Notes: generated by a model from the letters alone, not told the origin. A DNA stretch of 48,137 nt from a virus (IMGVR_UViG_3300009593_000028:1-48137), one strand, 5' to 3'. Counted from the first letter of the stretch, positions 1 to 48,137 are shown. Numbers and translations are program-made.

Positions 1-24
1 AACCAGACATAATGGTTGTATATT
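1..24 (+). promoter_or_regulatory. Partial sigma70-type promoter at window edge
   Basis: A -10-like TATATT at 19-24 precedes the first gene by about 28 bases. With the 17-bp spacing used by the other promoters in this region, the -35 box would end at base 1, so it is cut by the window edge. The leader ends in the same GAGGGCGAT ribosome-binding sequence seen at neighbouring genes. Confidence 0.4.
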
Positions 25-52
25 ATAAGAGTAATAACAAACAGAGGGCGAT

Positions 53-631
53 ATGAAAACATCAGGAATAATAGTATTAGGTCTTATAGGTTGGGCAGGG
101 TATGCCTTTATCACAGCAGAACCTAATAGCGAAGAGATTCAGGCGGCACACCTAAAACAATGCCAGACAGAGCATGGTGCAGAGAACATCAGAAAGGTTA
201 ATAGATATAGCTCAGAGGCAAGCTGTTACTTCACAGAAGCATATGAAGAACTGGTAGAAGCTAAGGAAGCCGAAGAGAAGCGCCTAGCAGAAGCAAAGAA
301 AGCCGAAGAGAAGAGAATCAAAGAAGAGAAGAGGTTGGCATTCCTAGCATCACCTGAAGGCAAGACAGATACATTCGTCGGCAAGGCTCATGTATTATGT
401 AAACAGCACGTCAGGGCATCGGCCAAGTTTCCTAGCAAGGTAGACTTCAATTGGGGTGGTAATGGTTCGAAGTACTGGATGAACTTCTCAGAAGGTAAGA
501 GCCGGGTTCTGATTCAGAGATCAGGAGAGATGATGAATGGGTTTGGTATGATGATTCCGTTCAAGGCGACTTGCAAGTACGATTATGACCCGATCGCTAA
601 TACATATTCAGTGGTAGAAATCTTAATTTAG
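53..631 (+). CDS. Membrane-anchored coiled-coil protein, unknown function
   Basis: I do not recognise a family. The 192-residue product starts with a hydrophobic segment (about residues 5-20) that could be an uncleaved anchor or signal peptide. A highly charged Glu/Lys/Ala-rich stretch follows (about 62-95) and looks like a coiled coil. The C-terminal domain (about 105-192) has several cysteines and aromatic residues. Its layout resembles small secreted or periplasmic domains, but I cannot name it. The start is fixed by GAGGGCGAT directly upstream of the ATG. It has its own promoter and is followed at once by the next one. Confidence 0.75.
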   Translation: MKTSGIIVLGLIGWAGYAFITAEPNSEEIQAAHLKQCQTEHGAENIRKVNRYSSEASCYFTEAYEELVEAKEAEEKRLAEAKKAEEKRIKEEKRLAFLASPEGKTDTFVGKAHVLCKQHVRASAKFPSKVDFNWGGNGSKYWMNFSEGKSRVLIQRSGEMMNGFGMMIPFKATCKYDYDPIANTYSVVEILI

Positions 632-634
632 GGG

Positions 635-663
635 TTGACAAGCGAGTATTTTGGTAGTATAAT
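635..663 (+). promoter_or_regulatory. Early-type sigma70 promoter
   Basis: TTGACA at 635-640, a 17-bp spacer and TATAAT at 658-663, preceded by GGGG. It drives the 51-residue ORF at 689. It begins 3 bases after the previous stop codon. Confidence 0.9.
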
Positions 664-688
664 ATAACTATAAAATGAAGAGGGCGAT

Positions 689-844
689 ATGAAGATAATT
701 AGATCAAAAAGAACCGTGGGTTGGCTCAGCAATAGACGAACCCTTAACCCGCCGAAACTTTATAGTAAAAAGGGGTTGACAAAGGTTGAACAACCTGCTA
801 TAATTAATAAACAATTAGAATTTAACTTTATGAGGGCATCATGA
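689..844 (+). CDS. Small basic protein, unknown function
   Basis: A 51-residue ORF beginning MKIIRSKRTVGW and ending in FNFMRAS. It is rich in Lys/Arg and has no recognisable domain. Support comes from context: a consensus promoter 25 bases upstream and the regional AGAGGGCGAT ribosome-binding site directly before the ATG. Its 3' third contains the promoter of the next gene, and its stop overlaps the next start (ATGA). It could be a small DNA- or RNA-binding takeover peptide, but nothing in the sequence shows that. Confidence 0.6.
   Translation: MKIIRSKRTVGWLSNRRTLNPPKLYSKKGLTKVEQPAIINKQLEFNFMRAS
776..804 (+). promoter_or_regulatory. Early-type sigma70 promoter with palindromic spacer
   Basis: TTGACA at 776-781, 17-bp spacer, TATAAT at 799-804. 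The spacer contains the perfect inverted repeat AGGTTG-AA-CAACCT (783-796), which could be an operator or chance. The promoter lies inside the preceding small ORF and drives the genes at 841 and 1042 and the tRNA. Confidence 0.85.
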
Positions 845-1041
845 GAAAATATATTAAAATCGGAACGAAGGTGATCACTAGACACGGTGAGGCCAAAGTC
901 ACAGGCATTGAGCTATGCAAGAACGGTGAGAAGTATGGCATTGGCATGGACAAGGTTTTTGTAGAAGACAAAGACAGATGTGTCTTTGATATGGATAACA
1001 ACCATTGGTCATATGGTTATCAAGTTGAGGTGGTATCATAA
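841..1041 (+). CDS. Small conserved-type phage protein, SH3/KOW-like fold guessed
   Basis: A 66-residue protein. The sequence has short alternating beta-like segments (KIGTKVITRHGEAKVTGIE, then GYQVEVV at the end), which suggests a small beta-barrel such as those in many phage early proteins. That is inference from pattern only. The start follows GAGGGCATC. The next gene begins at the base after its stop codon, so the two are probably cotranslated. Confidence 0.7.
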   Translation: MRKYIKIGTKVITRHGEAKVTGIELCKNGEKYGIGMDKVFVEDKDRCVFDMDNNHWSYGYQVEVVS

Positions 1042-1236
1042 ATGAGAATCGCAATGATGGGCCTCGTACTATTAATGGTCGGGGCCTGTACAGGCAAACC
1101 TGCAATAGACACTATCAGGGTAATCAACGCAACCAAGCACCTGAATAAGGATGGGCTGGTCAGCAATATGTACGAATGCGCCTATGATGCATTGGACACC
1201 AACAACAGAGGATCAGGCTGTCATCGTTCTAAATAG
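1042..1236 (+). CDS. Small predicted lipoprotein
   Basis: A 64-residue ORF with a short N-terminus, a hydrophobic stretch (MMGLVLLMVG) and the lipobox-like LMVGAC at about residues 11-16, where Cys16 would be the lipidated residue. The rest is short and polar with a few cysteines. This suggests an envelope lipoprotein, perhaps a superinfection or surface modifier, though that role is a guess. It follows the upstream gene without a gap and lies 5 bases before the tRNA. Confidence 0.65.
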   Translation: MRIAMMGLVLLMVGACTGKPAIDTIRVINATKHLNKDGLVSNMYECAYDALDTNNRGSGCHRSK

Positions 1237-1241
1237 ACATC

Positions 1242-1317
1242 GGTCCCTTAGTGTAGCGGTTAACACGTCGCCCTGTCACGGCGAAGATCAAGGGTTCAAA
1301 TCCCTTAGGGACCGCCA
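1242..1317 (+). tRNA. tRNA-Asp (GTC)
   Basis: A complete cloverleaf of 76 bases. The acceptor stem is GGTCCCT with AGGGACC (1242-1248/1307-1313). The D-stem is GTGT with ACAC. The anticodon stem is TCGCC with GGCGA around loop CTGTCAC, giving anticodon GTC. The T-arm is AAGGG with CCCTT around TTCAAAT. The discriminator base is G and CCA is encoded. It is the only tRNA I see in the window and is transcribed with the two preceding genes. Confidence 0.96.
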
Positions 1318-1349
1318 TAAAAAAAGATTAAAAAAGATTCATTTTTCGG

Positions 1350-1378
1350 TTGACAAGTAGGTAACCAGGTGCTATACT
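1350..1378 (+). promoter_or_regulatory. Early-type sigma70 promoter
   Basis: TTGACA at 1350-1355, a 17-bp spacer and TATACT at 1373-1378, 31 bases before the ATG at 1409. It starts 32 bases after the tRNA end. Confidence 0.88.
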
Positions 1379-1408
1379 ATATGTATAGAAACAAACAAAC
1401 GAGGGCAA

Positions 1409-1606
1409 ATGTTAGTTCAATTTAAAAATAGCGGATACCAGACTGTAGGAGACAAGAAGGACGTGAACGTCGTGAATATGCAATTATGCGAATTCAGAGG
1501 ATCACCACAGTTGAAGATAGAGAACCCCTGGTGGACAGGTGAGACACTTATAGCTGATTGGGCTGAGCATGATGGCGTGATGCAGTGGGTATGCGATTTA
1601 GATTAA
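1409..1606 (+). CDS. Small phage protein, unknown function
   Basis: A 65-residue acidic protein with several tryptophans near the C-terminus (NPWWTGETLIADWAEHDGV). No family recognised. It has its own promoter and an exact GAGGGCAAATG start. The next promoter begins 8 bases after its stop, so it is probably monocistronic. Confidence 0.68.
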   Translation: MLVQFKNSGYQTVGDKKDVNVVNMQLCEFRGSPQLKIENPWWTGETLIADWAEHDGVMQWVCDLD

Positions 1607-1613
1607 TTAGGGG

Positions 1614-1642
1614 TTGACAAGCGGTTAGAAAGATCGTATAAT
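1614..1642 (+). promoter_or_regulatory. Early-type sigma70 promoter
   Basis: TTGACA at 1614-1619, 17-bp spacer, TATAAT at 1637-1642, preceded by GGGG. It drives the three-gene run 1670-2216. Confidence 0.9.
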
Positions 1643-1669
1643 ATAATTATAAAATAAGAAAGAGGGCAA

Positions 1670-1837
1670 ATGACAACATTTTTATCGACAGTAGGAATTT
1701 TAAGTTTCATCTTAGCAGTAGGGGCAATTGATGGTCCTACTGGACACGAGATGGATAACTGGTGGGCCTGTTTGGGCTTCACTGTATTAGGTCTACTATG
1801 TATGGTAGGCGCATTGCAAAGACAAGGGGGCGAATAA
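1670..1837 (+). CDS. Small two-helix membrane protein
   Basis: A 55-residue ORF beginning MTTFLSTVGILSF. It has two hydrophobic segments (about residues 4-20 and 32-48) separated by a short polar turn (DGPTGHEMDNWW), suggesting a small helical-hairpin inner-membrane protein. The start has the regional GAGGGCAA leader. The stop overlaps the next start (TAATG), a translational-coupling arrangement. No function can be assigned. Confidence 0.68.
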   Translation: MTTFLSTVGILSFILAVGAIDGPTGHEMDNWWACLGFTVLGLLCMVGALQRQGGE

Positions 1838-2025
1838 TGTATATGCCAAGATCAACGGCGAGAGCCAACACTGATCGTCTGCTAGAGATGATCGAAGAGG
1901 GGATACTAGACAAGGACAATGTTATAATGGCCTGCGTCAAGTATATGTCAGAAGCTGACGTAGCCGATATGGCTCGCGTCAATGAGTTTTTTCCAGAATA
2001 TGATGAAGAAGGAGAGTATATATAA
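1837..2025 (+). CDS. Conserved T4-like phage small acidic protein
   Basis: A 62-residue protein starting MYMPRSTARANTDRLLEM. The layout (PRS, NTDRLLEMIEEG, then a KYMSEADVADM segment and an acidic tail) matches, from memory, a small protein found in marine T4-like phages. Its function is unknown to me. I placed the start at the TAATG junction with the upstream membrane protein. The longer reading frame to 1762 would run through that gene. It overlaps the next start by one base. Confidence 0.75.
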   Translation: MYMPRSTARANTDRLLEMIEEGILDKDNVIMACVKYMSEADVADMARVNEFFPEYDEEGEYI

Positions 2026-2216
2026 TGAAATGTTCGATCTGTTCTACTAAGATCATCCCTGACCCAATCTCGGGTTGGGATCAAGGTCACAATGCAGAGC
2101 CTGTTTCAGAGGGCCGTTGCTGTGATGAATGCAATACGGGATTGGTTATCCCAGCTAGAATATCTCAACTTTTTGGTAAAAAAGAGGTTGACAACCAACC
2201 CGAAATGAGTGTATAA
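2025..2216 (+). CDS. Small zinc-ribbon protein
   Basis: A 63-residue protein with paired cysteines: CSIC at residues 3-6 and CCDEC at about 32-36, separated by SGWDQGHNAEPV. This is a four-cysteine zinc-ribbon arrangement also found, from memory, in other marine phages. It probably binds zinc and may act on nucleic acid or a host protein; the role is inference. The start overlaps the upstream stop (TAATG). Its last codons contain the promoter for the next gene. Confidence 0.75.
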   Translation: MKCSICSTKIIPDPISGWDQGHNAEPVSEGRCCDECNTGLVIPARISQLFGKKEVDNQPEMSV

Positions 2217-2217
2217 T
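2188..2217 (+). promoter_or_regulatory. Early-type sigma70 promoter inside a gene end
   Basis: TTGACA at 2188-2193, an 18-bp spacer and TATAAT at 2212-2217, overlapping the last codons of the zinc-ribbon gene. It serves the gene at 2263. Confidence 0.85.
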
Positions 2218-2262
2218 CATACTATGATAAACAATAACACAGCCGAAGGAGGGCTCCAGACT

Positions 2263-2613
2263 ATGGCAACACAGAAAACTTTCAAGGTAGCAGGTACTAC
2301 ACGACTTCCATCAGGGACAGTCAAGATTAGATTTGCTAACGATTTGGTGAGTAGGATCAAAATCCTACACAAGAACGGGCATACCGATATGGAATTGCTT
2401 GAGCTTGGTGAAGAGCTAACAAAGGCTCAGATCTGCCAGATGTTGATTAACCACCCGAAATTCCAATCAGAAGAGCAACAGGACGCAATCAGCGAATTCG
2501 TTGTTAGGAATTGTAAGGCGATCGCTAAGGACTTTGGTCCAGACGCTAACCCAGGTTCAGAAGAGCCAGCGGTAAACGATATGGTTAAGCAAGAAGCAGA
2601 AGCAGTATCGTAA
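2263..2613 (+). CDS. Conserved marine-phage protein, unknown function
   Basis: A 116-residue protein starting MATQKTFKVAGTTRLPSG. It has a basic, beta-like N-terminus, a helical middle and an acidic C-terminal tail. I recall similar proteins in marine phages but no function. I chose the ATG at 2263 because GGAGGG lies upstream. The upstream ATGs at 2209 and 2224 lie in the -10 region or close to the likely transcription start. A strong terminator follows. Confidence 0.78.
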   Translation: MATQKTFKVAGTTRLPSGTVKIRFANDLVSRIKILHKNGHTDMELLELGEELTKAQICQMLINHPKFQSEEQQDAISEFVVRNCKAIAKDFGPDANPGSEEPAVNDMVKQEAEAVS

Positions 2614-2632
2614 AGAGATAAACCCAGAGGAC

Positions 2633-2660
2633 AGGCCCCCCAGAAATGGTTGGGCCTTTT
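2633..2660 (+). terminator. Intrinsic terminator
   Basis: Stem AGGCCC (2633-2638) with GGGCCT (2652-2657), an inner CCA/TGG helix capped by a GAAA loop, then a run of T. It lies about 20 bases after the stop at 2613 and directly before the next promoter. Confidence 0.85.
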
Positions 2661-2673
2661 CTCATCTTAGGGG

Positions 2674-2702
2674 TTGACAAACGTTTTAAATGATCATATA
2701 AT
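2674..2702 (+). promoter_or_regulatory. Early-type sigma70 promoter
   Basis: TTGACA at 2674-2679, 17-bp spacer, TATAAT at 2697-2702, preceded by GGGG. It follows a terminator, so this is a fresh transcription unit. Confidence 0.9.
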
Positions 2703-2761
2703 AATAGTAAGAAATGAGGGTTAGGGCGGCTGAATTCCCAGGTCGGAGACAAACACACCAC

Positions 2762-3007
2762 ATGCCTAAAGGATCTATGCAAAGAACAGAAACAGTAGAA
2801 CAGTATCTCGCCCGTGGCGGGAAGATTACCAAGCAAGAAGAAGTCAAGGTTATTAGTTGGGCTGAAGCTAGGGACTTGGTTGAGAAACTAGCATATATGG
2901 CCGAGGACAGCAAATTGTCCAAGAAAGAGGACGAGGCTGAGCTCGATAGGCTGGATGCCGCAGAGGGTTTCCAGGTTGATTATAAGGAAGAAGAAAAGGT
3001 AAATTAG
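2762..3007 (+). CDS. Small charged phage protein, unknown function
   Basis: An 81-residue, Glu/Lys-rich, mostly helical protein containing VEQYLARGGKITK, a short motif I have seen in small phage proteins of unknown role. The start is uncertain. The ATG at 2714 is only about 12 bases from the -10 box and lacks a ribosome-binding site. The ATG at 2762 (weak CGGAG upstream) or at 2777 is more likely. The stop lies 4 bases before the next promoter. Confidence 0.62.
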   Translation: MPKGSMQRTETVEQYLARGGKITKQEEVKVISWAEARDLVEKLAYMAEDSKLSKKEDEAELDRLDAAEGFQVDYKEEEKVN

Positions 3008-3010
3008 GGG

Positions 3011-3039
3011 TTGACAAACAGGATTGTAGACCTTATAAT
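3011..3039 (+). promoter_or_regulatory. Early-type sigma70 promoter
   Basis: TTGACA at 3011-3016, 17-bp spacer, TATAAT at 3034-3039, preceded by GGGG, 29 bases before the ATG at 3068. Confidence 0.9.
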
Positions 3040-3067
3040 AGTATTATAACAATTAGGAGGGCAACTT

Positions 3068-3439
3068 ATGCAAGACGTTTCAAACTACACCGTAGACCAA
3101 ATCCAGGACATTATCGCAGAGGCAAAGCAGGCCGCAAAGACAGCCGCTCAAGTCTGGGTAGATGATTGGAAGGCGAAGACCGGTGGTAACGAATACGGCG
3201 AGCCAATGTACTGTGGTTTCGCTTCGACGAAGATATATGGTGTTAAGGCTAGCACTAAATTAGGTAAGGCTTTTAAGGCCGCTGGGCTTTCGAAGGATTA
3301 CTCCGGAGCATTCAGCATATGGAACCCAAGTGAATGGGGTGGCCAGAGCATGGATGTTAAAGAAGCAGGGGCGCAGGCTTGTGCTGATGTATTCCGAAAG
3401 TATGGTTTTAAATCTTATATGGATTCTAGGGCCGACTAA
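3068..3439 (+). CDS. Conserved phage protein, unknown function
   Basis: A 123-residue soluble protein. An N-terminal alanine-rich helix (about residues 10-36) is followed by a conserved-looking segment EPMYCGFASTKIYG, then IWNPSEWGGQSMDVKEAG and a C-terminal YGFKSYMDSRAD. I recall related proteins in cyanophages and other T4-like phages, but no function. The start has a strong AGGAGGGC ribosome-binding site and its own promoter. Confidence 0.78.
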   Translation: MQDVSNYTVDQIQDIIAEAKQAAKTAAQVWVDDWKAKTGGNEYGEPMYCGFASTKIYGVKASTKLGKAFKAAGLSKDYSGAFSIWNPSEWGGQSMDVKEAGAQACADVFRKYGFKSYMDSRAD

Positions 3440-3447
3440 AAAAAAGG

Positions 3448-3476
3448 TTGACATCTAGTGCAAGAGATCATATAAT
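3448..3476 (+). promoter_or_regulatory. Early-type sigma70 promoter
   Basis: TTGACA at 3448-3453, 17-bp spacer, TATAAT at 3471-3476, 9 bases after the preceding stop codon. Confidence 0.9.
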
Positions 3477-3505
3477 CATAGTATAGTAAAAACAAAGAGG
3501 GCAAA

Positions 3506-4051
3506 ATGAAAATTTCAAAAGAATTCCAAACTATGTTAGATCACCTTGCACTAGAAAACAAGAAGACTGAGGCGTGGGTTGCAGAAGACCCCAAGAACAG
3601 ATGGGCAGGATTAAGTCCTTTGGACCCGGAGCATTGGGTGGAACGAGGCATCATGTCTATGGAGGCGCTAGAGAGAAGCGACCTTGAAATTTTCATTTAC
3701 GAAGAGCATAAGACGGCCTTTGGTTGCAAGGGTAGACATTATGACTTCGCTTCCATGAGCTTGGAGGAGTTGAAGAAGGAGGCTGACTATATTGCTTCCG
3801 CGGCCCAAGAGCAGATGAAGCTCGAGAAGCAGGCTGAAGAGAGAGCCACAATAGAATTAGAGAAGAGGATCACCGACATGGTGGCCTTGGGTGCAGGCGA
3901 TAGGAAGACCGCACTGAAGTGGATCATCGATGCAGATGGTCTTAACGACGAATATGATTTTGAATATATTCTTTGGAACTGGGGGGTTGGGTATAGAGGA
4001 CCTCACAGAGAAGAAGTGAAGGCCGTCCACGGAGAGTTGATGGCGGCTTAA
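3506..4051 (+). CDS. Phage protein with helical middle, unknown function
   Basis: A 181-residue acidic protein. Trp-containing N-terminal segments are followed by a long charged helix (about residues 85-130, probably coiled coil) and a C-terminal aromatic region (YDFEYILWNWGVGY). No family is recognised. It has its own promoter and an AGAGGGCAAAATG start. A perfect hairpin lies immediately after its stop. Confidence 0.75.
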   Translation: MKISKEFQTMLDHLALENKKTEAWVAEDPKNRWAGLSPLDPEHWVERGIMSMEALERSDLEIFIYEEHKTAFGCKGRHYDFASMSLEELKKEADYIASAAQEQMKLEKQAEERATIELEKRITDMVALGAGDRKTALKWIIDADGLNDEYDFEYILWNWGVGYRGPHREEVKAVHGELMAA

Positions 4052-4053
4052 CT

Positions 4054-4075
4054 GGTGTTGCAATAATGCAACACC
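4054..4075 (+). other. Perfect intergenic hairpin
   Basis: GGTGTTGCA (4054-4062) and TGCAACACC (4067-4075) form a perfect 9-bp stem around loop ATAA. There is no T-run, so it is not a classical terminator. It may be an RNA stability or processing element between the gene at 3506 and the small ORF at 4096, which has no promoter of its own. Confidence 0.7.
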
Positions 4076-4095
4076 TAATCGTTCACAGGAGGGTT

Positions 4096-4239
4096 ATGTT
4101 GAACACGATATTTCTAATAGGAATGGTAGCACTAGGGATCGTAGCATACGAGATGCAGATTCTTCATGTTGGGTTCGAGCTGGTCGGAGATGGTTTCCAC
4201 CTGCTTAGTGATTTAACCAATTCATCCAACATAATGTAA
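4096..4239 (+). CDS. Small membrane-anchored peptide
   Basis: A 47-residue ORF with an N-terminal hydrophobic helix (residues about 3-18, NTIFLIGMVALGIVAY) followed by a polar, partly amphipathic tail. The strong AGGAGGG ribosome-binding site 3 bases before the ATG is the main support. It is probably cotranscribed with the gene at 3506 through the hairpin. Function unknown. Confidence 0.6.
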   Translation: MLNTIFLIGMVALGIVAYEMQILHVGFELVGDGFHLLSDLTNSSNIM

Positions 4240-4246
4240 TTAGGGG

Positions 4247-4275
4247 TTGACTTTCAGACATGTTGAGACTATACT
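4247..4275 (+). promoter_or_regulatory. Early-type sigma70 promoter
   Basis: TTGACT at 4247-4252, 17-bp spacer, TATACT at 4270-4275, preceded by GGGG. One mismatch in each box. It drives the AAA ATPase gene. Confidence 0.85.
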
Positions 4276-4311
4276 CTATATATAACGTTAACAAATCAAA
4301 GCGAGGGCAAT

Positions 4312-5319
4312 ATGCAAAAGATTAAAATCATAGACGGAACTTATAAGATCCGCGGTAAGGACGTGGACTTAGCAGGTATGGTGTTTCCTTTAGTTGAAGG
4401 ATTCAAGTGGGGCACCAAGGGTGCTTACATCACCGTAGACGCGAAGGATGTAAATGGCTTCCCAGATCGTAACATTAAGATCATGGTTACCTCTGAGGAT
4501 TCATTTGAAGAGGTAGATCATACTACAGCGGTCACCCAGCGAGATGAGACTGATGAAGAGGTGATCGATAGGCTCCGTGAGCGATTCGAGATGTTGGAAG
4601 ACATGACGAAGGCCGCGAAGAAAGGTACAGTACGTGCCATGATAGTAAGTGGACCTCCAGGTGTTGGTAAGTCCTTTGGAGTTGAGAAAGTGCTAGGGAA
4701 GCATGACTTGATTGCTACCTTAGGGGAGAAGGCTCCACGTTACGAAGTTGTCAAGGGTGCTATGAGTGCAATAGGACTCTACTGTAAACTGTACAATTTC
4801 GCTGACAAGGATAATGTACTAGTATTCGACGACTGTGACTCAGTACTATTAGATGACCTTTCGTTGAACATTCTTAAAGCGGCACTTGATTCTAAGAAGT
4901 CAAGGCGTATACACTGGAACACAGACTCCTTTAAGTTACGTAATGAAGGCGTTCCGGATTCTTTCGAGTTCAAAGGTTCCGCGATATTCATTACGAATAT
5001 CAAATTCGATAACGTCAAGAGCAAGAAGCTAAGGGATCACTTAGAAGCTCTTGAGAGTAGATGTCATTACATCGACCTCACAATTGATACTGAGCGAGAG
5101 AAGTTACTCAGAATCAAGCAGATCACTAACGACGGTATGTTAGCTGAGTATGCATTGCCAGAGGGTGTGGCAGACGATATTGTGGACTTTGTAGACATTA
5201 ATAAGAAACGACTACGTGAACTGTCGCTAAGAACAGTTCTTAAGGTAGCTGACTTAGCTAAAGCATTCCCAGACAAATGGGAGGCAATGGCCGAGAATAC
5301 CGTGATGCGTCGAGGTTAA
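4312..5319 (+). CDS. AAA-family ATPase
   Basis: A 335-residue ATPase and the largest early gene. The N-terminal about 80 residues have no recognised fold. The AAA core has Walker A GPPGVGKS (114-121), Walker B VLVFDDCD (169-176), a sensor-1-like AIFITNIKF and an arginine-containing LESRCHYIDL. The C-terminal part is helical, as in AAA lid domains. It probably remodels a protein or nucleic-acid complex using ATP. AAA proteins of this size recur in T4-like phages, but the target is unknown. It has its own promoter and is followed by two tandem GC-rich hairpins. Confidence 0.88.
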   Translation: MQKIKIIDGTYKIRGKDVDLAGMVFPLVEGFKWGTKGAYITVDAKDVNGFPDRNIKIMVTSEDSFEEVDHTTAVTQRDETDEEVIDRLRERFEMLEDMTKAAKKGTVRAMIVSGPPGVGKSFGVEKVLGKHDLIATLGEKAPRYEVVKGAMSAIGLYCKLYNFADKDNVLVFDDCDSVLLDDLSLNILKAALDSKKSRRIHWNTDSFKLRNEGVPDSFEFKGSAIFITNIKFDNVKSKKLRDHLEALESRCHYIDLTIDTEREKLLRIKQITNDGMLAEYALPEGVADDIVDFVDINKKRLRELSLRTVLKVADLAKAFPDKWEAMAENTVMRRG

Positions 5320-5338
5320 CTCCGCAGAACGGTACACA

Positions 5339-5416
5339 AAGCAGAGTGTTTCTTAGCCCTCACGCTCTGCTTCACCGAGCCCGGGTATTGGATGTGCCCT
5401 CGTCCAGCCCGGGCTC
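5339..5416 (+). ncRNA. Candidate structured RNA: two tandem GC-rich stem-loops
   Basis: Stem I pairs AAGCAGAGTG (5339-5348) with CGCTCTGCTT (5363-5372). Stem II pairs GAGCCCGGG (5377-5385) with CCCGGGCTC (5408-5416) and continues, after a TAT/G bulge, into TGGATG/CGTCCA around a 6-base loop. There is no T-run, so neither is a classical terminator. It lies between the ATPase stop and the next promoter. It may be a 3' UTR structure, a factor-dependent terminator or a small RNA; I cannot decide which. Confidence 0.5.
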
Positions 5417-5441
5417 CTCACATATAAATCACCAAAAGAAC

Positions 5442-5470
5442 TTGACATTGTCCGTAAGCGACTGTATAAT
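5442..5470 (+). promoter_or_regulatory. Early-type sigma70 promoter
   Basis: TTGACA at 5442-5447, 17-bp spacer, TATAAT at 5465-5470. It lacks the GGGG seen before most of the others. It drives the last gene of the block. Confidence 0.9.
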
Positions 5471-5503
5471 CGTATTATAATAACAAAGCAAGAGGGTAAC
5501 TAT

Positions 5504-5833
5504 ATGAGCTATATGATCGACAAATGGAACGCAGGGGAAGTTAAAACCCAAGAGGGAGCTATAGGTTGGCTTATGCAAGACGGAGAGTTCCGTCCGCTTA
5601 TGAGTGATGCTGTAGCAGAGCTGAAGGACGCAGGGCTTATAGACACAGCGACAGTGACTAGGACTGCTGTGGCTAGAGAGCTATACACTAAGAAGACCTT
5701 AGAGGAGTATAGCATAGCACAGAAGAATAGGACTGCTGAGCAGATACGTGAGGAGCGTATGGAGGCTAGGGCCGCTATGGGTCCGGGCGTAGAGATGGTT
5801 AACATCTTAACAGGCGAGAAATATATTACATAA
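5504..5833 (+). CDS. Small phage protein, unknown function
   Basis: A 109-residue protein, mostly helical, with a Lys/Glu/Arg-rich segment (about residues 63-90) that may form a coiled coil. No family is recognised. It starts after AGAGGGTAACTAT; an in-frame ATG three codons later is a possible alternative. A strong intrinsic terminator follows 20 bases after the stop and closes the rightward early block. Confidence 0.7.
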   Translation: MSYMIDKWNAGEVKTQEGAIGWLMQDGEFRPLMSDAVAELKDAGLIDTATVTRTAVARELYTKKTLEEYSIAQKNRTAEQIREERMEARAAMGPGVEMVNILTGEKYIT

Positions 5834-5852
5834 AAAATAAAAAATTTGAAAG

Positions 5853-5882
5853 AGGCATGCAAGAAATTGTGTGCCTTTTTTT
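5853..5882 (+). terminator. Intrinsic terminator closing the early block
   Basis: AGGCATGCA (5853-5861) pairs with TGTGTGCCT (5868-5876) through 9 positions, including two G-T wobbles, around loop AGAAAT. Seven T follow (5876-5882). Confidence 0.88.
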
Positions 5883-6076
5883 ATGAAAAAAATATCGCCG
5901 GGGCAATAAAATAAAAAAAATTTTTTTTCGGCCGAGGGGCATATATACAAAATCTGAGCTCTCAAAATTTGAGGGCTACCGGTGTCAAATCACCACCTCG
6001 GATCTATAAGTACTTCTTATATTTTTTTTGTAATTTGATTTTTTTGGCTGTAGAACCAATTTCGGGTAAGTATCGT
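5883..6076. other. Non-coding boundary segment
   Basis: About 190 bases with no convincing gene. It holds an A8T8 tract (5913-5928), a CGGCCG palindrome, a near-palindrome CTCAAAATTTGAG and a small GGTG/CACC hairpin. It marks the change from the G+C-richer rightward early block to the AT-rich remainder. It could be a regulatory spacer, a replication or end site, or an assembly join; the sequence alone does not say. Confidence 0.5.
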
Positions 6077-6220
6077 ATGCTGTACCTATTCTTACTAGTC
6101 TATATAATAAACGGTTCTATCATAGTAGACACTACACAAGGTTTCCTCACATACGAAGCATGTAAGCAATATGAAACACAACACTCTTACTGTACGCCTA
6201 GGATATGGCAGTTCCACTAA
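6077..6220 (+). CDS. Small membrane or secreted peptide
   Basis: A 47-residue ORF with a hydrophobic N-terminus (MLYLFLLVYIINGSIIV) and a polar, cysteine-containing tail (EACKQYETQHSYC). It resembles tiny signal-anchored proteins of marine phages. I placed the start at the ATG at 6077. The frame stays open back to 5969, but that part encodes an unlikely mixture in the AT-rich spacer. Confidence 0.55.
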   Translation: MLYLFLLVYIINGSIIVDTTQGFLTYEACKQYETQHSYCTPRIWQFH

Positions 6221-6229
6221 GTATATTAT

Positions 6230-6313
6230 ATGTACATAGGAATAGGACCATTAGTAGCTTTAATACTTGCACTAGTGGCATATTTGTGGAGACGCTTATT
6301 TGGACGTAGATAG
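6230..6313 (+). CDS. Micro-ORF, single transmembrane helix
   Basis: A 27-residue ORF beginning MYIGIGPLVALILAL and ending WRRLFGRR: one hydrophobic helix with a strongly basic tail, so the tail would stay in the cytoplasm. No clear ribosome-binding site. Support is the typical membrane-peptide pattern and its place in a run of three similar ORFs. Confidence 0.4.
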   Translation: MYIGIGPLVALILALVAYLWRRLFGRR

Positions 6314-6383
6314 TATTAGGAATATAGTAGGGATAGTATTACTACTAAGTTTTATCCTTATTATGCTTGGAGTATTCGATTAA
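6300..6383 (+). CDS. Micro-ORF, single transmembrane helix (TTG start)
   Basis: A 27-residue ORF starting with TTG at 6300, eight bases after GGAG, and reading MDVDSIRNIVGIVLLLSFIL with an acidic end (GVFD). It overlaps the end of the preceding micro-ORF. The hydrophobic segment spans about residues 8-24. The unusual start makes it tentative. Confidence 0.38.
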   Translation: MDVDSIRNIVGIVLLLSFILIMLGVFD

Positions 6384-6385
6384 CT

Positions 6386-6466
6386 ATGGTTATTGTGTTC
6401 TATGCTGTACTTCTAATCTGTTTGGCCGTGCAACTAGCTTTATTAATATACATTGCTAATGATTGA
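6386..6466 (+). CDS. Micro-ORF, single transmembrane helix
   Basis: A 26-residue ORF, almost entirely hydrophobic (MVIVFYAVLLICLAVQLALL), starting 2 bases after the previous micro-ORF stop. GGAG lies 13 bases upstream. It runs into the convergent gene ending at 6456. Confidence 0.38.
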   Translation: MVIVFYAVLLICLAVQLALLIYIAND

Positions 6467-6644
6467 ATCTATAACTAGGCATTAATGCTTGCCATATTAA
6501 CTTCTCTCGTTCTTCATTACTAAGTTTAGGTACGGGTAGTTTATAACATTCAGGGCAACGTTCTTTACTAATGCCCATCATATACATCATAGTAATAAAG
6601 TATTCTTCGTGTATTGTTAAGGTATGTTTTTTAGTTTTGTCCAT
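6456..6644 (-). CDS. Small protein with CxxC motif, unknown function
   Basis: A 62-residue protein beginning MDKTKKHTLTIHEEYF, containing CPEC at about residues 30-33 and a charged helical C-terminus. One CxxC is not enough for a complete zinc site in a monomer. The start at 6644 gives a modest overlap with the upstream gene; the frame upstream of it encodes a poor sequence. It is the last gene of a four-gene leftward block. Confidence 0.6.
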   Translation of the reverse strand: MDKTKKHTLTIHEEYFITMMYMMGISKERCPECYKLPVPKLSNEEREKLIWQALMPSYRFNH

Positions 6645-6916
6645 AGCATAGGAACATATACACCAAATAGTACAGTTCCCCAAAAAGCCCCTAAGGCTAC
6701 TACATATACTAACCAATTAGTATAGTCTAAGTAAACACCTATTCCTATTAATATAATCCATGCCCAGTCTATGTAACCGTGTACACGTTTCCATTGCTTT
6801 TCACCAAAGCGATTATGTAGTTGTAAACGTTTTTCTGCAAACCAAGGATGTACGTGACGCATTATCACAAAGCCTTCGTTTAAGAACATTATAGTAAATC
6901 CAATCCAAAAGATCAT
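6617..6916 (-). CDS. Small membrane protein
   Basis: About 99 residues with three hydrophobic segments: near the N-terminus (MIFWIGFTIMF), in the middle (WAWIILIGIGVYL) and near the C-terminus (WLVYVVALGAFWGTVLFG). A basic loop lies between the first two. I chose the start at 6916 because it overlaps the upstream stop as ATGA. ATGs at 6934 and 6928 are alternatives. Function unknown. Confidence 0.65.
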   Translation of the reverse strand: MIFWIGFTIMFLNEGFVIMRHVHPWFAEKRLQLHNRFGEKQWKRVHGYIDWAWIILIGIGVYLDYTNWLVYVVALGAFWGTVLFGVYVPMLWTKLKNIP

Positions 6917-7110
6917 GCTATTGTCCATTTGCATTCTAGCTTGTTAGGGTTAATACCTTGTTCACCATATACACAAACATCAGCATGTTCCTTTAGTTCT
7001 TGCATGTCATAAAAAATTTTGTCGCATTCAGGACAACTTGCCCAACCCATACGATTATAGTATGCTTGTTCTTCACTGTAACGTGGATCGTTTTCGCTAA
7101 TATTAATCAT
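6913..7110 (-). CDS. Small zinc-finger protein
   Basis: A 65-residue protein with a C2HC-like finger, CPECDKIF then ELKEHADVC (Cys-x2-Cys-x12-His-x4-Cys). This suggests zinc-dependent DNA, RNA or protein binding. It overlaps the upstream gene by 8 bases. Proteins of this size in phage early blocks often act as regulators, but no target is shown here. Confidence 0.7.
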   Translation of the reverse strand: MINISENDPRYSEEQAYYNRMGWASCPECDKIFYDMQELKEHADVCVYGEQGINPNKLECKWTIA

Positions 7111-7387
7111 TGTTTACTTTCATCATATCTAACATGTGTGGATAGTCTTTTAAAAACTCGTGAGGTTTAAGAGGATCACAACCAACTGCTTTAAGCATAG
7201 TAACTCCTTTTTCTGTAAGCCATATTGCTCCTGTGCGATCAGTATTTAAGTAACCTTTGTCAAAATAGGGTTGAAGTTGCTTAATAGCTTCTTTTTCCGA
7301 CTTTTCCCAATGGCCACTCTTAGCTTTTATAATACGGTGATAATCTTCATATAACAGATCTTCGTCTATAAATTTATCTAGGTTCAT
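7103..7387 (-). CDS. Small protein, winged-helix-like, unknown function
   Basis: A 94-residue soluble protein with alternating helices and the turn GYLNTDRTGAIWLTEKG, which resembles the wing of winged-helix DNA-binding proteins. That is a fold guess only. The start has a good GAGGAGA ribosome-binding site. It is the first gene of the leftward block and faces the divergent spacer. Confidence 0.65.
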   Translation of the reverse strand: MNLDKFIDEDLLYEDYHRIIKAKSGHWEKSEKEAIKQLQPYFDKGYLNTDRTGAIWLTEKGVTMLKAVGCDPLKPHEFLKDYPHMLDMMKVNND

Positions 7388-7605
7388 AAGTTCTCCTCAT
7401 ACTATATTTAACACGGACGAAGTCTACGTGTTTAGTTCTGAAACTATTGATATTGTAAGACATGCTAAGAGGCCAAATCTGCGTTACCGTTTTTAGCTTA
7501 TCGCTAACGCTTCGCGTTTCTTCTAAATCTGGGCTTAACCGCTTCGCGGCATTTAAAACGGGTCGCCTTGGGATATATACTAATACGATATCGAGGGAGA
7601 AGAAA
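7388..7605. promoter_or_regulatory. Hairpin-rich divergent spacer
   Basis: Lies between leftward genes and the rightward membrane protein. It holds ACACG/CGTGT with an inner GAC/GTC helix (7411-7431), TTAGC/GCTAA (7493-7507), AACGC-TTC-GCGTT (7506-7518) and CCGC-TTC-GCGG (7539-7549). AAATCTG is repeated 50 bases apart (7475 and 7525), each time followed by a TTA(A)CCG segment. The hairpins make non-coding function more likely than the encoded peptide. It may be an operator array or an origin-like element. Confidence 0.45.
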
Positions 7606-8205
7606 ATAGTATTTGGGCATATATCTACTGTTGCGTTTCTAATTCTTGGCTTTGCATTTGTACGTATAATGACGAGCTTCACAAGTTTAATAGCAATTAA
7701 TAAAAGCGATAGCAAGGAAAAGGTCACGTTTTACTGGCCACACACATTGTTCTGCTTTATAACTGTATTCACCATGATCTTATTTTGGTGGACTGCAACT
7801 CCCCTCCAAGATGTAAACTTCTATCCAGATGAGAATTGGAACTTGTTTACATACATACTATTCCTTGCTGTACCAATGCTTATGTTCCTTATAGCAGAAG
7901 TTGTAATACCATATGACCACGATAATAAGAGTGTAGACCTACGAGAACACTACTACAAGTATCACATGGCAATACTAGGACTTGCTTGGGTATTACAAGT
8001 ATTTTTGTTAGCAAACTTCTTTGCATTCTACAATGAGAGTGATATAATAAGTGCTAAAGTAATAGGCCGCTGTGTTATGCTGGGTATTATGCTACCCATG
8101 GTATGCTACCCTAATAAACGCATACACGAAGTGGGCATGACCATATTCTTCCTAGGCTTCATTTATACCATACTAAAGTACCACGTCTTCGTCCATTTAG
8201 CATAA
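7462..8205 (+). CDS. Multi-pass membrane protein, start uncertain
   Basis: Six or so hydrophobic helices in the part after residue 50, with motifs such as WPHTLFCFITVFT, ILFWWTATPL and DLREHYYKYH. The spacing resembles uncharacterised integral membrane proteins of bacteria (from memory). The first 48 codons overlap the hairpin-rich spacer and look non-coding. A strong GAGGGAGA site (7593-7600) lies 5 bases before an ATA codon at 7606, where an ATG would be expected, so the true start may be there or at the ATG at 7669. Function unknown; it may be a host-derived envelope protein. Confidence 0.65.
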   Translation: MLRGQICVTVFSLSLTLRVSSKSGLNRFAAFKTGRLGIYTNTISREKKIVFGHISTVAFLILGFAFVRIMTSFTSLIAINKSDSKEKVTFYWPHTLFCFITVFTMILFWWTATPLQDVNFYPDENWNLFTYILFLAVPMLMFLIAEVVIPYDHDNKSVDLREHYYKYHMAILGLAWVLQVFLLANFFAFYNESDIISAKVIGRCVMLGIMLPMVCYPNKRIHEVGMTIFFLGFIYTILKYHVFVHLA

Positions 8206-8208
8206 ATA
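8201..8208 (+). promoter_or_regulatory. Possible late promoter motif
   Basis: CATAAATA fits the NATAAATA late-promoter form described for T4-like cyanophages. It overlaps the stop of the membrane protein and lies 9 bases before the ATG at 8218. Confidence 0.4.
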
Positions 8209-8217
8209 CTGTCCTTT

Positions 8218-8619
8218 ATGAAAGTGAGCGACAACACAAATATCTCGATGCCTATCCGCAATATGATTGCGATTATAGGAGCCATCTGTATGGGTGTTTG
8301 GGCCTACTTTGGTATAACAGAAAAACTTAATCAACATAGCAACACATTAACATTAATGCAAAAGGATCTAGACGCAAACAGCGAGTTTCGTATAAAGTAT
8401 CCACGTGGAGAGTTAGGCCAAAGTCAAAACGATCTAGAGCAGTTTATGTTAATAGAAGAACTGTATAAGAGTGTTGAGAAAATCGATAAGACATTAGAAA
8501 GTAATATGACTAATAAAGTAAACATTGACTTCTTAACAAAGCAAGTTGAGAAAATGCAAATAGACATAGAAAAATTAAAAGACAAACAACGTGAATTTGC
8601 GAATGGAGATCATCAATGA
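8218..8619 (+). CDS. Conserved membrane-anchored coiled-coil phage protein
   Basis: A 133-residue protein. A short polar N-terminus (MKVSDNTNISMPIRN) precedes one transmembrane helix (about residues 15-33), and a long heptad-rich helical region (about 35-128) follows. From memory, this architecture recurs in T4-like marine phages next to the small gene that follows here. A role in the envelope or in lysis would fit but is not shown. It overlaps the next gene by 4 bases (ATGA). Confidence 0.78.
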   Translation: MKVSDNTNISMPIRNMIAIIGAICMGVWAYFGITEKLNQHSNTLTLMQKDLDANSEFRIKYPRGELGQSQNDLEQFMLIEELYKSVEKIDKTLESNMTNKVNIDFLTKQVEKMQIDIEKLKDKQREFANGDHQ

Positions 8620-8828
8620 TTGAAACAGTAGTGGCATTATTAATGCTAGTCAATAACGAAATTAAAGAACACAGAATACAAGATGGTATGAGCGAATGCC
8701 TTAGAGGTAAACGTACTGCTGAAAGACAATACAGCGAAAACGTCAAATACCAATGTATCAAATCCAAAGCAGAAATAGAAAAGAACATAGACGGTTCCTA
8801 CAACATTAAAAGTTTGATTCTAGAATAA
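8616..8828 (+). CDS. Conserved small phage protein
   Basis: A 70-residue protein with a hydrophobic start (MIETVVALLMLV) and a charged body containing MSECLRGKR and YQCIKSKAE, with two conserved-looking cysteines. The N-terminus could be a signal peptide, making this a small periplasmic protein with a disulfide. It is coupled to the anchored coiled-coil gene by a 4-base overlap. Function unknown. Confidence 0.75.
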   Translation: MIETVVALLMLVNNEIKEHRIQDGMSECLRGKRTAERQYSENVKYQCIKSKAEIEKNIDGSYNIKSLILE

Positions 8829-8845
8829 ATTCAATAAAACTCCAC

Positions 8846-8856
8846 TATAATAAATA
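8846..8856 (+). promoter_or_regulatory. Possible promoter of the pyrF-heme operon
   Basis: TATAAT (8846-8851) overlaps AATAAATA (8849-8856), a late-promoter-like motif, and the ATG follows 5 bases later. No clear -35 box is visible. Either reading would place the transcript start close to the ATG. This is weak evidence. Confidence 0.4.
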
Positions 8857-8861
8857 GTATT

Positions 8862-9524
8862 ATGAGTACTAAAATTATAGTAGCACTTGACTATACTAAT
8901 CCCCTCGATGCATTAGAAATGACTGCGAAGTTACGAGATGTCGTAGATGGGTTTAAAATCAACCATTGTCTGTGGAGTCAAAGTGTCTACATAAAAGACT
9001 ATACTAAAGACAAAGAACTGTTTATGGATCTAAAGCTATGGGATACTCCAAATACAGTTAATCAAGTATTGCAAAAAATTATCGATAAAGGGTGTACAAT
9101 GACTACTATCTGCACACACAATAACCAAGGTGTGTTTGAAGCAGTACAGCCTTTTTCAAAATACGTTAAACTATTAGCAGTAACATATCTTACAAGTTGG
9201 ACCGCCGAAGACCGACATGATATAACAAACACTAGTAGAAACTTAATGTGGAGAAATCATTTAGACAGAATAAGCCCTTACGGGTTTAGTGGTATAATAT
9301 GCTCTGCAAGTGATATAGAAAACATTGCTAACTTAGAAAAACATTATATAAAAGTTTGTCCAGGAATACAATATGAAACAGAGAACACAGGTCAAAGCAG
9401 AACAACAACGCCAAGAAAAGCAAAAGAACTTGGTGCTGATTACTTGGTTATTGGAAGAAGCATTACTCAAGCGAGTGATCCAGTACAAACCGTAAACGAA
9501 ATACGAGAGAGCCTAAATGGATGA
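8862..9524 (+). CDS. pyrF: Orotidine-5'-phosphate decarboxylase
   Basis: A 220-residue protein for the last step of UMP synthesis, OMP to UMP plus CO2. Family motifs are all present: ALD at 8-10, FK at 31-32, the catalytic DLKLWD (Asp56, Lys58, Asp61), a PGIQ phosphate-site segment (167-170) and VIGRSITQASDP (196-207) with Arg199. Length is normal for the bacterial enzyme. It would boost pyrimidine supply during phage DNA synthesis. It is first in a compact operon and overlaps hemF by 8 bases, so it may be expressed with the heme genes. Its codons resemble those of its neighbours. Confidence 0.93.
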   Translation: MSTKIIVALDYTNPLDALEMTAKLRDVVDGFKINHCLWSQSVYIKDYTKDKELFMDLKLWDTPNTVNQVLQKIIDKGCTMTTICTHNNQGVFEAVQPFSKYVKLLAVTYLTSWTAEDRHDITNTSRNLMWRNHLDRISPYGFSGIICSASDIENIANLEKHYIKVCPGIQYETENTGQSRTTTPRKAKELGADYLVIGRSITQASDPVQTVNEIRESLNG

Positions 9525-10299
9525 CCAACAACGTAAAGCTCTGAATTGGTTTCAAGAGTTGCGTAGTCAAGTTTGGAATATCTGGCAACAGCATGAGCCG
9601 GGTTACTATACTGCTGTTCCACACACGTGGGAGAAAGGACAGTATAACATTCTTAAAGGAAAGCATTACGAAAAAGCAGGAGTTGCTTGGAGTAACGTAG
9701 AAGGATTGTTACCAGCACAAATGAGTTTACTTGCAGGTAAACCTTTTTGGTCATCTGGTACTAGTGTTGTAATACACCCTAGCAATCCTCATGTACCCGG
9801 AATGCATTTTAATACTCGCTTCATTACTACAGAAGATGAAAGATGGTTTGGTGGAGGAATGGATATAACACCTTACGTATACGAACCAGAAATACTTACA
9901 TGGTACAGAAAAGAATTAAAAGAGATGTGCGACTTTCACGATGTAAAGTATTATCCTAAGTTCTCAAAAGATTGTGATGAGTATTTTCATTTACATCATA
10001 GAGACGAACCAAGAGGTGCAGGGGGAATATTTTTTGATTACATGAGCGATGACTATGAAAATACTTTTAGGTTTATACAAGACGTTGGTCGGACGTTCAT
10101 TACAGTAATGACTAAGTTAGTACAAGAAAATAAACATAAAGGGTTTACAGAAGAAGAACGAAACGACCAGTTAGTTAAACGTGGGCGTTATGTAGAGTTT
10201 AACTTACTACATGATAAAGGAACACGTTTTGGATTAGAAAGTGGCGGCAATGTAAATGCTATATTAATGAGCATGCCTCCAGATGCAAGGTGGGAGTAA
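9517..10299 (+). CDS. hemF: Oxygen-dependent coproporphyrinogen III oxidase
   Basis: A 260-residue HemF, which converts coproporphyrinogen III to protoporphyrinogen IX using O2, late in heme synthesis. Family landmarks are intact: HPSNPHVPG near His87, HFNTR (97-101), WFGGGMDITPY (110-120), HHRDEPRGAGGIFFD (160-174), RGRYVEFNL (222-230) and TRFGLESGG (236-244). It is shorter than the usual protein of about 300 residues. It ends just after MPPDARWE, so the usual C-terminal segment is missing, and the N-terminus is compact. The start overlaps pyrF by 8 bases and the stop overlaps hemB (TAATG). Confidence 0.95.
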   Translation: MDDQQRKALNWFQELRSQVWNIWQQHEPGYYTAVPHTWEKGQYNILKGKHYEKAGVAWSNVEGLLPAQMSLLAGKPFWSSGTSVVIHPSNPHVPGMHFNTRFITTEDERWFGGGMDITPYVYEPEILTWYRKELKEMCDFHDVKYYPKFSKDCDEYFHLHHRDEPRGAGGIFFDYMSDDYENTFRFIQDVGRTFITVMTKLVQENKHKGFTEEERNDQLVKRGRYVEFNLLHDKGTRFGLESGGNVNAILMSMPPDARWE

Positions 10300-11105
10300 T
10301 GGATTTAATACAACCAATATTTGTTAATGAAAACCAAACAGAAGAATCTCCTTTAGGGGAGAACAATAAACTTTATAACATTTCTGATATACATGATCGA
10401 ATAAAGAAAGATATCGATTTAGGTATAAACAAATTTTTATTATTCTGTGTACCACTAGAAAAAGATACCGATCCTAAATGGCAATGGCAAGGAGAAGTAG
10501 TACACGAAATTAAAAACAAACATGATATTAATTTGCATGTTGATATATGTTTGTGTTCGACTATGCCAGACGGACATTGCAACGTTACTGATGATCCTAA
10601 AAAGACAGAACAGTTATTACAAGAACAAGCATCAGTAGTATCTGTTGCAGGTGCTGATGTACTTGCACCGTCAGACTGCCAACCTAATACTGTAGTAAAC
10701 ATGAAGCAGTATATTGATAAACCTGTAATGAGTTATAGTGCAAAGTTTAGATCTGTATTCTATCATGGTTGGAGAGATGCGGTAAATATAGACGCAGGTA
10801 TAGTAAGAGATTATCAGCTTAACCCCAGAGAATCAAATGAAGCTATTGAACGTTGCATTAAATATGCTAACGATGGGGCTGATTATATGATGGTTAAACC
10901 CGGCATGCCATCATTAGATTTAATATATCCAATTCAACGTGCAACTGGATTACCAACGGGTGTTTACCAAACATCGGGTGAATATATGGGCTTGCCAAGA
11001 GCGCCAGGCTCCTTGTTGGAAACGTACTATATATTTAAACGAGCCGGAGCTGACTATATGATAACATATGGCGCAAGAGACTTAACAGGAGAAATAAATG
11101 AGTAG
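10299..11105 (+). CDS. hemB: Delta-aminolevulinic acid dehydratase (porphobilinogen synthase)
   Basis: A 268-residue HemB, which joins two 5-aminolevulinates into porphobilinogen. Both Schiff-base lysines are visible: SYSAKF (Lys149) and MMVKP (Lys200). The three zinc cysteines are at 84, 86 and 94 (CLCSTMPDGHC), as in zinc-dependent enzymes. YQTSGEYM and RAGADYMITYGA are also typical. The protein lacks the long N-terminal arm (family length about 325) that stabilises the octamer in known enzymes. APSDCQPNTV replaces the usual APSDMMDGR. The ATG at 10299 is preferred over an upstream GTG because of the TAATG overlap. Confidence 0.93.
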   Translation: MDLIQPIFVNENQTEESPLGENNKLYNISDIHDRIKKDIDLGINKFLLFCVPLEKDTDPKWQWQGEVVHEIKNKHDINLHVDICLCSTMPDGHCNVTDDPKKTEQLLQEQASVVSVAGADVLAPSDCQPNTVVNMKQYIDKPVMSYSAKFRSVFYHGWRDAVNIDAGIVRDYQLNPRESNEAIERCIKYANDGADYMMVKPGMPSLDLIYPIQRATGLPTGVYQTSGEYMGLPRAPGSLLETYYIFKRAGADYMITYGARDLTGEINE

Positions 11106-11670
11106 TAAGTTAAAAGAGTTAACTTGGGAAAACCACAAAAAAGCAGAGCGAATGAGTCATGCTCGTAAATTACTAAAAGGAATGGATCCAGAAGAGTATC
11201 ACATATTTGTATACAATCAATATGTTCAATATAGAGCATTAGAAAAGATAGCAAGGTCACGTGGTTTACTAGAGGGAATAGAAGGTATTTGTAGAGCATC
11301 TGCTATGGCAACAGATATGCAAGAACTAGAACATGAGTATCATATAAAACGTGATAAGAAAATGCTTTGTAATGTTGTTATGGAGTATGTTGATTATCTT
11401 GAGAGTTTAGATAACGATGGAATAATTGCACACATCTATGTTAGACACTTTGGTGAATTACATGGTGGACAGATGATTAAGAAACGTGCTCCAGGATCAG
11501 GCACAATGTATGACTTTGTTGATCCTAAAAAAATAATTGAAGACGTAAGAGAAAAACTGCATGACGACATGGCTCCTGAAGCTAATCGTTGTTTTCAGTT
11601 TGCAATGCAACTATTTGAAGAATTAGAGGAACACGCTAAAGACCATAGGTTACATGAAAGGTTAGAATAA
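11098..11670 (+). CDS. Heme oxygenase (biliverdin-forming type)
   Basis: A 190-residue heme oxygenase, which opens heme to biliverdin, CO and Fe2+ using O2 and electrons. LKELTWENHKKAER holds the proximal His13. The signature segment YVRHFGELHGGQ (114-125) matches the family's distal-helix Y-R-GDLSGGQ motif. Length is slightly below the 210-240 usual for bacterial and cyanobacterial enzymes. Cyanophage heme oxygenases are followed by a bilin reductase; none is seen here. It overlaps hemB by 8 bases, so heme making and heme breaking are coupled in one operon. Confidence 0.92.
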   Translation: MSSKLKELTWENHKKAERMSHARKLLKGMDPEEYHIFVYNQYVQYRALEKIARSRGLLEGIEGICRASAMATDMQELEHEYHIKRDKKMLCNVVMEYVDYLESLDNDGIIAHIYVRHFGELHGGQMIKKRAPGSGTMYDFVDPKKIIEDVREKLHDDMAPEANRCFQFAMQLFEELEEHAKDHRLHERLE

Positions 11671-11918
11671 TGAACTTTGTTTACGTACTAATACTAGTAG
11701 GTTTCATGGACGGATTTGTATTAACATCCGTCGATGGAATATTTGAGTCTGAAGAAGAATGCTTTTGGGCAATGCAAGATTCTATTGAATCTATGCTTAT
11801 TCCAGGAGAAGAAGAAATCCACCCTATAGGATATGATGCTGTATGTATTAAAACTGATGATATATATGCATTAGGTCCTTTAGGATTAGAAAGCGAACTA
11901 GGATTAGATCGCCCTTAA
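11670..11918 (+). CDS. Small protein at end of heme operon
   Basis: An 82-residue protein with a hydrophobic start (FVYVLILVGFMDGFVL) and a strongly acidic remainder with two cysteines. It could be signal-anchored and periplasmic, with a short disulfide domain. Translation is coupled to the heme oxygenase by TAATG. No link to heme chemistry is visible in the sequence itself. Confidence 0.7.
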   Translation: MNFVYVLILVGFMDGFVLTSVDGIFESEEECFWAMQDSIESMLIPGEEEIHPIGYDAVCIKTDDIYALGPLGLESELGLDRP

Positions 11919-11923
11919 AACAC

Positions 11924-12005
11924 CCCCTTAAACGCACTATAAGTACCTTATTTTAGTGTTCGGCACATAAAACGTACAAACATACTGCTAAACCCCTTAA
12001 ACGCA
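11924..12005. repeat. Direct repeat in convergent spacer
   Basis: CCCCTTAAACGCA occurs at 11924-11936 and 11993-12005, 69 bases apart. Each copy is followed at a similar distance by GGCACA and an A-rich stretch, so this is an imperfect two-unit repeat. It lies between the end of the rightward heme operon and the end of the leftward block. Confidence 0.6.
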
Positions 12006-12058
12006 TTTTAAGAGCCATTTAGGCACAAAAACCATGCATTTAAGGAGTCTGTCGTATA

Positions 12059-12082
12059 GGGTAAAAATTACCCTTCTTCTTT
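12059..12082 (+). terminator. Weak terminator of the heme operon
   Basis: GGGTAA (12059-12064) pairs with TTACCC (12068-12073) around AAA, followed by TTCTTCTTT. The symmetric stem might also act on the minus strand, where the run after it is less T-rich. Confidence 0.5.
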
Positions 12083-12093
12083 AAAATTTGACG

Positions 12094-12879
12094 TTATAAG
12101 TTGGGGATAGTATTTCCGGGTGCTTTAGCTAATTCAATTAATTCTGCACAAAGCCCTGGGTGAGTAACTTTATCAGTATGTTTTAGAAACCTAGTTGTAA
12201 ATCCTGTTTCTAAATTAACTGGTTCGTTTTTGGTAAATCGATTAAACAACTTTTCAGCAAACACAGAATGGTTTGCTACTGTCATATGATTAGCTCTAGT
12301 GTCAATGCTTTGGTTATACCATTTATTCATTTCGTCATCGTTAATAAATTCTGCATCACACACAGACCACGTCATTGATCCATGACAAGGAACTAAGTCA
12401 GTCCATGACACATTAATATTAAAGCTAGGAATAACTTGTAAATGAATTTCTCTTTCAATCATTTTTACACGTATGCTATCTAACAAATGTTCTAACCTTA
12501 ATTGATCAATATCATCTCTTTGAAGATGTAACCAATAATCCATTGCGGCATTATACTTTTCTTTTTCTTTTGATTTTAAGTCTTCAGCATCTTTAGTATT
12601 TGAAATACTTGTTAAGTTAGATAGGTAAGGTCGGTCTTCCCAGAACCATTGTCTAGCTGGATTAGTAATAAAGAAAATAACAATATCATCTTTTTCATGT
12701 TTGTCGTCACGGAACGTCTTTGCTCCCCAATCATTTGAACTTCCACTACAAGATTGGTTAACAACTCTTAACTCTGGGTAATAGTCTTGAGCAAGTTTGT
12801 TTGCTAAAATTCTTTGCCATCCCCAATCAACTTTCCAGTCAACTCCGAAGCTGTCTCCGTATATCCATAACGTTCTCAT
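12094..12879 (-). CDS. SGNH/GDSL-type hydrolase-like protein
   Basis: A 261-residue protein with the block I motif YGDSFG (Ser10), the oxyanion-type GSSND at 46-50 and a C-terminal HPG (His240). These make the Ser-His pair of SGNH hydrolases, which often remove or transfer acyl groups on sugars and lipids. Substrate unknown. It overlaps the nitrilase gene by 4 bases. Two more SGNH-like proteins are encoded at 38467 and 39252 in the glycan island, so acyl modification of a glycan is the likeliest shared theme (inference). Confidence 0.78.
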   Translation of the reverse strand: MRTLWIYGDSFGVDWKVDWGWQRILANKLAQDYYPELRVVNQSCSGSSNDWGAKTFRDDKHEKDDIVIFFITNPARQWFWEDRPYLSNLTSISNTKDAEDLKSKEKEKYNAAMDYWLHLQRDDIDQLRLEHLLDSIRVKMIEREIHLQVIPSFNINVSWTDLVPCHGSMTWSVCDAEFINDDEMNKWYNQSIDTRANHMTVANHSVFAEKLFNRFTKNEPVNLETGFTTRFLKHTDKVTHPGLCAELIELAKAPGNTIPNL

Positions 12880-13649
12880 AAACTTAACTCTACAGTAGCA
12901 ATATCGTCGCCTTTATCTTTACACTTCTTAATCCATTCTCCATTAGGACCTATAATGCCACTTGGACATTGTATATGGTCAACAGGGTCGCCTCGCATAT
13001 CATTAGTTGCTCCACTTACTACTGTGTGCATACCAAACTCTCTACTAAACAATCTTAAATGGTTTTCATGCCATTCATATACAAGAGGATCAAGAAAATC
13101 AATATTACAATTTACAGAACAAAACACAACCTTTACATCATACTTTCTAAACTCTCTATAAAAATACGGATTCCCATTTGGACTCATTTTAGGAAATGCC
13201 CATATATCGTTACATATTAAACTAGACCCTACTATTGTTTGTTTGTCATCTAAGTAATAGTAATGTGCTTCGTTACCTGGCACATAATAAAAAAGTTCAC
13301 CTGGAGCATGTGTATCATTTGTAAGTAATCGTTTAGCATAGGCTCCAGCATAGGTTCCTTTATGATAAGCTCTAACTTGGTTATACGGTAATCCGTTTGC
13401 TTCTATGTGTCCTGTACCTAATAACATACTTCTTTTATTTTTTGCAAGATAGTCTTCGATCTCTTTTAATGCAGGACCGTAGTCAGCATTTTTAACTTCA
13501 TGTGTTTGGTTATAGCAGTATCCACTTAAACTTCCTTCTGGAGTTAATACCCAATCACTATCTTTAGTTTTTTCTAATAGGTCTAATATGTATTCTTTGT
13601 TATCTTTAACGTGTTTAAAAACAGGTTGTTGGCTTGTTGATATAATCAT
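12876..13649 (-). CDS. Carbon-nitrogen hydrolase (nitrilase superfamily)
   Basis: A 257-residue amidase or nitrilase-fold protein. The Glu-Lys-Cys triad is visible: Glu38 in TPEGSLSGY, Lys106 in AYAKRL and Cys146 in SLICNDIW. It probably cleaves a C-N bond in a small amide, carbamoyl or nitrile compound. Alternatively it could act as an amide-hydrolysing or acyl-transferring step in glycan or nucleotide modification. It overlaps both neighbours by 4 bases and so is expressed with the SGNH protein and the conserved protein upstream. Confidence 0.85.
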   Translation of the reverse strand: MIISTSQQPVFKHVKDNKEYILDLLEKTKDSDWVLTPEGSLSGYCYNQTHEVKNADYGPALKEIEDYLAKNKRSMLLGTGHIEANGLPYNQVRAYHKGTYAGAYAKRLLTNDTHAPGELFYYVPGNEAHYYYLDDKQTIVGSSLICNDIWAFPKMSPNGNPYFYREFRKYDVKVVFCSVNCNIDFLDPLVYEWHENHLRLFSREFGMHTVVSGATNDMRGDPVDHIQCPSGIIGPNGEWIKKCKDKGDDIATVELSL

Positions 13650-14350
13650 TTGTACTTCTTCTTTTGGTGGAATATTCTTTTATAAGCATTTGTAAGGAAA
13701 AATTTTAATGAAGTATCTCTTGCCTTACCAGCTTCGTCTACTTCTACTTCCATTTCCCAGTCTTCTCTTTTAAAAGGAAAAATTTGCATTAATGGTGTAC
13801 CTGGTTGAATAGTTACTGTTTCTTCTGCACCAGTATTCATATGTCCAGGCCAATTAGACCATGGAACATCTATAACATCAGTATCAACTATTCCTGGCCA
13901 TAAAGTAAACCTTTCTTCAAAATGAAAATATGGTGGCTGTATTAAACAAGAATATCCTGGAGGTGTTTCTATTCTCCACGGAACAGAAAACGTAATAAAA
14001 TCTCTTCTGTTTCCTTTTACATGTACTGGACATTGTTCATGCATATGACCTTCGTTTGGTTCTTGCATATCTGCCCAGGCCATAGGAAATCTTCTATTGA
14101 ATGATATTATATCTTCGCTATCGTGTCTTATACCACATTTTATTTCTTGTTCTACAGGAGTATGTACAATGTATCCAGCAGTCATCATATCGTAAACTGG
14201 CATACATTTCTTAATAGTTGGCGGACTAGTATTAGGTTCTCCTAACCATCCAGGCATATCGTTATACCATTTTGGTCTTTCCTTTGAAGCTAGTGTCGGA
14301 GGAAAATGTTTTGCTACATGCTTGTCACCACAGATAAATTTTATTTTCAT
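13646..14350 (-). CDS. Conserved phage protein (DUF6065-like)
   Basis: A 234-residue protein with the segments ERPKWYNDMPGW, TIKKCMPVYDMMTAGYIV, FSVPWRIETPPGYSCL and PGIVDTDVIDVPW. This pattern fits a family of uncharacterised proteins in cyanophages and other phages that I associate with DUF6065; the number is from memory. It looks like a beta-rich enzyme or binding protein. It overlaps the gp41 helicase and nitrilase genes by 4 bases each. Confidence 0.72.
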   Translation of the reverse strand: MKIKFICGDKHVAKHFPPTLASKERPKWYNDMPGWLGEPNTSPPTIKKCMPVYDMMTAGYIVHTPVEQEIKCGIRHDSEDIISFNRRFPMAWADMQEPNEGHMHEQCPVHVKGNRRDFITFSVPWRIETPPGYSCLIQPPYFHFEERFTLWPGIVDTDVIDVPWSNWPGHMNTGAEETVTIQPGTPLMQIFPFKREDWEMEVEVDEAGKARDTSLKFFLTNAYKRIFHQKKKYK

Positions 14351-15780
14351 TCTTCGTCAGTTCCTAAGTTAGCTAAAAATGATCGCAACTTAGTTGAATC
14401 TGCTTCAGCTTTAATTTTACCTACAGGTGCTCCTATCTTAGGATCAACTTCTGTATCTTCGTCTGTGTTAGTTGTTGATGAGTTTCTTTTTAATGTACTC
14501 ATGATGTTACTTTTTTGTGCTGAATAATCTTCCTCGTCGTCTTGATCTAAATCTCTAATACGTAAACTATCTACATCAAATTCTAAATCAACTTTACTAC
14601 CTACTCCACTTGATGATCTTGTTTTCATAAGTTGGATTTGATATCTGCCACGTTCACGCATAGCTCTACTTGTAAAAATACCTATCACATTATCAGCAGT
14701 TTGTATCTTACTTAACCCACCACTAATGTGTGAATGATCAAACTCAATCTCTTCAACACTTGCTCTGTTCAATTGTGATGCTGTAACGAACACACAGTTT
14801 AGTTCCATCGCCAAGTTACGTAGTTCTTCAGATACAAACTTGTCTTTGATAAACAAGTTCTCAGCACTTACTTTTGCTCCATTGGGCATCATCAAATCTA
14901 AATAGTCAACTAGTAATGCATCTACTTTCCTATTCATTTTAATTTCATATTCTTTTAAATATGATCTAATATCGTTTGGAGTTTTACCACTTGGCATATA
15001 CTTAACTTGCAATGCTCCTGCTTTCTTTCCAATCATCTTAACTTTCATTTCAACGTCATCAACATCTTTAAAAATGTCTCTACTTGGAATGTCAGTTACC
15101 ATACTATCAATTCTCATACTAACTAAATTTTCACTAAGTTCAAAAGTTAAGTACAAAACATTCATTCCTGCTAACGCCCAGTTAACACCTAAGTTAGCTA
15201 AGAATAAAGATTTACCTGCACCACTACCTCCTGCAAAAATGTTTAGTTCGCCTTTATTAAATCCACCAAAAAGTCTTTTATCTAAACTCTCCCAACCTGT
15301 AGTAACCTGTCCATTACTACTTTTTATTGACATTAATCTTTGTTTAGGATCAGCCCAATAGTCTGTACCAAGATCTTTTTGCAATCCAATTTGTACTGCA
15401 TTTTTAATCTTTGCTTCTACTGGACCATACTCACCTTTTTCAAGTAAGTCAGCACTTTCTAATATTGCTCTTTCTAAACTTTTATGTCTGCTAAATGTTT
15501 CAAAGTCTGCTAACAGCCAATCATAATGGCTTTCTTGTAATCTTGTTGGTACTTCTAATTGTACTTGGCATGCCGCATTTATCATCTCTTGTGTTGGAAG
15601 TACATTGTGTTCACTAACATACGTAGCTAAAAAGTCAGCCGCCTTTTGTAATCTTCTATCAAATAAACTTGGATCAAATATACCTTGACACCTTACAAAA
15701 CTTTCTGCGTCACTTAACATCATTTCAAGATATACTTTTTGTATATCATATCCGTAATCTACATTTTGTTTTTCTACCAT
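14347..15780 (-). CDS. 41: Replicative DNA helicase, T4 gp41-like (DnaB family)
   Basis: A 477-residue hexameric 5'-3' helicase of the phage replisome. The N-terminal helical domain (about 1-140) is followed by the RecA-like motor with Walker A GGSGAGKS (184-191) and Walker B ALLVDYLDLM (288-297). Later come the ASQLNR and SHISGGLSKIQTAD segments typical of DnaB-family helicases. Length matches T4 gp41. It partners with the primase at 17566 to form the primosome. The start overlaps the upstream stop (TAATG). Confidence 0.95.
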   Translation of the reverse strand: MVEKQNVDYGYDIQKVYLEMMLSDAESFVRCQGIFDPSLFDRRLQKAADFLATYVSEHNVLPTQEMINAACQVQLEVPTRLQESHYDWLLADFETFSRHKSLERAILESADLLEKGEYGPVEAKIKNAVQIGLQKDLGTDYWADPKQRLMSIKSSNGQVTTGWESLDKRLFGGFNKGELNIFAGGSGAGKSLFLANLGVNWALAGMNVLYLTFELSENLVSMRIDSMVTDIPSRDIFKDVDDVEMKVKMIGKKAGALQVKYMPSGKTPNDIRSYLKEYEIKMNRKVDALLVDYLDLMMPNGAKVSAENLFIKDKFVSEELRNLAMELNCVFVTASQLNRASVEEIEFDHSHISGGLSKIQTADNVIGIFTSRAMRERGRYQIQLMKTRSSSGVGSKVDLEFDVDSLRIRDLDQDDEEDYSAQKSNIMSTLKRNSSTTNTDEDTEVDPKIGAPVGKIKAEADSTKLRSFLANLGTDEE

Positions 15781-16091
15781 TATGTTCCTACAAAGTGTTT
15801 AACAATGCCAGTTGCAAAAATAAAAACTGCTACGCCGTTAATAAAAATTAATGCTCTATCATGCCAAAGATATCCTACAATGCCCCAGCCTACTACGCCA
15901 AAGAAATGAAAGTACAAGTTCCAAGGCTCCATGCCTCCAGCACTAGTCAGTACCATTCCAATAAGAATAATAAAACATGAAAGCCATTTTACATACCAAC
16001 TTAGGTCGTATTTTGGTGTTACCTTTTTAAAAACTCTTGTTGAGTTAAGTTCTTTAATTTTTTCGTCTAATTTTTTGTATACTTGATTCAT
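15780..16091 (-). CDS. Small conserved membrane protein
   Basis: A 103-residue protein with a basic, helical N-terminus (about 1-30) and three hydrophobic segments (about 33-50, 58-75 and 80-98), including the motif NLYFHFFGVVGWGIVGYLWHD. Small proteins with this layout occur in marine phages. It begins 5 bases after the -10 box of its own promoter, so its mRNA may be leaderless. It is coupled to gp41. Confidence 0.72.
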   Translation of the reverse strand: MNQVYKKLDEKIKELNSTRVFKKVTPKYDLSWYVKWLSCFIILIGMVLTSAGGMEPWNLYFHFFGVVGWGIVGYLWHDRALIFINGVAVFIFATGIVKHFVGT

Positions 16092-17056
16092 ACTTTATTA
16101 TACCATACTTTGTCAGAATAGTCAACATGTTTCTTTAGTTTACTTAGCACACCACCTATACAGCTCCCTGGGTCTCCTGGATTCTTAGGTATCCAAAGGC
16201 TATTCCAATCCTTTTCAATTTTTTGGTTAGCTTGTTTGTTTAATGCACACCCGCCTGTAATAATTAAGTTCTTACTAGGTAAGTTCTTTAAGCACCAATC
16301 AGAGTTGGATTTTAAAATCTTTTCATATAAAAATTGTGTAGCATAAGCAAGATTGTTTAAGTCTTTCTTTGATTGCATATCGGGTAATAACCATTTACAA
16401 CCTTTATGTAAGTTATGTTTAAAATGAACACCCGGTAAACAGCCATCAAGATTATTATGTAATAGTTCTTTTTCTACTAAGCCAACTAATCTTGCATCAC
16501 CCTTTTTAGCCATTCCAGCAATCATATATTCATCTTTGTTTGGCACAAGCCCACAACGTTGCGTCATTGCACTATAAAACAAACCTACACTATGTGGATA
16601 CTTCTGACTATATACTTTCTTTAAGTTTGGTCCTTCACCCTTCCAAATAGTTAAACTTTCCCATTCGCCGATACTATCCATAACAAGAATAGATGCATCT
16701 AATTCTTTTTGTGTATAATAACCATATGCCGCATGTGCATGATGATGCCAAGCATATTCTATTGGTGCTGTTATGTCCCATTGTGAGAGATATTTTTTAA
16801 TGTTATTCTCTTTTGCTAACCAACCTTGACCTGCATATAGTTGTCTTGTAGTTTTCCAAAAAGGTTTTTCGTACCACACAATTTTATCTGGCTTGCCATA
16901 GGCTTGATTAGCCGCTTCGATCATAGTCCAGTTAAAATCAGGATCATTATCTACCTTACTAAAATCTTTAGCCATACATGCCCACCAGAGCTTGTCGTCT
17001 ACAAAACAAGCCAGACTTGCATCATGACTATTTCCTACCATTCCCCATGTAATCAA
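16088..17056 (-). CDS. Carbamoyltransferase-like protein (NodU/TobZ N-terminal type)
   Basis: A 322-residue protein of the Kae1-like carbamoyltransferase domain. It has the metal-binding HHHAHAA motif (104-110), VMDSIGEWES, PNKDEYMIAGMAKKGD and LIITGGCALN. Full-length NodU/TobZ enzymes (about 550 residues or more) carry an additional C-terminal domain, absent here. It probably transfers a carbamoyl group to a hydroxyl on a sugar or modified base, alone or with a partner. No second half is seen in the window. The 3' end contains the gp41-block promoter. Confidence 0.85.
   Translation of the reverse strand: MITWGMVGNSHDASLACFVDDKLWWACMAKDFSKVDNDPDFNWTMIEAANQAYGKPDKIVWYEKPFWKTTRQLYAGQGWLAKENNIKKYLSQWDITAPIEYAWHHHAHAAYGYYTQKELDASILVMDSIGEWESLTIWKGEGPNLKKVYSQKYPHSVGLFYSAMTQRCGLVPNKDEYMIAGMAKKGDARLVGLVEKELLHNNLDGCLPGVHFKHNLHKGCKWLLPDMQSKKDLNNLAYATQFLYEKILKSNSDWCLKNLPSKNLIITGGCALNKQANQKIEKDWNSLWIPKNPGDPGSCIGGVLSKLKKHVDYSDKVWYNKV
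16097..16125 (-). promoter_or_regulatory. Sigma70 promoter for the gp41 block, leaderless geometry
   Basis: On the minus strand: TTGACT (16125-16120), a 17-bp spacer and TATAAT (16102-16097), then 5 bases to the ATG at 16091. It sits inside the 3' end of the carbamoyltransferase-like gene. Confidence 0.82.
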
Positions 17057-17066
17057 ATCCTTCTCC

Positions 17067-17201
17067 CTAAAAGTTTATATGATAATACTCTTTTACTATT
17101 TTTGTTTTTGGTTTATTAATAATTTCTTTTTCTACAATGTATACTATCATAACTCCTAGTAGCACAAAAGAAATTATTAACAACATTAATTCATCTTTCA
17201 T
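17067..17201 (-). CDS. Small single-helix membrane peptide
   Basis: A 44-residue ORF starting MKDELMLLIISFVLLGVM with one transmembrane helix (about 5-22) and a basic C-terminal tail. It starts one base after the stop of the DUF2061-like gene, so it could be translated by re-initiation. There is no clear ribosome-binding site. Confidence 0.45.
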   Translation of the reverse strand: MKDELMLLIISFVLLGVMIVYIVEKEIINKPKTKIVKEYYHINF

Positions 17202-17202
17202 A

Positions 17203-17418
17203 TTATTTTTTTGCTATCCACATCCTATCAAGTACAAAGAACCATATTGCATTAACTAGTGGTTCTACAACGGCATCTGTTGCCGCTACTGATAAAGGAA
17301 CATCTGCTATTAACATTAAACAAGTTATTGCTATTACAAAATGTCCTAACGTATAGATTATCGTACGTAGTAAAGATCCTTGATATCCTTCTACTTTTGC
17401 TATTATTGCTTTGACCAT
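17203..17418 (-). CDS. Small membrane protein, DUF2061-like
   Basis: A 71-residue protein with two hydrophobic segments and the pattern SLLRTIIYTLGHF then ATDAVVEPLVNAIWFFVLDRMW. This matches DUF2061 predicted membrane proteins (Ser-Leu-x-Lys/Arg-Thr start, Glu in the second helix, aromatic/Trp end). Function unknown. The start has GGAGTAGTA upstream. Confidence 0.72.
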   Translation of the reverse strand: MVKAIIAKVEGYQGSLLRTIIYTLGHFVIAITCLMLIADVPLSVAATDAVVEPLVNAIWFFVLDRMWIAKK

Positions 17419-17434
17419 TACTACTCCTTACTAA

Positions 17435-17578
17435 CTACTTGTATATAAACGGGTCTTGCTTTTGTAGTTTCTTTATTTTTTCTTTTATCTTTTTCTCTCG
17501 TTTATAATCGTTATACTTCTCGATCCAAAAACGAATAGGAAAAGTAAAATGAAACCAAATTGATTTTAACCAATCCAC
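17435..17578 (-). CDS. Small basic protein ending in DPFIYK
   Basis: A 47-residue ORF with a GTG start at 17578, preceded by AGGAGC. It reads MDWLKSIWFHFTFPIRFWIE, then a Lys-rich helix and the ending KLQKQDPFIYK. I recall small proteins with this ending in cyanophages and pelagiphages. It overlaps the primase stop by 13 bases. Function unknown; the N-terminus is amphipathic and may sit at the membrane. Confidence 0.62.
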   Translation of the reverse strand: MDWLKSIWFHFTFPIRFWIEKYNDYKREKKIKEKIKKLQKQDPFIYK

Positions 17579-18552
17579 TTTTTTGCTCCTAATTTAATTT
17601 TAAGTTCGTTCCATTCTGCACTTGCTACAATAGAATGTAGTGTGTAGATTTTACCATACTTTTGTACAGCCTCATTAACGTCTTTTACGTCAGTATCCCA
17701 TTCGGGCATACTTACTCCCCACTTCAAGCCAATTGCTTGATTAATAATATTTTTACCTGCTTTATCTCTGTCAGGCACAACTATTACTTTTGTATTTAAA
17801 CTATTAATCAACATAGCTTGTTGATCTTTGATTTCGTTACCTAGTAATGCAACACCTTCTACGGCAATAGCATCAAACGGTCCTTCAACAACAACAGTAT
17901 AAATTCTACCATGCATTTGATTGTCTAAGTTAAACACATAACCTGGTTGTTGCTCACTTATATACTTTGGATTTCCATCTTTAACTTTCCTTGCAGTATA
18001 TCCAACTAGTTGTTTGTTATGATAAAACGGAACAATTAACCTATCTCTATTTCCATTAACAGGAGACCAATAAAACTCGTAGTCGTCAAAATATAATTGT
18101 CTTTTCTTTAAGTAATCAAATACTGCTAATAACTGTTCATCATCATTGTTAAAGTCTTTTGCCCATTCTTGTAAAGGTCTTGCTCCTTCAGGCAGATGCT
18201 TTAATTCAAATTTAGGAAGTTGTAAATCTTCTGTTAGTTTGTTAGTTTCTGTTTCTAATACTGCTAAACTTATTTTTGTAATTTTATCATCTGGAATGTT
18301 TAACCATTGCATCAGTCTTTTCATTTTATACGTAATTCTTCTGCCTGGTTTCCAACTTGCTTTATAACCACAGTTGAAACAATGATAGCTCGTACCTTCT
18401 TGTGGATTGTTTATAATCCCACCACGTTGTCGTGTGTCTGCTCCTGTACCATTATGTACACAACATGGAGCATTAAAGCTAGTCCACCCACTTGGAGTAG
18501 TCTTTCTTTTATGTGGTAAGTGTGCGATCAGAGTTTCATATACTATATTCAT
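17566..18552 (-). CDS. 61: DNA primase, T4 gp61-like
   Basis: A 328-residue primase. The N-terminal zinc site uses Cys30/Cys31, His33, Cys58 and Cys61. The TOPRIM core has VVEGPFDAIAVEG with Glu223, and VVPDRDKAG with Asp260 and Asp262. It makes RNA primers for lagging-strand synthesis with gp41. Length matches T4 gp61 (about 340). The ATG lies 6 bases after the -10 box of a strong promoter, so the message may be leaderless. Confidence 0.94.
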   Translation of the reverse strand: MNIVYETLIAHLPHKRKTTPSGWTSFNAPCCVHNGTGADTRQRGGIINNPQEGTSYHCFNCGYKASWKPGRRITYKMKRLMQWLNIPDDKITKISLAVLETETNKLTEDLQLPKFELKHLPEGARPLQEWAKDFNNDDEQLLAVFDYLKKRQLYFDDYEFYWSPVNGNRDRLIVPFYHNKQLVGYTARKVKDGNPKYISEQQPGYVFNLDNQMHGRIYTVVVEGPFDAIAVEGVALLGNEIKDQQAMLINSLNTKVIVVPDRDKAGKNIINQAIGLKWGVSMPEWDTDVKDVNEAVQKYGKIYTLHSIVASAEWNELKIKLGAKKWIG

Positions 18553-18558
18553 GTTTAT

Positions 18559-18587
18559 AGTATAACGTCAAAAGATCAGTTTGTCAA
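18559..18587 (-). promoter_or_regulatory. Sigma70 promoter for primase, leaderless geometry
   Basis: On the minus strand: TTGACA (18587-18582), 17-bp spacer, TATACT (18564-18559), then 6 bases to the ATG at 18552. It starts at the base next to the stop codon of the upstream structural-type gene, separating early and late expression. Confidence 0.88.
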
Positions 18588-19355
18588 CTAATTTCTTAAT
18601 AAAATTTTATCAATTGTTCCAGAATTTCCACTATCATTTGCAACTTTAAAACGTATGTTACTAAACACACCATTAAAGTTTTGGTAAGATGGTTCTGTAG
18701 GGCTTGACATAGTAACAGTACTAATATCAAACCAATTATTGGTAGAATTGTCTTCTAAAGTACCTTGGATTTTGACTGTACCTGCAAAGCCAGTTGAATA
18801 TATAGCCGCAGTATGTAATGCTGTATTGGAGTTAATTTCGGGCTCACCATTAATAACAGAACTTATACTATCAATAAATGTTGTTGTTGATTTACTGTCA
18901 ACAGGCCCTGGAAATGCTTCGTTTGTAAGTTCCATAGTGCCAGTAGCACCAAATTGACTATCAGCATAAGTTAGTGTGTTTGTACTATCAGCAGTTTTGT
19001 GTAGATAGACTGTATACGTTAAGTATTGTGCATCTAGGTTAATCATATCAGCATCTGTTACATTAATAGTAAACTGTCCTTTATATAGTGGTGTTGATGT
19101 TTCTTTAATTGTTCCTGTATACTTCTTTAAAAGAACATTGTCTTCTGTAAACACTTCTACGTAAGGTGTATATACGTTTAGTATTGACACTGGTTTTTGA
19201 TCACTGTTTTTAACTTCAAAGGTAATAACATTGTCTATACCCTTGCTTATGTTTATATTTCTTTGATACACTTTTCTATACTCCACGTTGCCCGCAAAGC
19301 CATCTGAGACGACCACGGTGTTATTTGATACTAAATATCTTGGTACTAGTTGCAT
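18588..19355 (-). CDS. Putative virion structural protein
   Basis: A 255-residue, Thr/Ser/Asn-rich, beta-predicted protein without cysteine. Repeated short strands, a FAGNVEYRK segment near the N-terminus and a related FAGTVKIQG segment about 170 residues later suggest duplicated beta-sandwich domains, as in tail, neck or decoration proteins. I do not recognise a specific T4 gene. A late-promoter motif lies 28 bases upstream, which fits a virion component. Confidence 0.65.
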   Translation of the reverse strand: MQLVPRYLVSNNTVVVSDGFAGNVEYRKVYQRNINISKGIDNVITFEVKNSDQKPVSILNVYTPYVEVFTEDNVLLKKYTGTIKETSTPLYKGQFTINVTDADMINLDAQYLTYTVYLHKTADSTNTLTYADSQFGATGTMELTNEAFPGPVDSKSTTTFIDSISSVINGEPEINSNTALHTAAIYSTGFAGTVKIQGTLEDNSTNNWFDISTVTMSSPTEPSYQNFNGVFSNIRFKVANDSGNSGTIDKILLRN

Positions 19356-19383
19356 TGTACATTTCCATAGGTAATTACTAGTG

Positions 19384-19391
19384 TATTTATT
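19384..19391 (-). promoter_or_regulatory. Late promoter motif
   Basis: AATAAATA on the minus strand fits NATAAATA, the T4-like/cyanophage late-promoter form, 28 bases upstream of the structural-type gene. Confidence 0.6.
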
Positions 19392-19397
19392 GATATT

Positions 19398-19769
19398 ATG
19401 TTAAGAAAAGATATAGAAGAAAAATTTCCGTTTTTAAGCGTTGTAACGTATGGCGGGCAAGAGTATGTAGGTATTATTAATAATCAAGATACCTTTATTA
19501 CTAGTATGTATATTTTTACTAATTTGCTAACAGATGATGAGAGAGCAAGGTTCATAGAATTAGGCGAAGTATGGTGGTGGGAGTCAAATAGAATGATTCC
19601 TATTAATATATTTTTAAAGAATGATATGGATCAGTTTAAGTATGTGCTAATGACTATGAATAGCAAAGATGTTAAAATAGGATTAGGCCCTACTGTAAAT
19701 CTTAATAAGTTAGCAATAAAAAGAGTAAAACGGAAGTCGGTTCAGTTGTTGAAGAGACCTTCTAAATAG
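19398..19769 (+). CDS. Conserved phage protein, unknown function
   Basis: A 123-residue protein, the only rightward gene within the long leftward block. Notable segments are FLSVVTYGGQEYVGII, WWWESNRMIPINIFL and a very basic C-terminus (LAIKRVKRKSVQLLKR), which suggests nucleic-acid contact. From memory, proteins like this occur in marine T4-like phages. It is divergent from the structural-type gene, with 42 bases between starts, and converges on the gene ending at 19762 with an 8-base overlap. Confidence 0.72.
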   Translation: MLRKDIEEKFPFLSVVTYGGQEYVGIINNQDTFITSMYIFTNLLTDDERARFIELGEVWWWESNRMIPINIFLKNDMDQFKYVLMTMNSKDVKIGLGPTVNLNKLAIKRVKRKSVQLLKRPSK

Positions 19770-19992
19770 AACCTTCATTTTTAAATTGTAGGTAGATAAA
19801 GTAATCTAAGATTACAATCTGTATTAGCAGAGGCAGTGGTGCGAGCATTCCTCCAAAGAACAAATACGGAATTGCAATACACCATATTATTATTTTAAAT
19901 AGATACGTTCCAATTAAGTCTGGTGGAACATGCCAGTTAATCCAGGACGGAGTAGGTGGTTTCTTCCTAAAGTCTTCAAACTCGTACTGCAT
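19762..19992 (-). CDS. Small membrane protein
   Basis: A 76-residue protein starting MQYEFEDFRKKPPTPSW, with two hydrophobic segments (about 27-45 and 48-65). The ATG at 19992 has GAGGGA upstream inside the end of the preceding gene; an ATG at 20004 is the alternative. Function unknown. Confidence 0.65.
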   Translation of the reverse strand: MQYEFEDFRKKPPTPSWINWHVPPDLIGTYLFKIIIWCIAIPYLFFGGMLAPLPLLIQIVILDYFIYLQFKNEGSI

Positions 19993-20545
19993 TAAGTCCC
20001 TCACATATTAGATTCATATGTACGACTACTGCAACTGCATAACCAAATGCATGAGCTTTCTTAAAATAATAAGAACCATCAGTTGGTTTAACCCAAACTT
20101 CTTTTAGTATCTCTTCCCAAGTATTATCTTGTAAGTGTCTTTTAGCAGGACGAATAATTGCTAATACTGCCGCTAGTTGTTCTACGTTTTTTGGTTTTAA
20201 TTTTTTAATTAATTTATCATGTCCTGATACATGAAAGACCAAGTCACAGAAGTCTTTTGTTTCGATCAGTTCCCACATTGGTTCTCTGTTCATTAGTTCT
20301 TTTAAATGATCTTCATCTTTAACTTTATCGTAAATGCTAACATTAAGAAAATCTAATTTAAAGTAACCTCTATCTTCTGCTGTCTTATGATCAATAGTAG
20401 ATAACATGTTCACAGGGTTATGTGGAACTTCTGTTACATAAACTCCTGTGTTATGTTTTTTACCAGAATCGAGTTTAGCAACCCTATGTTTTAGTTTTGC
20501 TAAAACGTCATTTCTATCTGCAAAGTCTATATCAATATCAGGCAT
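19976..20545 (-). CDS. Miniature Pol III alpha (DnaE)-like protein
   Basis: A 189-residue protein resembling the palm of C-family DNA polymerases. It opens with PDIDIDF (Asp3, Asp5), equivalent to the catalytic PDFDIDF of DnaE. HNTGVYVTEVP resembles the HAAGVVIA strand, and GYFKLDFL (Asp65) resembles the KFDFLGL motif with the third catalytic aspartate. PHP, fingers and tail domains are absent (DnaE is about 1,160 residues). I recall similar small proteins in marine T4-like phages. It may be a nuclease, a decoy, or a structural relic; polymerase activity alone seems unlikely. Confidence 0.75.
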   Translation of the reverse strand: MPDIDIDFADRNDVLAKLKHRVAKLDSGKKHNTGVYVTEVPHNPVNMLSTIDHKTAEDRGYFKLDFLNVSIYDKVKDEDHLKELMNREPMWELIETKDFCDLVFHVSGHDKLIKKLKPKNVEQLAAVLAIIRPAKRHLQDNTWEEILKEVWVKPTDGSYYFKKAHAFGYAVAVVVHMNLICEGLNAVRV

Positions 20546-20710
20546 TTATATTTTCCAACTTTTTAGTTGATCCTTTGTTGGCTTCATAGGATCTACTTTT
20601 TCTATTTTTCCACCCTTAGCTAAAAACTTAGCCATACGCTCATCAAGTTGTCTTTGCAATTCTTGCGGTGACGGAGTTGTATAATCCTTTTTGTCTTTAT
20701 CTTCAGGCAT
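20546..20710 (-). CDS. Small charged phage protein
   Basis: A 54-residue ORF beginning MPEDKDKKDYTTPSPQ and containing the motif AKFLAKGGKIEKVDP, close to the ARGGKITK motif in the early gene at 2762. It overlaps the deformylase stop by 8 bases and ends just before the Pol III-like gene. Function unknown. Confidence 0.58.
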   Translation of the reverse strand: MPEDKDKKDYTTPSPQELQRQLDERMAKFLAKGGKIEKVDPMKPTKDQLKSWKI

Positions 20711-21215
20711 TAAGTTTTTTCTTAGCAGTTTCTACTGCTTCTTTCCAAATCATTGGAGATACATGTTGATCAAAAGTTATACCATTTAAATGATCTAACT
20801 CGTGTTGGAAACAAACTGAATCGTATCCAACCATAGTTTCTTCTCGTATCTTTCCGTTAACGTCTGTCCATCTTCCAACAATTTTGTAAGGTCTTTTAAC
20901 TTGAATTAATACCTCAGGGTAACTAAGGCATCCTTCAAAGTTTTCAACTTCAGTTTCGTCTGTTTTAACAATTTCAGGATTAATACATAACTGTTCTCTA
21001 TCAGTAGCATTGTCAACAGTAGACATAGAAAATACAAAACATCTTGCATTAATGCCAACTTGATTTGCAGATAACCCAATACCAAGATTTGCTTTCATTA
21101 CTTTAAGCATTTCTTCTTTTAACTCATTTGGATCCATTGGTGGGTTATCAAAGTCCCATGGATCTAGTTTTTTTGTCAACCAATCACTTGGATGTTTAAT
21201 AAGTTCTAGTTTCAT
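20703..21215 (-). CDS. def: Peptide deformylase
   Basis: A 170-residue Fe2+/Zn2+ hydrolase that removes formyl from N-terminal Met of new proteins. All three family motifs are present: GIGLSANQVG (45-54), EGCLS (94-98, Cys96 metal ligand) and QHELDH (137-142). Length is normal for bacterial enzymes and longer than some trimmed cyanophage deformylases. The ATG at 21215 has GGAGGTTA upstream and overlaps the upstream stop as ATGA. Phage deformylases are thought to help process phage or photosystem-like proteins; here only general use is implied. Confidence 0.95.
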   Translation of the reverse strand: MKLELIKHPSDWLTKKLDPWDFDNPPMDPNELKEEMLKVMKANLGIGLSANQVGINARCFVFSMSTVDNATDREQLCINPEIVKTDETEVENFEGCLSYPEVLIQVKRPYKIVGRWTDVNGKIREETMVGYDSVCFQHELDHLNGITFDQHVSPMIWKEAVETAKKKLNA

Positions 21216-21490
21216 AAAAATAACCTCCATAATGCAATGGCATTCATAATTGTAAACCAACTACATAATACAATCACAAAAGCCGCTCTTCTTATTACAG
21301 CACTAATTATCCCTAAGATACTTCCAACGAAGTATAAAGGGATAAAGATTTTGGTTGCTGGATTGAGTACCGTTAATGTTAATACTGCACTAGCACTAAT
21401 TAATAACGATGCTTCGGCCATCTCACAAAAGAAAGCTGTCGGGCTGTTTCGATAACTTTCTAAAACGAATTCTTTAACTTTTTTAATCAT
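21212..21490 (-). CDS. Small membrane protein
   Basis: A 92-residue protein with an amphipathic N-terminus and two or three hydrophobic segments (about 27-45, 48-65 and 68-88). Similar small membrane proteins occur in marine phages. It overlaps both neighbours by 4 bases. Confidence 0.7.
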   Translation of the reverse strand: MIKKVKEFVLESYRNSPTAFFCEMAEASLLISASAVLTLTVLNPATKIFIPLYFVGSILGIISAVIRRAAFVIVLCSWFTIMNAIALWRLFL

Positions 21491-22050
21491 TTCTTATCCT
21501 CGTAAAAATAGTCTACTACAAAGACTCTTTTGTTTTCTCTTACAGGATATGCTCCGTGTAATACAGTACTCTTAAACATTAAAATATCACCTCTGTTTGG
21601 TTTATAACACAAGTCATGTGTGTTACCTTGGCCGTCGTATAAAAATGCAAACGTGCCACCATGCCAAGCTGATTCATCAGGGTCTGCGTCTGTTAAGTAT
21701 ACTACTACACTTACTTTTTTTACAGTTGGGTCTCCGTGTCTGTGTGCTTTTTGCCATCCACCCTTTTTGTACTCAATTGACCATAATGCACACACTTCTG
21801 TTAGTGTTATTGGTAAGCCAACTTCGTCTATCTTTTCTTGTAAGTAAGGTTTAAACTTCCATTCGTTAACATAAGTTGACGGGTGAATATTATATTGCTT
21901 TCCTCTATATGTACTCGTTTGGTCACTTACATCTTCACGTGTTTCTTCTGGAAAAACTTTTTTATCCCAGTGGAAATCAAATTCCTCTTTATCTTCATAA
22001 TGAGTTTCAATTATCCATTGATGCTCGTTTCCTAATAAGTGTGTTTTCAT
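21487..22050 (-). CDS. 2-oxoglutarate/Fe(II)-dependent oxygenase
   Basis: A 187-residue double-stranded beta-helix oxygenase. The iron triad is visible as His105-x-Asp107 (in AHRHGD) and His165 (in STVLHGAYPV). Arg171 or Arg175 is a likely 2-oxoglutarate contact, and GDILMF precedes the last histidine. It would hydroxylate or demethylate a protein, base or small molecule. Such proteins are common in marine T4-like phages with unknown targets. It overlaps both neighbours by 4 bases. Confidence 0.88.
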   Translation of the reverse strand: MKTHLLGNEHQWIIETHYEDKEEFDFHWDKKVFPEETREDVSDQTSTYRGKQYNIHPSTYVNEWKFKPYLQEKIDEVGLPITLTEVCALWSIEYKKGGWQKAHRHGDPTVKKVSVVVYLTDADPDESAWHGGTFAFLYDGQGNTHDLCYKPNRGDILMFKSTVLHGAYPVRENKRVFVVDYFYEDKK

Positions 22051-22733
22051 AATTTAGATTCCTTAGCAACTTCCTTTACAACTTCTACATCTGCTTGTTT
22101 CTTTTTAAACTTTAATGCCCAATGCTTTGGATCAACAACAGTATATATAAATTCTAACTGTTCATCGTTAAGTTTAGAAAGCATTTCTTTTCCTGACGAA
22201 CAATTTAACATTAACCACGGACTTACTTTACCATCTTTAATATCTCTTGTAACTCTATTTAATGTTGCATATCTAAAGTAATCGTTCCAAGGTGCTTCTT
22301 TTTCTATACCCCACGACATCATAGTTTCTATAGATCTTTCTACTGCTGTTTCCATACTCTCTTTAAGAACAAACTCGTTAACATACTTTTCATACAATTC
22401 ATCTCTACACCAATGATCAAGTTTTACTCCTGATGTAACTACCCAGTCAATATATTTTTCCATGTACAATGGATTAACATTATTAAGCCAACTACCAAAT
22501 TTTACAAAAGCATTGTAGTATGGGCTATCGCAAAATTCTTCATACGTTTTTTCTTTTTTTGTTCCTGCACTTATTCTATAAAATCTTGTAAATGCATAGT
22601 ACCCAAGTTGAACATGTTTTTCACTTTTTTGTAGATGCCTACGTTTCTTTTCACACATATGAACGGCCAAGGTCTTTTCTCTAGTAAAAGACGACCCACA
22701 GTATTCACACTTGTATGGTTTAGATGTCGACAC
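22047..22733 (-). CDS. Conserved phage protein with N-terminal zinc finger
   Basis: A 228-residue protein if started at GTG 22733. The N-terminus reads STSKPYKCEYCGSSFTREK, then AVHMCEKKRR: a Cys2-His-Cys-type zinc finger. The rest is helical with conserved-looking segments (CDSPYYNAFVKFG, KLDHWCRDELYEKYV). From memory, cyanophages encode a similar protein starting just before the finger. The open frame runs back to 22799 but would overlap the upstream gene by 80 bases. The GTG start gives 14 bases, like other junctions here. Probably binds DNA or RNA. Confidence 0.78.
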   Translation of the reverse strand: MSTSKPYKCEYCGSSFTREKTLAVHMCEKKRRHLQKSEKHVQLGYYAFTRFYRISAGTKKEKTYEEFCDSPYYNAFVKFGSWLNNVNPLYMEKYIDWVVTSGVKLDHWCRDELYEKYVNEFVLKESMETAVERSIETMMSWGIEKEAPWNDYFRYATLNRVTRDIKDGKVSPWLMLNCSSGKEMLSKLNDEQLEFIYTVVDPKHWALKFKKKQADVEVVKEVAKESKL

Positions 22734-23181
22734 TTTTTTTATCCATCCCGTGGTCTTCTCCGAGGGCGAACAATTCTTTTTTTGTAGATATTCTAGCAAG
22801 TAACTCTACCTCGTCTTGTTTCATATTAGGATAAATCTTTTGCAAAAACTTTATTGTTTTATTATTAGATTTATTTTTATGCTTGTATCCAATCCACTCG
22901 TGATACTGTATTTTCTTTGTGTTTCCTGCAATACATAACAGTTGCCACAATAATTTTTTATGCTTTGAACTTATATTAAAGAAGTTTTTATTGTAATATT
23001 CGTTTGTTTTAAACACCGCAAGTTCTTGTGAATCCCTTGTACCTTTTTGCGAACTTACATATCTGTTTAACAAATAAAAACTAACTTGTTTTCGTTCTTC
23101 ATCTGATAATTCATCCCAGACTTCCTTTGCACCCATATCAATAGTTGCAAGTATATCTTTTAATGGGAGTTTATTCTTCAT
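22720..23181 (-). CDS. Conserved phage protein, unknown function
   Basis: A 153-residue, Lys-rich, mostly helical protein. LKDILATIDMGAKEVWDELSDEERKQ at the N-terminus looks like a folded helical domain. From memory it is paired with the zinc-finger gene in T4-like marine phages. It overlaps the FkbM gene by 11 bases upstream and the zinc-finger gene by 14 bases downstream. No function is visible. Confidence 0.7.
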   Translation of the reverse strand: MKNKLPLKDILATIDMGAKEVWDELSDEERKQVSFYLLNRYVSSQKGTRDSQELAVFKTNEYYNKNFFNISSKHKKLLWQLLCIAGNTKKIQYHEWIGYKHKNKSNNKTIKFLQKIYPNMKQDEVELLARISTKKELFALGEDHGMDKKSVDI

Positions 23182-23713
23182 ACCAAGCTATCCAATCACT
23201 TTTATATTTCTTTACATTATAACGTAAATCTCTGAAAAAGTCAACCACTAAATTATTCTTTCCTTGTTTATTTTCGAACATTACAACAGGTCTCCAATTT
23301 ACAATAGTATTTACTGCACCTTTTACAACGCCCAATTCACCACCTTCAACATCTATTTTGATAAGACTAACATCAGAAAATTCAAAACTATCTAAAGTTT
23401 TTTGAGTACAACTATACTGTCTTATGCCACCATGTCTGAATCTAGTTGTACTACCATGTGTATTTTGATTAAATCCGTTGTCAGGAATTATTAATACATT
23501 TTCCATTTCTACATCTCCTAATGCATACGGAAACATTTTTACAGAAGCAGGTATTAATTGGTTAGTTGTAGGGTTTGGTTCAAAAGCATATACTCTTGCA
23601 AACTTAGTTATAAACGGAACAGAAGTATCTCCATTATGAGCTCCAACATCAATGTATGTATGAAATTTTTTACAGTAGGGCAATGCCCATTGAGTAATTT
23701 TATGAACACTCAT
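23171..23713 (-). CDS. FkbM-family methyltransferase
   Basis: A 180-residue SAM-dependent methyltransferase. Motif I is YIDVGAHNGDT (20-30), followed by FEPNP (Glu after beta-2) and LIKIDVEGGELGVVKGA, the FkbM hallmark. It probably O-methylates a sugar hydroxyl. A second FkbM enzyme is encoded at 44508. It sits next to the CMP-Kdo cassette, which suggests glycan capping (inference). Slightly shorter than typical members. Confidence 0.88.
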   Translation of the reverse strand: MSVHKITQWALPYCKKFHTYIDVGAHNGDTSVPFITKFARVYAFEPNPTTNQLIPASVKMFPYALGDVEMENVLIIPDNGFNQNTHGSTTRFRHGGIRQYSCTQKTLDSFEFSDVSLIKIDVEGGELGVVKGAVNTIVNWRPVVMFENKQGKNNLVVDFFRDLRYNVKKYKSDWIAWYEE

Positions 23714-23938
23714 TTAGTGGATTGTTTCCTTATGAAAGTCTTCTGGATCAGTTGTCCATATAGTTTCCAGTAAACTTTTGTACTCGTCTTCTGATAATGT
23801 AGCCCGATAAATTCTTGTTGCATTTGCTTGTAAAATACTTGCAACTTGTATTGGCGACATTCCTTCAGTTAATAGTTTTTGTATTAAATCTATTACTTTA
23901 ACATTTGCTTCTACGAACTTTTTGTCTTCGTCATCCAT
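23714..23938 (-). CDS. Small helical protein
   Basis: A 74-residue acidic protein (MDDEDKKFVEANVKVIDL start) with the segments LLTEGMSPIQVASILQANATRIYRATL and DEYKSLLETIW. It resembles small helical proteins of marine phages and bacteria. The ATG at 23938 follows CGGAGGA and overlaps the kdsB end by 28 bases. Function unknown. Confidence 0.68.
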   Translation of the reverse strand: MDDEDKKFVEANVKVIDLIQKLLTEGMSPIQVASILQANATRIYRATLSEDEYKSLLETIWTTDPEDFHKETIH

Positions 23939-24576
23939 GACTGTAAATCCTCCGGTGTATTGATTTCTATACAAGGTTCAGGAACATAATGTACACCAAT
24001 GTCAACGCCATTTTGTATCCATCTAAGTTGTTCTAGTTTTTCGATTTCTTCTTCGTTGTATTTTACGGCATTTAGATATATGTCTGCCATCTCTTTTTTA
24101 TAACCATATACTCCGAGATGATGAAACCCATAAGGTAAACTTGCTCTACAAAACCAATGAGCATGAACTTCGTTTGAAACCATTTTAACCGTGTTAGGAT
24201 CGTTTTGTTTGTCCTCAGGCATGTCGGTATAAATTGTTGATACTGTATTAAACTCTAATGCTTCGGAGGCGGCCCTAATCATATCCTCTGTAATGTCGAT
24301 CATATCACCTTGTACGTTTACATAATTATTGTAAGGCATTTCTCGCATTGCCCTACAACATCTTTCTGTTCCGTTATCAGCATGACCGGTCATTATAAAG
24401 TTGGGTACCTCCTTAGCAATTTCTTCGCTATCAGTAACTACGTAAGTATTAAAATCTGTTTCGTTACACTTATCAAATACATGTTTAATAAGTGACTTCC
24501 CGCCTACGTCAGCTAACATTTTGTTAGGAAACCTTGAAGCTTCAAGCCTGGCAGGTATTAATATAGCGGTACTCAT
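23911..24576 (-). CDS. kdsB: CMP-Kdo synthetase
   Basis: A 221-residue cytidylyltransferase that activates 3-deoxy-manno-octulosonate (Kdo) with CTP. Markers are IPARLEASRFPNKM (8-21), NVQGDMIDI (metal/substrate loop), HHLGVYGYKKE and EKLEQLRWIQNGVDIGV. It is somewhat shorter than the bacterial enzyme (about 250). It follows kdsA with a 35-base overlap and a strong AAAGGAGA site inside kdsA. Making CMP-Kdo only makes sense with a transferase that uses it; candidates are in the glycan island. Confidence 0.9.
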   Translation of the reverse strand: MSTAILIPARLEASRFPNKMLADVGGKSLIKHVFDKCNETDFNTYVVTDSEEIAKEVPNFIMTGHADNGTERCCRAMREMPYNNYVNVQGDMIDITEDMIRAASEALEFNTVSTIYTDMPEDKQNDPNTVKMVSNEVHAHWFCRASLPYGFHHLGVYGYKKEMADIYLNAVKYNEEEIEKLEQLRWIQNGVDIGVHYVPEPCIEINTPEDLQSWMTKTKSS

Positions 24577-25321
24577 GTATCTCCTTTATGACTTTTTCAA
24601 AGTCTTTTAAATGTAAAATATTTGGTCCGTCACTAGGCGAACTATCTGGATCTGGGTGAACTTCTAAGAAGAAGTTTGTAATGCCCAAAGCACTACCTGC
24701 CCGGCATAAGCCAGGAACGTAATCCCTATTGCCACCACTACTGCTTCCAAGACCGCCTGGTTTCTGTACTGCGTGGGTGGCATCGAGTACAATAGGATTG
24801 CTGAAATTCCTACGCATGTAATCCAAGCCAGTAAAGTCGACAACCAAAGTATTATAGCCAAAACTTGTTCCTCTCTCTGTTATCCATACTTCTTTTGCAC
24901 CTTCTGTTTTAGAAAGTATACCTTCAACGTCCCATGGTGCAAGGAACTGTCCTTTCTTAATATTTACTATGCAATCAGTTTTACATGCAGTTCTTATTAA
25001 ATCTGTTTGTCTGCATAAGAACGCAGGAATTTGTATAACATCAACAAACTGAGCAACTTCGTGTACTTGCCAAGTTTCGTGTACATCTGTTAATTTTTTA
25101 GTTGTAATATCTTTCATATCATCTAAAAATGTATACAACCGAGTATGCATATTATCGTGTCTACCTCTTACGCCAGACATACTACTTCTATTTGCTTTAT
25201 CAAAACTTGCTTTAAAATAATAATCCATATCATATTTTTTACAAATTTCTTCACATGTTTCGGCTATCATATAACTTTGATCTATGCTTTCGTGCTGACA
25301 TGGTCCTGCTATGATTCTCAT
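24542..25321 (-). CDS. kdsA: Kdo-8-phosphate synthase
   Basis: A 259-residue aldolase-type enzyme, condensing phosphoenolpyruvate with arabinose-5-phosphate. The segments are complete: FKASFDKANRSS (36-47), TDVHE, QIPAFLCRQTDL, NIKKGQFLAPWD, ERGTSFGYNTLVVD, DATHAVQKPG and EVHPDPDSSPSDGPN. It is of normal to slightly short length (about 280 usual). Expected downstream steps are a phosphatase (HAD protein at 25704 is a candidate) and kdsB (adjacent). No arabinose-5-phosphate isomerase is seen, so the host would supply that substrate. Confidence 0.95.
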   Translation of the reverse strand: MRIIAGPCQHESIDQSYMIAETCEEICKKYDMDYYFKASFDKANRSSMSGVRGRHDNMHTRLYTFLDDMKDITTKKLTDVHETWQVHEVAQFVDVIQIPAFLCRQTDLIRTACKTDCIVNIKKGQFLAPWDVEGILSKTEGAKEVWITERGTSFGYNTLVVDFTGLDYMRRNFSNPIVLDATHAVQKPGGLGSSSGGNRDYVPGLCRAGSALGITNFFLEVHPDPDSSPSDGPNILHLKDFEKVIKEIHEYRYINTCQA

Positions 25322-25707
25322 TACTTTACCTCCGGCATTGTAAATAATGCTTTAACTCCAGACCCTTCCTTAATTTTACCTCTTGCAAACACAACCCATT
25401 TAGGAGCATAATCAAAAGACATTGTACGATAATGTTCGTAATAATAATCGTCAAAACTTTTTCCAGTTGTGTATATGTCGTCAACTATCATTGGTGGTCC
25501 TTCAGTAGCATATTTTTGCAAAGCATTTGCTAATGGCACACCTCCTCGAGGTATTCCTTCTACTGATCCAAATGATCTAGTTTCGTAATCCATAATCATT
25601 CTAGCCAAGCACTCCCAGTCGTCTTGAGTAAGAGCATCACATTCTATTTTCCAGGCTAGGGGTAATCCTGCGTGGCTAATAAAATCTCCGTGCTTGAACA
25701 AGTTCAT
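25321..25707 (-). CDS. Phosphoribosyltransferase-fold protein
   Basis: A 128-residue protein with the PRPP-binding motif PMIVDDIYTTGKSF (72-85) and the upstream GIPRGGVPLA loop. The fold transfers phosphoribose to bases or binds nucleotides. It is shorter than most such enzymes (about 170-200), so it could also be a regulatory relative. It overlaps kdsA by 1 base and the HAD gene by 4. Substrate unknown. Confidence 0.82.
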   Translation of the reverse strand: MNLFKHGDFISHAGLPLAWKIECDALTQDDWECLARMIMDYETRSFGSVEGIPRGGVPLANALQKYATEGPPMIVDDIYTTGKSFDDYYYEHYRTMSFDYAPKWVVFARGKIKEGSGVKALFTMPEVK

Positions 25708-26063
25708 GGAAGTTGTCTTTCTTTATGATGGAAATAAGTTTCTGAGTTAAAAGACTTATCACAGATGTACATATCAAAATGTGGTTTATTTCCTACTTGA
25801 CATGTTGTATGTTTTATGCCCCAATCTAATAATTGTTGCTTTGTTAATTCAGTATGATCTATTCCTGATAAAGCACCTCTAGCTGTCCATATATTAATTT
25901 CATGTCCTTCGTCAAATAATTGATTAATAATATTAATCCTACTCTTAAGTGGAACTGCTTTTTTGTAGTCTGTAGCACTATCGCTAAAATCTGGAAGTTC
26001 TTTATTATCACATAAAGTTCCATCCAAGTCAACATAAATTATTCGTTTCTTCTCCAGCTTCAT
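25704..26063 (-). CDS. HAD-family phosphatase-like protein
   Basis: A 119-residue small HAD protein with DLDGTLC (Asp12, Asp14), WTARG (59-63) and a C-terminal KPHFDMYICDKS (Lys93, Asp102). This is the short capsule-associated HAD pattern. Because it lies two genes from kdsA, it is the best candidate for the missing Kdo-8-phosphate phosphatase (KdsC role), though its sequence is not KdsC itself. A nucleotide or sugar phosphate could equally be the substrate. Confidence 0.82.
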   Translation of the reverse strand: MKLEKKRIIYVDLDGTLCDNKELPDFSDSATDYKKAVPLKSRINIINQLFDEGHEINIWTARGALSGIDHTELTKQQLLDWGIKHTTCQVGNKPHFDMYICDKSFNSETYFHHKERQLP

Positions 26064-26332
26064 ATATTTTCCTTTATATTGCTTTTAACAGTATTAAATA
26101 CCGTCATTAATTTGTCAAGTTGTTTTCTAATTGTTGGATACTTTTCAGCTGACATCATTATCAGTTTCCAAGTATCGTAGTCAATTATACCCATTGCTTC
26201 TGCAACACTTGTCGGGTCACCGCCTATTATCCATCTTGGAATTTTGTTGTGTGGTGGGTCACGATACCGAGCATACACAACATTGTTGGCACGCTCGTAT
26301 ATCAATGCTTGTCCTGGAATTAACCGAGACAA
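26060..26332 (-). CDS. Conserved phage protein, unknown function
   Basis: A 90-residue protein containing SRLIPGQALIYERANNVVYAR and DPPHNKIPRWIIGGDP, a strongly patterned N-terminal half I recall from many marine T4-like phages without a function. The C-terminal half is helical. It overlaps the HAD gene by 4 bases and follows the basic small gene by 4 bases. Confidence 0.78.
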   Translation of the reverse strand: MSRLIPGQALIYERANNVVYARYRDPPHNKIPRWIIGGDPTSVAEAMGIIDYDTWKLIMMSAEKYPTIRKQLDKLMTVFNTVKSNIKENI

Positions 26333-26336
26333 TCAT

Positions 26337-26516
26337 CTAGTCCTTTTTAGTGCGTGATTTTTTAGCAGGCTTCTTCTTAATAAGACCTTTAGGCTTCTTA
26401 GTTGTTGCCTTCTTTTTAATTGCTTCTCTCGTCATTGGACGAGTTCCTGCCTGTTTTTCCTCTGGTTCTGCTTTTTTAAAAAAACTAGATACCCAGGAAA
26501 TCATTTTGCTAAACAT
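26337..26516 (-). CDS. Small lysine-rich protein
   Basis: A 59-residue ORF starting MFSKMISWVSSFFKKAEPEE, with an amphipathic N-terminal helix and a very basic tail rich in Lys/Pro/Ala (KKKPAKKSRTKKD). The AAGGAGA site before the ATG is strong. The tail suggests DNA or RNA binding, and the N-terminus may touch membrane. Function unknown. Confidence 0.66.
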   Translation of the reverse strand: MFSKMISWVSSFFKKAEPEEKQAGTRPMTREAIKKKATTKKPKGLIKKKPAKKSRTKKD

Positions 26517-26527
26517 AAAGTTCTCCT

Positions 26528-26881
26528 TTATTTCTTTACTATGGTGCCAACAGTTCGACGTACTATGTCGTCGTGATTGAATTCAGCCCAGTATAGTTCA
26601 AAAGCGACACCGTCTTCTAAACCTTCAAACTGGTGAATTTTACCTGGCTTCACTTGTGTGAAGTCACCAGGACCAAGAATAGTTTCATCAACTAATCCTT
26701 CCTGATCATCTTGCCAAACACGGACAATCATTTTGCCCGATTCAACAAAGAATCCGTTCCATTTAAATTTATGCTCATGTTCTGAACATTTAAATCCTTT
26801 CTTGTATTCAATCCTATGAAATTCAAGAACGCCATTGGCGTGGATTAATTCTGTTTGTCCCCAAATTTTACCAGCTTTCAT
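26528..26881 (-). CDS. Cupin-domain protein
   Basis: A 117-residue single-domain cupin. Metal ligands are likely His35 and His37 (SEHEHKFKWNGFFVESG, motif 1) and the His in VKPGKIHQFEG (motif 2). It may be a sugar isomerase or epimerase or a metal-binding sensor. It overlaps the upstream gene by one base (TAATG). It lies close to the Kdo genes, so a sugar role is possible but not shown. Confidence 0.82.
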   Translation of the reverse strand: MKAGKIWGQTELIHANGVLEFHRIEYKKGFKCSEHEHKFKWNGFFVESGKMIVRVWQDDQEGLVDETILGPGDFTQVKPGKIHQFEGLEDGVAFELYWAEFNHDDIVRRTVGTIVKK

Positions 26882-27387
26882 TAAAACAACTCTCCATATT
26901 TTATAACTTCAGTTTGCCTTGTTACATCTTTTATAAAGAATGCACACAATGGTGACTTTTGTTCTTCAACAGGTACACTCAAAAGTTGACCGTTTCTTAC
27001 TTTTGGGAAATACCATTTCACATCGTTATAATAATTAATTACCTTTACAGGGGCAAAGTCTGGCTTGAAACTGGTGTGGGGATTAAACAAAAATGCTTCA
27101 AAGCCTCTATCACCTATGCTTGTTAAAGGTAACACTTCTAAGTCATTTCCGCTATCACTACAACCAACAGCAATGTGCCAATCAATTGGCATTTGCAATT
27201 CAAAGCCTCCGATATCAAGTACCACACTCGGTGAGCTAAAAGATTCTAAAAATATTAAAGGTATATAATAAAAATCTGGATTGCTTGAATCGGAATTGTC
27301 AAGTACACTAAATCTTATATCTTCTTCTATTTGGTCAGGTAAAGTATTAAGATCCAGTCCTTCATTTTCCAACGTTAGTATTTTCAT
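26881..27387 (-). CDS. Conserved phage protein next to uvsW
   Basis: A 168-residue acidic, beta-rich protein with conserved-looking ending segments (VKVINYYNDVKWYFPKVRNGQLLSV split over two strands). From memory, proteins with this ending occur in cyanophages and pelagiphages near recombination genes. It begins 4 bases downstream of the uvsW stop. No function known to me. Confidence 0.7.
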   Translation of the reverse strand: MKILTLENEGLDLNTLPDQIEEDIRFSVLDNSDSSNPDFYYIPLIFLESFSSPSVVLDIGGFELQMPIDWHIAVGCSDSGNDLEVLPLTSIGDRGFEAFLFNPHTSFKPDFAPVKVINYYNDVKWYFPKVRNGQLLSVPVEEQKSPLCAFFIKDVTRQTEVIKYGELF

Positions 27388-27391
27388 GTAT

Positions 27392-28849
27392 TTAATTCCA
27401 TTCTATTTTTTCTATCGTAAATGGGTACTGTGCCTCCTTATAAAACTTTTTTCTTTGAGTCAAGTGGCGCTTCGCAAACTTACATGTTGATGTAAGATCC
27501 CATATTTGTACGAAGTCTTTGTCCTTGGCCTTTCTAACGCCTCTACCAATACTTTGAATTACACGAACGAATGACTTACCAGGCTCAATAAGCACGAGAT
27601 TAAAAATACGTGGAATATTAATTCCCACCGCCGCAACTCCGTAGGTTGCGATAACCACATGATTAGTCCCTGTATTAATTTCGTCATAAGCATCCTTTCT
27701 ATCTTTTAATTTAACATCACCTTTTACAAATGTTGAATTTGGTATTAGTTTTTGTAACTTTTCGCCTGCACTAATTCTATCAACTAGTATTAGAGTATTT
27801 CCTGAGCCTTTAATATTGTTTGCTAACTTGCCTAAATAGCCTACTCGTTCATCGTTCGTAACAAGATATTTTAGTTCTTCTTGATAATTTGAATGAGCAG
27901 GTGTATCGATCAGTTGTACAATGTTAACATGACACTGAGCCAATACGCCTTTTTCTTGTAATTCTTTTGCACTAATGTTTCCTATTACAGGACCAATACC
28001 TGCATGTATAGCTTCAAACTCAAACTTTTCTTTTGGAATAGTTCCAGTTAGTCCCCAACGTATAGGAGCATTTCTAAGATTTCTTGTTAATAAATTTTTA
28101 AGAACTTCTGCTTTTGCCTGATGTACCTCATCAACAATTACAGTGGACACACCTTCTAAGAATTCGGCAAGACTCAAAACGTCATCACCGTACTTGTGTC
28201 TCTTATCTAAAATATTTAGCGATTGCCACGTACAAATTGTATGAGTCTTACCTAGTTCTTTCCTATCACCAAAATACACACCTACATCAAGACCACAGTT
28301 AATATAATCGTCCTCTGTTTGTGTGACCAAACTCTTATTGGGTACAATTACCAGGCTACGCCCGTAAGTTTCTGTAATCTGACTCAATGTCGCAGTTATG
28401 ATAGTTTTTCCTGCTCCGGTTGCGACTTCTTGAAGTGCTTGTGGATTTGCCAAAAAGTTATTAACTACCTCAACTTGATAGTCTCGCAATCGAATTGTTT
28501 CGCCTTCAGCAGGATGTCCTTTGGGCCAAGTTTTACTCCCCCAATAGTCTTCTTTTATTGAATTAAAATTTAAATTAATCTTTTCTCTTTGATCTACAAT
28601 GTCTGTAATTTCTACATTGTTTTGTAGTAACACTTCTTGGATCACATCAAGATGATTAACATAACCACTTCCGCCTATTCCAAAGAATGCTACTTTACCG
28701 TCCCATCTGCCTAATTTATATTGAGGCATATATCTTGCGTAAGGAACTTCAAACTTTAATTTATTTGATATCTTACGTCTGATCTCAACAGGTAAACCTT
28801 CCAGTTTAATATTAACTTCGTCTTGTATTATAATTTTAGTCGATGGCAT
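27392..28849 (-). CDS. uvsW: UvsW-like RNA-DNA and recombination helicase
   Basis: A 485-residue SF2 helicase. The N-terminal region contains the YARYMPQYKLGRWDGKVAFF segment typical of UvsW. Motor motifs are LRDYQ (Q-like), Walker A ATGAGKT (143-149), DEVH (240-243), GLTGTIP and the arginine-finger motif QSIGRGVRK. UvsW unwinds R-loops and branched DNA, switching replication from origins to recombination. The ATG at 28849 is chosen because the frame upstream overlaps the neighbouring gene. It gives a 14-base overlap and near-T4 length (503). Confidence 0.94.
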   Translation of the reverse strand: MPSTKIIIQDEVNIKLEGLPVEIRRKISNKLKFEVPYARYMPQYKLGRWDGKVAFFGIGGSGYVNHLDVIQEVLLQNNVEITDIVDQREKINLNFNSIKEDYWGSKTWPKGHPAEGETIRLRDYQVEVVNNFLANPQALQEVATGAGKTIITATLSQITETYGRSLVIVPNKSLVTQTEDDYINCGLDVGVYFGDRKELGKTHTICTWQSLNILDKRHKYGDDVLSLAEFLEGVSTVIVDEVHQAKAEVLKNLLTRNLRNAPIRWGLTGTIPKEKFEFEAIHAGIGPVIGNISAKELQEKGVLAQCHVNIVQLIDTPAHSNYQEELKYLVTNDERVGYLGKLANNIKGSGNTLILVDRISAGEKLQKLIPNSTFVKGDVKLKDRKDAYDEINTGTNHVVIATYGVAAVGINIPRIFNLVLIEPGKSFVRVIQSIGRGVRKAKDKDFVQIWDLTSTCKFAKRHLTQRKKFYKEAQYPFTIEKIEWN

Positions 28850-30110
28850 TAAAAAGTTCCTTTTCAGATCTACTCCAATATGTGTTTGATGTAGCATCTT
28901 CATATATAATTTGCAAATCAAATTGCTGTGTATATTGTGTCACGTTATTAAAGTTTAATCCTTTAGAACCCACAGTTAAAACAGTCTTTGCATTAAAGTC
29001 TGCTTTAAGTAAAGGCTTTGGTAATTTGTTACTATTAATATACACTACTTTTGTATTTTTTGCAACCTTATTATTAAGTTTATGTTTTTGCACATAAAAA
29101 TTAAAATCAGAATCACCTGGAAGTCTAAACATAACAGAAATATCTTCTTGGTTAACAACGTTTCTTAAAGACTGATATGTAGTAACTAAATCGTTTTCAG
29201 CGTCTTTTGGATTAAGAACTATTAATAATGGAAATCTATTTAATTCAATTAATGATTGGATAATATTTTCAAATCTATATTTTCCATTAGGAATTAAAAC
29301 TGTTCCTGAATCTCTTTTAATTATTCTTTGGGTTAAGTCATTCTTTAAAGCTATAGACGACTCAACTTTTTCTTTATTAAATTTTTTTAAACCATACAAG
29401 TGTCTTCGATCATAATACAATGCCATAGTGTTATCATTACATGCACCGCCTACATCTTCTTCTAAAATTCTTATACCTTCGTCTGGCAAGTTCTTAACAT
29501 CATAATTATATACACCTGGAACATGAGTGTCTGCTTCTTTTTCGTAAACAAGACATTGCTCATAAAGGTCAAGTATTTCTTTATGTATTCTAAATTTTTC
29601 TTCAAAGCGTTTTGCAATATTAACTAGTGCAAAAAGATTCTTAGGAGTAAAAGCAAAGTAATGTGTATGGTCTTTATATCCGGGTCTAGAATTATTAGGA
29701 ACTTGTTGTAAAGTTTGTAAGTCTTGTATTCTATCTATTATTTTTTTACTAAAAGGAAACCTAATCCCTAACATATCTTCGTCTTTATATGTCATAATTT
29801 TTAACCAATGAGAACGATCAATATCTCTTAATGGGTAATGTAAGTTATCAATACAGTATCCAACATCAACGTCATTGGTTTTAAATTGATCTTTGTAAGT
29901 AATTAATTTACGTTTCACTAATGCATATTGCCTATCAGTTAAGCCAATTTTCTTAGATAGTTGTTTTGCAATGCTTTTAAGTATCTTTGCATCTTCAGTT
30001 TTTAAAACATAACCAAAGTTTTGCTCTTTCGGATTAGCTGGTTTCGGTATTATTATACCAGTTAATAACGAGAGACACTCTTCACACGTAGTGGGATTTT
30101 CTAAATTCAT
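28836..30110 (-). CDS. Conserved phage protein upstream of uvsW
   Basis: A 424-residue protein with an N-terminal CxxC (CEEC) and segments such as LTDRQYALVKRKLITYKDQF and RFPLLIVLNPKDAEND. The C-terminal half has alternating strands and helices like a nucleotide-binding fold, but no Walker A is visible. From memory, similar proteins accompany uvsW in marine T4-like phages. It may be a degenerate helicase partner. It starts 6 bases after the -10 box of its own promoter. Confidence 0.75.
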   Translation of the reverse strand: MNLENPTTCEECLSLLTGIIIPKPANPKEQNFGYVLKTEDAKILKSIAKQLSKKIGLTDRQYALVKRKLITYKDQFKTNDVDVGYCIDNLHYPLRDIDRSHWLKIMTYKDEDMLGIRFPFSKKIIDRIQDLQTLQQVPNNSRPGYKDHTHYFAFTPKNLFALVNIAKRFEEKFRIHKEILDLYEQCLVYEKEADTHVPGVYNYDVKNLPDEGIRILEEDVGGACNDNTMALYYDRRHLYGLKKFNKEKVESSIALKNDLTQRIIKRDSGTVLIPNGKYRFENIIQSLIELNRFPLLIVLNPKDAENDLVTTYQSLRNVVNQEDISVMFRLPGDSDFNFYVQKHKLNNKVAKNTKVVYINSNKLPKPLLKADFNAKTVLTVGSKGLNFNNVTQYTQQFDLQIIYEDATSNTYWSRSEKELFNAID

Positions 30111-30116
30111 ATATGT

Positions 30117-30145
30117 ATTATACTAGATTATAGGAAGTTTGTCAA
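30117..30145 (-). promoter_or_regulatory. Sigma70 promoter for the uvsW block, leaderless geometry
   Basis: On the minus strand: TTGACA (30145-30140), 17-bp spacer, TATAAT (30122-30117), then 6 bases to the ATG at 30110. A second TATAAT lies within the spacer. Confidence 0.87.
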
Positions 30146-30979
30146 GTGTTTTATTGGTAAACCTTGACTTATTTCATCAATTGTCCACTCGGTATAAGCT
30201 AAATCGTTAACCCATTGTGTTCTATCAGGCATTCTTGGATTGTCTATATACGTGAGTTGATGGTTTCCAACGTCCCATGCTAAACTATCAGGCCCAACAA
30301 AAACTGGAATTCCTTCTAATACTGCTTGTGTAGCAGGGTTACTAGACCAATTAACAACAGCATATACATCAGTAAGATCAAAGTCAAAGTCGTCATATGT
30401 GTTAGGAACCTTAACTGGTTCTTGAACTTTTACGTTAGGAAATTCAAATTCTATACCAGTTATTGGACATCTTGGGTGAGGTCTAACTATTATTTCTCTA
30501 TTAGTGTGTTGTCTTATTTCTTCTATACAACCAAATGCCCAAGTTGGAACAGTATGTTGATTACGCCATTGATGGCTTTGTGCATGTTGGCAGGCAATAA
30601 CTATTGAGCCGTTATCGTTATTGTGTTTCCATGTTTTGCATTTTAACCCAAGGAGTTCAGCTCGTTCTGGTCCATTTCCTTGTGATCCAAAGCAGGCTTC
30701 TCTATTAATTCCGTTAATACCTACTTTCCAGGTATGACCTCTTTTAATACCACCTACTTCAAGTACAATTACTTTTCTATTTTCTCTTTGGGCTCTGTCC
30801 CATATATCTTTGTTCCCAGCCATTCGACCGTACCATAGTACACTCCAAATAACGTCGATATCACAACCCAAAGTATTGTACACCACAGTATGACCATGAA
30901 GCCGAAGACTATCAGCAAAAGCAGAAAAAATAGGCTTAGAGTTGAGTGCACCATTGTCTGTCCATAAACTAAATTTCAT
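30128..30979 (-). CDS. Capsule-synthesis-like glycosyltransferase, paralog 1
   Basis: About 283 residues (start at 30979; 30994 is the alternative). The C-terminal half carries the pattern of the Capsule_synth (KpsS/KpsC-like) GT-B group: IIVRPHPR, then VVNWSSNPATQAVLEGIPVF, then a Trp-rich LAYTEWTIDEISQG end. KpsC/KpsS enzymes transfer Kdo in capsule synthesis. Three more proteins with this layout are encoded at 31811, 32748 and 45172. The donor is unknown; Kdo is a hypothesis. Confidence 0.72.
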   Translation of the reverse strand: MKFSLWTDNGALNSKPIFSAFADSLRLHGHTVVYNTLGCDIDVIWSVLWYGRMAGNKDIWDRAQRENRKVIVLEVGGIKRGHTWKVGINGINREACFGSQGNGPERAELLGLKCKTWKHNNDNGSIVIACQHAQSHQWRNQHTVPTWAFGCIEEIRQHTNREIIVRPHPRCPITGIEFEFPNVKVQEPVKVPNTYDDFDFDLTDVYAVVNWSSNPATQAVLEGIPVFVGPDSLAWDVGNHQLTYIDNPRMPDRTQWVNDLAYTEWTIDEISQGLPIKHLTNFL

Positions 30980-31823
30980 TCCAATATTTTTCATTCCTGG
31001 ATTGCATTAAGTCTTTACGTAAACTATGACCAACATTCTTTCTATCACCCTTCATGTGATCAATCCAATTACCAAGTATAGAGTTAATTAGTGGATGTCC
31101 TCCACCGCCGGTCTTTGCTGTATTTACATAGATATCTTCACTATAATCCAAAACTTCAGGATATTCTTGACGCATTCTGTTTAGGATATCTCCAAAAACA
31201 TAACTGTCGTGCCATTCTTCTAATAAAAATATTCCATTGTTCGGGTCTTCGTATACTCTTTCGAATTCTTTTAAAAACTTTTGACAAATTGGATTTTTAA
31301 TATTCAATCCATAAAATCCGCACTCTGGCCAAGTTTGTGATCCTTTACCTCTACCTACGTATGTAATCCATTTATCATTTGGTAAAAGTTTAATAAAATC
31401 TTCATATGACCAAGGAGTATGTATATAACTATCAGCGTCCATCCATACACACCAATCTGTTGATTTTTCACAAGCCGCAAATACTGAGTAAACTTTATTT
31501 GCAAAACGTATAGCGTCCCATTTAAATTTCTTATGATGATCACGTGGGCGTCTAGCTTTTATATCGTCAGGTGGAATACCATTTGCTTTAGGTTCGTTCC
31601 TCCAAGTCCTTTTAAATTGCATTAACTTAGGTAATGTTGCTTCTTGACTTTGTATAATAATTTGTTCAGGATCTGGATTTTCTGGATCGCAACATTCAGT
31701 ATAACAATACAACTGAATGCGTTTGTCAACGTTCTTTGCAAATGATTCTAGGAATCGCTTGCCATATAAGTTATACCCTTCTTCATGAAAAGTAGTTACA
31801 ATTTTAATGTCTAATCCGTCCAT
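30969..31823 (-). CDS. GT-A-type glycosyltransferase-like protein
   Basis: A 284-residue protein with an IVTTFHEEGYNLYGKRFLES opening and a DxD-like metal motif WMDADSY, followed by a catalytic-domain C-terminus with GGGGHPL. It looks like a nucleotide-sugar transferase acting on a surface glycan. The start at 31823 has GAGGAAA upstream and overlaps the previous gene by 13 bases; the frame is open back to 31850. Acceptor unknown. Confidence 0.75.
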   Translation of the reverse strand: MDGLDIKIVTTFHEEGYNLYGKRFLESFAKNVDKRIQLYCYTECCDPENPDPEQIIIQSQEATLPKLMQFKRTWRNEPKANGIPPDDIKARRPRDHHKKFKWDAIRFANKVYSVFAACEKSTDWCVWMDADSYIHTPWSYEDFIKLLPNDKWITYVGRGKGSQTWPECGFYGLNIKNPICQKFLKEFERVYEDPNNGIFLLEEWHDSYVFGDILNRMRQEYPEVLDYSEDIYVNTAKTGGGGHPLINSILGNWIDHMKGDRKNVGHSLRKDLMQSRNEKYWNEI

Positions 31824-32755
31824 GCCCATTTCCTCATGTGTTCCCAACATTTTCCTGCTTTTAGTTCATCTAATCGCCAATGGCTCATAGCTACTCTTCG
31901 TAACCATGATTCTCTATCAAATTCAAAGTTAGGATGTTCAATCATATTTAGATCTTTATTTGCAACTTCTGCCGCTTGACTACTTGCAGGATCTAATACA
32001 AATACAGGAACACCTTCTATAGCAGAAACAACTCCTGGACTACTATTATGACTTATAACACAATACGCATCGTGTAAGTCTTTTAGTAATGATACACTTG
32101 GAGAAGAATATCTTACTTTATGTCCTATTGCTTGTAATTGCATCATATGTTTATGATTCTTTTTATCACCTGGATGAAATCTTATCATTATTGGTCTATC
32201 AGTAATTGGTTTTAATTTTCTTAATAATCCATGTAACCATTCAATAATTGGCATACCATTCATAGACCAACCCGAATCTCGTTGACATGTTATAAGAATA
32301 TAGTCGCCATGTTTCTTCCAAGGTTTAATTTGTAAACCTAATTTATCTCTCATGGTTGCCCATCTTTGAGGATCAACTTGATTATCGCAATATTCTCCTG
32401 TATTTGGAAATATGCCATCATAGCTATATCTTAAATAAGTATTTTTATTTCCTGGGTCATAAGCTAAAAATAAATTTGCATCTGCAATAACAGTTCTTCT
32501 ACGCATTTCTTTTTGTCCATTTAAAACATTTCTACGTAAATTTAAATGAGGAACATGTTTACTTTGCGGATGAACGTATCCTTGTAATACACCAACGTCA
32601 GCAGGTTCAAATGTAAAAGACGTAACTAATTGTCCTTTGTCTCCACATTTATTAACACCTTCAATGAAGTATTCTAACAGTTTAGGCTTTTCAGGATTTT
32701 TGTTTCCTGGAGGTATTGCCGCCATATAAGCGTTTACTTTTAATGGCTTACTCAT
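31811..32755 (-). CDS. Capsule-synthesis-like glycosyltransferase, paralog 2
   Basis: A 314-residue member of the same family as the gene at 30128. Shared landmarks are MIRFHPGDKKNH, CVISHNSSPGVVSAIEGVPVF and the closing MSHWRLDELKAGKCW. It differs in the N-terminal half, as expected for different acceptors. It overlaps the next paralog by 8 bases, so they are probably made together. Confidence 0.75.
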   Translation of the reverse strand: MSKPLKVNAYMAAIPPGNKNPEKPKLLEYFIEGVNKCGDKGQLVTSFTFEPADVGVLQGYVHPQSKHVPHLNLRRNVLNGQKEMRRRTVIADANLFLAYDPGNKNTYLRYSYDGIFPNTGEYCDNQVDPQRWATMRDKLGLQIKPWKKHGDYILITCQRDSGWSMNGMPIIEWLHGLLRKLKPITDRPIMIRFHPGDKKNHKHMMQLQAIGHKVRYSSPSVSLLKDLHDAYCVISHNSSPGVVSAIEGVPVFVLDPASSQAAEVANKDLNMIEHPNFEFDRESWLRRVAMSHWRLDELKAGKCWEHMRKWAWTD

Positions 32756-33593
32756 CGTACAATCTCATTTCTTCTATCAATCTTAAAGCATATCCACTAT
32801 TAAATTCAGCAATGGTATATTGACAATATGCTAGATAGTTTAATAAATTTTGAAACACTCTAGCTTCTGGATAAAATGGCTTTTCTATATCTGCTAAATT
32901 TCTATTTGCAACAGAGTCAACACAACTAGGAGCCATTGTAAATGCTGGTATTCCATAATGCATTGCTTCTAATGCCGCCATACTTTGATACGTTACAACT
33001 GCATGTATATTTTGTTTAAAGCACTGAGCCGCAACTGAATGTTCTTTAATCCTATCTGGACGCAATCCTTTATTTCTTACAATAATATTTCTGTTAGTGT
33101 ATTTTTTTAATTCATTAATAGTATCGTTTACCCACGTATCTCTATCAACTTTATAAAATTGACAAGGCTTCTCTGATGGTGTTACAATTAATATAGGACC
33201 GTTTTGATCGGCCGGGTTTTTTCTTCCTACGTATGTAAGGTAAGGAGCACGTTGTAACATTAAGTTAAATCTATCTGGTGGAGCATCAGGCATTATTTTA
33301 GTATGCTGAATATTATTTTTAACAACTCTATACCATACTTTTTTCTTCATTAAGTTGCCTATATACCCGTTGTCAACATAATAAAAAGGTCTTCCGGTTT
33401 CCCAGCACTTCCAAATTTCTTTACGTTTAGTCATACTTCTAAAAGTTACAGGGATATCTTTTGGCCAGGGAGATTCTTGTAATTTACTTGATATATCTTT
33501 TCGATCAATTACAAGGGCATTAGTACCAACTTGCCAATGCTTTAGAATTTCATCACTACCATCGATCATTAACATCGTTGGTTTATTTTCCAT
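32748..33593 (-). CDS. Capsule-synthesis-like glycosyltransferase, paralog 3
   Basis: A 281-residue member of the family. Shared landmarks are NIIVRNKG with a following arginine, VVTYQSMAALEAMHYGIPAF and LAYCQYTIAEFNSGYALRL. The pocket segment (TYQSMAALEA) is close to the TYHSMAAVEA of the paralog at 45172. The ATG follows GGAGAAAGTA and overlaps the upstream gene by 11 bases. Confidence 0.75.
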   Translation of the reverse strand: MENKPTMLMIDGSDEILKHWQVGTNALVIDRKDISSKLQESPWPKDIPVTFRSMTKRKEIWKCWETGRPFYYVDNGYIGNLMKKKVWYRVVKNNIQHTKIMPDAPPDRFNLMLQRAPYLTYVGRKNPADQNGPILIVTPSEKPCQFYKVDRDTWVNDTINELKKYTNRNIIVRNKGLRPDRIKEHSVAAQCFKQNIHAVVTYQSMAALEAMHYGIPAFTMAPSCVDSVANRNLADIEKPFYPEARVFQNLLNYLAYCQYTIAEFNSGYALRLIEEMRLYDE

Positions 33594-34293
33594 TACTTTC
33601 TCCGTGCATCATATTATGTAATTCATTTTTCCAAAGCTGATGGTATGTACAATATCTATAATTTTCAAACCATGGACCACCTTCGGTATAGTGAATAGCT
33701 TTTGGTTTTCCGTCTTTTGGTTCACTATACCAATCAACTAACCAATTCCATTCGTGTCCAATTGACCCAACTTCATTATCGTCGAGCCAAGCAAATCTAT
33801 GTAAGTACTTTCCTGTAGTTTCTGGATTATTAACTAATTCTGTAGTTACTGCTTTATTCTTTTCATGTCCACAATTCCAAAGCACTACACTACTCCAATT
33901 TTTTCTAGGATAAAGTGTTTGTGTTTGGCCGTCCATTTTCATTCCTGGCGGAGGTGTGTGATCATGTTGGGCACACATTACAGCTTTGTTCTCGTCAGCC
34001 ATATCAAATAACTTTTGTACATCTTCTAAGAAGATAACATCGCAATCACAAAACAACGCCCACCCTGTAAAATTTGTAAGCTCAGGAACTAAAAATCTAC
34101 TAAACGTAAATTCTGTAGATCCAAGTTTATCAGTATCTCTAGAATACCAACCTTGCTCTTTTAAGTCAGTTAACTTTAATGGTATAACTTCTACGTTCTT
34201 ATTTCTTGCTTCAAGACTGTGTTTACAAACTTGCCAAGCAACATCTTCTCTGGTATCATAACCAACAAATACTTTTAATTTATCTTCGCTCAA
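33583..34293 (-). CDS. Glycosyltransferase, nucleotide-sugar type (DxD)
   Basis: A 236-residue protein if started at TTG 34293, which has GGAGGA 5 bases upstream and gives a 14-base overlap. The ATGs further upstream give longer overlaps. It opens KVFVGYDTREDVAWQV and carries LFCDCDVIF (DxD metal site, 83-85). MDGQTQTLYPRKNWSSVVLW, FAWLDDNEVGSIGHEWN and AIHYTEGGPWF follow. This set is common in uncharacterised GT8-like proteins of bacteria and phages. Donor and acceptor unknown. Confidence 0.82.
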   Translation of the reverse strand: MSEDKLKVFVGYDTREDVAWQVCKHSLEARNKNVEVIPLKLTDLKEQGWYSRDTDKLGSTEFTFSRFLVPELTNFTGWALFCDCDVIFLEDVQKLFDMADENKAVMCAQHDHTPPPGMKMDGQTQTLYPRKNWSSVVLWNCGHEKNKAVTTELVNNPETTGKYLHRFAWLDDNEVGSIGHEWNWLVDWYSEPKDGKPKAIHYTEGGPWFENYRYCTYHQLWKNELHNMMHGESNGK

Positions 34294-35047
34294 TGTCTTC
34301 CTCCACGCATTCTTCGCCATACTGTATCTCAACAACCTTTAATGGCTTATCTGTTTCATTAGCTAACATGTGCCATTGTCCTTTGCGAATATGTAACGAC
34401 TTGTGTGTTTCATATTTTTCTAAAGTAATATCTGTGGATACGTCTAGTCCGTATACTGACGCTACTCCTTCTGATACAAACCAATGTTCTGCTCGCTTCT
34501 CGTGTCGTTGCATACTCAGTCTTTCACCTGGGTTAACTGTAAGTTCTTTAACTTTAACTTCAGGTCCATTCTCATGCAAGACTCTATAATAACCCCAATT
34601 CCTTTCAGTTTTGGGTTCTTTCCATTCTTGTAATATCCAACTAGACGAATTTGCTTTTGTATCTCCACCAATGCCATATTCGAACATTACACTAGGATCT
34701 TGACCATAAATTTTAACTTCTGGCGTATTATCCTTACCTCTATCGCCACCGTTTGCAAATACTATTGTCTTGTTATAACCACTTGTAGCCTTTAACTTAA
34801 ATATTGCACCACAAGCACTTCCATCTGAATCGTCCCAAGAAAGTGTTTCGTCTACCATAGACAAATTGCTTACAATCGTATTGCGTTCTTCAAAAGGCAT
34901 AAATGCTTGTCCTTTTTTCTCAACTAACCAATCATCAGAATTTATTCCAACAACAAGTTTATCGCCTAACTTCTTAGCTTCGTCGAATAGACTTATGTGT
35001 CCTGAGTGTAGTGGGTCAAACCCACCTGTTACTAACACGATCCTCAT
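34280..35047 (-). CDS. Cytidylyltransferase-like plus cupin fusion
   Basis: A 255-residue two-domain protein. Residues about 1-135 are a HxGH nucleotidyltransferase (VTGGFDPLHSGHISLFDEAK, His14 and His17), as in the nucleotidyl-transfer domain of HldE. Residues about 150-250 are a ManC-type cupin (NWGYYRVLHENGPEVKVKEL, SMQRHEKRAEHW). It may activate a sugar phosphate and isomerise or bind it. I do not recall this fusion in T4-like phages. A late-like CATAAATA lies just upstream. Confidence 0.82.
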   Translation of the reverse strand: MRIVLVTGGFDPLHSGHISLFDEAKKLGDKLVVGINSDDWLVEKKGQAFMPFEERNTIVSNLSMVDETLSWDDSDGSACGAIFKLKATSGYNKTIVFANGGDRGKDNTPEVKIYGQDPSVMFEYGIGGDTKANSSSWILQEWKEPKTERNWGYYRVLHENGPEVKVKELTVNPGERLSMQRHEKRAEHWFVSEGVASVYGLDVSTDITLEKYETHKSLHIRKGQWHMLANETDKPLKVVEIQYGEECVEEDIERR

Positions 35048-35052
35048 GTAGA

Positions 35053-35060
35053 TATTTATG
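35053..35060 (-). promoter_or_regulatory. Possible late promoter motif
   Basis: CATAAATA on the minus strand, 5 bases before the ATG of the nucleotidyltransferase-cupin gene at 35047. It fits NATAAATA, but the distance would make the mRNA nearly leaderless. Confidence 0.4.
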
Positions 35061-35071
35061 TATGTACTTAA

Positions 35072-35734
35072 CTATGGTTTTACGAAATGGTAAGTTAAGC
35101 TATTAAAGCCTTTAATAGGCTTACCAAATGCTTTTATAATCTCTGTTTGCATTCTTCCTAAAACACTTTTTTGAAATTTTAAGTTTGTTTTTAAGAATAA
35201 TACACCACCTGGATTAAGATGTTCAAACATATTATGATGCCAAAAGTGCCAGTCTTGCTCAGTATATTCACGCCCCCTTATATCATTAAATTGTGTTCTA
35301 AGCAATGTAATAACATCATACTTTTGTGGCAATGCAACACGTTCTTGTGGCATTAGTTTTAATTCAGATAAGTTAAGATTGTAGTGCTTATGTATTTTAT
35401 AAACCGGATCATCTAAGCGTTTTTGTACTTCAGTTCCTTGTACATTATGGCCTAATTCACTACATAATTTTAAAAATTGTCCTGCGCCAGTTCCGATATC
35501 TAATATTGATAATTTTTTATATCTTAGATTTAAGTAATTTATAAATGCAACTTTCTCTGCTGTTTTCCTGTCATTAGGAGGAAAATAACCTTCCATAGCA
35601 TAAACTGTATCACTATGTTCCTTAGACCATTGTTCTGTAAACGAATCGTATAATATAGATCTTGCCCATTCAAGTTCTCCACCTGTACAGTTTTGTAAAC
35701 TTCTATCACTTCTATATTGCTTAAGGTCTATCAT
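35072..35734 (-). CDS. Class I SAM-dependent methyltransferase
   Basis: A 220-residue methyltransferase-fold protein. Motif I is SILDIGTGAGQFLKL, followed by an acidic end to beta-2 (GTEVQKR) and NPGGVLFLKTNL late in the fold. It probably methylates a sugar or small molecule. It lies in the glycan island, 3 bases from its upstream neighbour. Confidence 0.82.
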   Translation of the reverse strand: MIDLKQYRSDRSLQNCTGGELEWARSILYDSFTEQWSKEHSDTVYAMEGYFPPNDRKTAEKVAFINYLNLRYKKLSILDIGTGAGQFLKLCSELGHNVQGTEVQKRLDDPVYKIHKHYNLNLSELKLMPQERVALPQKYDVITLLRTQFNDIRGREYTEQDWHFWHHNMFEHLNPGGVLFLKTNLKFQKSVLGRMQTEIIKAFGKPIKGFNSLTYHFVKP

Positions 35735-35737
35735 ATT

Positions 35738-36397
35738 TTATTTACTTGTTGTTGATTTAATTCCTTGTACTTTTGTAAAGTACGGTTTGTGAATTCTTAA
35801 CCAAGGACATAACTGCTTACACATAATTGCATCGTTAGGCCACCAGCCTATTTCATTTTGTAATTTTATTACTTCTTTTGCGGCATGCGGTTTAATAATA
35901 TATGCACTATGCCCAGGTAATCCCTGTGGAATACTTTCTTCTGCTACCCACGGAACTTCTTGCTCACCCGAGTTGTCTAAATTATTATACAATCTCCAAT
36001 TAAACGTAGCATGGTCCGGATTGTTAATACTAATAGCACCTCCTTCAAATTCAAAAGGTGCAAACTGTCTTGTAAAAATAGCATCATGTTCTAAGATCAT
36101 TATTGCCTCGTTTAACTCAACACTCTTTTCCCATAGTCTATAATGACTACCTGCGGCCGCAATACGTTTAGTCATATCGTATGTCTGATATGGTTTTAGA
36201 GTTATTTCTGTAACAGGACATTTTGACTTTTTAGTATATGGCCATTTCCAGTTTACTTCCCACATTGTTTCAGGAACAATAGCTGTAAACTTTTCAATAT
36301 CTAATAAAGATCCTGTGTCAGTAACTGATTGAATACATCTGTCTGCATGTAGCTGGCTGTCTTCATGATTCGGTATTGCTATTACAAATGCTCTCAT
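35738..36397 (-). CDS. GT25-like glycosyltransferase
   Basis: A 219-residue protein. AAAGSHYRLWEKSVELNEAI followed by ILEHDAIF, and LPGHSAYIIKPHAAKEVIKL, match the GT25 (LPS glycosyltransferase LgtB-type) pattern, with the catalytic-region acidic pair in EHDA. A related protein is encoded at 43089. It overlaps the upstream gene by 4 bases. Confidence 0.75.
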   Translation of the reverse strand: MRAFVIAIPNHEDSQLHADRCIQSVTDTGSLLDIEKFTAIVPETMWEVNWKWPYTKKSKCPVTEITLKPYQTYDMTKRIAAAGSHYRLWEKSVELNEAIMILEHDAIFTRQFAPFEFEGGAISINNPDHATFNWRLYNNLDNSGEQEVPWVAEESIPQGLPGHSAYIIKPHAAKEVIKLQNEIGWWPNDAIMCKQLCPWLRIHKPYFTKVQGIKSTTSK

Positions 36398-36981
36398 TTT
36401 ACAACTTTTAAGATATAACTATCTTGCTTTTTCTTTGAACGCCAGTCGTGGTGTGTAACTGTATATTTTTCAATTGACTCTAAAAGGTTATTCCATTTTT
36501 CTTGTGTAAAATCATTTGCATGACTTTTAATCCAAGGGTGAGTCATTTTTACTTTATCTAAGTTCCAAACATCTTCTATATAATATGTGTCAGTAAACTC
36601 AATTAAGTTTTCAAAAGTTAAACGCTGTCCTTCTGGGGTATGTAATCCGTCATCAATAATAAAATCAAACTTCATTCCTAAGTTTTTAAAATGCTCATTA
36701 CATTCGGAAGAAGTACTATCTAATTTTGCATGATGAACTCTTGGATTATCTAGCATTGGTAAATCTGTTGGTTGTACTCTTTCAAAAGTATCTATGGTAT
36801 AAATGATAGCATTAGGAAAATAATCTAACCAAACATTAATACTTTCACCTCTAAAGGTTCCTACTTCTAAAATTTTAATAGGCTTATTACGCATTGGTTC
36901 AAAGTCTGCTTCGTACAACTCGCTATAACTATGCCAAATTTTTTCGCATTTATGCTTTTCAAATAGTTCAATCATTTTCAT
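36394..36981 (-). CDS. Class I SAM-dependent methyltransferase-like protein
   Basis: A 195-residue protein with motif I ILEVGTFRGESINVW, an acidic YTIDTFE after beta-2 and FDFIIDDGLHTPEG. This resembles the cephalosporin-hydroxylase/macrocin-methyltransferase group that acts on sugars. It overlaps both neighbours by 4 bases. Confidence 0.8.
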   Translation of the reverse strand: MKMIELFEKHKCEKIWHSYSELYEADFEPMRNKPIKILEVGTFRGESINVWLDYFPNAIIYTIDTFERVQPTDLPMLDNPRVHHAKLDSTSSECNEHFKNLGMKFDFIIDDGLHTPEGQRLTFENLIEFTDTYYIEDVWNLDKVKMTHPWIKSHANDFTQEKWNNLLESIEKYTVTHHDWRSKKKQDSYILKVVK

Positions 36982-37550
36982 AGTTGTACCTCAAACTGAT
37001 CAGCATGAAAGTTATTAAGCTCTAGTCCTGTATTTTTTATAAACTGATCTACTGCATCTTTTACGCCAGGCTTTTTAGGACCATAGTCGTCACCTAGTAA
37101 CTTACCACCTGGTTTAATTAACTCAATAGCTTTTGTTAAATCGTGTAAGCAACCTTCATAAGCATGACTAGCATCTACATAAATCCAATCTAGTTTATGG
37201 TCAAAAGTTTCAAACCATTCCGCAGTAGACATTCTGTGTATTGTTACAGGTCGTCCAAAGAATCTAACTTTAACTCCTTCGTATATACGATTGTAATACG
37301 ATATAAAGTCTTCCGGGTTTCTTGATTTTACCAATTTAGAGTAACGATCTAAATATGCTTCGTAGCCTCCAAATTCGTTTGACTCTTGAAAAACTTCAGG
37401 AGCCCATGCGTCAACTAAATGAATATGTCCTGCACGTTTTAGAAATTTTTCTGAACTGTCTCCTTGCCATACTCCAAGTTCAGCACCTTCACTTCCTTCT
37501 GGTATTCGCTTCCAGGTTTCATCTGTACCTGGATTTTTGCCAAACATCAT
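36978..37550 (-). CDS. Class I SAM-dependent methyltransferase (Methyltransf_24-like)
   Basis: A 190-residue protein with AELGVWQGDSSEKFL (motif I), DWIYVDASHAYEG and IKPGGKLLGDDYGPKKPGV. These segments are typical of small sugar methyltransferases. It is the first of a run of four coupled glycan-modifying genes (36978 to 35072). Confidence 0.83.
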   Translation of the reverse strand: MMFGKNPGTDETWKRIPEGSEGAELGVWQGDSSEKFLKRAGHIHLVDAWAPEVFQESNEFGGYEAYLDRYSKLVKSRNPEDFISYYNRIYEGVKVRFFGRPVTIHRMSTAEWFETFDHKLDWIYVDASHAYEGCLHDLTKAIELIKPGGKLLGDDYGPKKPGVKDAVDQFIKNTGLELNNFHADQFEVQL

Positions 37551-37562
37551 ATTATTTTATCC

Positions 37563-37757
37563 TCAATCAAAGTCTGTTCTAACTATATGTTTTCTCAATG
37601 CTCTTACAAGTTCTTCTAATTTATCTATTACTGATATTAAATTTTTATCTGTAATATAAGATTGGCGTTCACGTAACTTATCATATTCTTTTAGTGGAAT
37701 TGTTACTGTTCCGCCTTCGTTTTCATAACTTGCATCTTCTGATCTATCATCTGTCAT
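37563..37757 (-). CDS. Small coiled-coil protein
   Basis: A 64-residue protein: a polar N-terminus, a strand-like VTIPLKEYDKL and a helical end with heptad spacing (NLISVIDKLEELVRALRKHI). This resembles small phage proteins with an EYD(K/R)L motif. The ATG has AAAGGAG upstream, and TATAAT lies 13 bases further up without a convincing -35. Confidence 0.62.
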   Translation of the reverse strand: MTDDRSEDASYENEGGTVTIPLKEYDKLRERQSYITDKNLISVIDKLEELVRALRKHIVRTDFD

Positions 37758-37777
37758 ACAACTCCTTTGTTATTATA

Positions 37778-38476
37778 CTATTTAATCTCTTGGGCAAACC
37801 CGTGGACACTACTGTGAATATCGCCAAAGGGTTCTGATAACAATTGATACCAGCCCCATTGTGCAGGAGCAAGTTTACATTCTTTAATAAGTCTTCTACA
37901 TAATGCATGATCAAAGTGTTTTCTATGGTGTATTATAAACGTACTAGGTAAAAATCCGTACCAATCATCTTCGATATTAACAGCATTGTATCCAATTTCT
38001 TCAATCTTTCCAGATCCAAATTGTGGTCCTCTGTTGTCTCTAATCATAAATCCTACAGGTCCTTTTTCGTATGCTTTTCGTATCCAGTGATTTAGATCTA
38101 CTTGCCGATCTATTTGTGTGTTCCAATCAACTCTTATGATAAGATCAAATCTGTCAGGTATCTTTTTTAACAAATTGCTATGTGATATCATAGGCACTAT
38201 TCCAAAATAAAGTTCGTCCCAATTGATTTTTTGTTCAAGATATTTCTTAAACTTTGCGTGTTTAATTGTAGTCTTTTCAGAAGCTTCCATAGGATGATAA
38301 TGCCATTTAGGATAGTGCATTGTAAATAATCTGTCATGTAAGTTTCCTGGTACAAGATTTGTTTTATTAGAAAATGTATGGAAATAAAAATTACAGCCAG
38401 GAAGTTTTTGTTGTAGTTGCTCTACAATAATTGACTTTTTATCATTTACACCTGATATACAAACTGCTATTTGCAT
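37778..38476 (-). CDS. Putative polysaccharide glycosyltransferase
   Basis: A 232-residue protein starting MQIAVCISGVNDKKSI. YDLIIRV-type segment (FDLIIRVDWNT) and PSTFIIHHRKHFD resemble WavE-like LPS proteins, though weakly. The start at 38476 (ATG overlapping the upstream stop by 10 bases) is preferred to the ATG at 38494. Confidence 0.6.
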   Translation of the reverse strand: MQIAVCISGVNDKKSIIVEQLQQKLPGCNFYFHTFSNKTNLVPGNLHDRLFTMHYPKWHYHPMEASEKTTIKHAKFKKYLEQKINWDELYFGIVPMISHSNLLKKIPDRFDLIIRVDWNTQIDRQVDLNHWIRKAYEKGPVGFMIRDNRGPQFGSGKIEEIGYNAVNIEDDWYGFLPSTFIIHHRKHFDHALCRRLIKECKLAPAQWGWYQLLSEPFGDIHSSVHGFAQEIK

Positions 38477-39252
38477 GACTGAGCATCCATCCAAGTTTTA
38501 ATTTTGCCAGCAATTAGTTTATGTGTTTCTACTCCAGGATGACTTCCGTCTGCGGCAAAATCCATGCATGTATCTGGAGCATGTATATGATATGGTAAAA
38601 AGTTTATGTCTGGTTGGAAATATTCTCCCATTACGCCAGGCATTTCTGTAAAAAAATCCCACCATTTATGATTATTCCAGGAATTGTTTTCATGTTGTTT
38701 AAGCATATATTTTTCTGCTTCTACTCCTCCACCAATCCATATATGGTGTGACTGAACTCCTTTAGCTTTAAGGAACTCATGCATATGGTTTATTTTCATT
38801 ACTAGTTTTAAGTGTGCATCATATTCTTCCCAAAAGTTTTCAAAATAAAATTTATTTCTTTCCCAGGAACCTTTACCATACTGGTGATCTAAAATCTCTC
38901 TGCTCCAACCGTCGTCTACCCAGTTTACCATTCCGTTAAAACTATGGCCTCTTTTGTTATCTGCTAATATAGACATTCTTCCTAAGTATGTCCACATAAA
39001 AACTGCTACATCTTTGTTTCCGTAATTAAACCTTAAGCCCTCGTGCCATATCATGTCATTACTTGCTCCAGGCCAAGATTTATTTACAGGGTTATGTTTG
39101 TGGTTCATTAACTTACTTAAAATCTCAGGCCAAGCTAACTTACTAGAAATGTCTAATGGCCCTTTACCTTTTTCGTCCCAGCAATCTGGCAATCCATGCC
39201 CAAACGTATTAGAGTCTCCAAATGCTATTAATCGTTTGTTTACTTGTTGCAT
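38467..39252 (-). CDS. SGNH-type hydrolase-like protein
   Basis: A 261-residue protein with FGDSNTFGHGLPDC (Asp13, Ser14), GASND (62-66) and a C-terminal DGSHPG. These are the SGNH catalytic blocks. Its closest relative in the window is its neighbour at 39252, with which it shares the unusual GHGLPDC loop, so they probably arose by duplication. It may remove or transfer O-acyl groups on a glycan. Confidence 0.8.
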   Translation of the reverse strand: MQQVNKRLIAFGDSNTFGHGLPDCWDEKGKGPLDISSKLAWPEILSKLMNHKHNPVNKSWPGASNDMIWHEGLRFNYGNKDVAVFMWTYLGRMSILADNKRGHSFNGMVNWVDDGWSREILDHQYGKGSWERNKFYFENFWEEYDAHLKLVMKINHMHEFLKAKGVQSHHIWIGGGVEAEKYMLKQHENNSWNNHKWWDFFTEMPGVMGEYFQPDINFLPYHIHAPDTCMDFAADGSHPGVETHKLIAGKIKTWMDAQSCK

Positions 39253-39980
39253 TACAATTTAAACCATTTCTGTATATTCATAGCAAAAAGTCTATGACTT
39301 CTTATACCTGGGTGAGGGTGTGGTTTGTCTAAAGCGTCATCTATCTTAAAATGTTTACTATAATTGAAAGTTTTTACTTTCATGTCATCTATCATATATT
39401 TGTTGAAATATTTTTTTTCTTTTGACAACGTTTCTAACCATTCTTTTTCGAAAAATAGATGTCGTACTTGCGTAACACCTTTTGATTTTAACCAAGAATC
39501 TATATAACCCATTCTTATTACTTGGTCAAAGTATACATCAAAATCAGAGTGAAAGTCAGAGTAGTATGCTAGTGTTTTACGTTTAAACTCTTCTATCCCT
39601 ACTCTGTGTTTTTGTCCTTCCCAAAAAGCGTCAGGCATATCACCTAGATAAGACGGCATCATATGCAATCTGTCGTGCGGCCATTTTGTATGAAAAACAG
39701 TATGTCTGTCAAAGTTAGTCCAAAATATTACTACAAAACTTCTTTTACTATACTTCTTATATTCTACTACATGTCTTGCTATAATTTTATTACTAGCACC
39801 GGCTTCACCTTGGTTATCTACAGTTGCAAACTCACAATTATGTTTTAAATGATAAGGCCATGATAATACACTAGGGGAGGGACCATGACTTCTTCCGTCA
39901 TCGTGTATACAATCAGGTAAACCGTGTCCGTATGTATAGCTACATCCAAATGTAATTAAATCGTATCCTGGCCAACCCAT
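39252..39980 (-). CDS. SGNH-type protein, paralog of neighbour
   Basis: A 242-residue relative of the gene at 38467, with FGCSYTYGHGLPDC (11-24), AGASNK and a C-terminal HPHPGI. The block I GDS is changed to GCS, keeping the likely catalytic Ser14 but losing the preceding Asp. Activity may therefore differ. It overlaps the downstream gene by 1 base and the sulfotransferase gene by 25 bases. Confidence 0.75.
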   Translation of the reverse strand: MGWPGYDLITFGCSYTYGHGLPDCIHDDGRSHGPSPSVLSWPYHLKHNCEFATVDNQGEAGASNKIIARHVVEYKKYSKRSFVVIFWTNFDRHTVFHTKWPHDRLHMMPSYLGDMPDAFWEGQKHRVGIEEFKRKTLAYYSDFHSDFDVYFDQVIRMGYIDSWLKSKGVTQVRHLFFEKEWLETLSKEKKYFNKYMIDDMKVKTFNYSKHFKIDDALDKPHPHPGIRSHRLFAMNIQKWFKL

Positions 39981-40636
39981 GTGTTTCTCCTTGCACTAGT
40001 ATCGAAATCAAAATCCCAATATTCAATATCTTCTTTGTACCAATCTGCAATTTCCTGTATTGTTTTTGCATTGTATAATTCTTTATAATTTTCTTTTATG
40101 CTTGTTACATTTCTTGCTCTAGGCATTTTGTCTACGCCAAGATATTTTGGTGCTTCTTCATCTAAATGTTCAAGCCTAAGTATATCACATACAACTTTAT
40201 TACTCATATTTTTTACATGATGTTTTTGTGGCCACCAACCTCTTATTGCTCTATACCATGTTAACGGCTTTAACCCCCATTCAAACCTTTCTTCTATAAA
40301 ATGTTCTAAAGAAGTAACGTTTGCGTATTCAGGTTTTACTAATCCCCTATCAATAGCTTGTTTAGCAAACAAATATCTACTAACAACTTTACTCCAAGGA
40401 TTTCTTACTATAGCAAATGCATCATGTTCGGCTGTAACAGCTACATTAACATCAATCCAACGTGCATGTTCTACACCCTTAGTATCACGCTCTCCATAAC
40501 GTTCCATTGTTTCTTTAAAGTATTTGTAATCTGATATCCATTTTTTATTAACAGGAATTATTTTATCTTTAAAGATTTCACTTTCACGTATTGTTACTCC
40601 TGCATTTTTAGGTATATGTATAAAAAGTTTTTTCAT
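39956..40636 (-). CDS. Sulfotransferase-like protein
   Basis: A 226-residue protein of the sulfotransferase fold. The 5'-phosphosulfate loop is FIHIPKNAGVT (6-15) and the 3'-phosphate site is IVRNPWSKVVSRYLF (76-90). It would use PAPS to sulfate a sugar hydroxyl. A PAPS source is expected from the host; none is seen here. It begins where the DUF6165-like gene ends (1-base overlap). Confidence 0.83.
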   Translation of the reverse strand: MKKLFIHIPKNAGVTIRESEIFKDKIIPVNKKWISDYKYFKETMERYGERDTKGVEHARWIDVNVAVTAEHDAFAIVRNPWSKVVSRYLFAKQAIDRGLVKPEYANVTSLEHFIEERFEWGLKPLTWYRAIRGWWPQKHHVKNMSNKVVCDILRLEHLDEEAPKYLGVDKMPRARNVTSIKENYKELYNAKTIQEIADWYKEDIEYWDFDFDTSARRNTWVGQDTI

Positions 40637-41013
40637 TAGTACCTCGTATATTCTTTTTCTTCGACAACATCAGATCCTGTGTGGTCATTAATTTTTCTTT
40701 TAAGTTCTGCTCTTTTATCATTATAAATGTAAACATCTCTAGCCAGTTGTATAAAGTCCCAACTAAAGTTGTTTTCAGCTTCACATTTTCTTTTACTATT
40801 CTCAATATCCCATAGTTTAGCATTTATAACAAATAGTTCTTCTGACAACTTGTCAACGTCAGGATCTGTATTAACAAATTTACCTTCAAGATATGATAAT
40901 TCTTTTTTTATATTTTTTAATTTTTCAGGATCAGATATTTTAACAGTTTTTAGTTTTAGGATAGAAATTTTATCAAAAAGTTCTCCTACTGAAACTTCTA
41001 TTTTAATTTTCAT
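40636..41013 (-). CDS. DUF6165-like small helical protein
   Basis: A 125-residue helical protein with IEVSVGELFDKISILKLKTVK at the N-terminus, then LWDIENSKRKCE, LARDVYIYNDKRAELKRKIN and a C-terminal GSDVVEEKEY. This pattern matches proteins I associate with DUF6165, found in bacterial glycan gene clusters. It may be a structural partner of glycosyltransferases. It overlaps the GT9-like gene by 11 bases. Confidence 0.75.
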   Translation of the reverse strand: MKIKIEVSVGELFDKISILKLKTVKISDPEKLKNIKKELSYLEGKFVNTDPDVDKLSEELFVINAKLWDIENSKRKCEAENNFSWDFIQLARDVYIYNDKRAELKRKINDHTGSDVVEEKEYTRY

Positions 41014-41767
41014 ATATTTTTATTCCGTTATCTTTAGCTCTATGCATGTGATGGCTCCATTTTCCCGGGCTTCTTGTTGTATATATGTGAATATTATTTG
41101 GGGGAAAGTATACTTGAGATAAATGCAAGAAGCCACTATCTATGCCTACATGATACTTTGCTTTAGTCATTGCATACGCAATATGTTTTAAACTATTTTT
41201 AAGATAGTCGTTACTAGCTTGTCCACCTACAGTAACAACTTCATATCCTTCGTACTTAGAAAGTATTTTTGCTTGCCAGTTATTATCCATACTTCTTCTT
41301 TTTGAAGTAGAATCCCATTGCACAGTAATAAATTTTTCAGGCAAGTTTAAGTCGTTACTACAGTCTTCAGCACTTAATGCCGGAAAGTATTTTAAATGTT
41401 TTGTTAAGTCGACACCTTCTTTTGGTTCAAATCTTTGTGGATAGTCTCCGTATATTTGTCCTTCTGCATTGTCATAACCTAAACTTTTTACATAATCAAC
41501 AAACCCTTGATTGCTTGTAGGTTCGTAGTCAAGGTGTGGCATTATTGCAACATGTCCTTTAGGAAAGAGTTGAATTATTTCAGGCCAGCTTTCAGGCTTA
41601 TGCCTATTCCAATGATACTTTGTTAAGTGTAATGTTACAGGAGTATTCTCTATAACAGAATAATTATAAGACAAAAGAATACTATGTACTCTGTCTCCAA
41701 GTCCCGGTGCTCCATAAAAAAAGTTTTTCTTTACGGTGCTGTAAGCTCTCATAACTAAATGCTTCAA
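41003..41767 (-). CDS. GT9-like (heptosyltransferase-type) glycosyltransferase
   Basis: A 254-residue GT-B-type protein. GAPGLGDRVHSILLS at the N-terminus resembles the GT9 acceptor loop. KFITVQWDSTSKRRS, VVTVGGQA and AKYHVGIDSGFLHLSQVY resemble its nucleotide-sugar half. GT9 enzymes add heptose or related sugars to lipopolysaccharide cores. It overlaps neighbours by 11 and 4 bases. Confidence 0.75.
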   Translation of the reverse strand: MKHLVMRAYSTVKKNFFYGAPGLGDRVHSILLSYNYSVIENTPVTLHLTKYHWNRHKPESWPEIIQLFPKGHVAIMPHLDYEPTSNQGFVDYVKSLGYDNAEGQIYGDYPQRFEPKEGVDLTKHLKYFPALSAEDCSNDLNLPEKFITVQWDSTSKRRSMDNNWQAKILSKYEGYEVVTVGGQASNDYLKNSLKHIAYAMTKAKYHVGIDSGFLHLSQVYFPPNNIHIYTTRSPGKWSHHMHRAKDNGIKIYEN

Positions 41768-42540
41768 CCAATTGCCTCCATTAGTGCTGGTATATTTTCA
41801 CCACGTTCTGGTAGTAAGTCTTTTAAAAAGAAGTGTACAAAATATGCTTCAGGTAAACGTTTATCATCAATGCCTTTGTACAATCCATTCCATTTCCAGT
41901 CCATATTTAATGTTGGCATGCCTTCTTTTTTAACCCACCAGTTTAATAACATTTGATCTGTAGACCATTTTTTATAACCCACTCCGTCAACAAAGTCTTT
42001 AAACTCTGGGCGTGAAATAAATTCTTTTGGTGATTGGCCTCTTAAGTATGCTGAAAATTTTTCGGAGTTTAAAACCATTAAGCCCATGTTATAAAACTCA
42101 GCACCTAGTTCATTCCATTTCCAATTTACATCAGTTAAATGTTCAAAAGCTGATTTAGAATATTTTCTAATTTTGGATTTATATTTTTTAGCACAAGGAA
42201 GTTCTCTTTCTGCAACAGCACCAAATGCATATTGCTCTGTTAACTCATCAAAGATGTTTGGTGCATTATCTCTAATGTAAATATCACTATCAACTATAGC
42301 AATTTGCTTATATTGATTTAGATAGTAAAATGCATTTTCTTTTTCAAATATTGGCAAATAACCTAAACGTTCAACAGCTTCTTTGCTACGTCCTGTTCTG
42401 TTTAAGTCTGGTTTAATTTTAAGTATAGGCTCTGATTGTACAATATGTTTTATTCCATACTTTTTACAATACATTTCTACACTTTTAATACAATGCTCGT
42501 ACAAGTTGCTAGGGCTTCCAACTGCAACTTGATAAATCAT
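41764..42540 (-). CDS. GT8-like glycosyltransferase
   Basis: A 258-residue protein starting MIYQVAVGSPSNLYEHCIKS. It has the metal-site segment IAIVDSDIYIRD, NMGLMVLNSEKF and KKWSTDQMLLNWW. These are features of uncharacterised transferases in bacteria and marine phages. The ATG at 42540 lies just after the upstream stop; 42564 is an alternative. Sugar unknown. Confidence 0.75.
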   Translation of the reverse strand: MIYQVAVGSPSNLYEHCIKSVEMYCKKYGIKHIVQSEPILKIKPDLNRTGRSKEAVERLGYLPIFEKENAFYYLNQYKQIAIVDSDIYIRDNAPNIFDELTEQYAFGAVAERELPCAKKYKSKIRKYSKSAFEHLTDVNWKWNELGAEFYNMGLMVLNSEKFSAYLRGQSPKEFISRPEFKDFVDGVGYKKWSTDQMLLNWWVKKEGMPTLNMDWKWNGLYKGIDDKRLPEAYFVHFFLKDLLPERGENIPALMEAIG

Positions 42541-42541
42541 T

Positions 42542-42754
42542 TTATCCGTCAATTTCGCCGCCATCCTTCATTTTCGCCTTTTTCATAAAGTCGGTATCAA
42601 TTCTTTTTTCATTGTCTTTTTCGTTAAACACACTTGTAGCTATTACAGTTGTAATTGCTAACATCGGCATAGTATACACCATAGCGTCTGTCATGAAAGC
42701 AATAGTGTATGTTGGTACTGCTATTATTAATACTTTATAAATTAATTTTACCAT
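42542..42754 (-). CDS. Small membrane protein
   Basis: A 70-residue protein with two hydrophobic segments (about 4-22 and 26-42) and a charged tail. The start at 42754 has GGAGGA upstream and overlaps the gene before by 7 bases. Function unknown. Confidence 0.65.
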   Translation of the reverse strand: MVKLIYKVLIIAVPTYTIAFMTDAMVYTMPMLAITTVIATSVFNEKDNEKRIDTDFMKKAKMKDGGEIDG

Positions 42755-43092
42755 CCTAAGTCCATCCTCCAAGGTAACATTGTATAACCTAGTGATGCTA
42801 AGAAATATTCTTCTACAAAGTACAATATCGCTATTGCAAATATAGTTCTAGCCCACCAAGGCAATTTTCTTAATCTATTTGTTAAGGGTCCTAACACCCA
42901 TTCTAATAATCTTGCATAGGCTCCCCAAAAACGGTCACTAATACTATAAGGTGGTGTTTTTAATATTATTAATGCAAATGCTATCCACCATACCCATATT
43001 GGGTGTTCTTCGCTTACTCCGTAACCAAACATAAACGGCAATACCATTGCAGTCATGTAAAGTCCTATGTATTTTCTTAAATGTTCAATCAT
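42748..43092 (-). CDS. Small membrane protein
   Basis: A 114-residue protein with three hydrophobic segments (about 8-24, 31-46 and 84-102) and a basic loop. Similar small membrane proteins occur in marine phages. It overlaps the GT25-like gene by 4 bases. Function unknown. Confidence 0.68.
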   Translation of the reverse strand: MIEHLRKYIGLYMTAMVLPFMFGYGVSEEHPIWVWWIAFALIILKTPPYSISDRFWGAYARLLEWVLGPLTNRLRKLPWWARTIFAIAILYFVEEYFLASLGYTMLPWRMDLGW

Positions 43093-43658
43093 AAATCTTT
43101 AGTAAAACTCATATCGTCAGATTTGAATGTTACCTTTCCTCCTTTATCAAATATCATATCAACTATGCCATCACATAACATCCAGTCTGCTGGCATGGCT
43201 CCATTATCATGTACCCAATCTAGAATCTTCTTTGCCCCTTCAGGCGTAATTCTATATGCTCGAGCACCTTCATACCAATTACCCGGTGCAATTGGTTTTG
43301 CTTTTTTGAATCCTTCAAACTTATATACATCACAATCTTTAATTTCACCCATGGGCTTTTTAAATATTACGTCATGCTCAAAAATACATAAAGGTGTTTG
43401 TTTTACAAAACATCTTGTCCATAATACATATTGACTTAAAAAGCAACCCCAAGTTCCTGGGCGTTCCATCAATCTTTTACATTTTTTATTTCCTGAGTAT
43501 ATACGCAAACTATAATCATGTAATGTTTCATTGTGTCCATTTACACCTGGGTATAGTTCTAAATCCCAGCCGTTTTCTTTTCCTGTTTCTAAGGCACGTT
43601 TTGCTATCTCAACACTATTTTCATAGTCGGGCAAATATATAATGTATCCTTTAGTCAT
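43089..43658 (-). CDS. GT25-like glycosyltransferase
   Basis: A 189-residue protein related to the gene at 35738. GTWGCFLSQYVLWTRC, LCIFEHDVIFKKP and ARAYRITPEGAKKIL are the GT25-type acceptor, EHD and C-terminal segments. The family adds galactose or similar sugars in LPS. It overlaps the GT8-like gene at 43655 by 4 bases. Confidence 0.77.
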   Translation of the reverse strand: MTKGYIIYLPDYENSVEIAKRALETGKENGWDLELYPGVNGHNETLHDYSLRIYSGNKKCKRLMERPGTWGCFLSQYVLWTRCFVKQTPLCIFEHDVIFKKPMGEIKDCDVYKFEGFKKAKPIAPGNWYEGARAYRITPEGAKKILDWVHDNGAMPADWMLCDGIVDMIFDKGGKVTFKSDDMSFTKDL

Positions 43659-44515
43659 TTTTTAATTGGTAGATTTCTAATCTCTCTAAAGATAGGAGTT
43701 TGCCAATGCTCAGGTAACCAATTTAGTTGTGCGGCTTTAAATCTTCTATCTTCTTTTTTACTGCCTTTTCCAGTCATAAAGATATCATCTTTCTTTAATC
43801 CCCAAGGCACCCATTTATAAGGAATTTCCTTATATAATTTTTTATATCCTACTTTCCATTCTGCCATTACAGCCTTTAAGACGTCTTGGTCAACATACCA
43901 ATATATCTCTTTTTGAAATGCTTCTCTCATTCGTTGGCTTAATAATTCTCTAAACATTACACCGTTTTGTCCTGTACCTAAACACAATGCACTTGCAATA
44001 AATGTAGAGGGATCTTTTGGTTTAGGCATAGCAGAAACATGTTCAGTTAAAGCTCTAAAGTCATTTTTATGAAATCCTGTTTTTAAAATAGTATCGCAAT
44101 CTAGTTGAAGTATGTATTGATGTTCGTTTGGAAATAATTGATTTAAACGCATAAACCTTGCACTTGCTAAGTATGTTTTTCTTGCAATTAGATCAAGGTC
44201 AGTTGTTTTAAAAATATGAGCTCCTTCTTTCATACGTTTTTTATTTTTTCCTAACGACTTATAAAAGTCTTCGTTTACATCTTCAAACGAATAACTGAAG
44301 TTAAACTTGTCTGACATATTTCCAAGTACTTCGGTATTCATATTGCCTTCATTAATAATATGACAATGTACATGCATCCAACTTAATGTTCTATTAATAC
44401 TTTGAGCTAAAGCAAAGCCATGACGATCAAAATAATCGTAATCACAACTAAACACTACAACATCTTCAACACTCCGTGGAGGTAATGTTCCTTGTAGATT
44501 TGGTAAGTTAAACAT
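43655..44515 (-). CDS. GT8-like glycosyltransferase-like protein
   Basis: A 286-residue protein with a DxD metal motif in ILQLDCDTILKTG and conserved-looking WYVDQDVLKAVM. VVFSCDYDYFDRHGFALAQS opens the fold. It looks like a nucleotide-sugar transferase of the GT-A type, family assignment tentative. It overlaps the FkbM gene by 8 bases. Confidence 0.72.
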   Translation of the reverse strand: MFNLPNLQGTLPPRSVEDVVVFSCDYDYFDRHGFALAQSINRTLSWMHVHCHIINEGNMNTEVLGNMSDKFNFSYSFEDVNEDFYKSLGKNKKRMKEGAHIFKTTDLDLIARKTYLASARFMRLNQLFPNEHQYILQLDCDTILKTGFHKNDFRALTEHVSAMPKPKDPSTFIASALCLGTGQNGVMFRELLSQRMREAFQKEIYWYVDQDVLKAVMAEWKVGYKKLYKEIPYKWVPWGLKKDDIFMTGKGSKKEDRRFKAAQLNWLPEHWQTPIFREIRNLPIKK

Positions 44516-45185
44516 CAGGACTCATTCCTTCTCTATACCCAAGTACTGCATTCTTTTCTCCTCGGCCTAATTTTCTAATCATCCTATACCCTAATGGCAT
44601 AAGAATTTCTCTAATACTATCTATTGTATATCCATATCTTGCAGGATGATCTTTTCTTTCATAAAGTATAATAGGTTTACATCGTTTAATTGTTTCTAAA
44701 GCACCTTTAGCAATTAACGGCTCATATCCTTCTGCATCTATTTTTATAAAATCAACAAATTGCAAACCAAAAGAGTCTAACGTCTTAACTTTATATTTTC
44801 CTTTTGAATCTGGTTGTACGTGTGTACTAAAACTTTTATTTGTAGTATGAATGTCGACGTCTTTTTCTTTATCGCCTAAACCAACTGGGTGTGTTGTAAC
44901 ATTATAACATTCTTTCCAAGCTAAGTTTTCTTGTAAGCACGGAAATAATTCTCTATTAATTTCAAATGCGTGAACATGTTCAAACGATTGAGATAATCTA
45001 AATGCCGTTATACCAACATGAGCACCAATATCAACAGCAATTCTTAATTTAGAACAATGTGACATTGCTACTTGTAATTCGTAATTTTGATATTCTTCTA
45101 TTTGTCCCATGCCTTGTTTTTTAGCACTTTTTAAACAAATATCGTTTGGCAATGTACGCCAACCATCTAACTCAATGTATTTCAT
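44508..45185 (-). CDS. FkbM-family methyltransferase
   Basis: A 225-residue methyltransferase with IAVDIGAHVGITAF (motif I), HAFEI and FIKIDAEGYEPLIAKGA, the FkbM hallmark, then CKPIILYE. It is a second FkbM enzyme besides that at 23171. It probably caps a sugar by O-methylation. It overlaps the paralog 4 transferase by 14 bases. Confidence 0.87.
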   Translation of the reverse strand: MKYIELDGWRTLPNDICLKSAKKQGMGQIEEYQNYELQVAMSHCSKLRIAVDIGAHVGITAFRLSQSFEHVHAFEINRELFPCLQENLAWKECYNVTTHPVGLGDKEKDVDIHTTNKSFSTHVQPDSKGKYKVKTLDSFGLQFVDFIKIDAEGYEPLIAKGALETIKRCKPIILYERKDHPARYGYTIDSIREILMPLGYRMIRKLGRGEKNAVLGYREGMSPDV

Positions 45186-45963
45186 TTCTCTCTACCTGAT
45201 ATTTAAATGTGCAACGCCATGCTGTACCACTTTGGTAATCGCTTCTGTCGAACTGACTCCAAGCAATGTGTTCTAGCATTTCGTCTCTGTTAAAATTTGT
45301 TTTATTTTGCCAATGTTGTACTGCACTTTGTCCTAGTATTTCGATCGGCTTACCTAAACATAAAGCCTCAACTGCGGCCATGCTGTGGTATGTAATAACT
45401 TTTTTTGCTTTTCTTATCATAGGAAGTATTTCATCCCACCTTTGCTTTCTTTTGCCTAGTTTTTCTCTAACAATTAACGGCACGTCTAAGCCTTCATAGT
45501 ATTTAATTGTTTTGTCTCTCCAAGTATGGTAATCCTGTCCCATATATCTAAATATATTACTGTTATTATCAGCTGGCATAACCAATAGATTATATTCGCC
45601 GTCAGGATTCCATTCACTCCATAAGTTATCATCTAATTCAAGTAGATGTTTTCTACTTTCACTTACAGGACGAACTAATGTATTTTGTAATGAATTGTAT
45701 GAGATACGATAATATTGTGGACGTTTGTATCTATGGTTACCGATGTAACCATTATCTATATGAAAAAAATTAATTGATGGATCTTTTTTAATTGCATCAA
45801 AAATCCAATCGTCAAAGGGATGACTAAAGGCAAGTAATCTATCTTTTTCAATCTCTTCTGGTTTTGTAATTGTTTTTACATCACAAAACGTGTAAAGATA
45901 TCGAAAAAGTTGTCCTCGTAATAATTTGCAATTTTCTGGTACTTGAAACTTATAATGTTGCAT
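45172..45963 (-). CDS. Capsule-synthesis-like glycosyltransferase, paralog 4
   Basis: A 263-residue member of the same family as genes at 30128, 31811 and 32748. Landmarks are LIVREKLGKR, VITYHSMAAVEALCLGKPI and HIAWSQFDRSDYQSGTAW. VEALCLGKP is closest to the capsule-synthesis enzyme signature. It is the first gene of the glycan island after uvsY and overlaps uvsY by 14 bases. Confidence 0.77.
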   Translation of the reverse strand: MQHYKFQVPENCKLLRGQLFRYLYTFCDVKTITKPEEIEKDRLLAFSHPFDDWIFDAIKKDPSINFFHIDNGYIGNHRYKRPQYYRISYNSLQNTLVRPVSESRKHLLELDDNLWSEWNPDGEYNLLVMPADNNSNIFRYMGQDYHTWRDKTIKYYEGLDVPLIVREKLGKRKQRWDEILPMIRKAKKVITYHSMAAVEALCLGKPIEILGQSAVQHWQNKTNFNRDEMLEHIAWSQFDRSDYQSGTAWRCTFKYQVERNEIH

Positions 45964-46417
45964 CTTCCATGCCTGCTACTCTTAACTTGACTACATTTGT
46001 AATCTGCCACTGTTTTTGATCAAGTCCTTTTAGCAGGCCGAGCCACTTATTTCGTAGAAGTGCAAATTCGTTTATAATTTTTTCGTAGTCTACCACGTCA
46101 GCTTCACCATCAACATATTTTTCAACGTCTCTACTTGATAAAGCTCTTTGGTAATTTTCAAGATATTTTTTGAAATACGAACTACGTAATCTACGAAGTT
46201 CTATGTTTAGGTAATTAAGGATTGCTTCTATTTCTTGAAGTTGATGAAACCTATGTTCTACTATACCAGGCATTTCTGCCGCGGCACGTTCTACATTGCC
46301 ACTTAGCTTTACTTCAGCTCTAGCACTTGATAATTCTGCTTCAAAGTGAGTTATTGCATCAGGTATTTTGTTAACGTCTCTAGCTACTTCAGAGTACCAA
46401 CCCATTAATCTTCCCAA
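45950..46417 (-). CDS. uvsY: UvsY-like recombination mediator
   Basis: A 155-residue helical protein between the small acidic gene and the glycan island. The central region with YFKKYLENYQRALSSRDVEK, VDGEADVV and LLRNKWLGLLKGLDQKQWQI matches UvsY-type proteins of cyanophages and pelagiphages, from memory. UvsY loads UvsX onto gp32-covered ssDNA. The nearby uvsX and gp32 genes support this. T4 UvsY is 137 residues. Confidence 0.82.
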   Translation of the reverse strand: MGRLMGWYSEVARDVNKIPDAITHFEAELSSARAEVKLSGNVERAAAEMPGIVEHRFHQLQEIEAILNYLNIELRRLRSSYFKKYLENYQRALSSRDVEKYVDGEADVVDYEKIINEFALLRNKWLGLLKGLDQKQWQITNVVKLRVAGMEDATL

Positions 46418-46647
46418 TCATCTTCGGGATCTCTGTCATATTCTGATTCCTCGTCACCTATATCTAAGTAATAAGTAATCGCGGCATCAAGAAAATCACA
46501 ACTGCCCATTGCATCTCTCATTTCAGTATCGTCTGCTCCAAAATCTGCACAAACATCTACGTATTTTTCTGCAACTGTTTCTATATGTTTTTTATCTAAG
46601 CTATCTTTAAAGGTGTTCCAAATATCAACTATTTGACTGCTTTCCAT
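46405..46647 (-). CDS. Small acidic protein between uvsX and uvsY
   Basis: An 80-residue, very acidic protein (MESSQIVDIWNTFKDSLDKK start). It has a DFGADDTEMRDAMGSCDFLD middle and an Asp/Glu-rich tail. From memory, a similar small gene occurs between uvsX and uvsY in marine T4-like phages. It may be a DNA mimic or a recombinase cofactor; that is a guess. It overlaps uvsY by 13 bases. Confidence 0.75.
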   Translation of the reverse strand: MESSQIVDIWNTFKDSLDKKHIETVAEKYVDVCADFGADDTEMRDAMGSCDFLDAAITYYLDIGDEESEYDRDPEDDWED

Positions 46648-46653
46648 TTAAGT

Positions 46654-47742
46654 TTACTCCTGTTCTGGTTTTTTAGTTTCAGTTACTACTGCTTCATAGT
46701 CTTCTGCCACCTCGATATTTACCACAGGTTCTTCCTTATTGGCATAATCTGACATGACTTTATCTAATAATTCACCAGTCCAGTTTTTACGATACTCTTT
46801 AGTTTCTGTTCCAGCAGAATCAATGTATTTTAGCCTATTGCCGTCTTTAACAATTAAGCCTTTTTTCTCAAACAAGTCAACTAACCCACTATAAGGATTC
46901 ATTCCTGTTTCGTAAGGAATCTTAACTTGTACGCCTTCAAATGGTTTTGCATATCTAGTTTTCATTACTTTACAACCTGCTCTAATACCACGTACATCAG
47001 TTACCTTGTTACCATCTTCATCTTCTTTTAATTTAAGTTTTTTCATTGCAACAACAATACTTGATGCATATATAAATCCTTGTCCGCCTGATATTTTATC
47101 ATCAGGATCAAACATATCTTGTGATGCATAAGTGTGGTTGGTACATACTAGTCCTACGTTATGTGAACCAATCATATTAACAGTATTACGTACCAATGAA
47201 GTAAGTGCCTTAGGTTTTCTACCCATATCACCCTTCATATCACCTTTATTAAACTGATCAACATCAGTAGGTGTTAGTAACATACCCAAACTATCAATAA
47301 CAAATAGTACCTTAGGTCTGTCTTCTTCAGCCATTGCTCTGTAGTCTGTCATAAACGTTGAAATTGTTTTTGCTACATCGTCAATCATTGACATATTCAG
47401 TTTAAGAAGTTTCTCTTCGCTAGTATCAACTTCTAATGCATGTAACCAACTTTCGTCTAATGCATTTTCTGAGTCAATTAATACAACAAAGATTCCTTGC
47501 TCTTGTGCCGCTTTTACAATGTTACCTGCACAGATATAACTTTTACCTGCACCAGATTCACCTGCAAACACAGTTACTTTACCCATCGGAACTCCTTTAT
47601 GAAAGTCTCCGCTGATTAAGTAGTTGAGTGCATAGTTACCTGTAGAAATCCAATCAGTAGGATCGTTAAATCCCGCACTCATGCCTGTAATAGATTTCGT
47701 TAATTGTGTCCTGAATTTCGTAGGATCAAATGCTTTTGCCAT
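46654..47742 (-). CDS. uvsX: UvsX recombinase (RecA-like)
   Basis: A 362-residue RecA/UvsX strand-exchange protein. Walker A is GESGAGKS (61-68), Walker B is LFVIDS (146-151), and SGGQGFIYASSIV follows in the DNA-binding region. It forms filaments on ssDNA with UvsY and drives recombination-dependent replication. Length is near T4 UvsX (391). The GGAGG site before the ATG is strong, and a terminator from gp32 lies just upstream. Confidence 0.95.
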   Translation of the reverse strand: MAKAFDPTKFRTQLTKSITGMSAGFNDPTDWISTGNYALNYLISGDFHKGVPMGKVTVFAGESGAGKSYICAGNIVKAAQEQGIFVVLIDSENALDESWLHALEVDTSEEKLLKLNMSMIDDVAKTISTFMTDYRAMAEEDRPKVLFVIDSLGMLLTPTDVDQFNKGDMKGDMGRKPKALTSLVRNTVNMIGSHNVGLVCTNHTYASQDMFDPDDKISGGQGFIYASSIVVAMKKLKLKEDEDGNKVTDVRGIRAGCKVMKTRYAKPFEGVQVKIPYETGMNPYSGLVDLFEKKGLIVKDGNRLKYIDSAGTETKEYRKNWTGELLDKVMSDYANKEEPVVNIEVAEDYEAVVTETKKPEQE

Positions 47743-47763
47743 AATGCCTCCTTCGCTTTAAGT

Positions 47764-47793
47764 TAAAAAGCATAGTGGGGGTTGCCCCCCACT
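47764..47793 (-). terminator. Intrinsic terminator after gp32
   Basis: AGTGGGGG/CCCCCACT forms a perfect 8-bp stem (47774-47793) with a 4-base loop. On the minus strand it is followed by ATGC and a T5 run (47769-47765), ending the gp32 message before uvsX. Confidence 0.85.
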
Positions 47794-47804
47794 AATATAT
47801 ATTT

Positions 47805-48137
47805 TTACTGTTGTTGTCTTTGTCTAATCATGGAAAGGATGTCTTCGGCCTTACCATTTGTATTAGAACTTGCTTCTGCCGTTGGGGCCGTAGTAGCTTC
47901 AGGAGTTACAGTTTCTGCAACTGCTGGAGTTTCTACTTTTGGAGCCGCCGGAGTTGCTACAGGAGCATCTTTCTTGGCAACGTTTGGATCACCAGTACGT
48001 GCTGACATTCCAGCTGGACGGAAATATTGTCCAAATTTGTCCATGTCGTATGCTTCACCATCGACACTTGCTTCGAACATTTCCTTCATTACTTTCACTT
48101 CAACATCACTTGGCTTCTTTGGTAGGAAGTCATTAAG
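47805..48137 (-). CDS. 32: Single-stranded DNA-binding protein gp32, C-terminal part
   Basis: The C-terminal 110 residues of a protein whose start lies beyond the window edge. The frame stays open to 48137 (reading LNDFLPKKPSDVEVKVM before the segment MFEASVDGEAYDMDKFGQYF). The tail is Ala/Pro/Thr-rich and flexible, ending in DILSMIRQRQQQ. Position upstream of uvsX, the DMDKFGQYF segment and the disordered tail fit gp32 of marine T4-like phages. gp32 coats ssDNA; the tail contacts replication partners. Confidence 0.8.
   Translation of the reverse strand, partial: LNDFLPKKPSDVEVKVMKEMFEASVDGEAYDMDKFGQYFRPAGMSARTGDPNVAKKDAPVATPAAPKVETPAVAETVTPEATTAPTAEASSNTNGKAEDILSMIRQRQQQ

Follow-up and report, generated by a model that had tools for sequence, protein, structure and literature searches.

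The phage fragment analysed here carries a putative operon in which two enzymes of heme synthesis are encoded together with an enzyme that opens heme. The window, meaning the whole stretch of DNA analysed, is an IMG/VR virus record of 48,137 bases, and at a locus between an AAA ATPase gene and a DnaB gene it holds, in order, genes for an orotidine-5'-phosphate decarboxylase (OMPDC), a coproporphyrinogen oxidase (HemF), a porphobilinogen synthase (HemB) and a heme oxygenase (HO). Our main reading, to which we assign a probability of roughly 50%, is that this operon raises flux through the host tetrapyrrole pathway, with HO converting heme to biliverdin, iron and CO.

The PyrF-type OMPDC (8862..9524, +, 220 aa; Pfam and PDB alignment) is followed by HemF, of the oxygen-dependent coproporphyrinogen III oxidase type (9517..10299, +, 260 aa; Pfam, PDB alignment and Foldseek), zinc-type HemB (10290..11105, +; 271 aa from a GTG at 10290 or 268 aa from an ATG at 10299) and HO (11098..11670, +, 190 aa; Pfam and PDB alignment). 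Directly 3' of HO lies an 82-aa ORF with no assigned function (11670..11918, +), a homologue of which is found close to HO in a related contig, L004 (53% identity). Overlaps are 8 bases for OMPDC/HemF and for HemB/HO and 1 base for HO and the 82-aa ORF, and that of HemF with HemB is 1 base from the ATG or 10 bases from the GTG. The place, strand and intact reading frames of the four head-to-tail genes given by the initial annotation are therefore correct, as are its overlaps of 1 to 8 bases unless HemB starts at the GTG. Promoter and terminator scans of the region gave matches no commoner than chance, which also applies to a possible intrinsic terminator 3' of the operon (12058..12074, +), recognised by its match to the consensus alone; we infer co-transcription of the genes. 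All four enzymes exceed the curated Pfam cut-offs (OMPdecase, E = 7e-33; Coprogen_oxidas, 1e-78; ALAD, 2e-54; Heme_oxygenase, 7e-17), and the genes are under purifying selection, with pairwise dN/dS of 0.08–0.22 for HemF, HemB, HO and OMPDC among pairs with estimable dS, several pairs being saturated. Together with the PDB alignments and the conserved phage flanks described below, these values bear out the earlier claim of enzyme genes in a phage operon.

PDB alignment places the OMPDC catalytic tetrad K-(D-x-K-x-x-D) at K32, D56, K58 and D61, with R199 also present. HemF scored 264 bits against Pfam PF01218 and 295.7 bits against an NCBIfam cut-off of 297, and it retains the blocks HPxNPxxPxxHxNxR, GGGxDxTP and HRxExRGxGGxFF as well as active-site residues H87, H97, R101, D116, H161, R162, R166 and D233 (PDB alignment). 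When its AlphaFold model, which was built from a thin alignment (mean pLDDT 80) and is of low confidence over C-terminal residues 234–254 including K234, was searched with Foldseek, the top 19 matches were all coproporphyrinogen oxidases (best E = 3e-22). Lys234 stands at the position of Arg401 in human CPOX. A damaged, C-terminally truncated HemF was considered and rejected, as HemFs of Pelagibacteraceae and other marine bacteria stop at the same place.

The active site of HemB is likewise present, with the Schiff-base lysines K152 and K203, P-site residues S229 and Y260 (PDB alignment), the further residues R162, R173 and Q176, and zinc ligands C87, C89 and C97, which are invariant in five aligned phage HemBs. 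The N-terminal arm of about 25–35 residues, used for octamer assembly, is absent; PDB chains align only from residue 27–45, and the reading frame, which opens at 10218, contains no start codon before the GTG at 10290. The arm is also absent from the HemBs of contigs L032 and L069–72, and the phage HemBs all begin at the same place. A structure-library match to the AlphaFold model (thin alignment, mean pLDDT 76) identified the catalytic core as a HemB fold. The protein scored 185 bits against a Pfam PF00490 cut-off of 24.6, and its 178 bits fall under the NCBIfam equivalog cut-off of PRK09283 (297 bits). A single-sequence HemB scan of viral contigs gave no matches, and a two-sequence alignment as query recovered six loci; in the viral contigs searched, phage HemB was found only in the lineage defined by this DnaB. 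A contig scan reaching only sequences that share the phage HemB motifs gave no bacterial source. In one SAR86-labelled contig (L136:67-2810) HemB and HemF lie near each other, which may be a bacterial precedent for their pairing.

In HO, the proximal histidine ligand is H13 (PDB alignment), and the distal motif reads GELHGG, which places Glu120 where the catalytic Asp of GDLSGG stands in most HOs. The earlier claim of intact catalytic residues is thus upheld for OMPDC, HemB and the HO histidine, but it overlooked HO Glu120, HemF Lys234 and the missing HemB arm. The GELHGG motif is common to the HOs of L001–L006, which are 69–73% identical to the window protein, and to the HO of contig G019, which adjoins a bilin reductase. 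As a bilin reductase needs biliverdin, HOs of this type are probably active. The distal Glu, HemF Lys234 and the missing HemB arm could nevertheless mean lower activity, which counts against the main reading.

The flanks of the operon are those of a phage. The window carries DnaB (a replicative helicase, 14347..15780, -), a Toprim primase-like protein, a ResIII-type helicase and a RecA-like protein. DnaB, which adjoins the locus and serves as the lineage marker, is 52% identical to that of PA5oct-like Pseudomonas jumbo phages and Agrobacterium phage Atu_ph07, hence the window is most likely a fragment of a marine large-genome (jumbo-phage) lineage. The left anchor of the variable locus, the AAA ATPase (4312..5319, +), is 78–96% identical in relatives. 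Most window genes match a 66.7 kb contig (G005), mainly at 42–96% identity, and many match one of 117 kb (G015). Between the operon and DnaB (12094-14350, -) are GDSL-like, carbon-nitrogen-hydrolase-like and DUF6065-like genes whose order is kept in HO-bearing relatives. A single tRNA-Asp lies at 1242-1317, and an ORF at 53-631 was matched by none of the relatives searched.

A join between a bacterial contig and phage sequence, the outcome which the initial annotation had named as fatal to its proposal, is excluded by the conserved phage flanks, and we give an assembly artefact of this kind next to no probability. A shift in GC, from 0.42–0.45 over positions 1–5000 to about 0.35 beyond, could be read in its favour, but these genes recur in independent contigs beside the same phage neighbours (orf70, orf133 and DnaB), and G005 and G015 have kept genes on either side of the operon. 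Furthermore, the window HemF is 53–57% identical to HemFs of the viral lineage and 41–50% identical to the nearest bacterial HemFs. In the HemF tree it falls into one clade with those of L028–32 (SH-aLRT of the phage lineage clade, 99). Pelagibacteraceae and other marine alphaproteobacterial HemFs share its C-terminal end, whereas the lineage phage HemFs form a clade of their own. Among the bacterial HemFs sampled, a set shaped by the search motif, those of Pelagibacteraceae and other marine bacteria lie near this clade (about 45% identity), so that the exact sister group is provisional. Matches to HemF, HemB and OMPDC in INPHARED (Acinetobacter MD-2021a, Listeria, Staphylococcus and others; about 30–38% identity) are probably bacterial sequence inside phage records, and were not used as phage evidence. 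The HemF kinship, a 5-ALA synthase (ALAS) in a relative and the hosts of the phages with the nearest DnaB, which include infecters of Agrobacterium and Sinorhizobium, lead us to guess at a host among marine Alphaproteobacteria.

The initial annotation had proposed a search for the same gene order, and this search recovered subsets of the operon at the same locus in relatives. OMPDC-HemF occurs in L028–L030, HemF-HemB in L031/L032, HemB with one or two IscU-type scaffold genes in L069, L071 and L072, and HO with a TonB-dependent receptor and a DUF6580 membrane protein in G005 and G004 (loci L006 and L004). The links of HemF to OMPDC and to HemB are therefore old and repeated. ALAS, IscU-type genes and SufB each occur widely among viral contigs. 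SufB lies directly 5' of OMPDC in two phage contigs (L030:119-1144 and L343:10001-11664), a pairing with no known reason. Two different IscU-type (NifU_N) genes flank HemB in L072 (576-1019 and 4800-5186), the TonB-dependent receptor and DUF6580 genes beside HO (L004:7189-9451 and L006:3368-5627) may serve to import an iron chelate, heme or cobalamin, and a gene recognised by eye as ribosomal protein bL12-like (L032:8372-8737) lies near HemF-HemB.

Such differences in content between relatives would also be expected if the locus between the AAA ATPase and DnaB were a mosaic hot spot, collecting unrelated metabolic genes that share phage expression signals; HemF, HemB and HO could then be neighbours without forming one working pathway. 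No pathway connects OMPDC with heme, and, among relatives of the window OMPDC (66–76% identical; L028–30, L042 and G002), the one in L042 sits within a sugar-nucleotide cluster recognised by eye. It is probably a passenger of the expression unit which, as part of the same putative transcript, would supply UMP for phage nucleotide synthesis. However, many of the genes swapped in concern heme or iron (HemB, HemF, HO, SufB, two IscU-type genes and the TonB receptor), a HemF partner is kept at 53–57% protein identity, and ALAS, HemB, HemF and HO are united again, at separate genome places, in a related population (see below). We regard an indiscriminate hot spot as rather unlikely, with about one chance in four. 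The operon and the iron-cofactor genes exchanged at the same spot suggest that the phage takes over the heme and iron economy of its host, and SufB, the IscU-type genes and the TonB receptor fit this iron-cofactor theme.

In the main reading, HemB would condense two 5-ALA to porphobilinogen, HemF would convert coproporphyrinogen to protoporphyrinogen with O2, host enzymes would supply the remaining steps to heme, and HO would open heme to biliverdin, Fe2+ and CO. HO would thus be the exit of one forward path and not an opponent of HemB and HemF. Speaking against forward flux, HO or HemB occurs alone in relatives, so the coupling is not obligatory, and ALAS, the usual rate-limiting step, was not found in the 48-kb window.

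ALAS is, however, encoded by relatives. The ALAS of contig G017, encoded about 29 kb before HemF-HemB, scores 581 bits and so exceeds the equivalog cut-off. A second contig (G034) is about 98–99.8% identical to it in pieces totalling about 50 kb (about 99.7% over most), reaches 1.8 kb further left and carries DnaK, ClpS and a GDLSGG-type HO, thus the two represent one phage population with ALAS, HemB, HemF and HO. Three contigs whose ALAS is 91–94% identical (G037, G039 and G042) carry a bilin reductase at a distance of about 1.5 kb from HO, so that the path in these relatives would run on towards bilins. In the two for which gene order was listed, G037 and G042, a halogenase-like FAD protein lies between HO and the reductase. 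These runs, found in phages with ALAS 91–100% identical to that of G017, comprise ClpS, HO, a 498-aa flavin-dependent tryptophan-halogenase-like protein and bilin reductase (L431:15473-18501 in G037; L440:468-3553 in G042), and the version in G034 (L428:1-1473) stops inside the FAD protein, before any reductase position. The halogenase-like enzyme was recognised by eye, and its presence prompts the question whether the bilin is modified. NifU C-terminal-like, AlkB-like membrane hydroxylase and phosphate-permease-like genes were also recognised by eye in G017 (L086:4172-4513 and 15386-17848).

Biliverdin itself might be the useful product, as chromophore or signal for a host phytochrome or for a phage bilin enzyme elsewhere in the genome, with HemB and HemF feeding HO. 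The HO-halogenase-reductase runs, although their HO is of a different type, and the G019 GELHGG HO beside its reductase speak for this, but the 48-kb window and the contigs of five relatives with this HO yielded no reductase, and we think this reading improbable, below each of the other biological readings. The absence of a bilin reductase from the window, as the initial annotation had stated, proved typical of HO genes in this lineage. None was detected in six of six HO contigs of the lineage (G000–G005, all fragments; G002, which lacks DnaB, was placed by its HO at 73% identity and a few other genes), compared with a reductase in all 12 HO contigs outside it in the same search, and in most other marine viruses examined HO is accompanied by one. 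As all lineage HO contigs are partial, what shows is uncoupling at the locus, rather than genome-wide absence of the reductase.

This uncoupling is also consistent with iron salvage, either a narrower version of forward flux or an alternative to it, in which HO would free Fe2+ from host heme for iron enzymes of phage and host, and HemB and HemF would sustain respiratory heme in separate pools or at separate times. SufB and IscU-type genes in relatives, 2OG-Fe oxygenases in the window and relatives, a related contig with ribonucleotide reductase, Rieske-type and AlkB-like genes (by eye) and the discussion of an iron-supply role for phage HO in PMC11480375 agree with it. HemB and HemF, on the other hand, feed an iron sink and not a source, and ferrochelatase, ferritin or an iron regulator were not among the genes recognised in an unsystematic look at partial contigs. 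Iron salvage is a possibility we hold tentatively, somewhat above the mosaic hot spot. As to the product, we lean to iron as what the phage wants, over biliverdin or sustained heme for respiration, given that a bilin reductase is missing and that relatives carry Fe-S and TonB genes. HO acts on heme and not on iron-free porphyrin. The earlier suggestion that HO clears toxic porphyrin is weak for this reason, and also because co-expression of a phage HO and reductase in E. coli did not lower porphyrin accumulation (PMC11480375).

The initial annotation had presented the operon as one that both makes and breaks heme, a combination already published for marine and freshwater phages, which carry it as the valaS-hemO-pcyA/X cassette (Wegner et al. 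2024, PMC11480375). Our operon resembles this cassette in joining tetrapyrrole-synthesis genes to HO, and the G017/G034 relative also encodes ALAS and HO. It differs in having HemB and HemF as the synthesis genes and OMPDC as a further member of the operon, and neither ALAS nor bilin reductase, which adjoin hemO in valaS-hemO-pcyX, was found in the 48-kb window. The published main text does not mention hemB or hemF, and its marine contigs were placed with myovirus-type pelagiphages (PMC11480375), unlike the PA5oct-like lineage of the window. A pelagimyophage 'deep ecotype' described in 2020 shares a coproporphyrinogen oxidase among heme-synthesis genes, but has porphobilinogen deaminase (HemC) in place of HemB and, in the part of the source considered here, no mention of a heme oxygenase (PMC7029224). 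The HemFs of L033–L040, 42–44% identical to that of the window and in a separate clade, may be of this type. The HOs of cyanophages and of Pelagibacter phage Mosig (MT647606) belong to the same Pfam family at 26–34% protein identity. Cyanophage HO comes with bilin reductases (pebS, pcyA). A literature search covering few subscription papers found no report of a phage HemB or of this four-gene operon, and no relevant paper on phage porphobilinogen synthase or hemF as auxiliary metabolic genes; to our knowledge, phage HemB, here without its N-terminal arm, and the operon are new.

If the main reading is true, phage control of tetrapyrroles would reach beyond ALAS, the first step, to HemB, the second, and to HemF, a late one, and would tie synthesis to heme breakdown in a single operon, with Fe-S assembly and uptake genes in relatives. 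More speculatively, and with somewhat less than one chance in three, this lineage reserves one locus for interchangeable iron-cofactor genes (HemB, HemF, HO, SufB, IscU and TonB receptor) by which it rebuilds the heme and Fe-S economy of its host; the armless HemB would then be changed in assembly and regulation, and HO would work uncoupled from the making of bilins. The armless HemB offers a natural way to test how far catalysis depends on the octamer machinery, and the operon a testable case of iron and heme as a limiting currency in infected marine bacteria.
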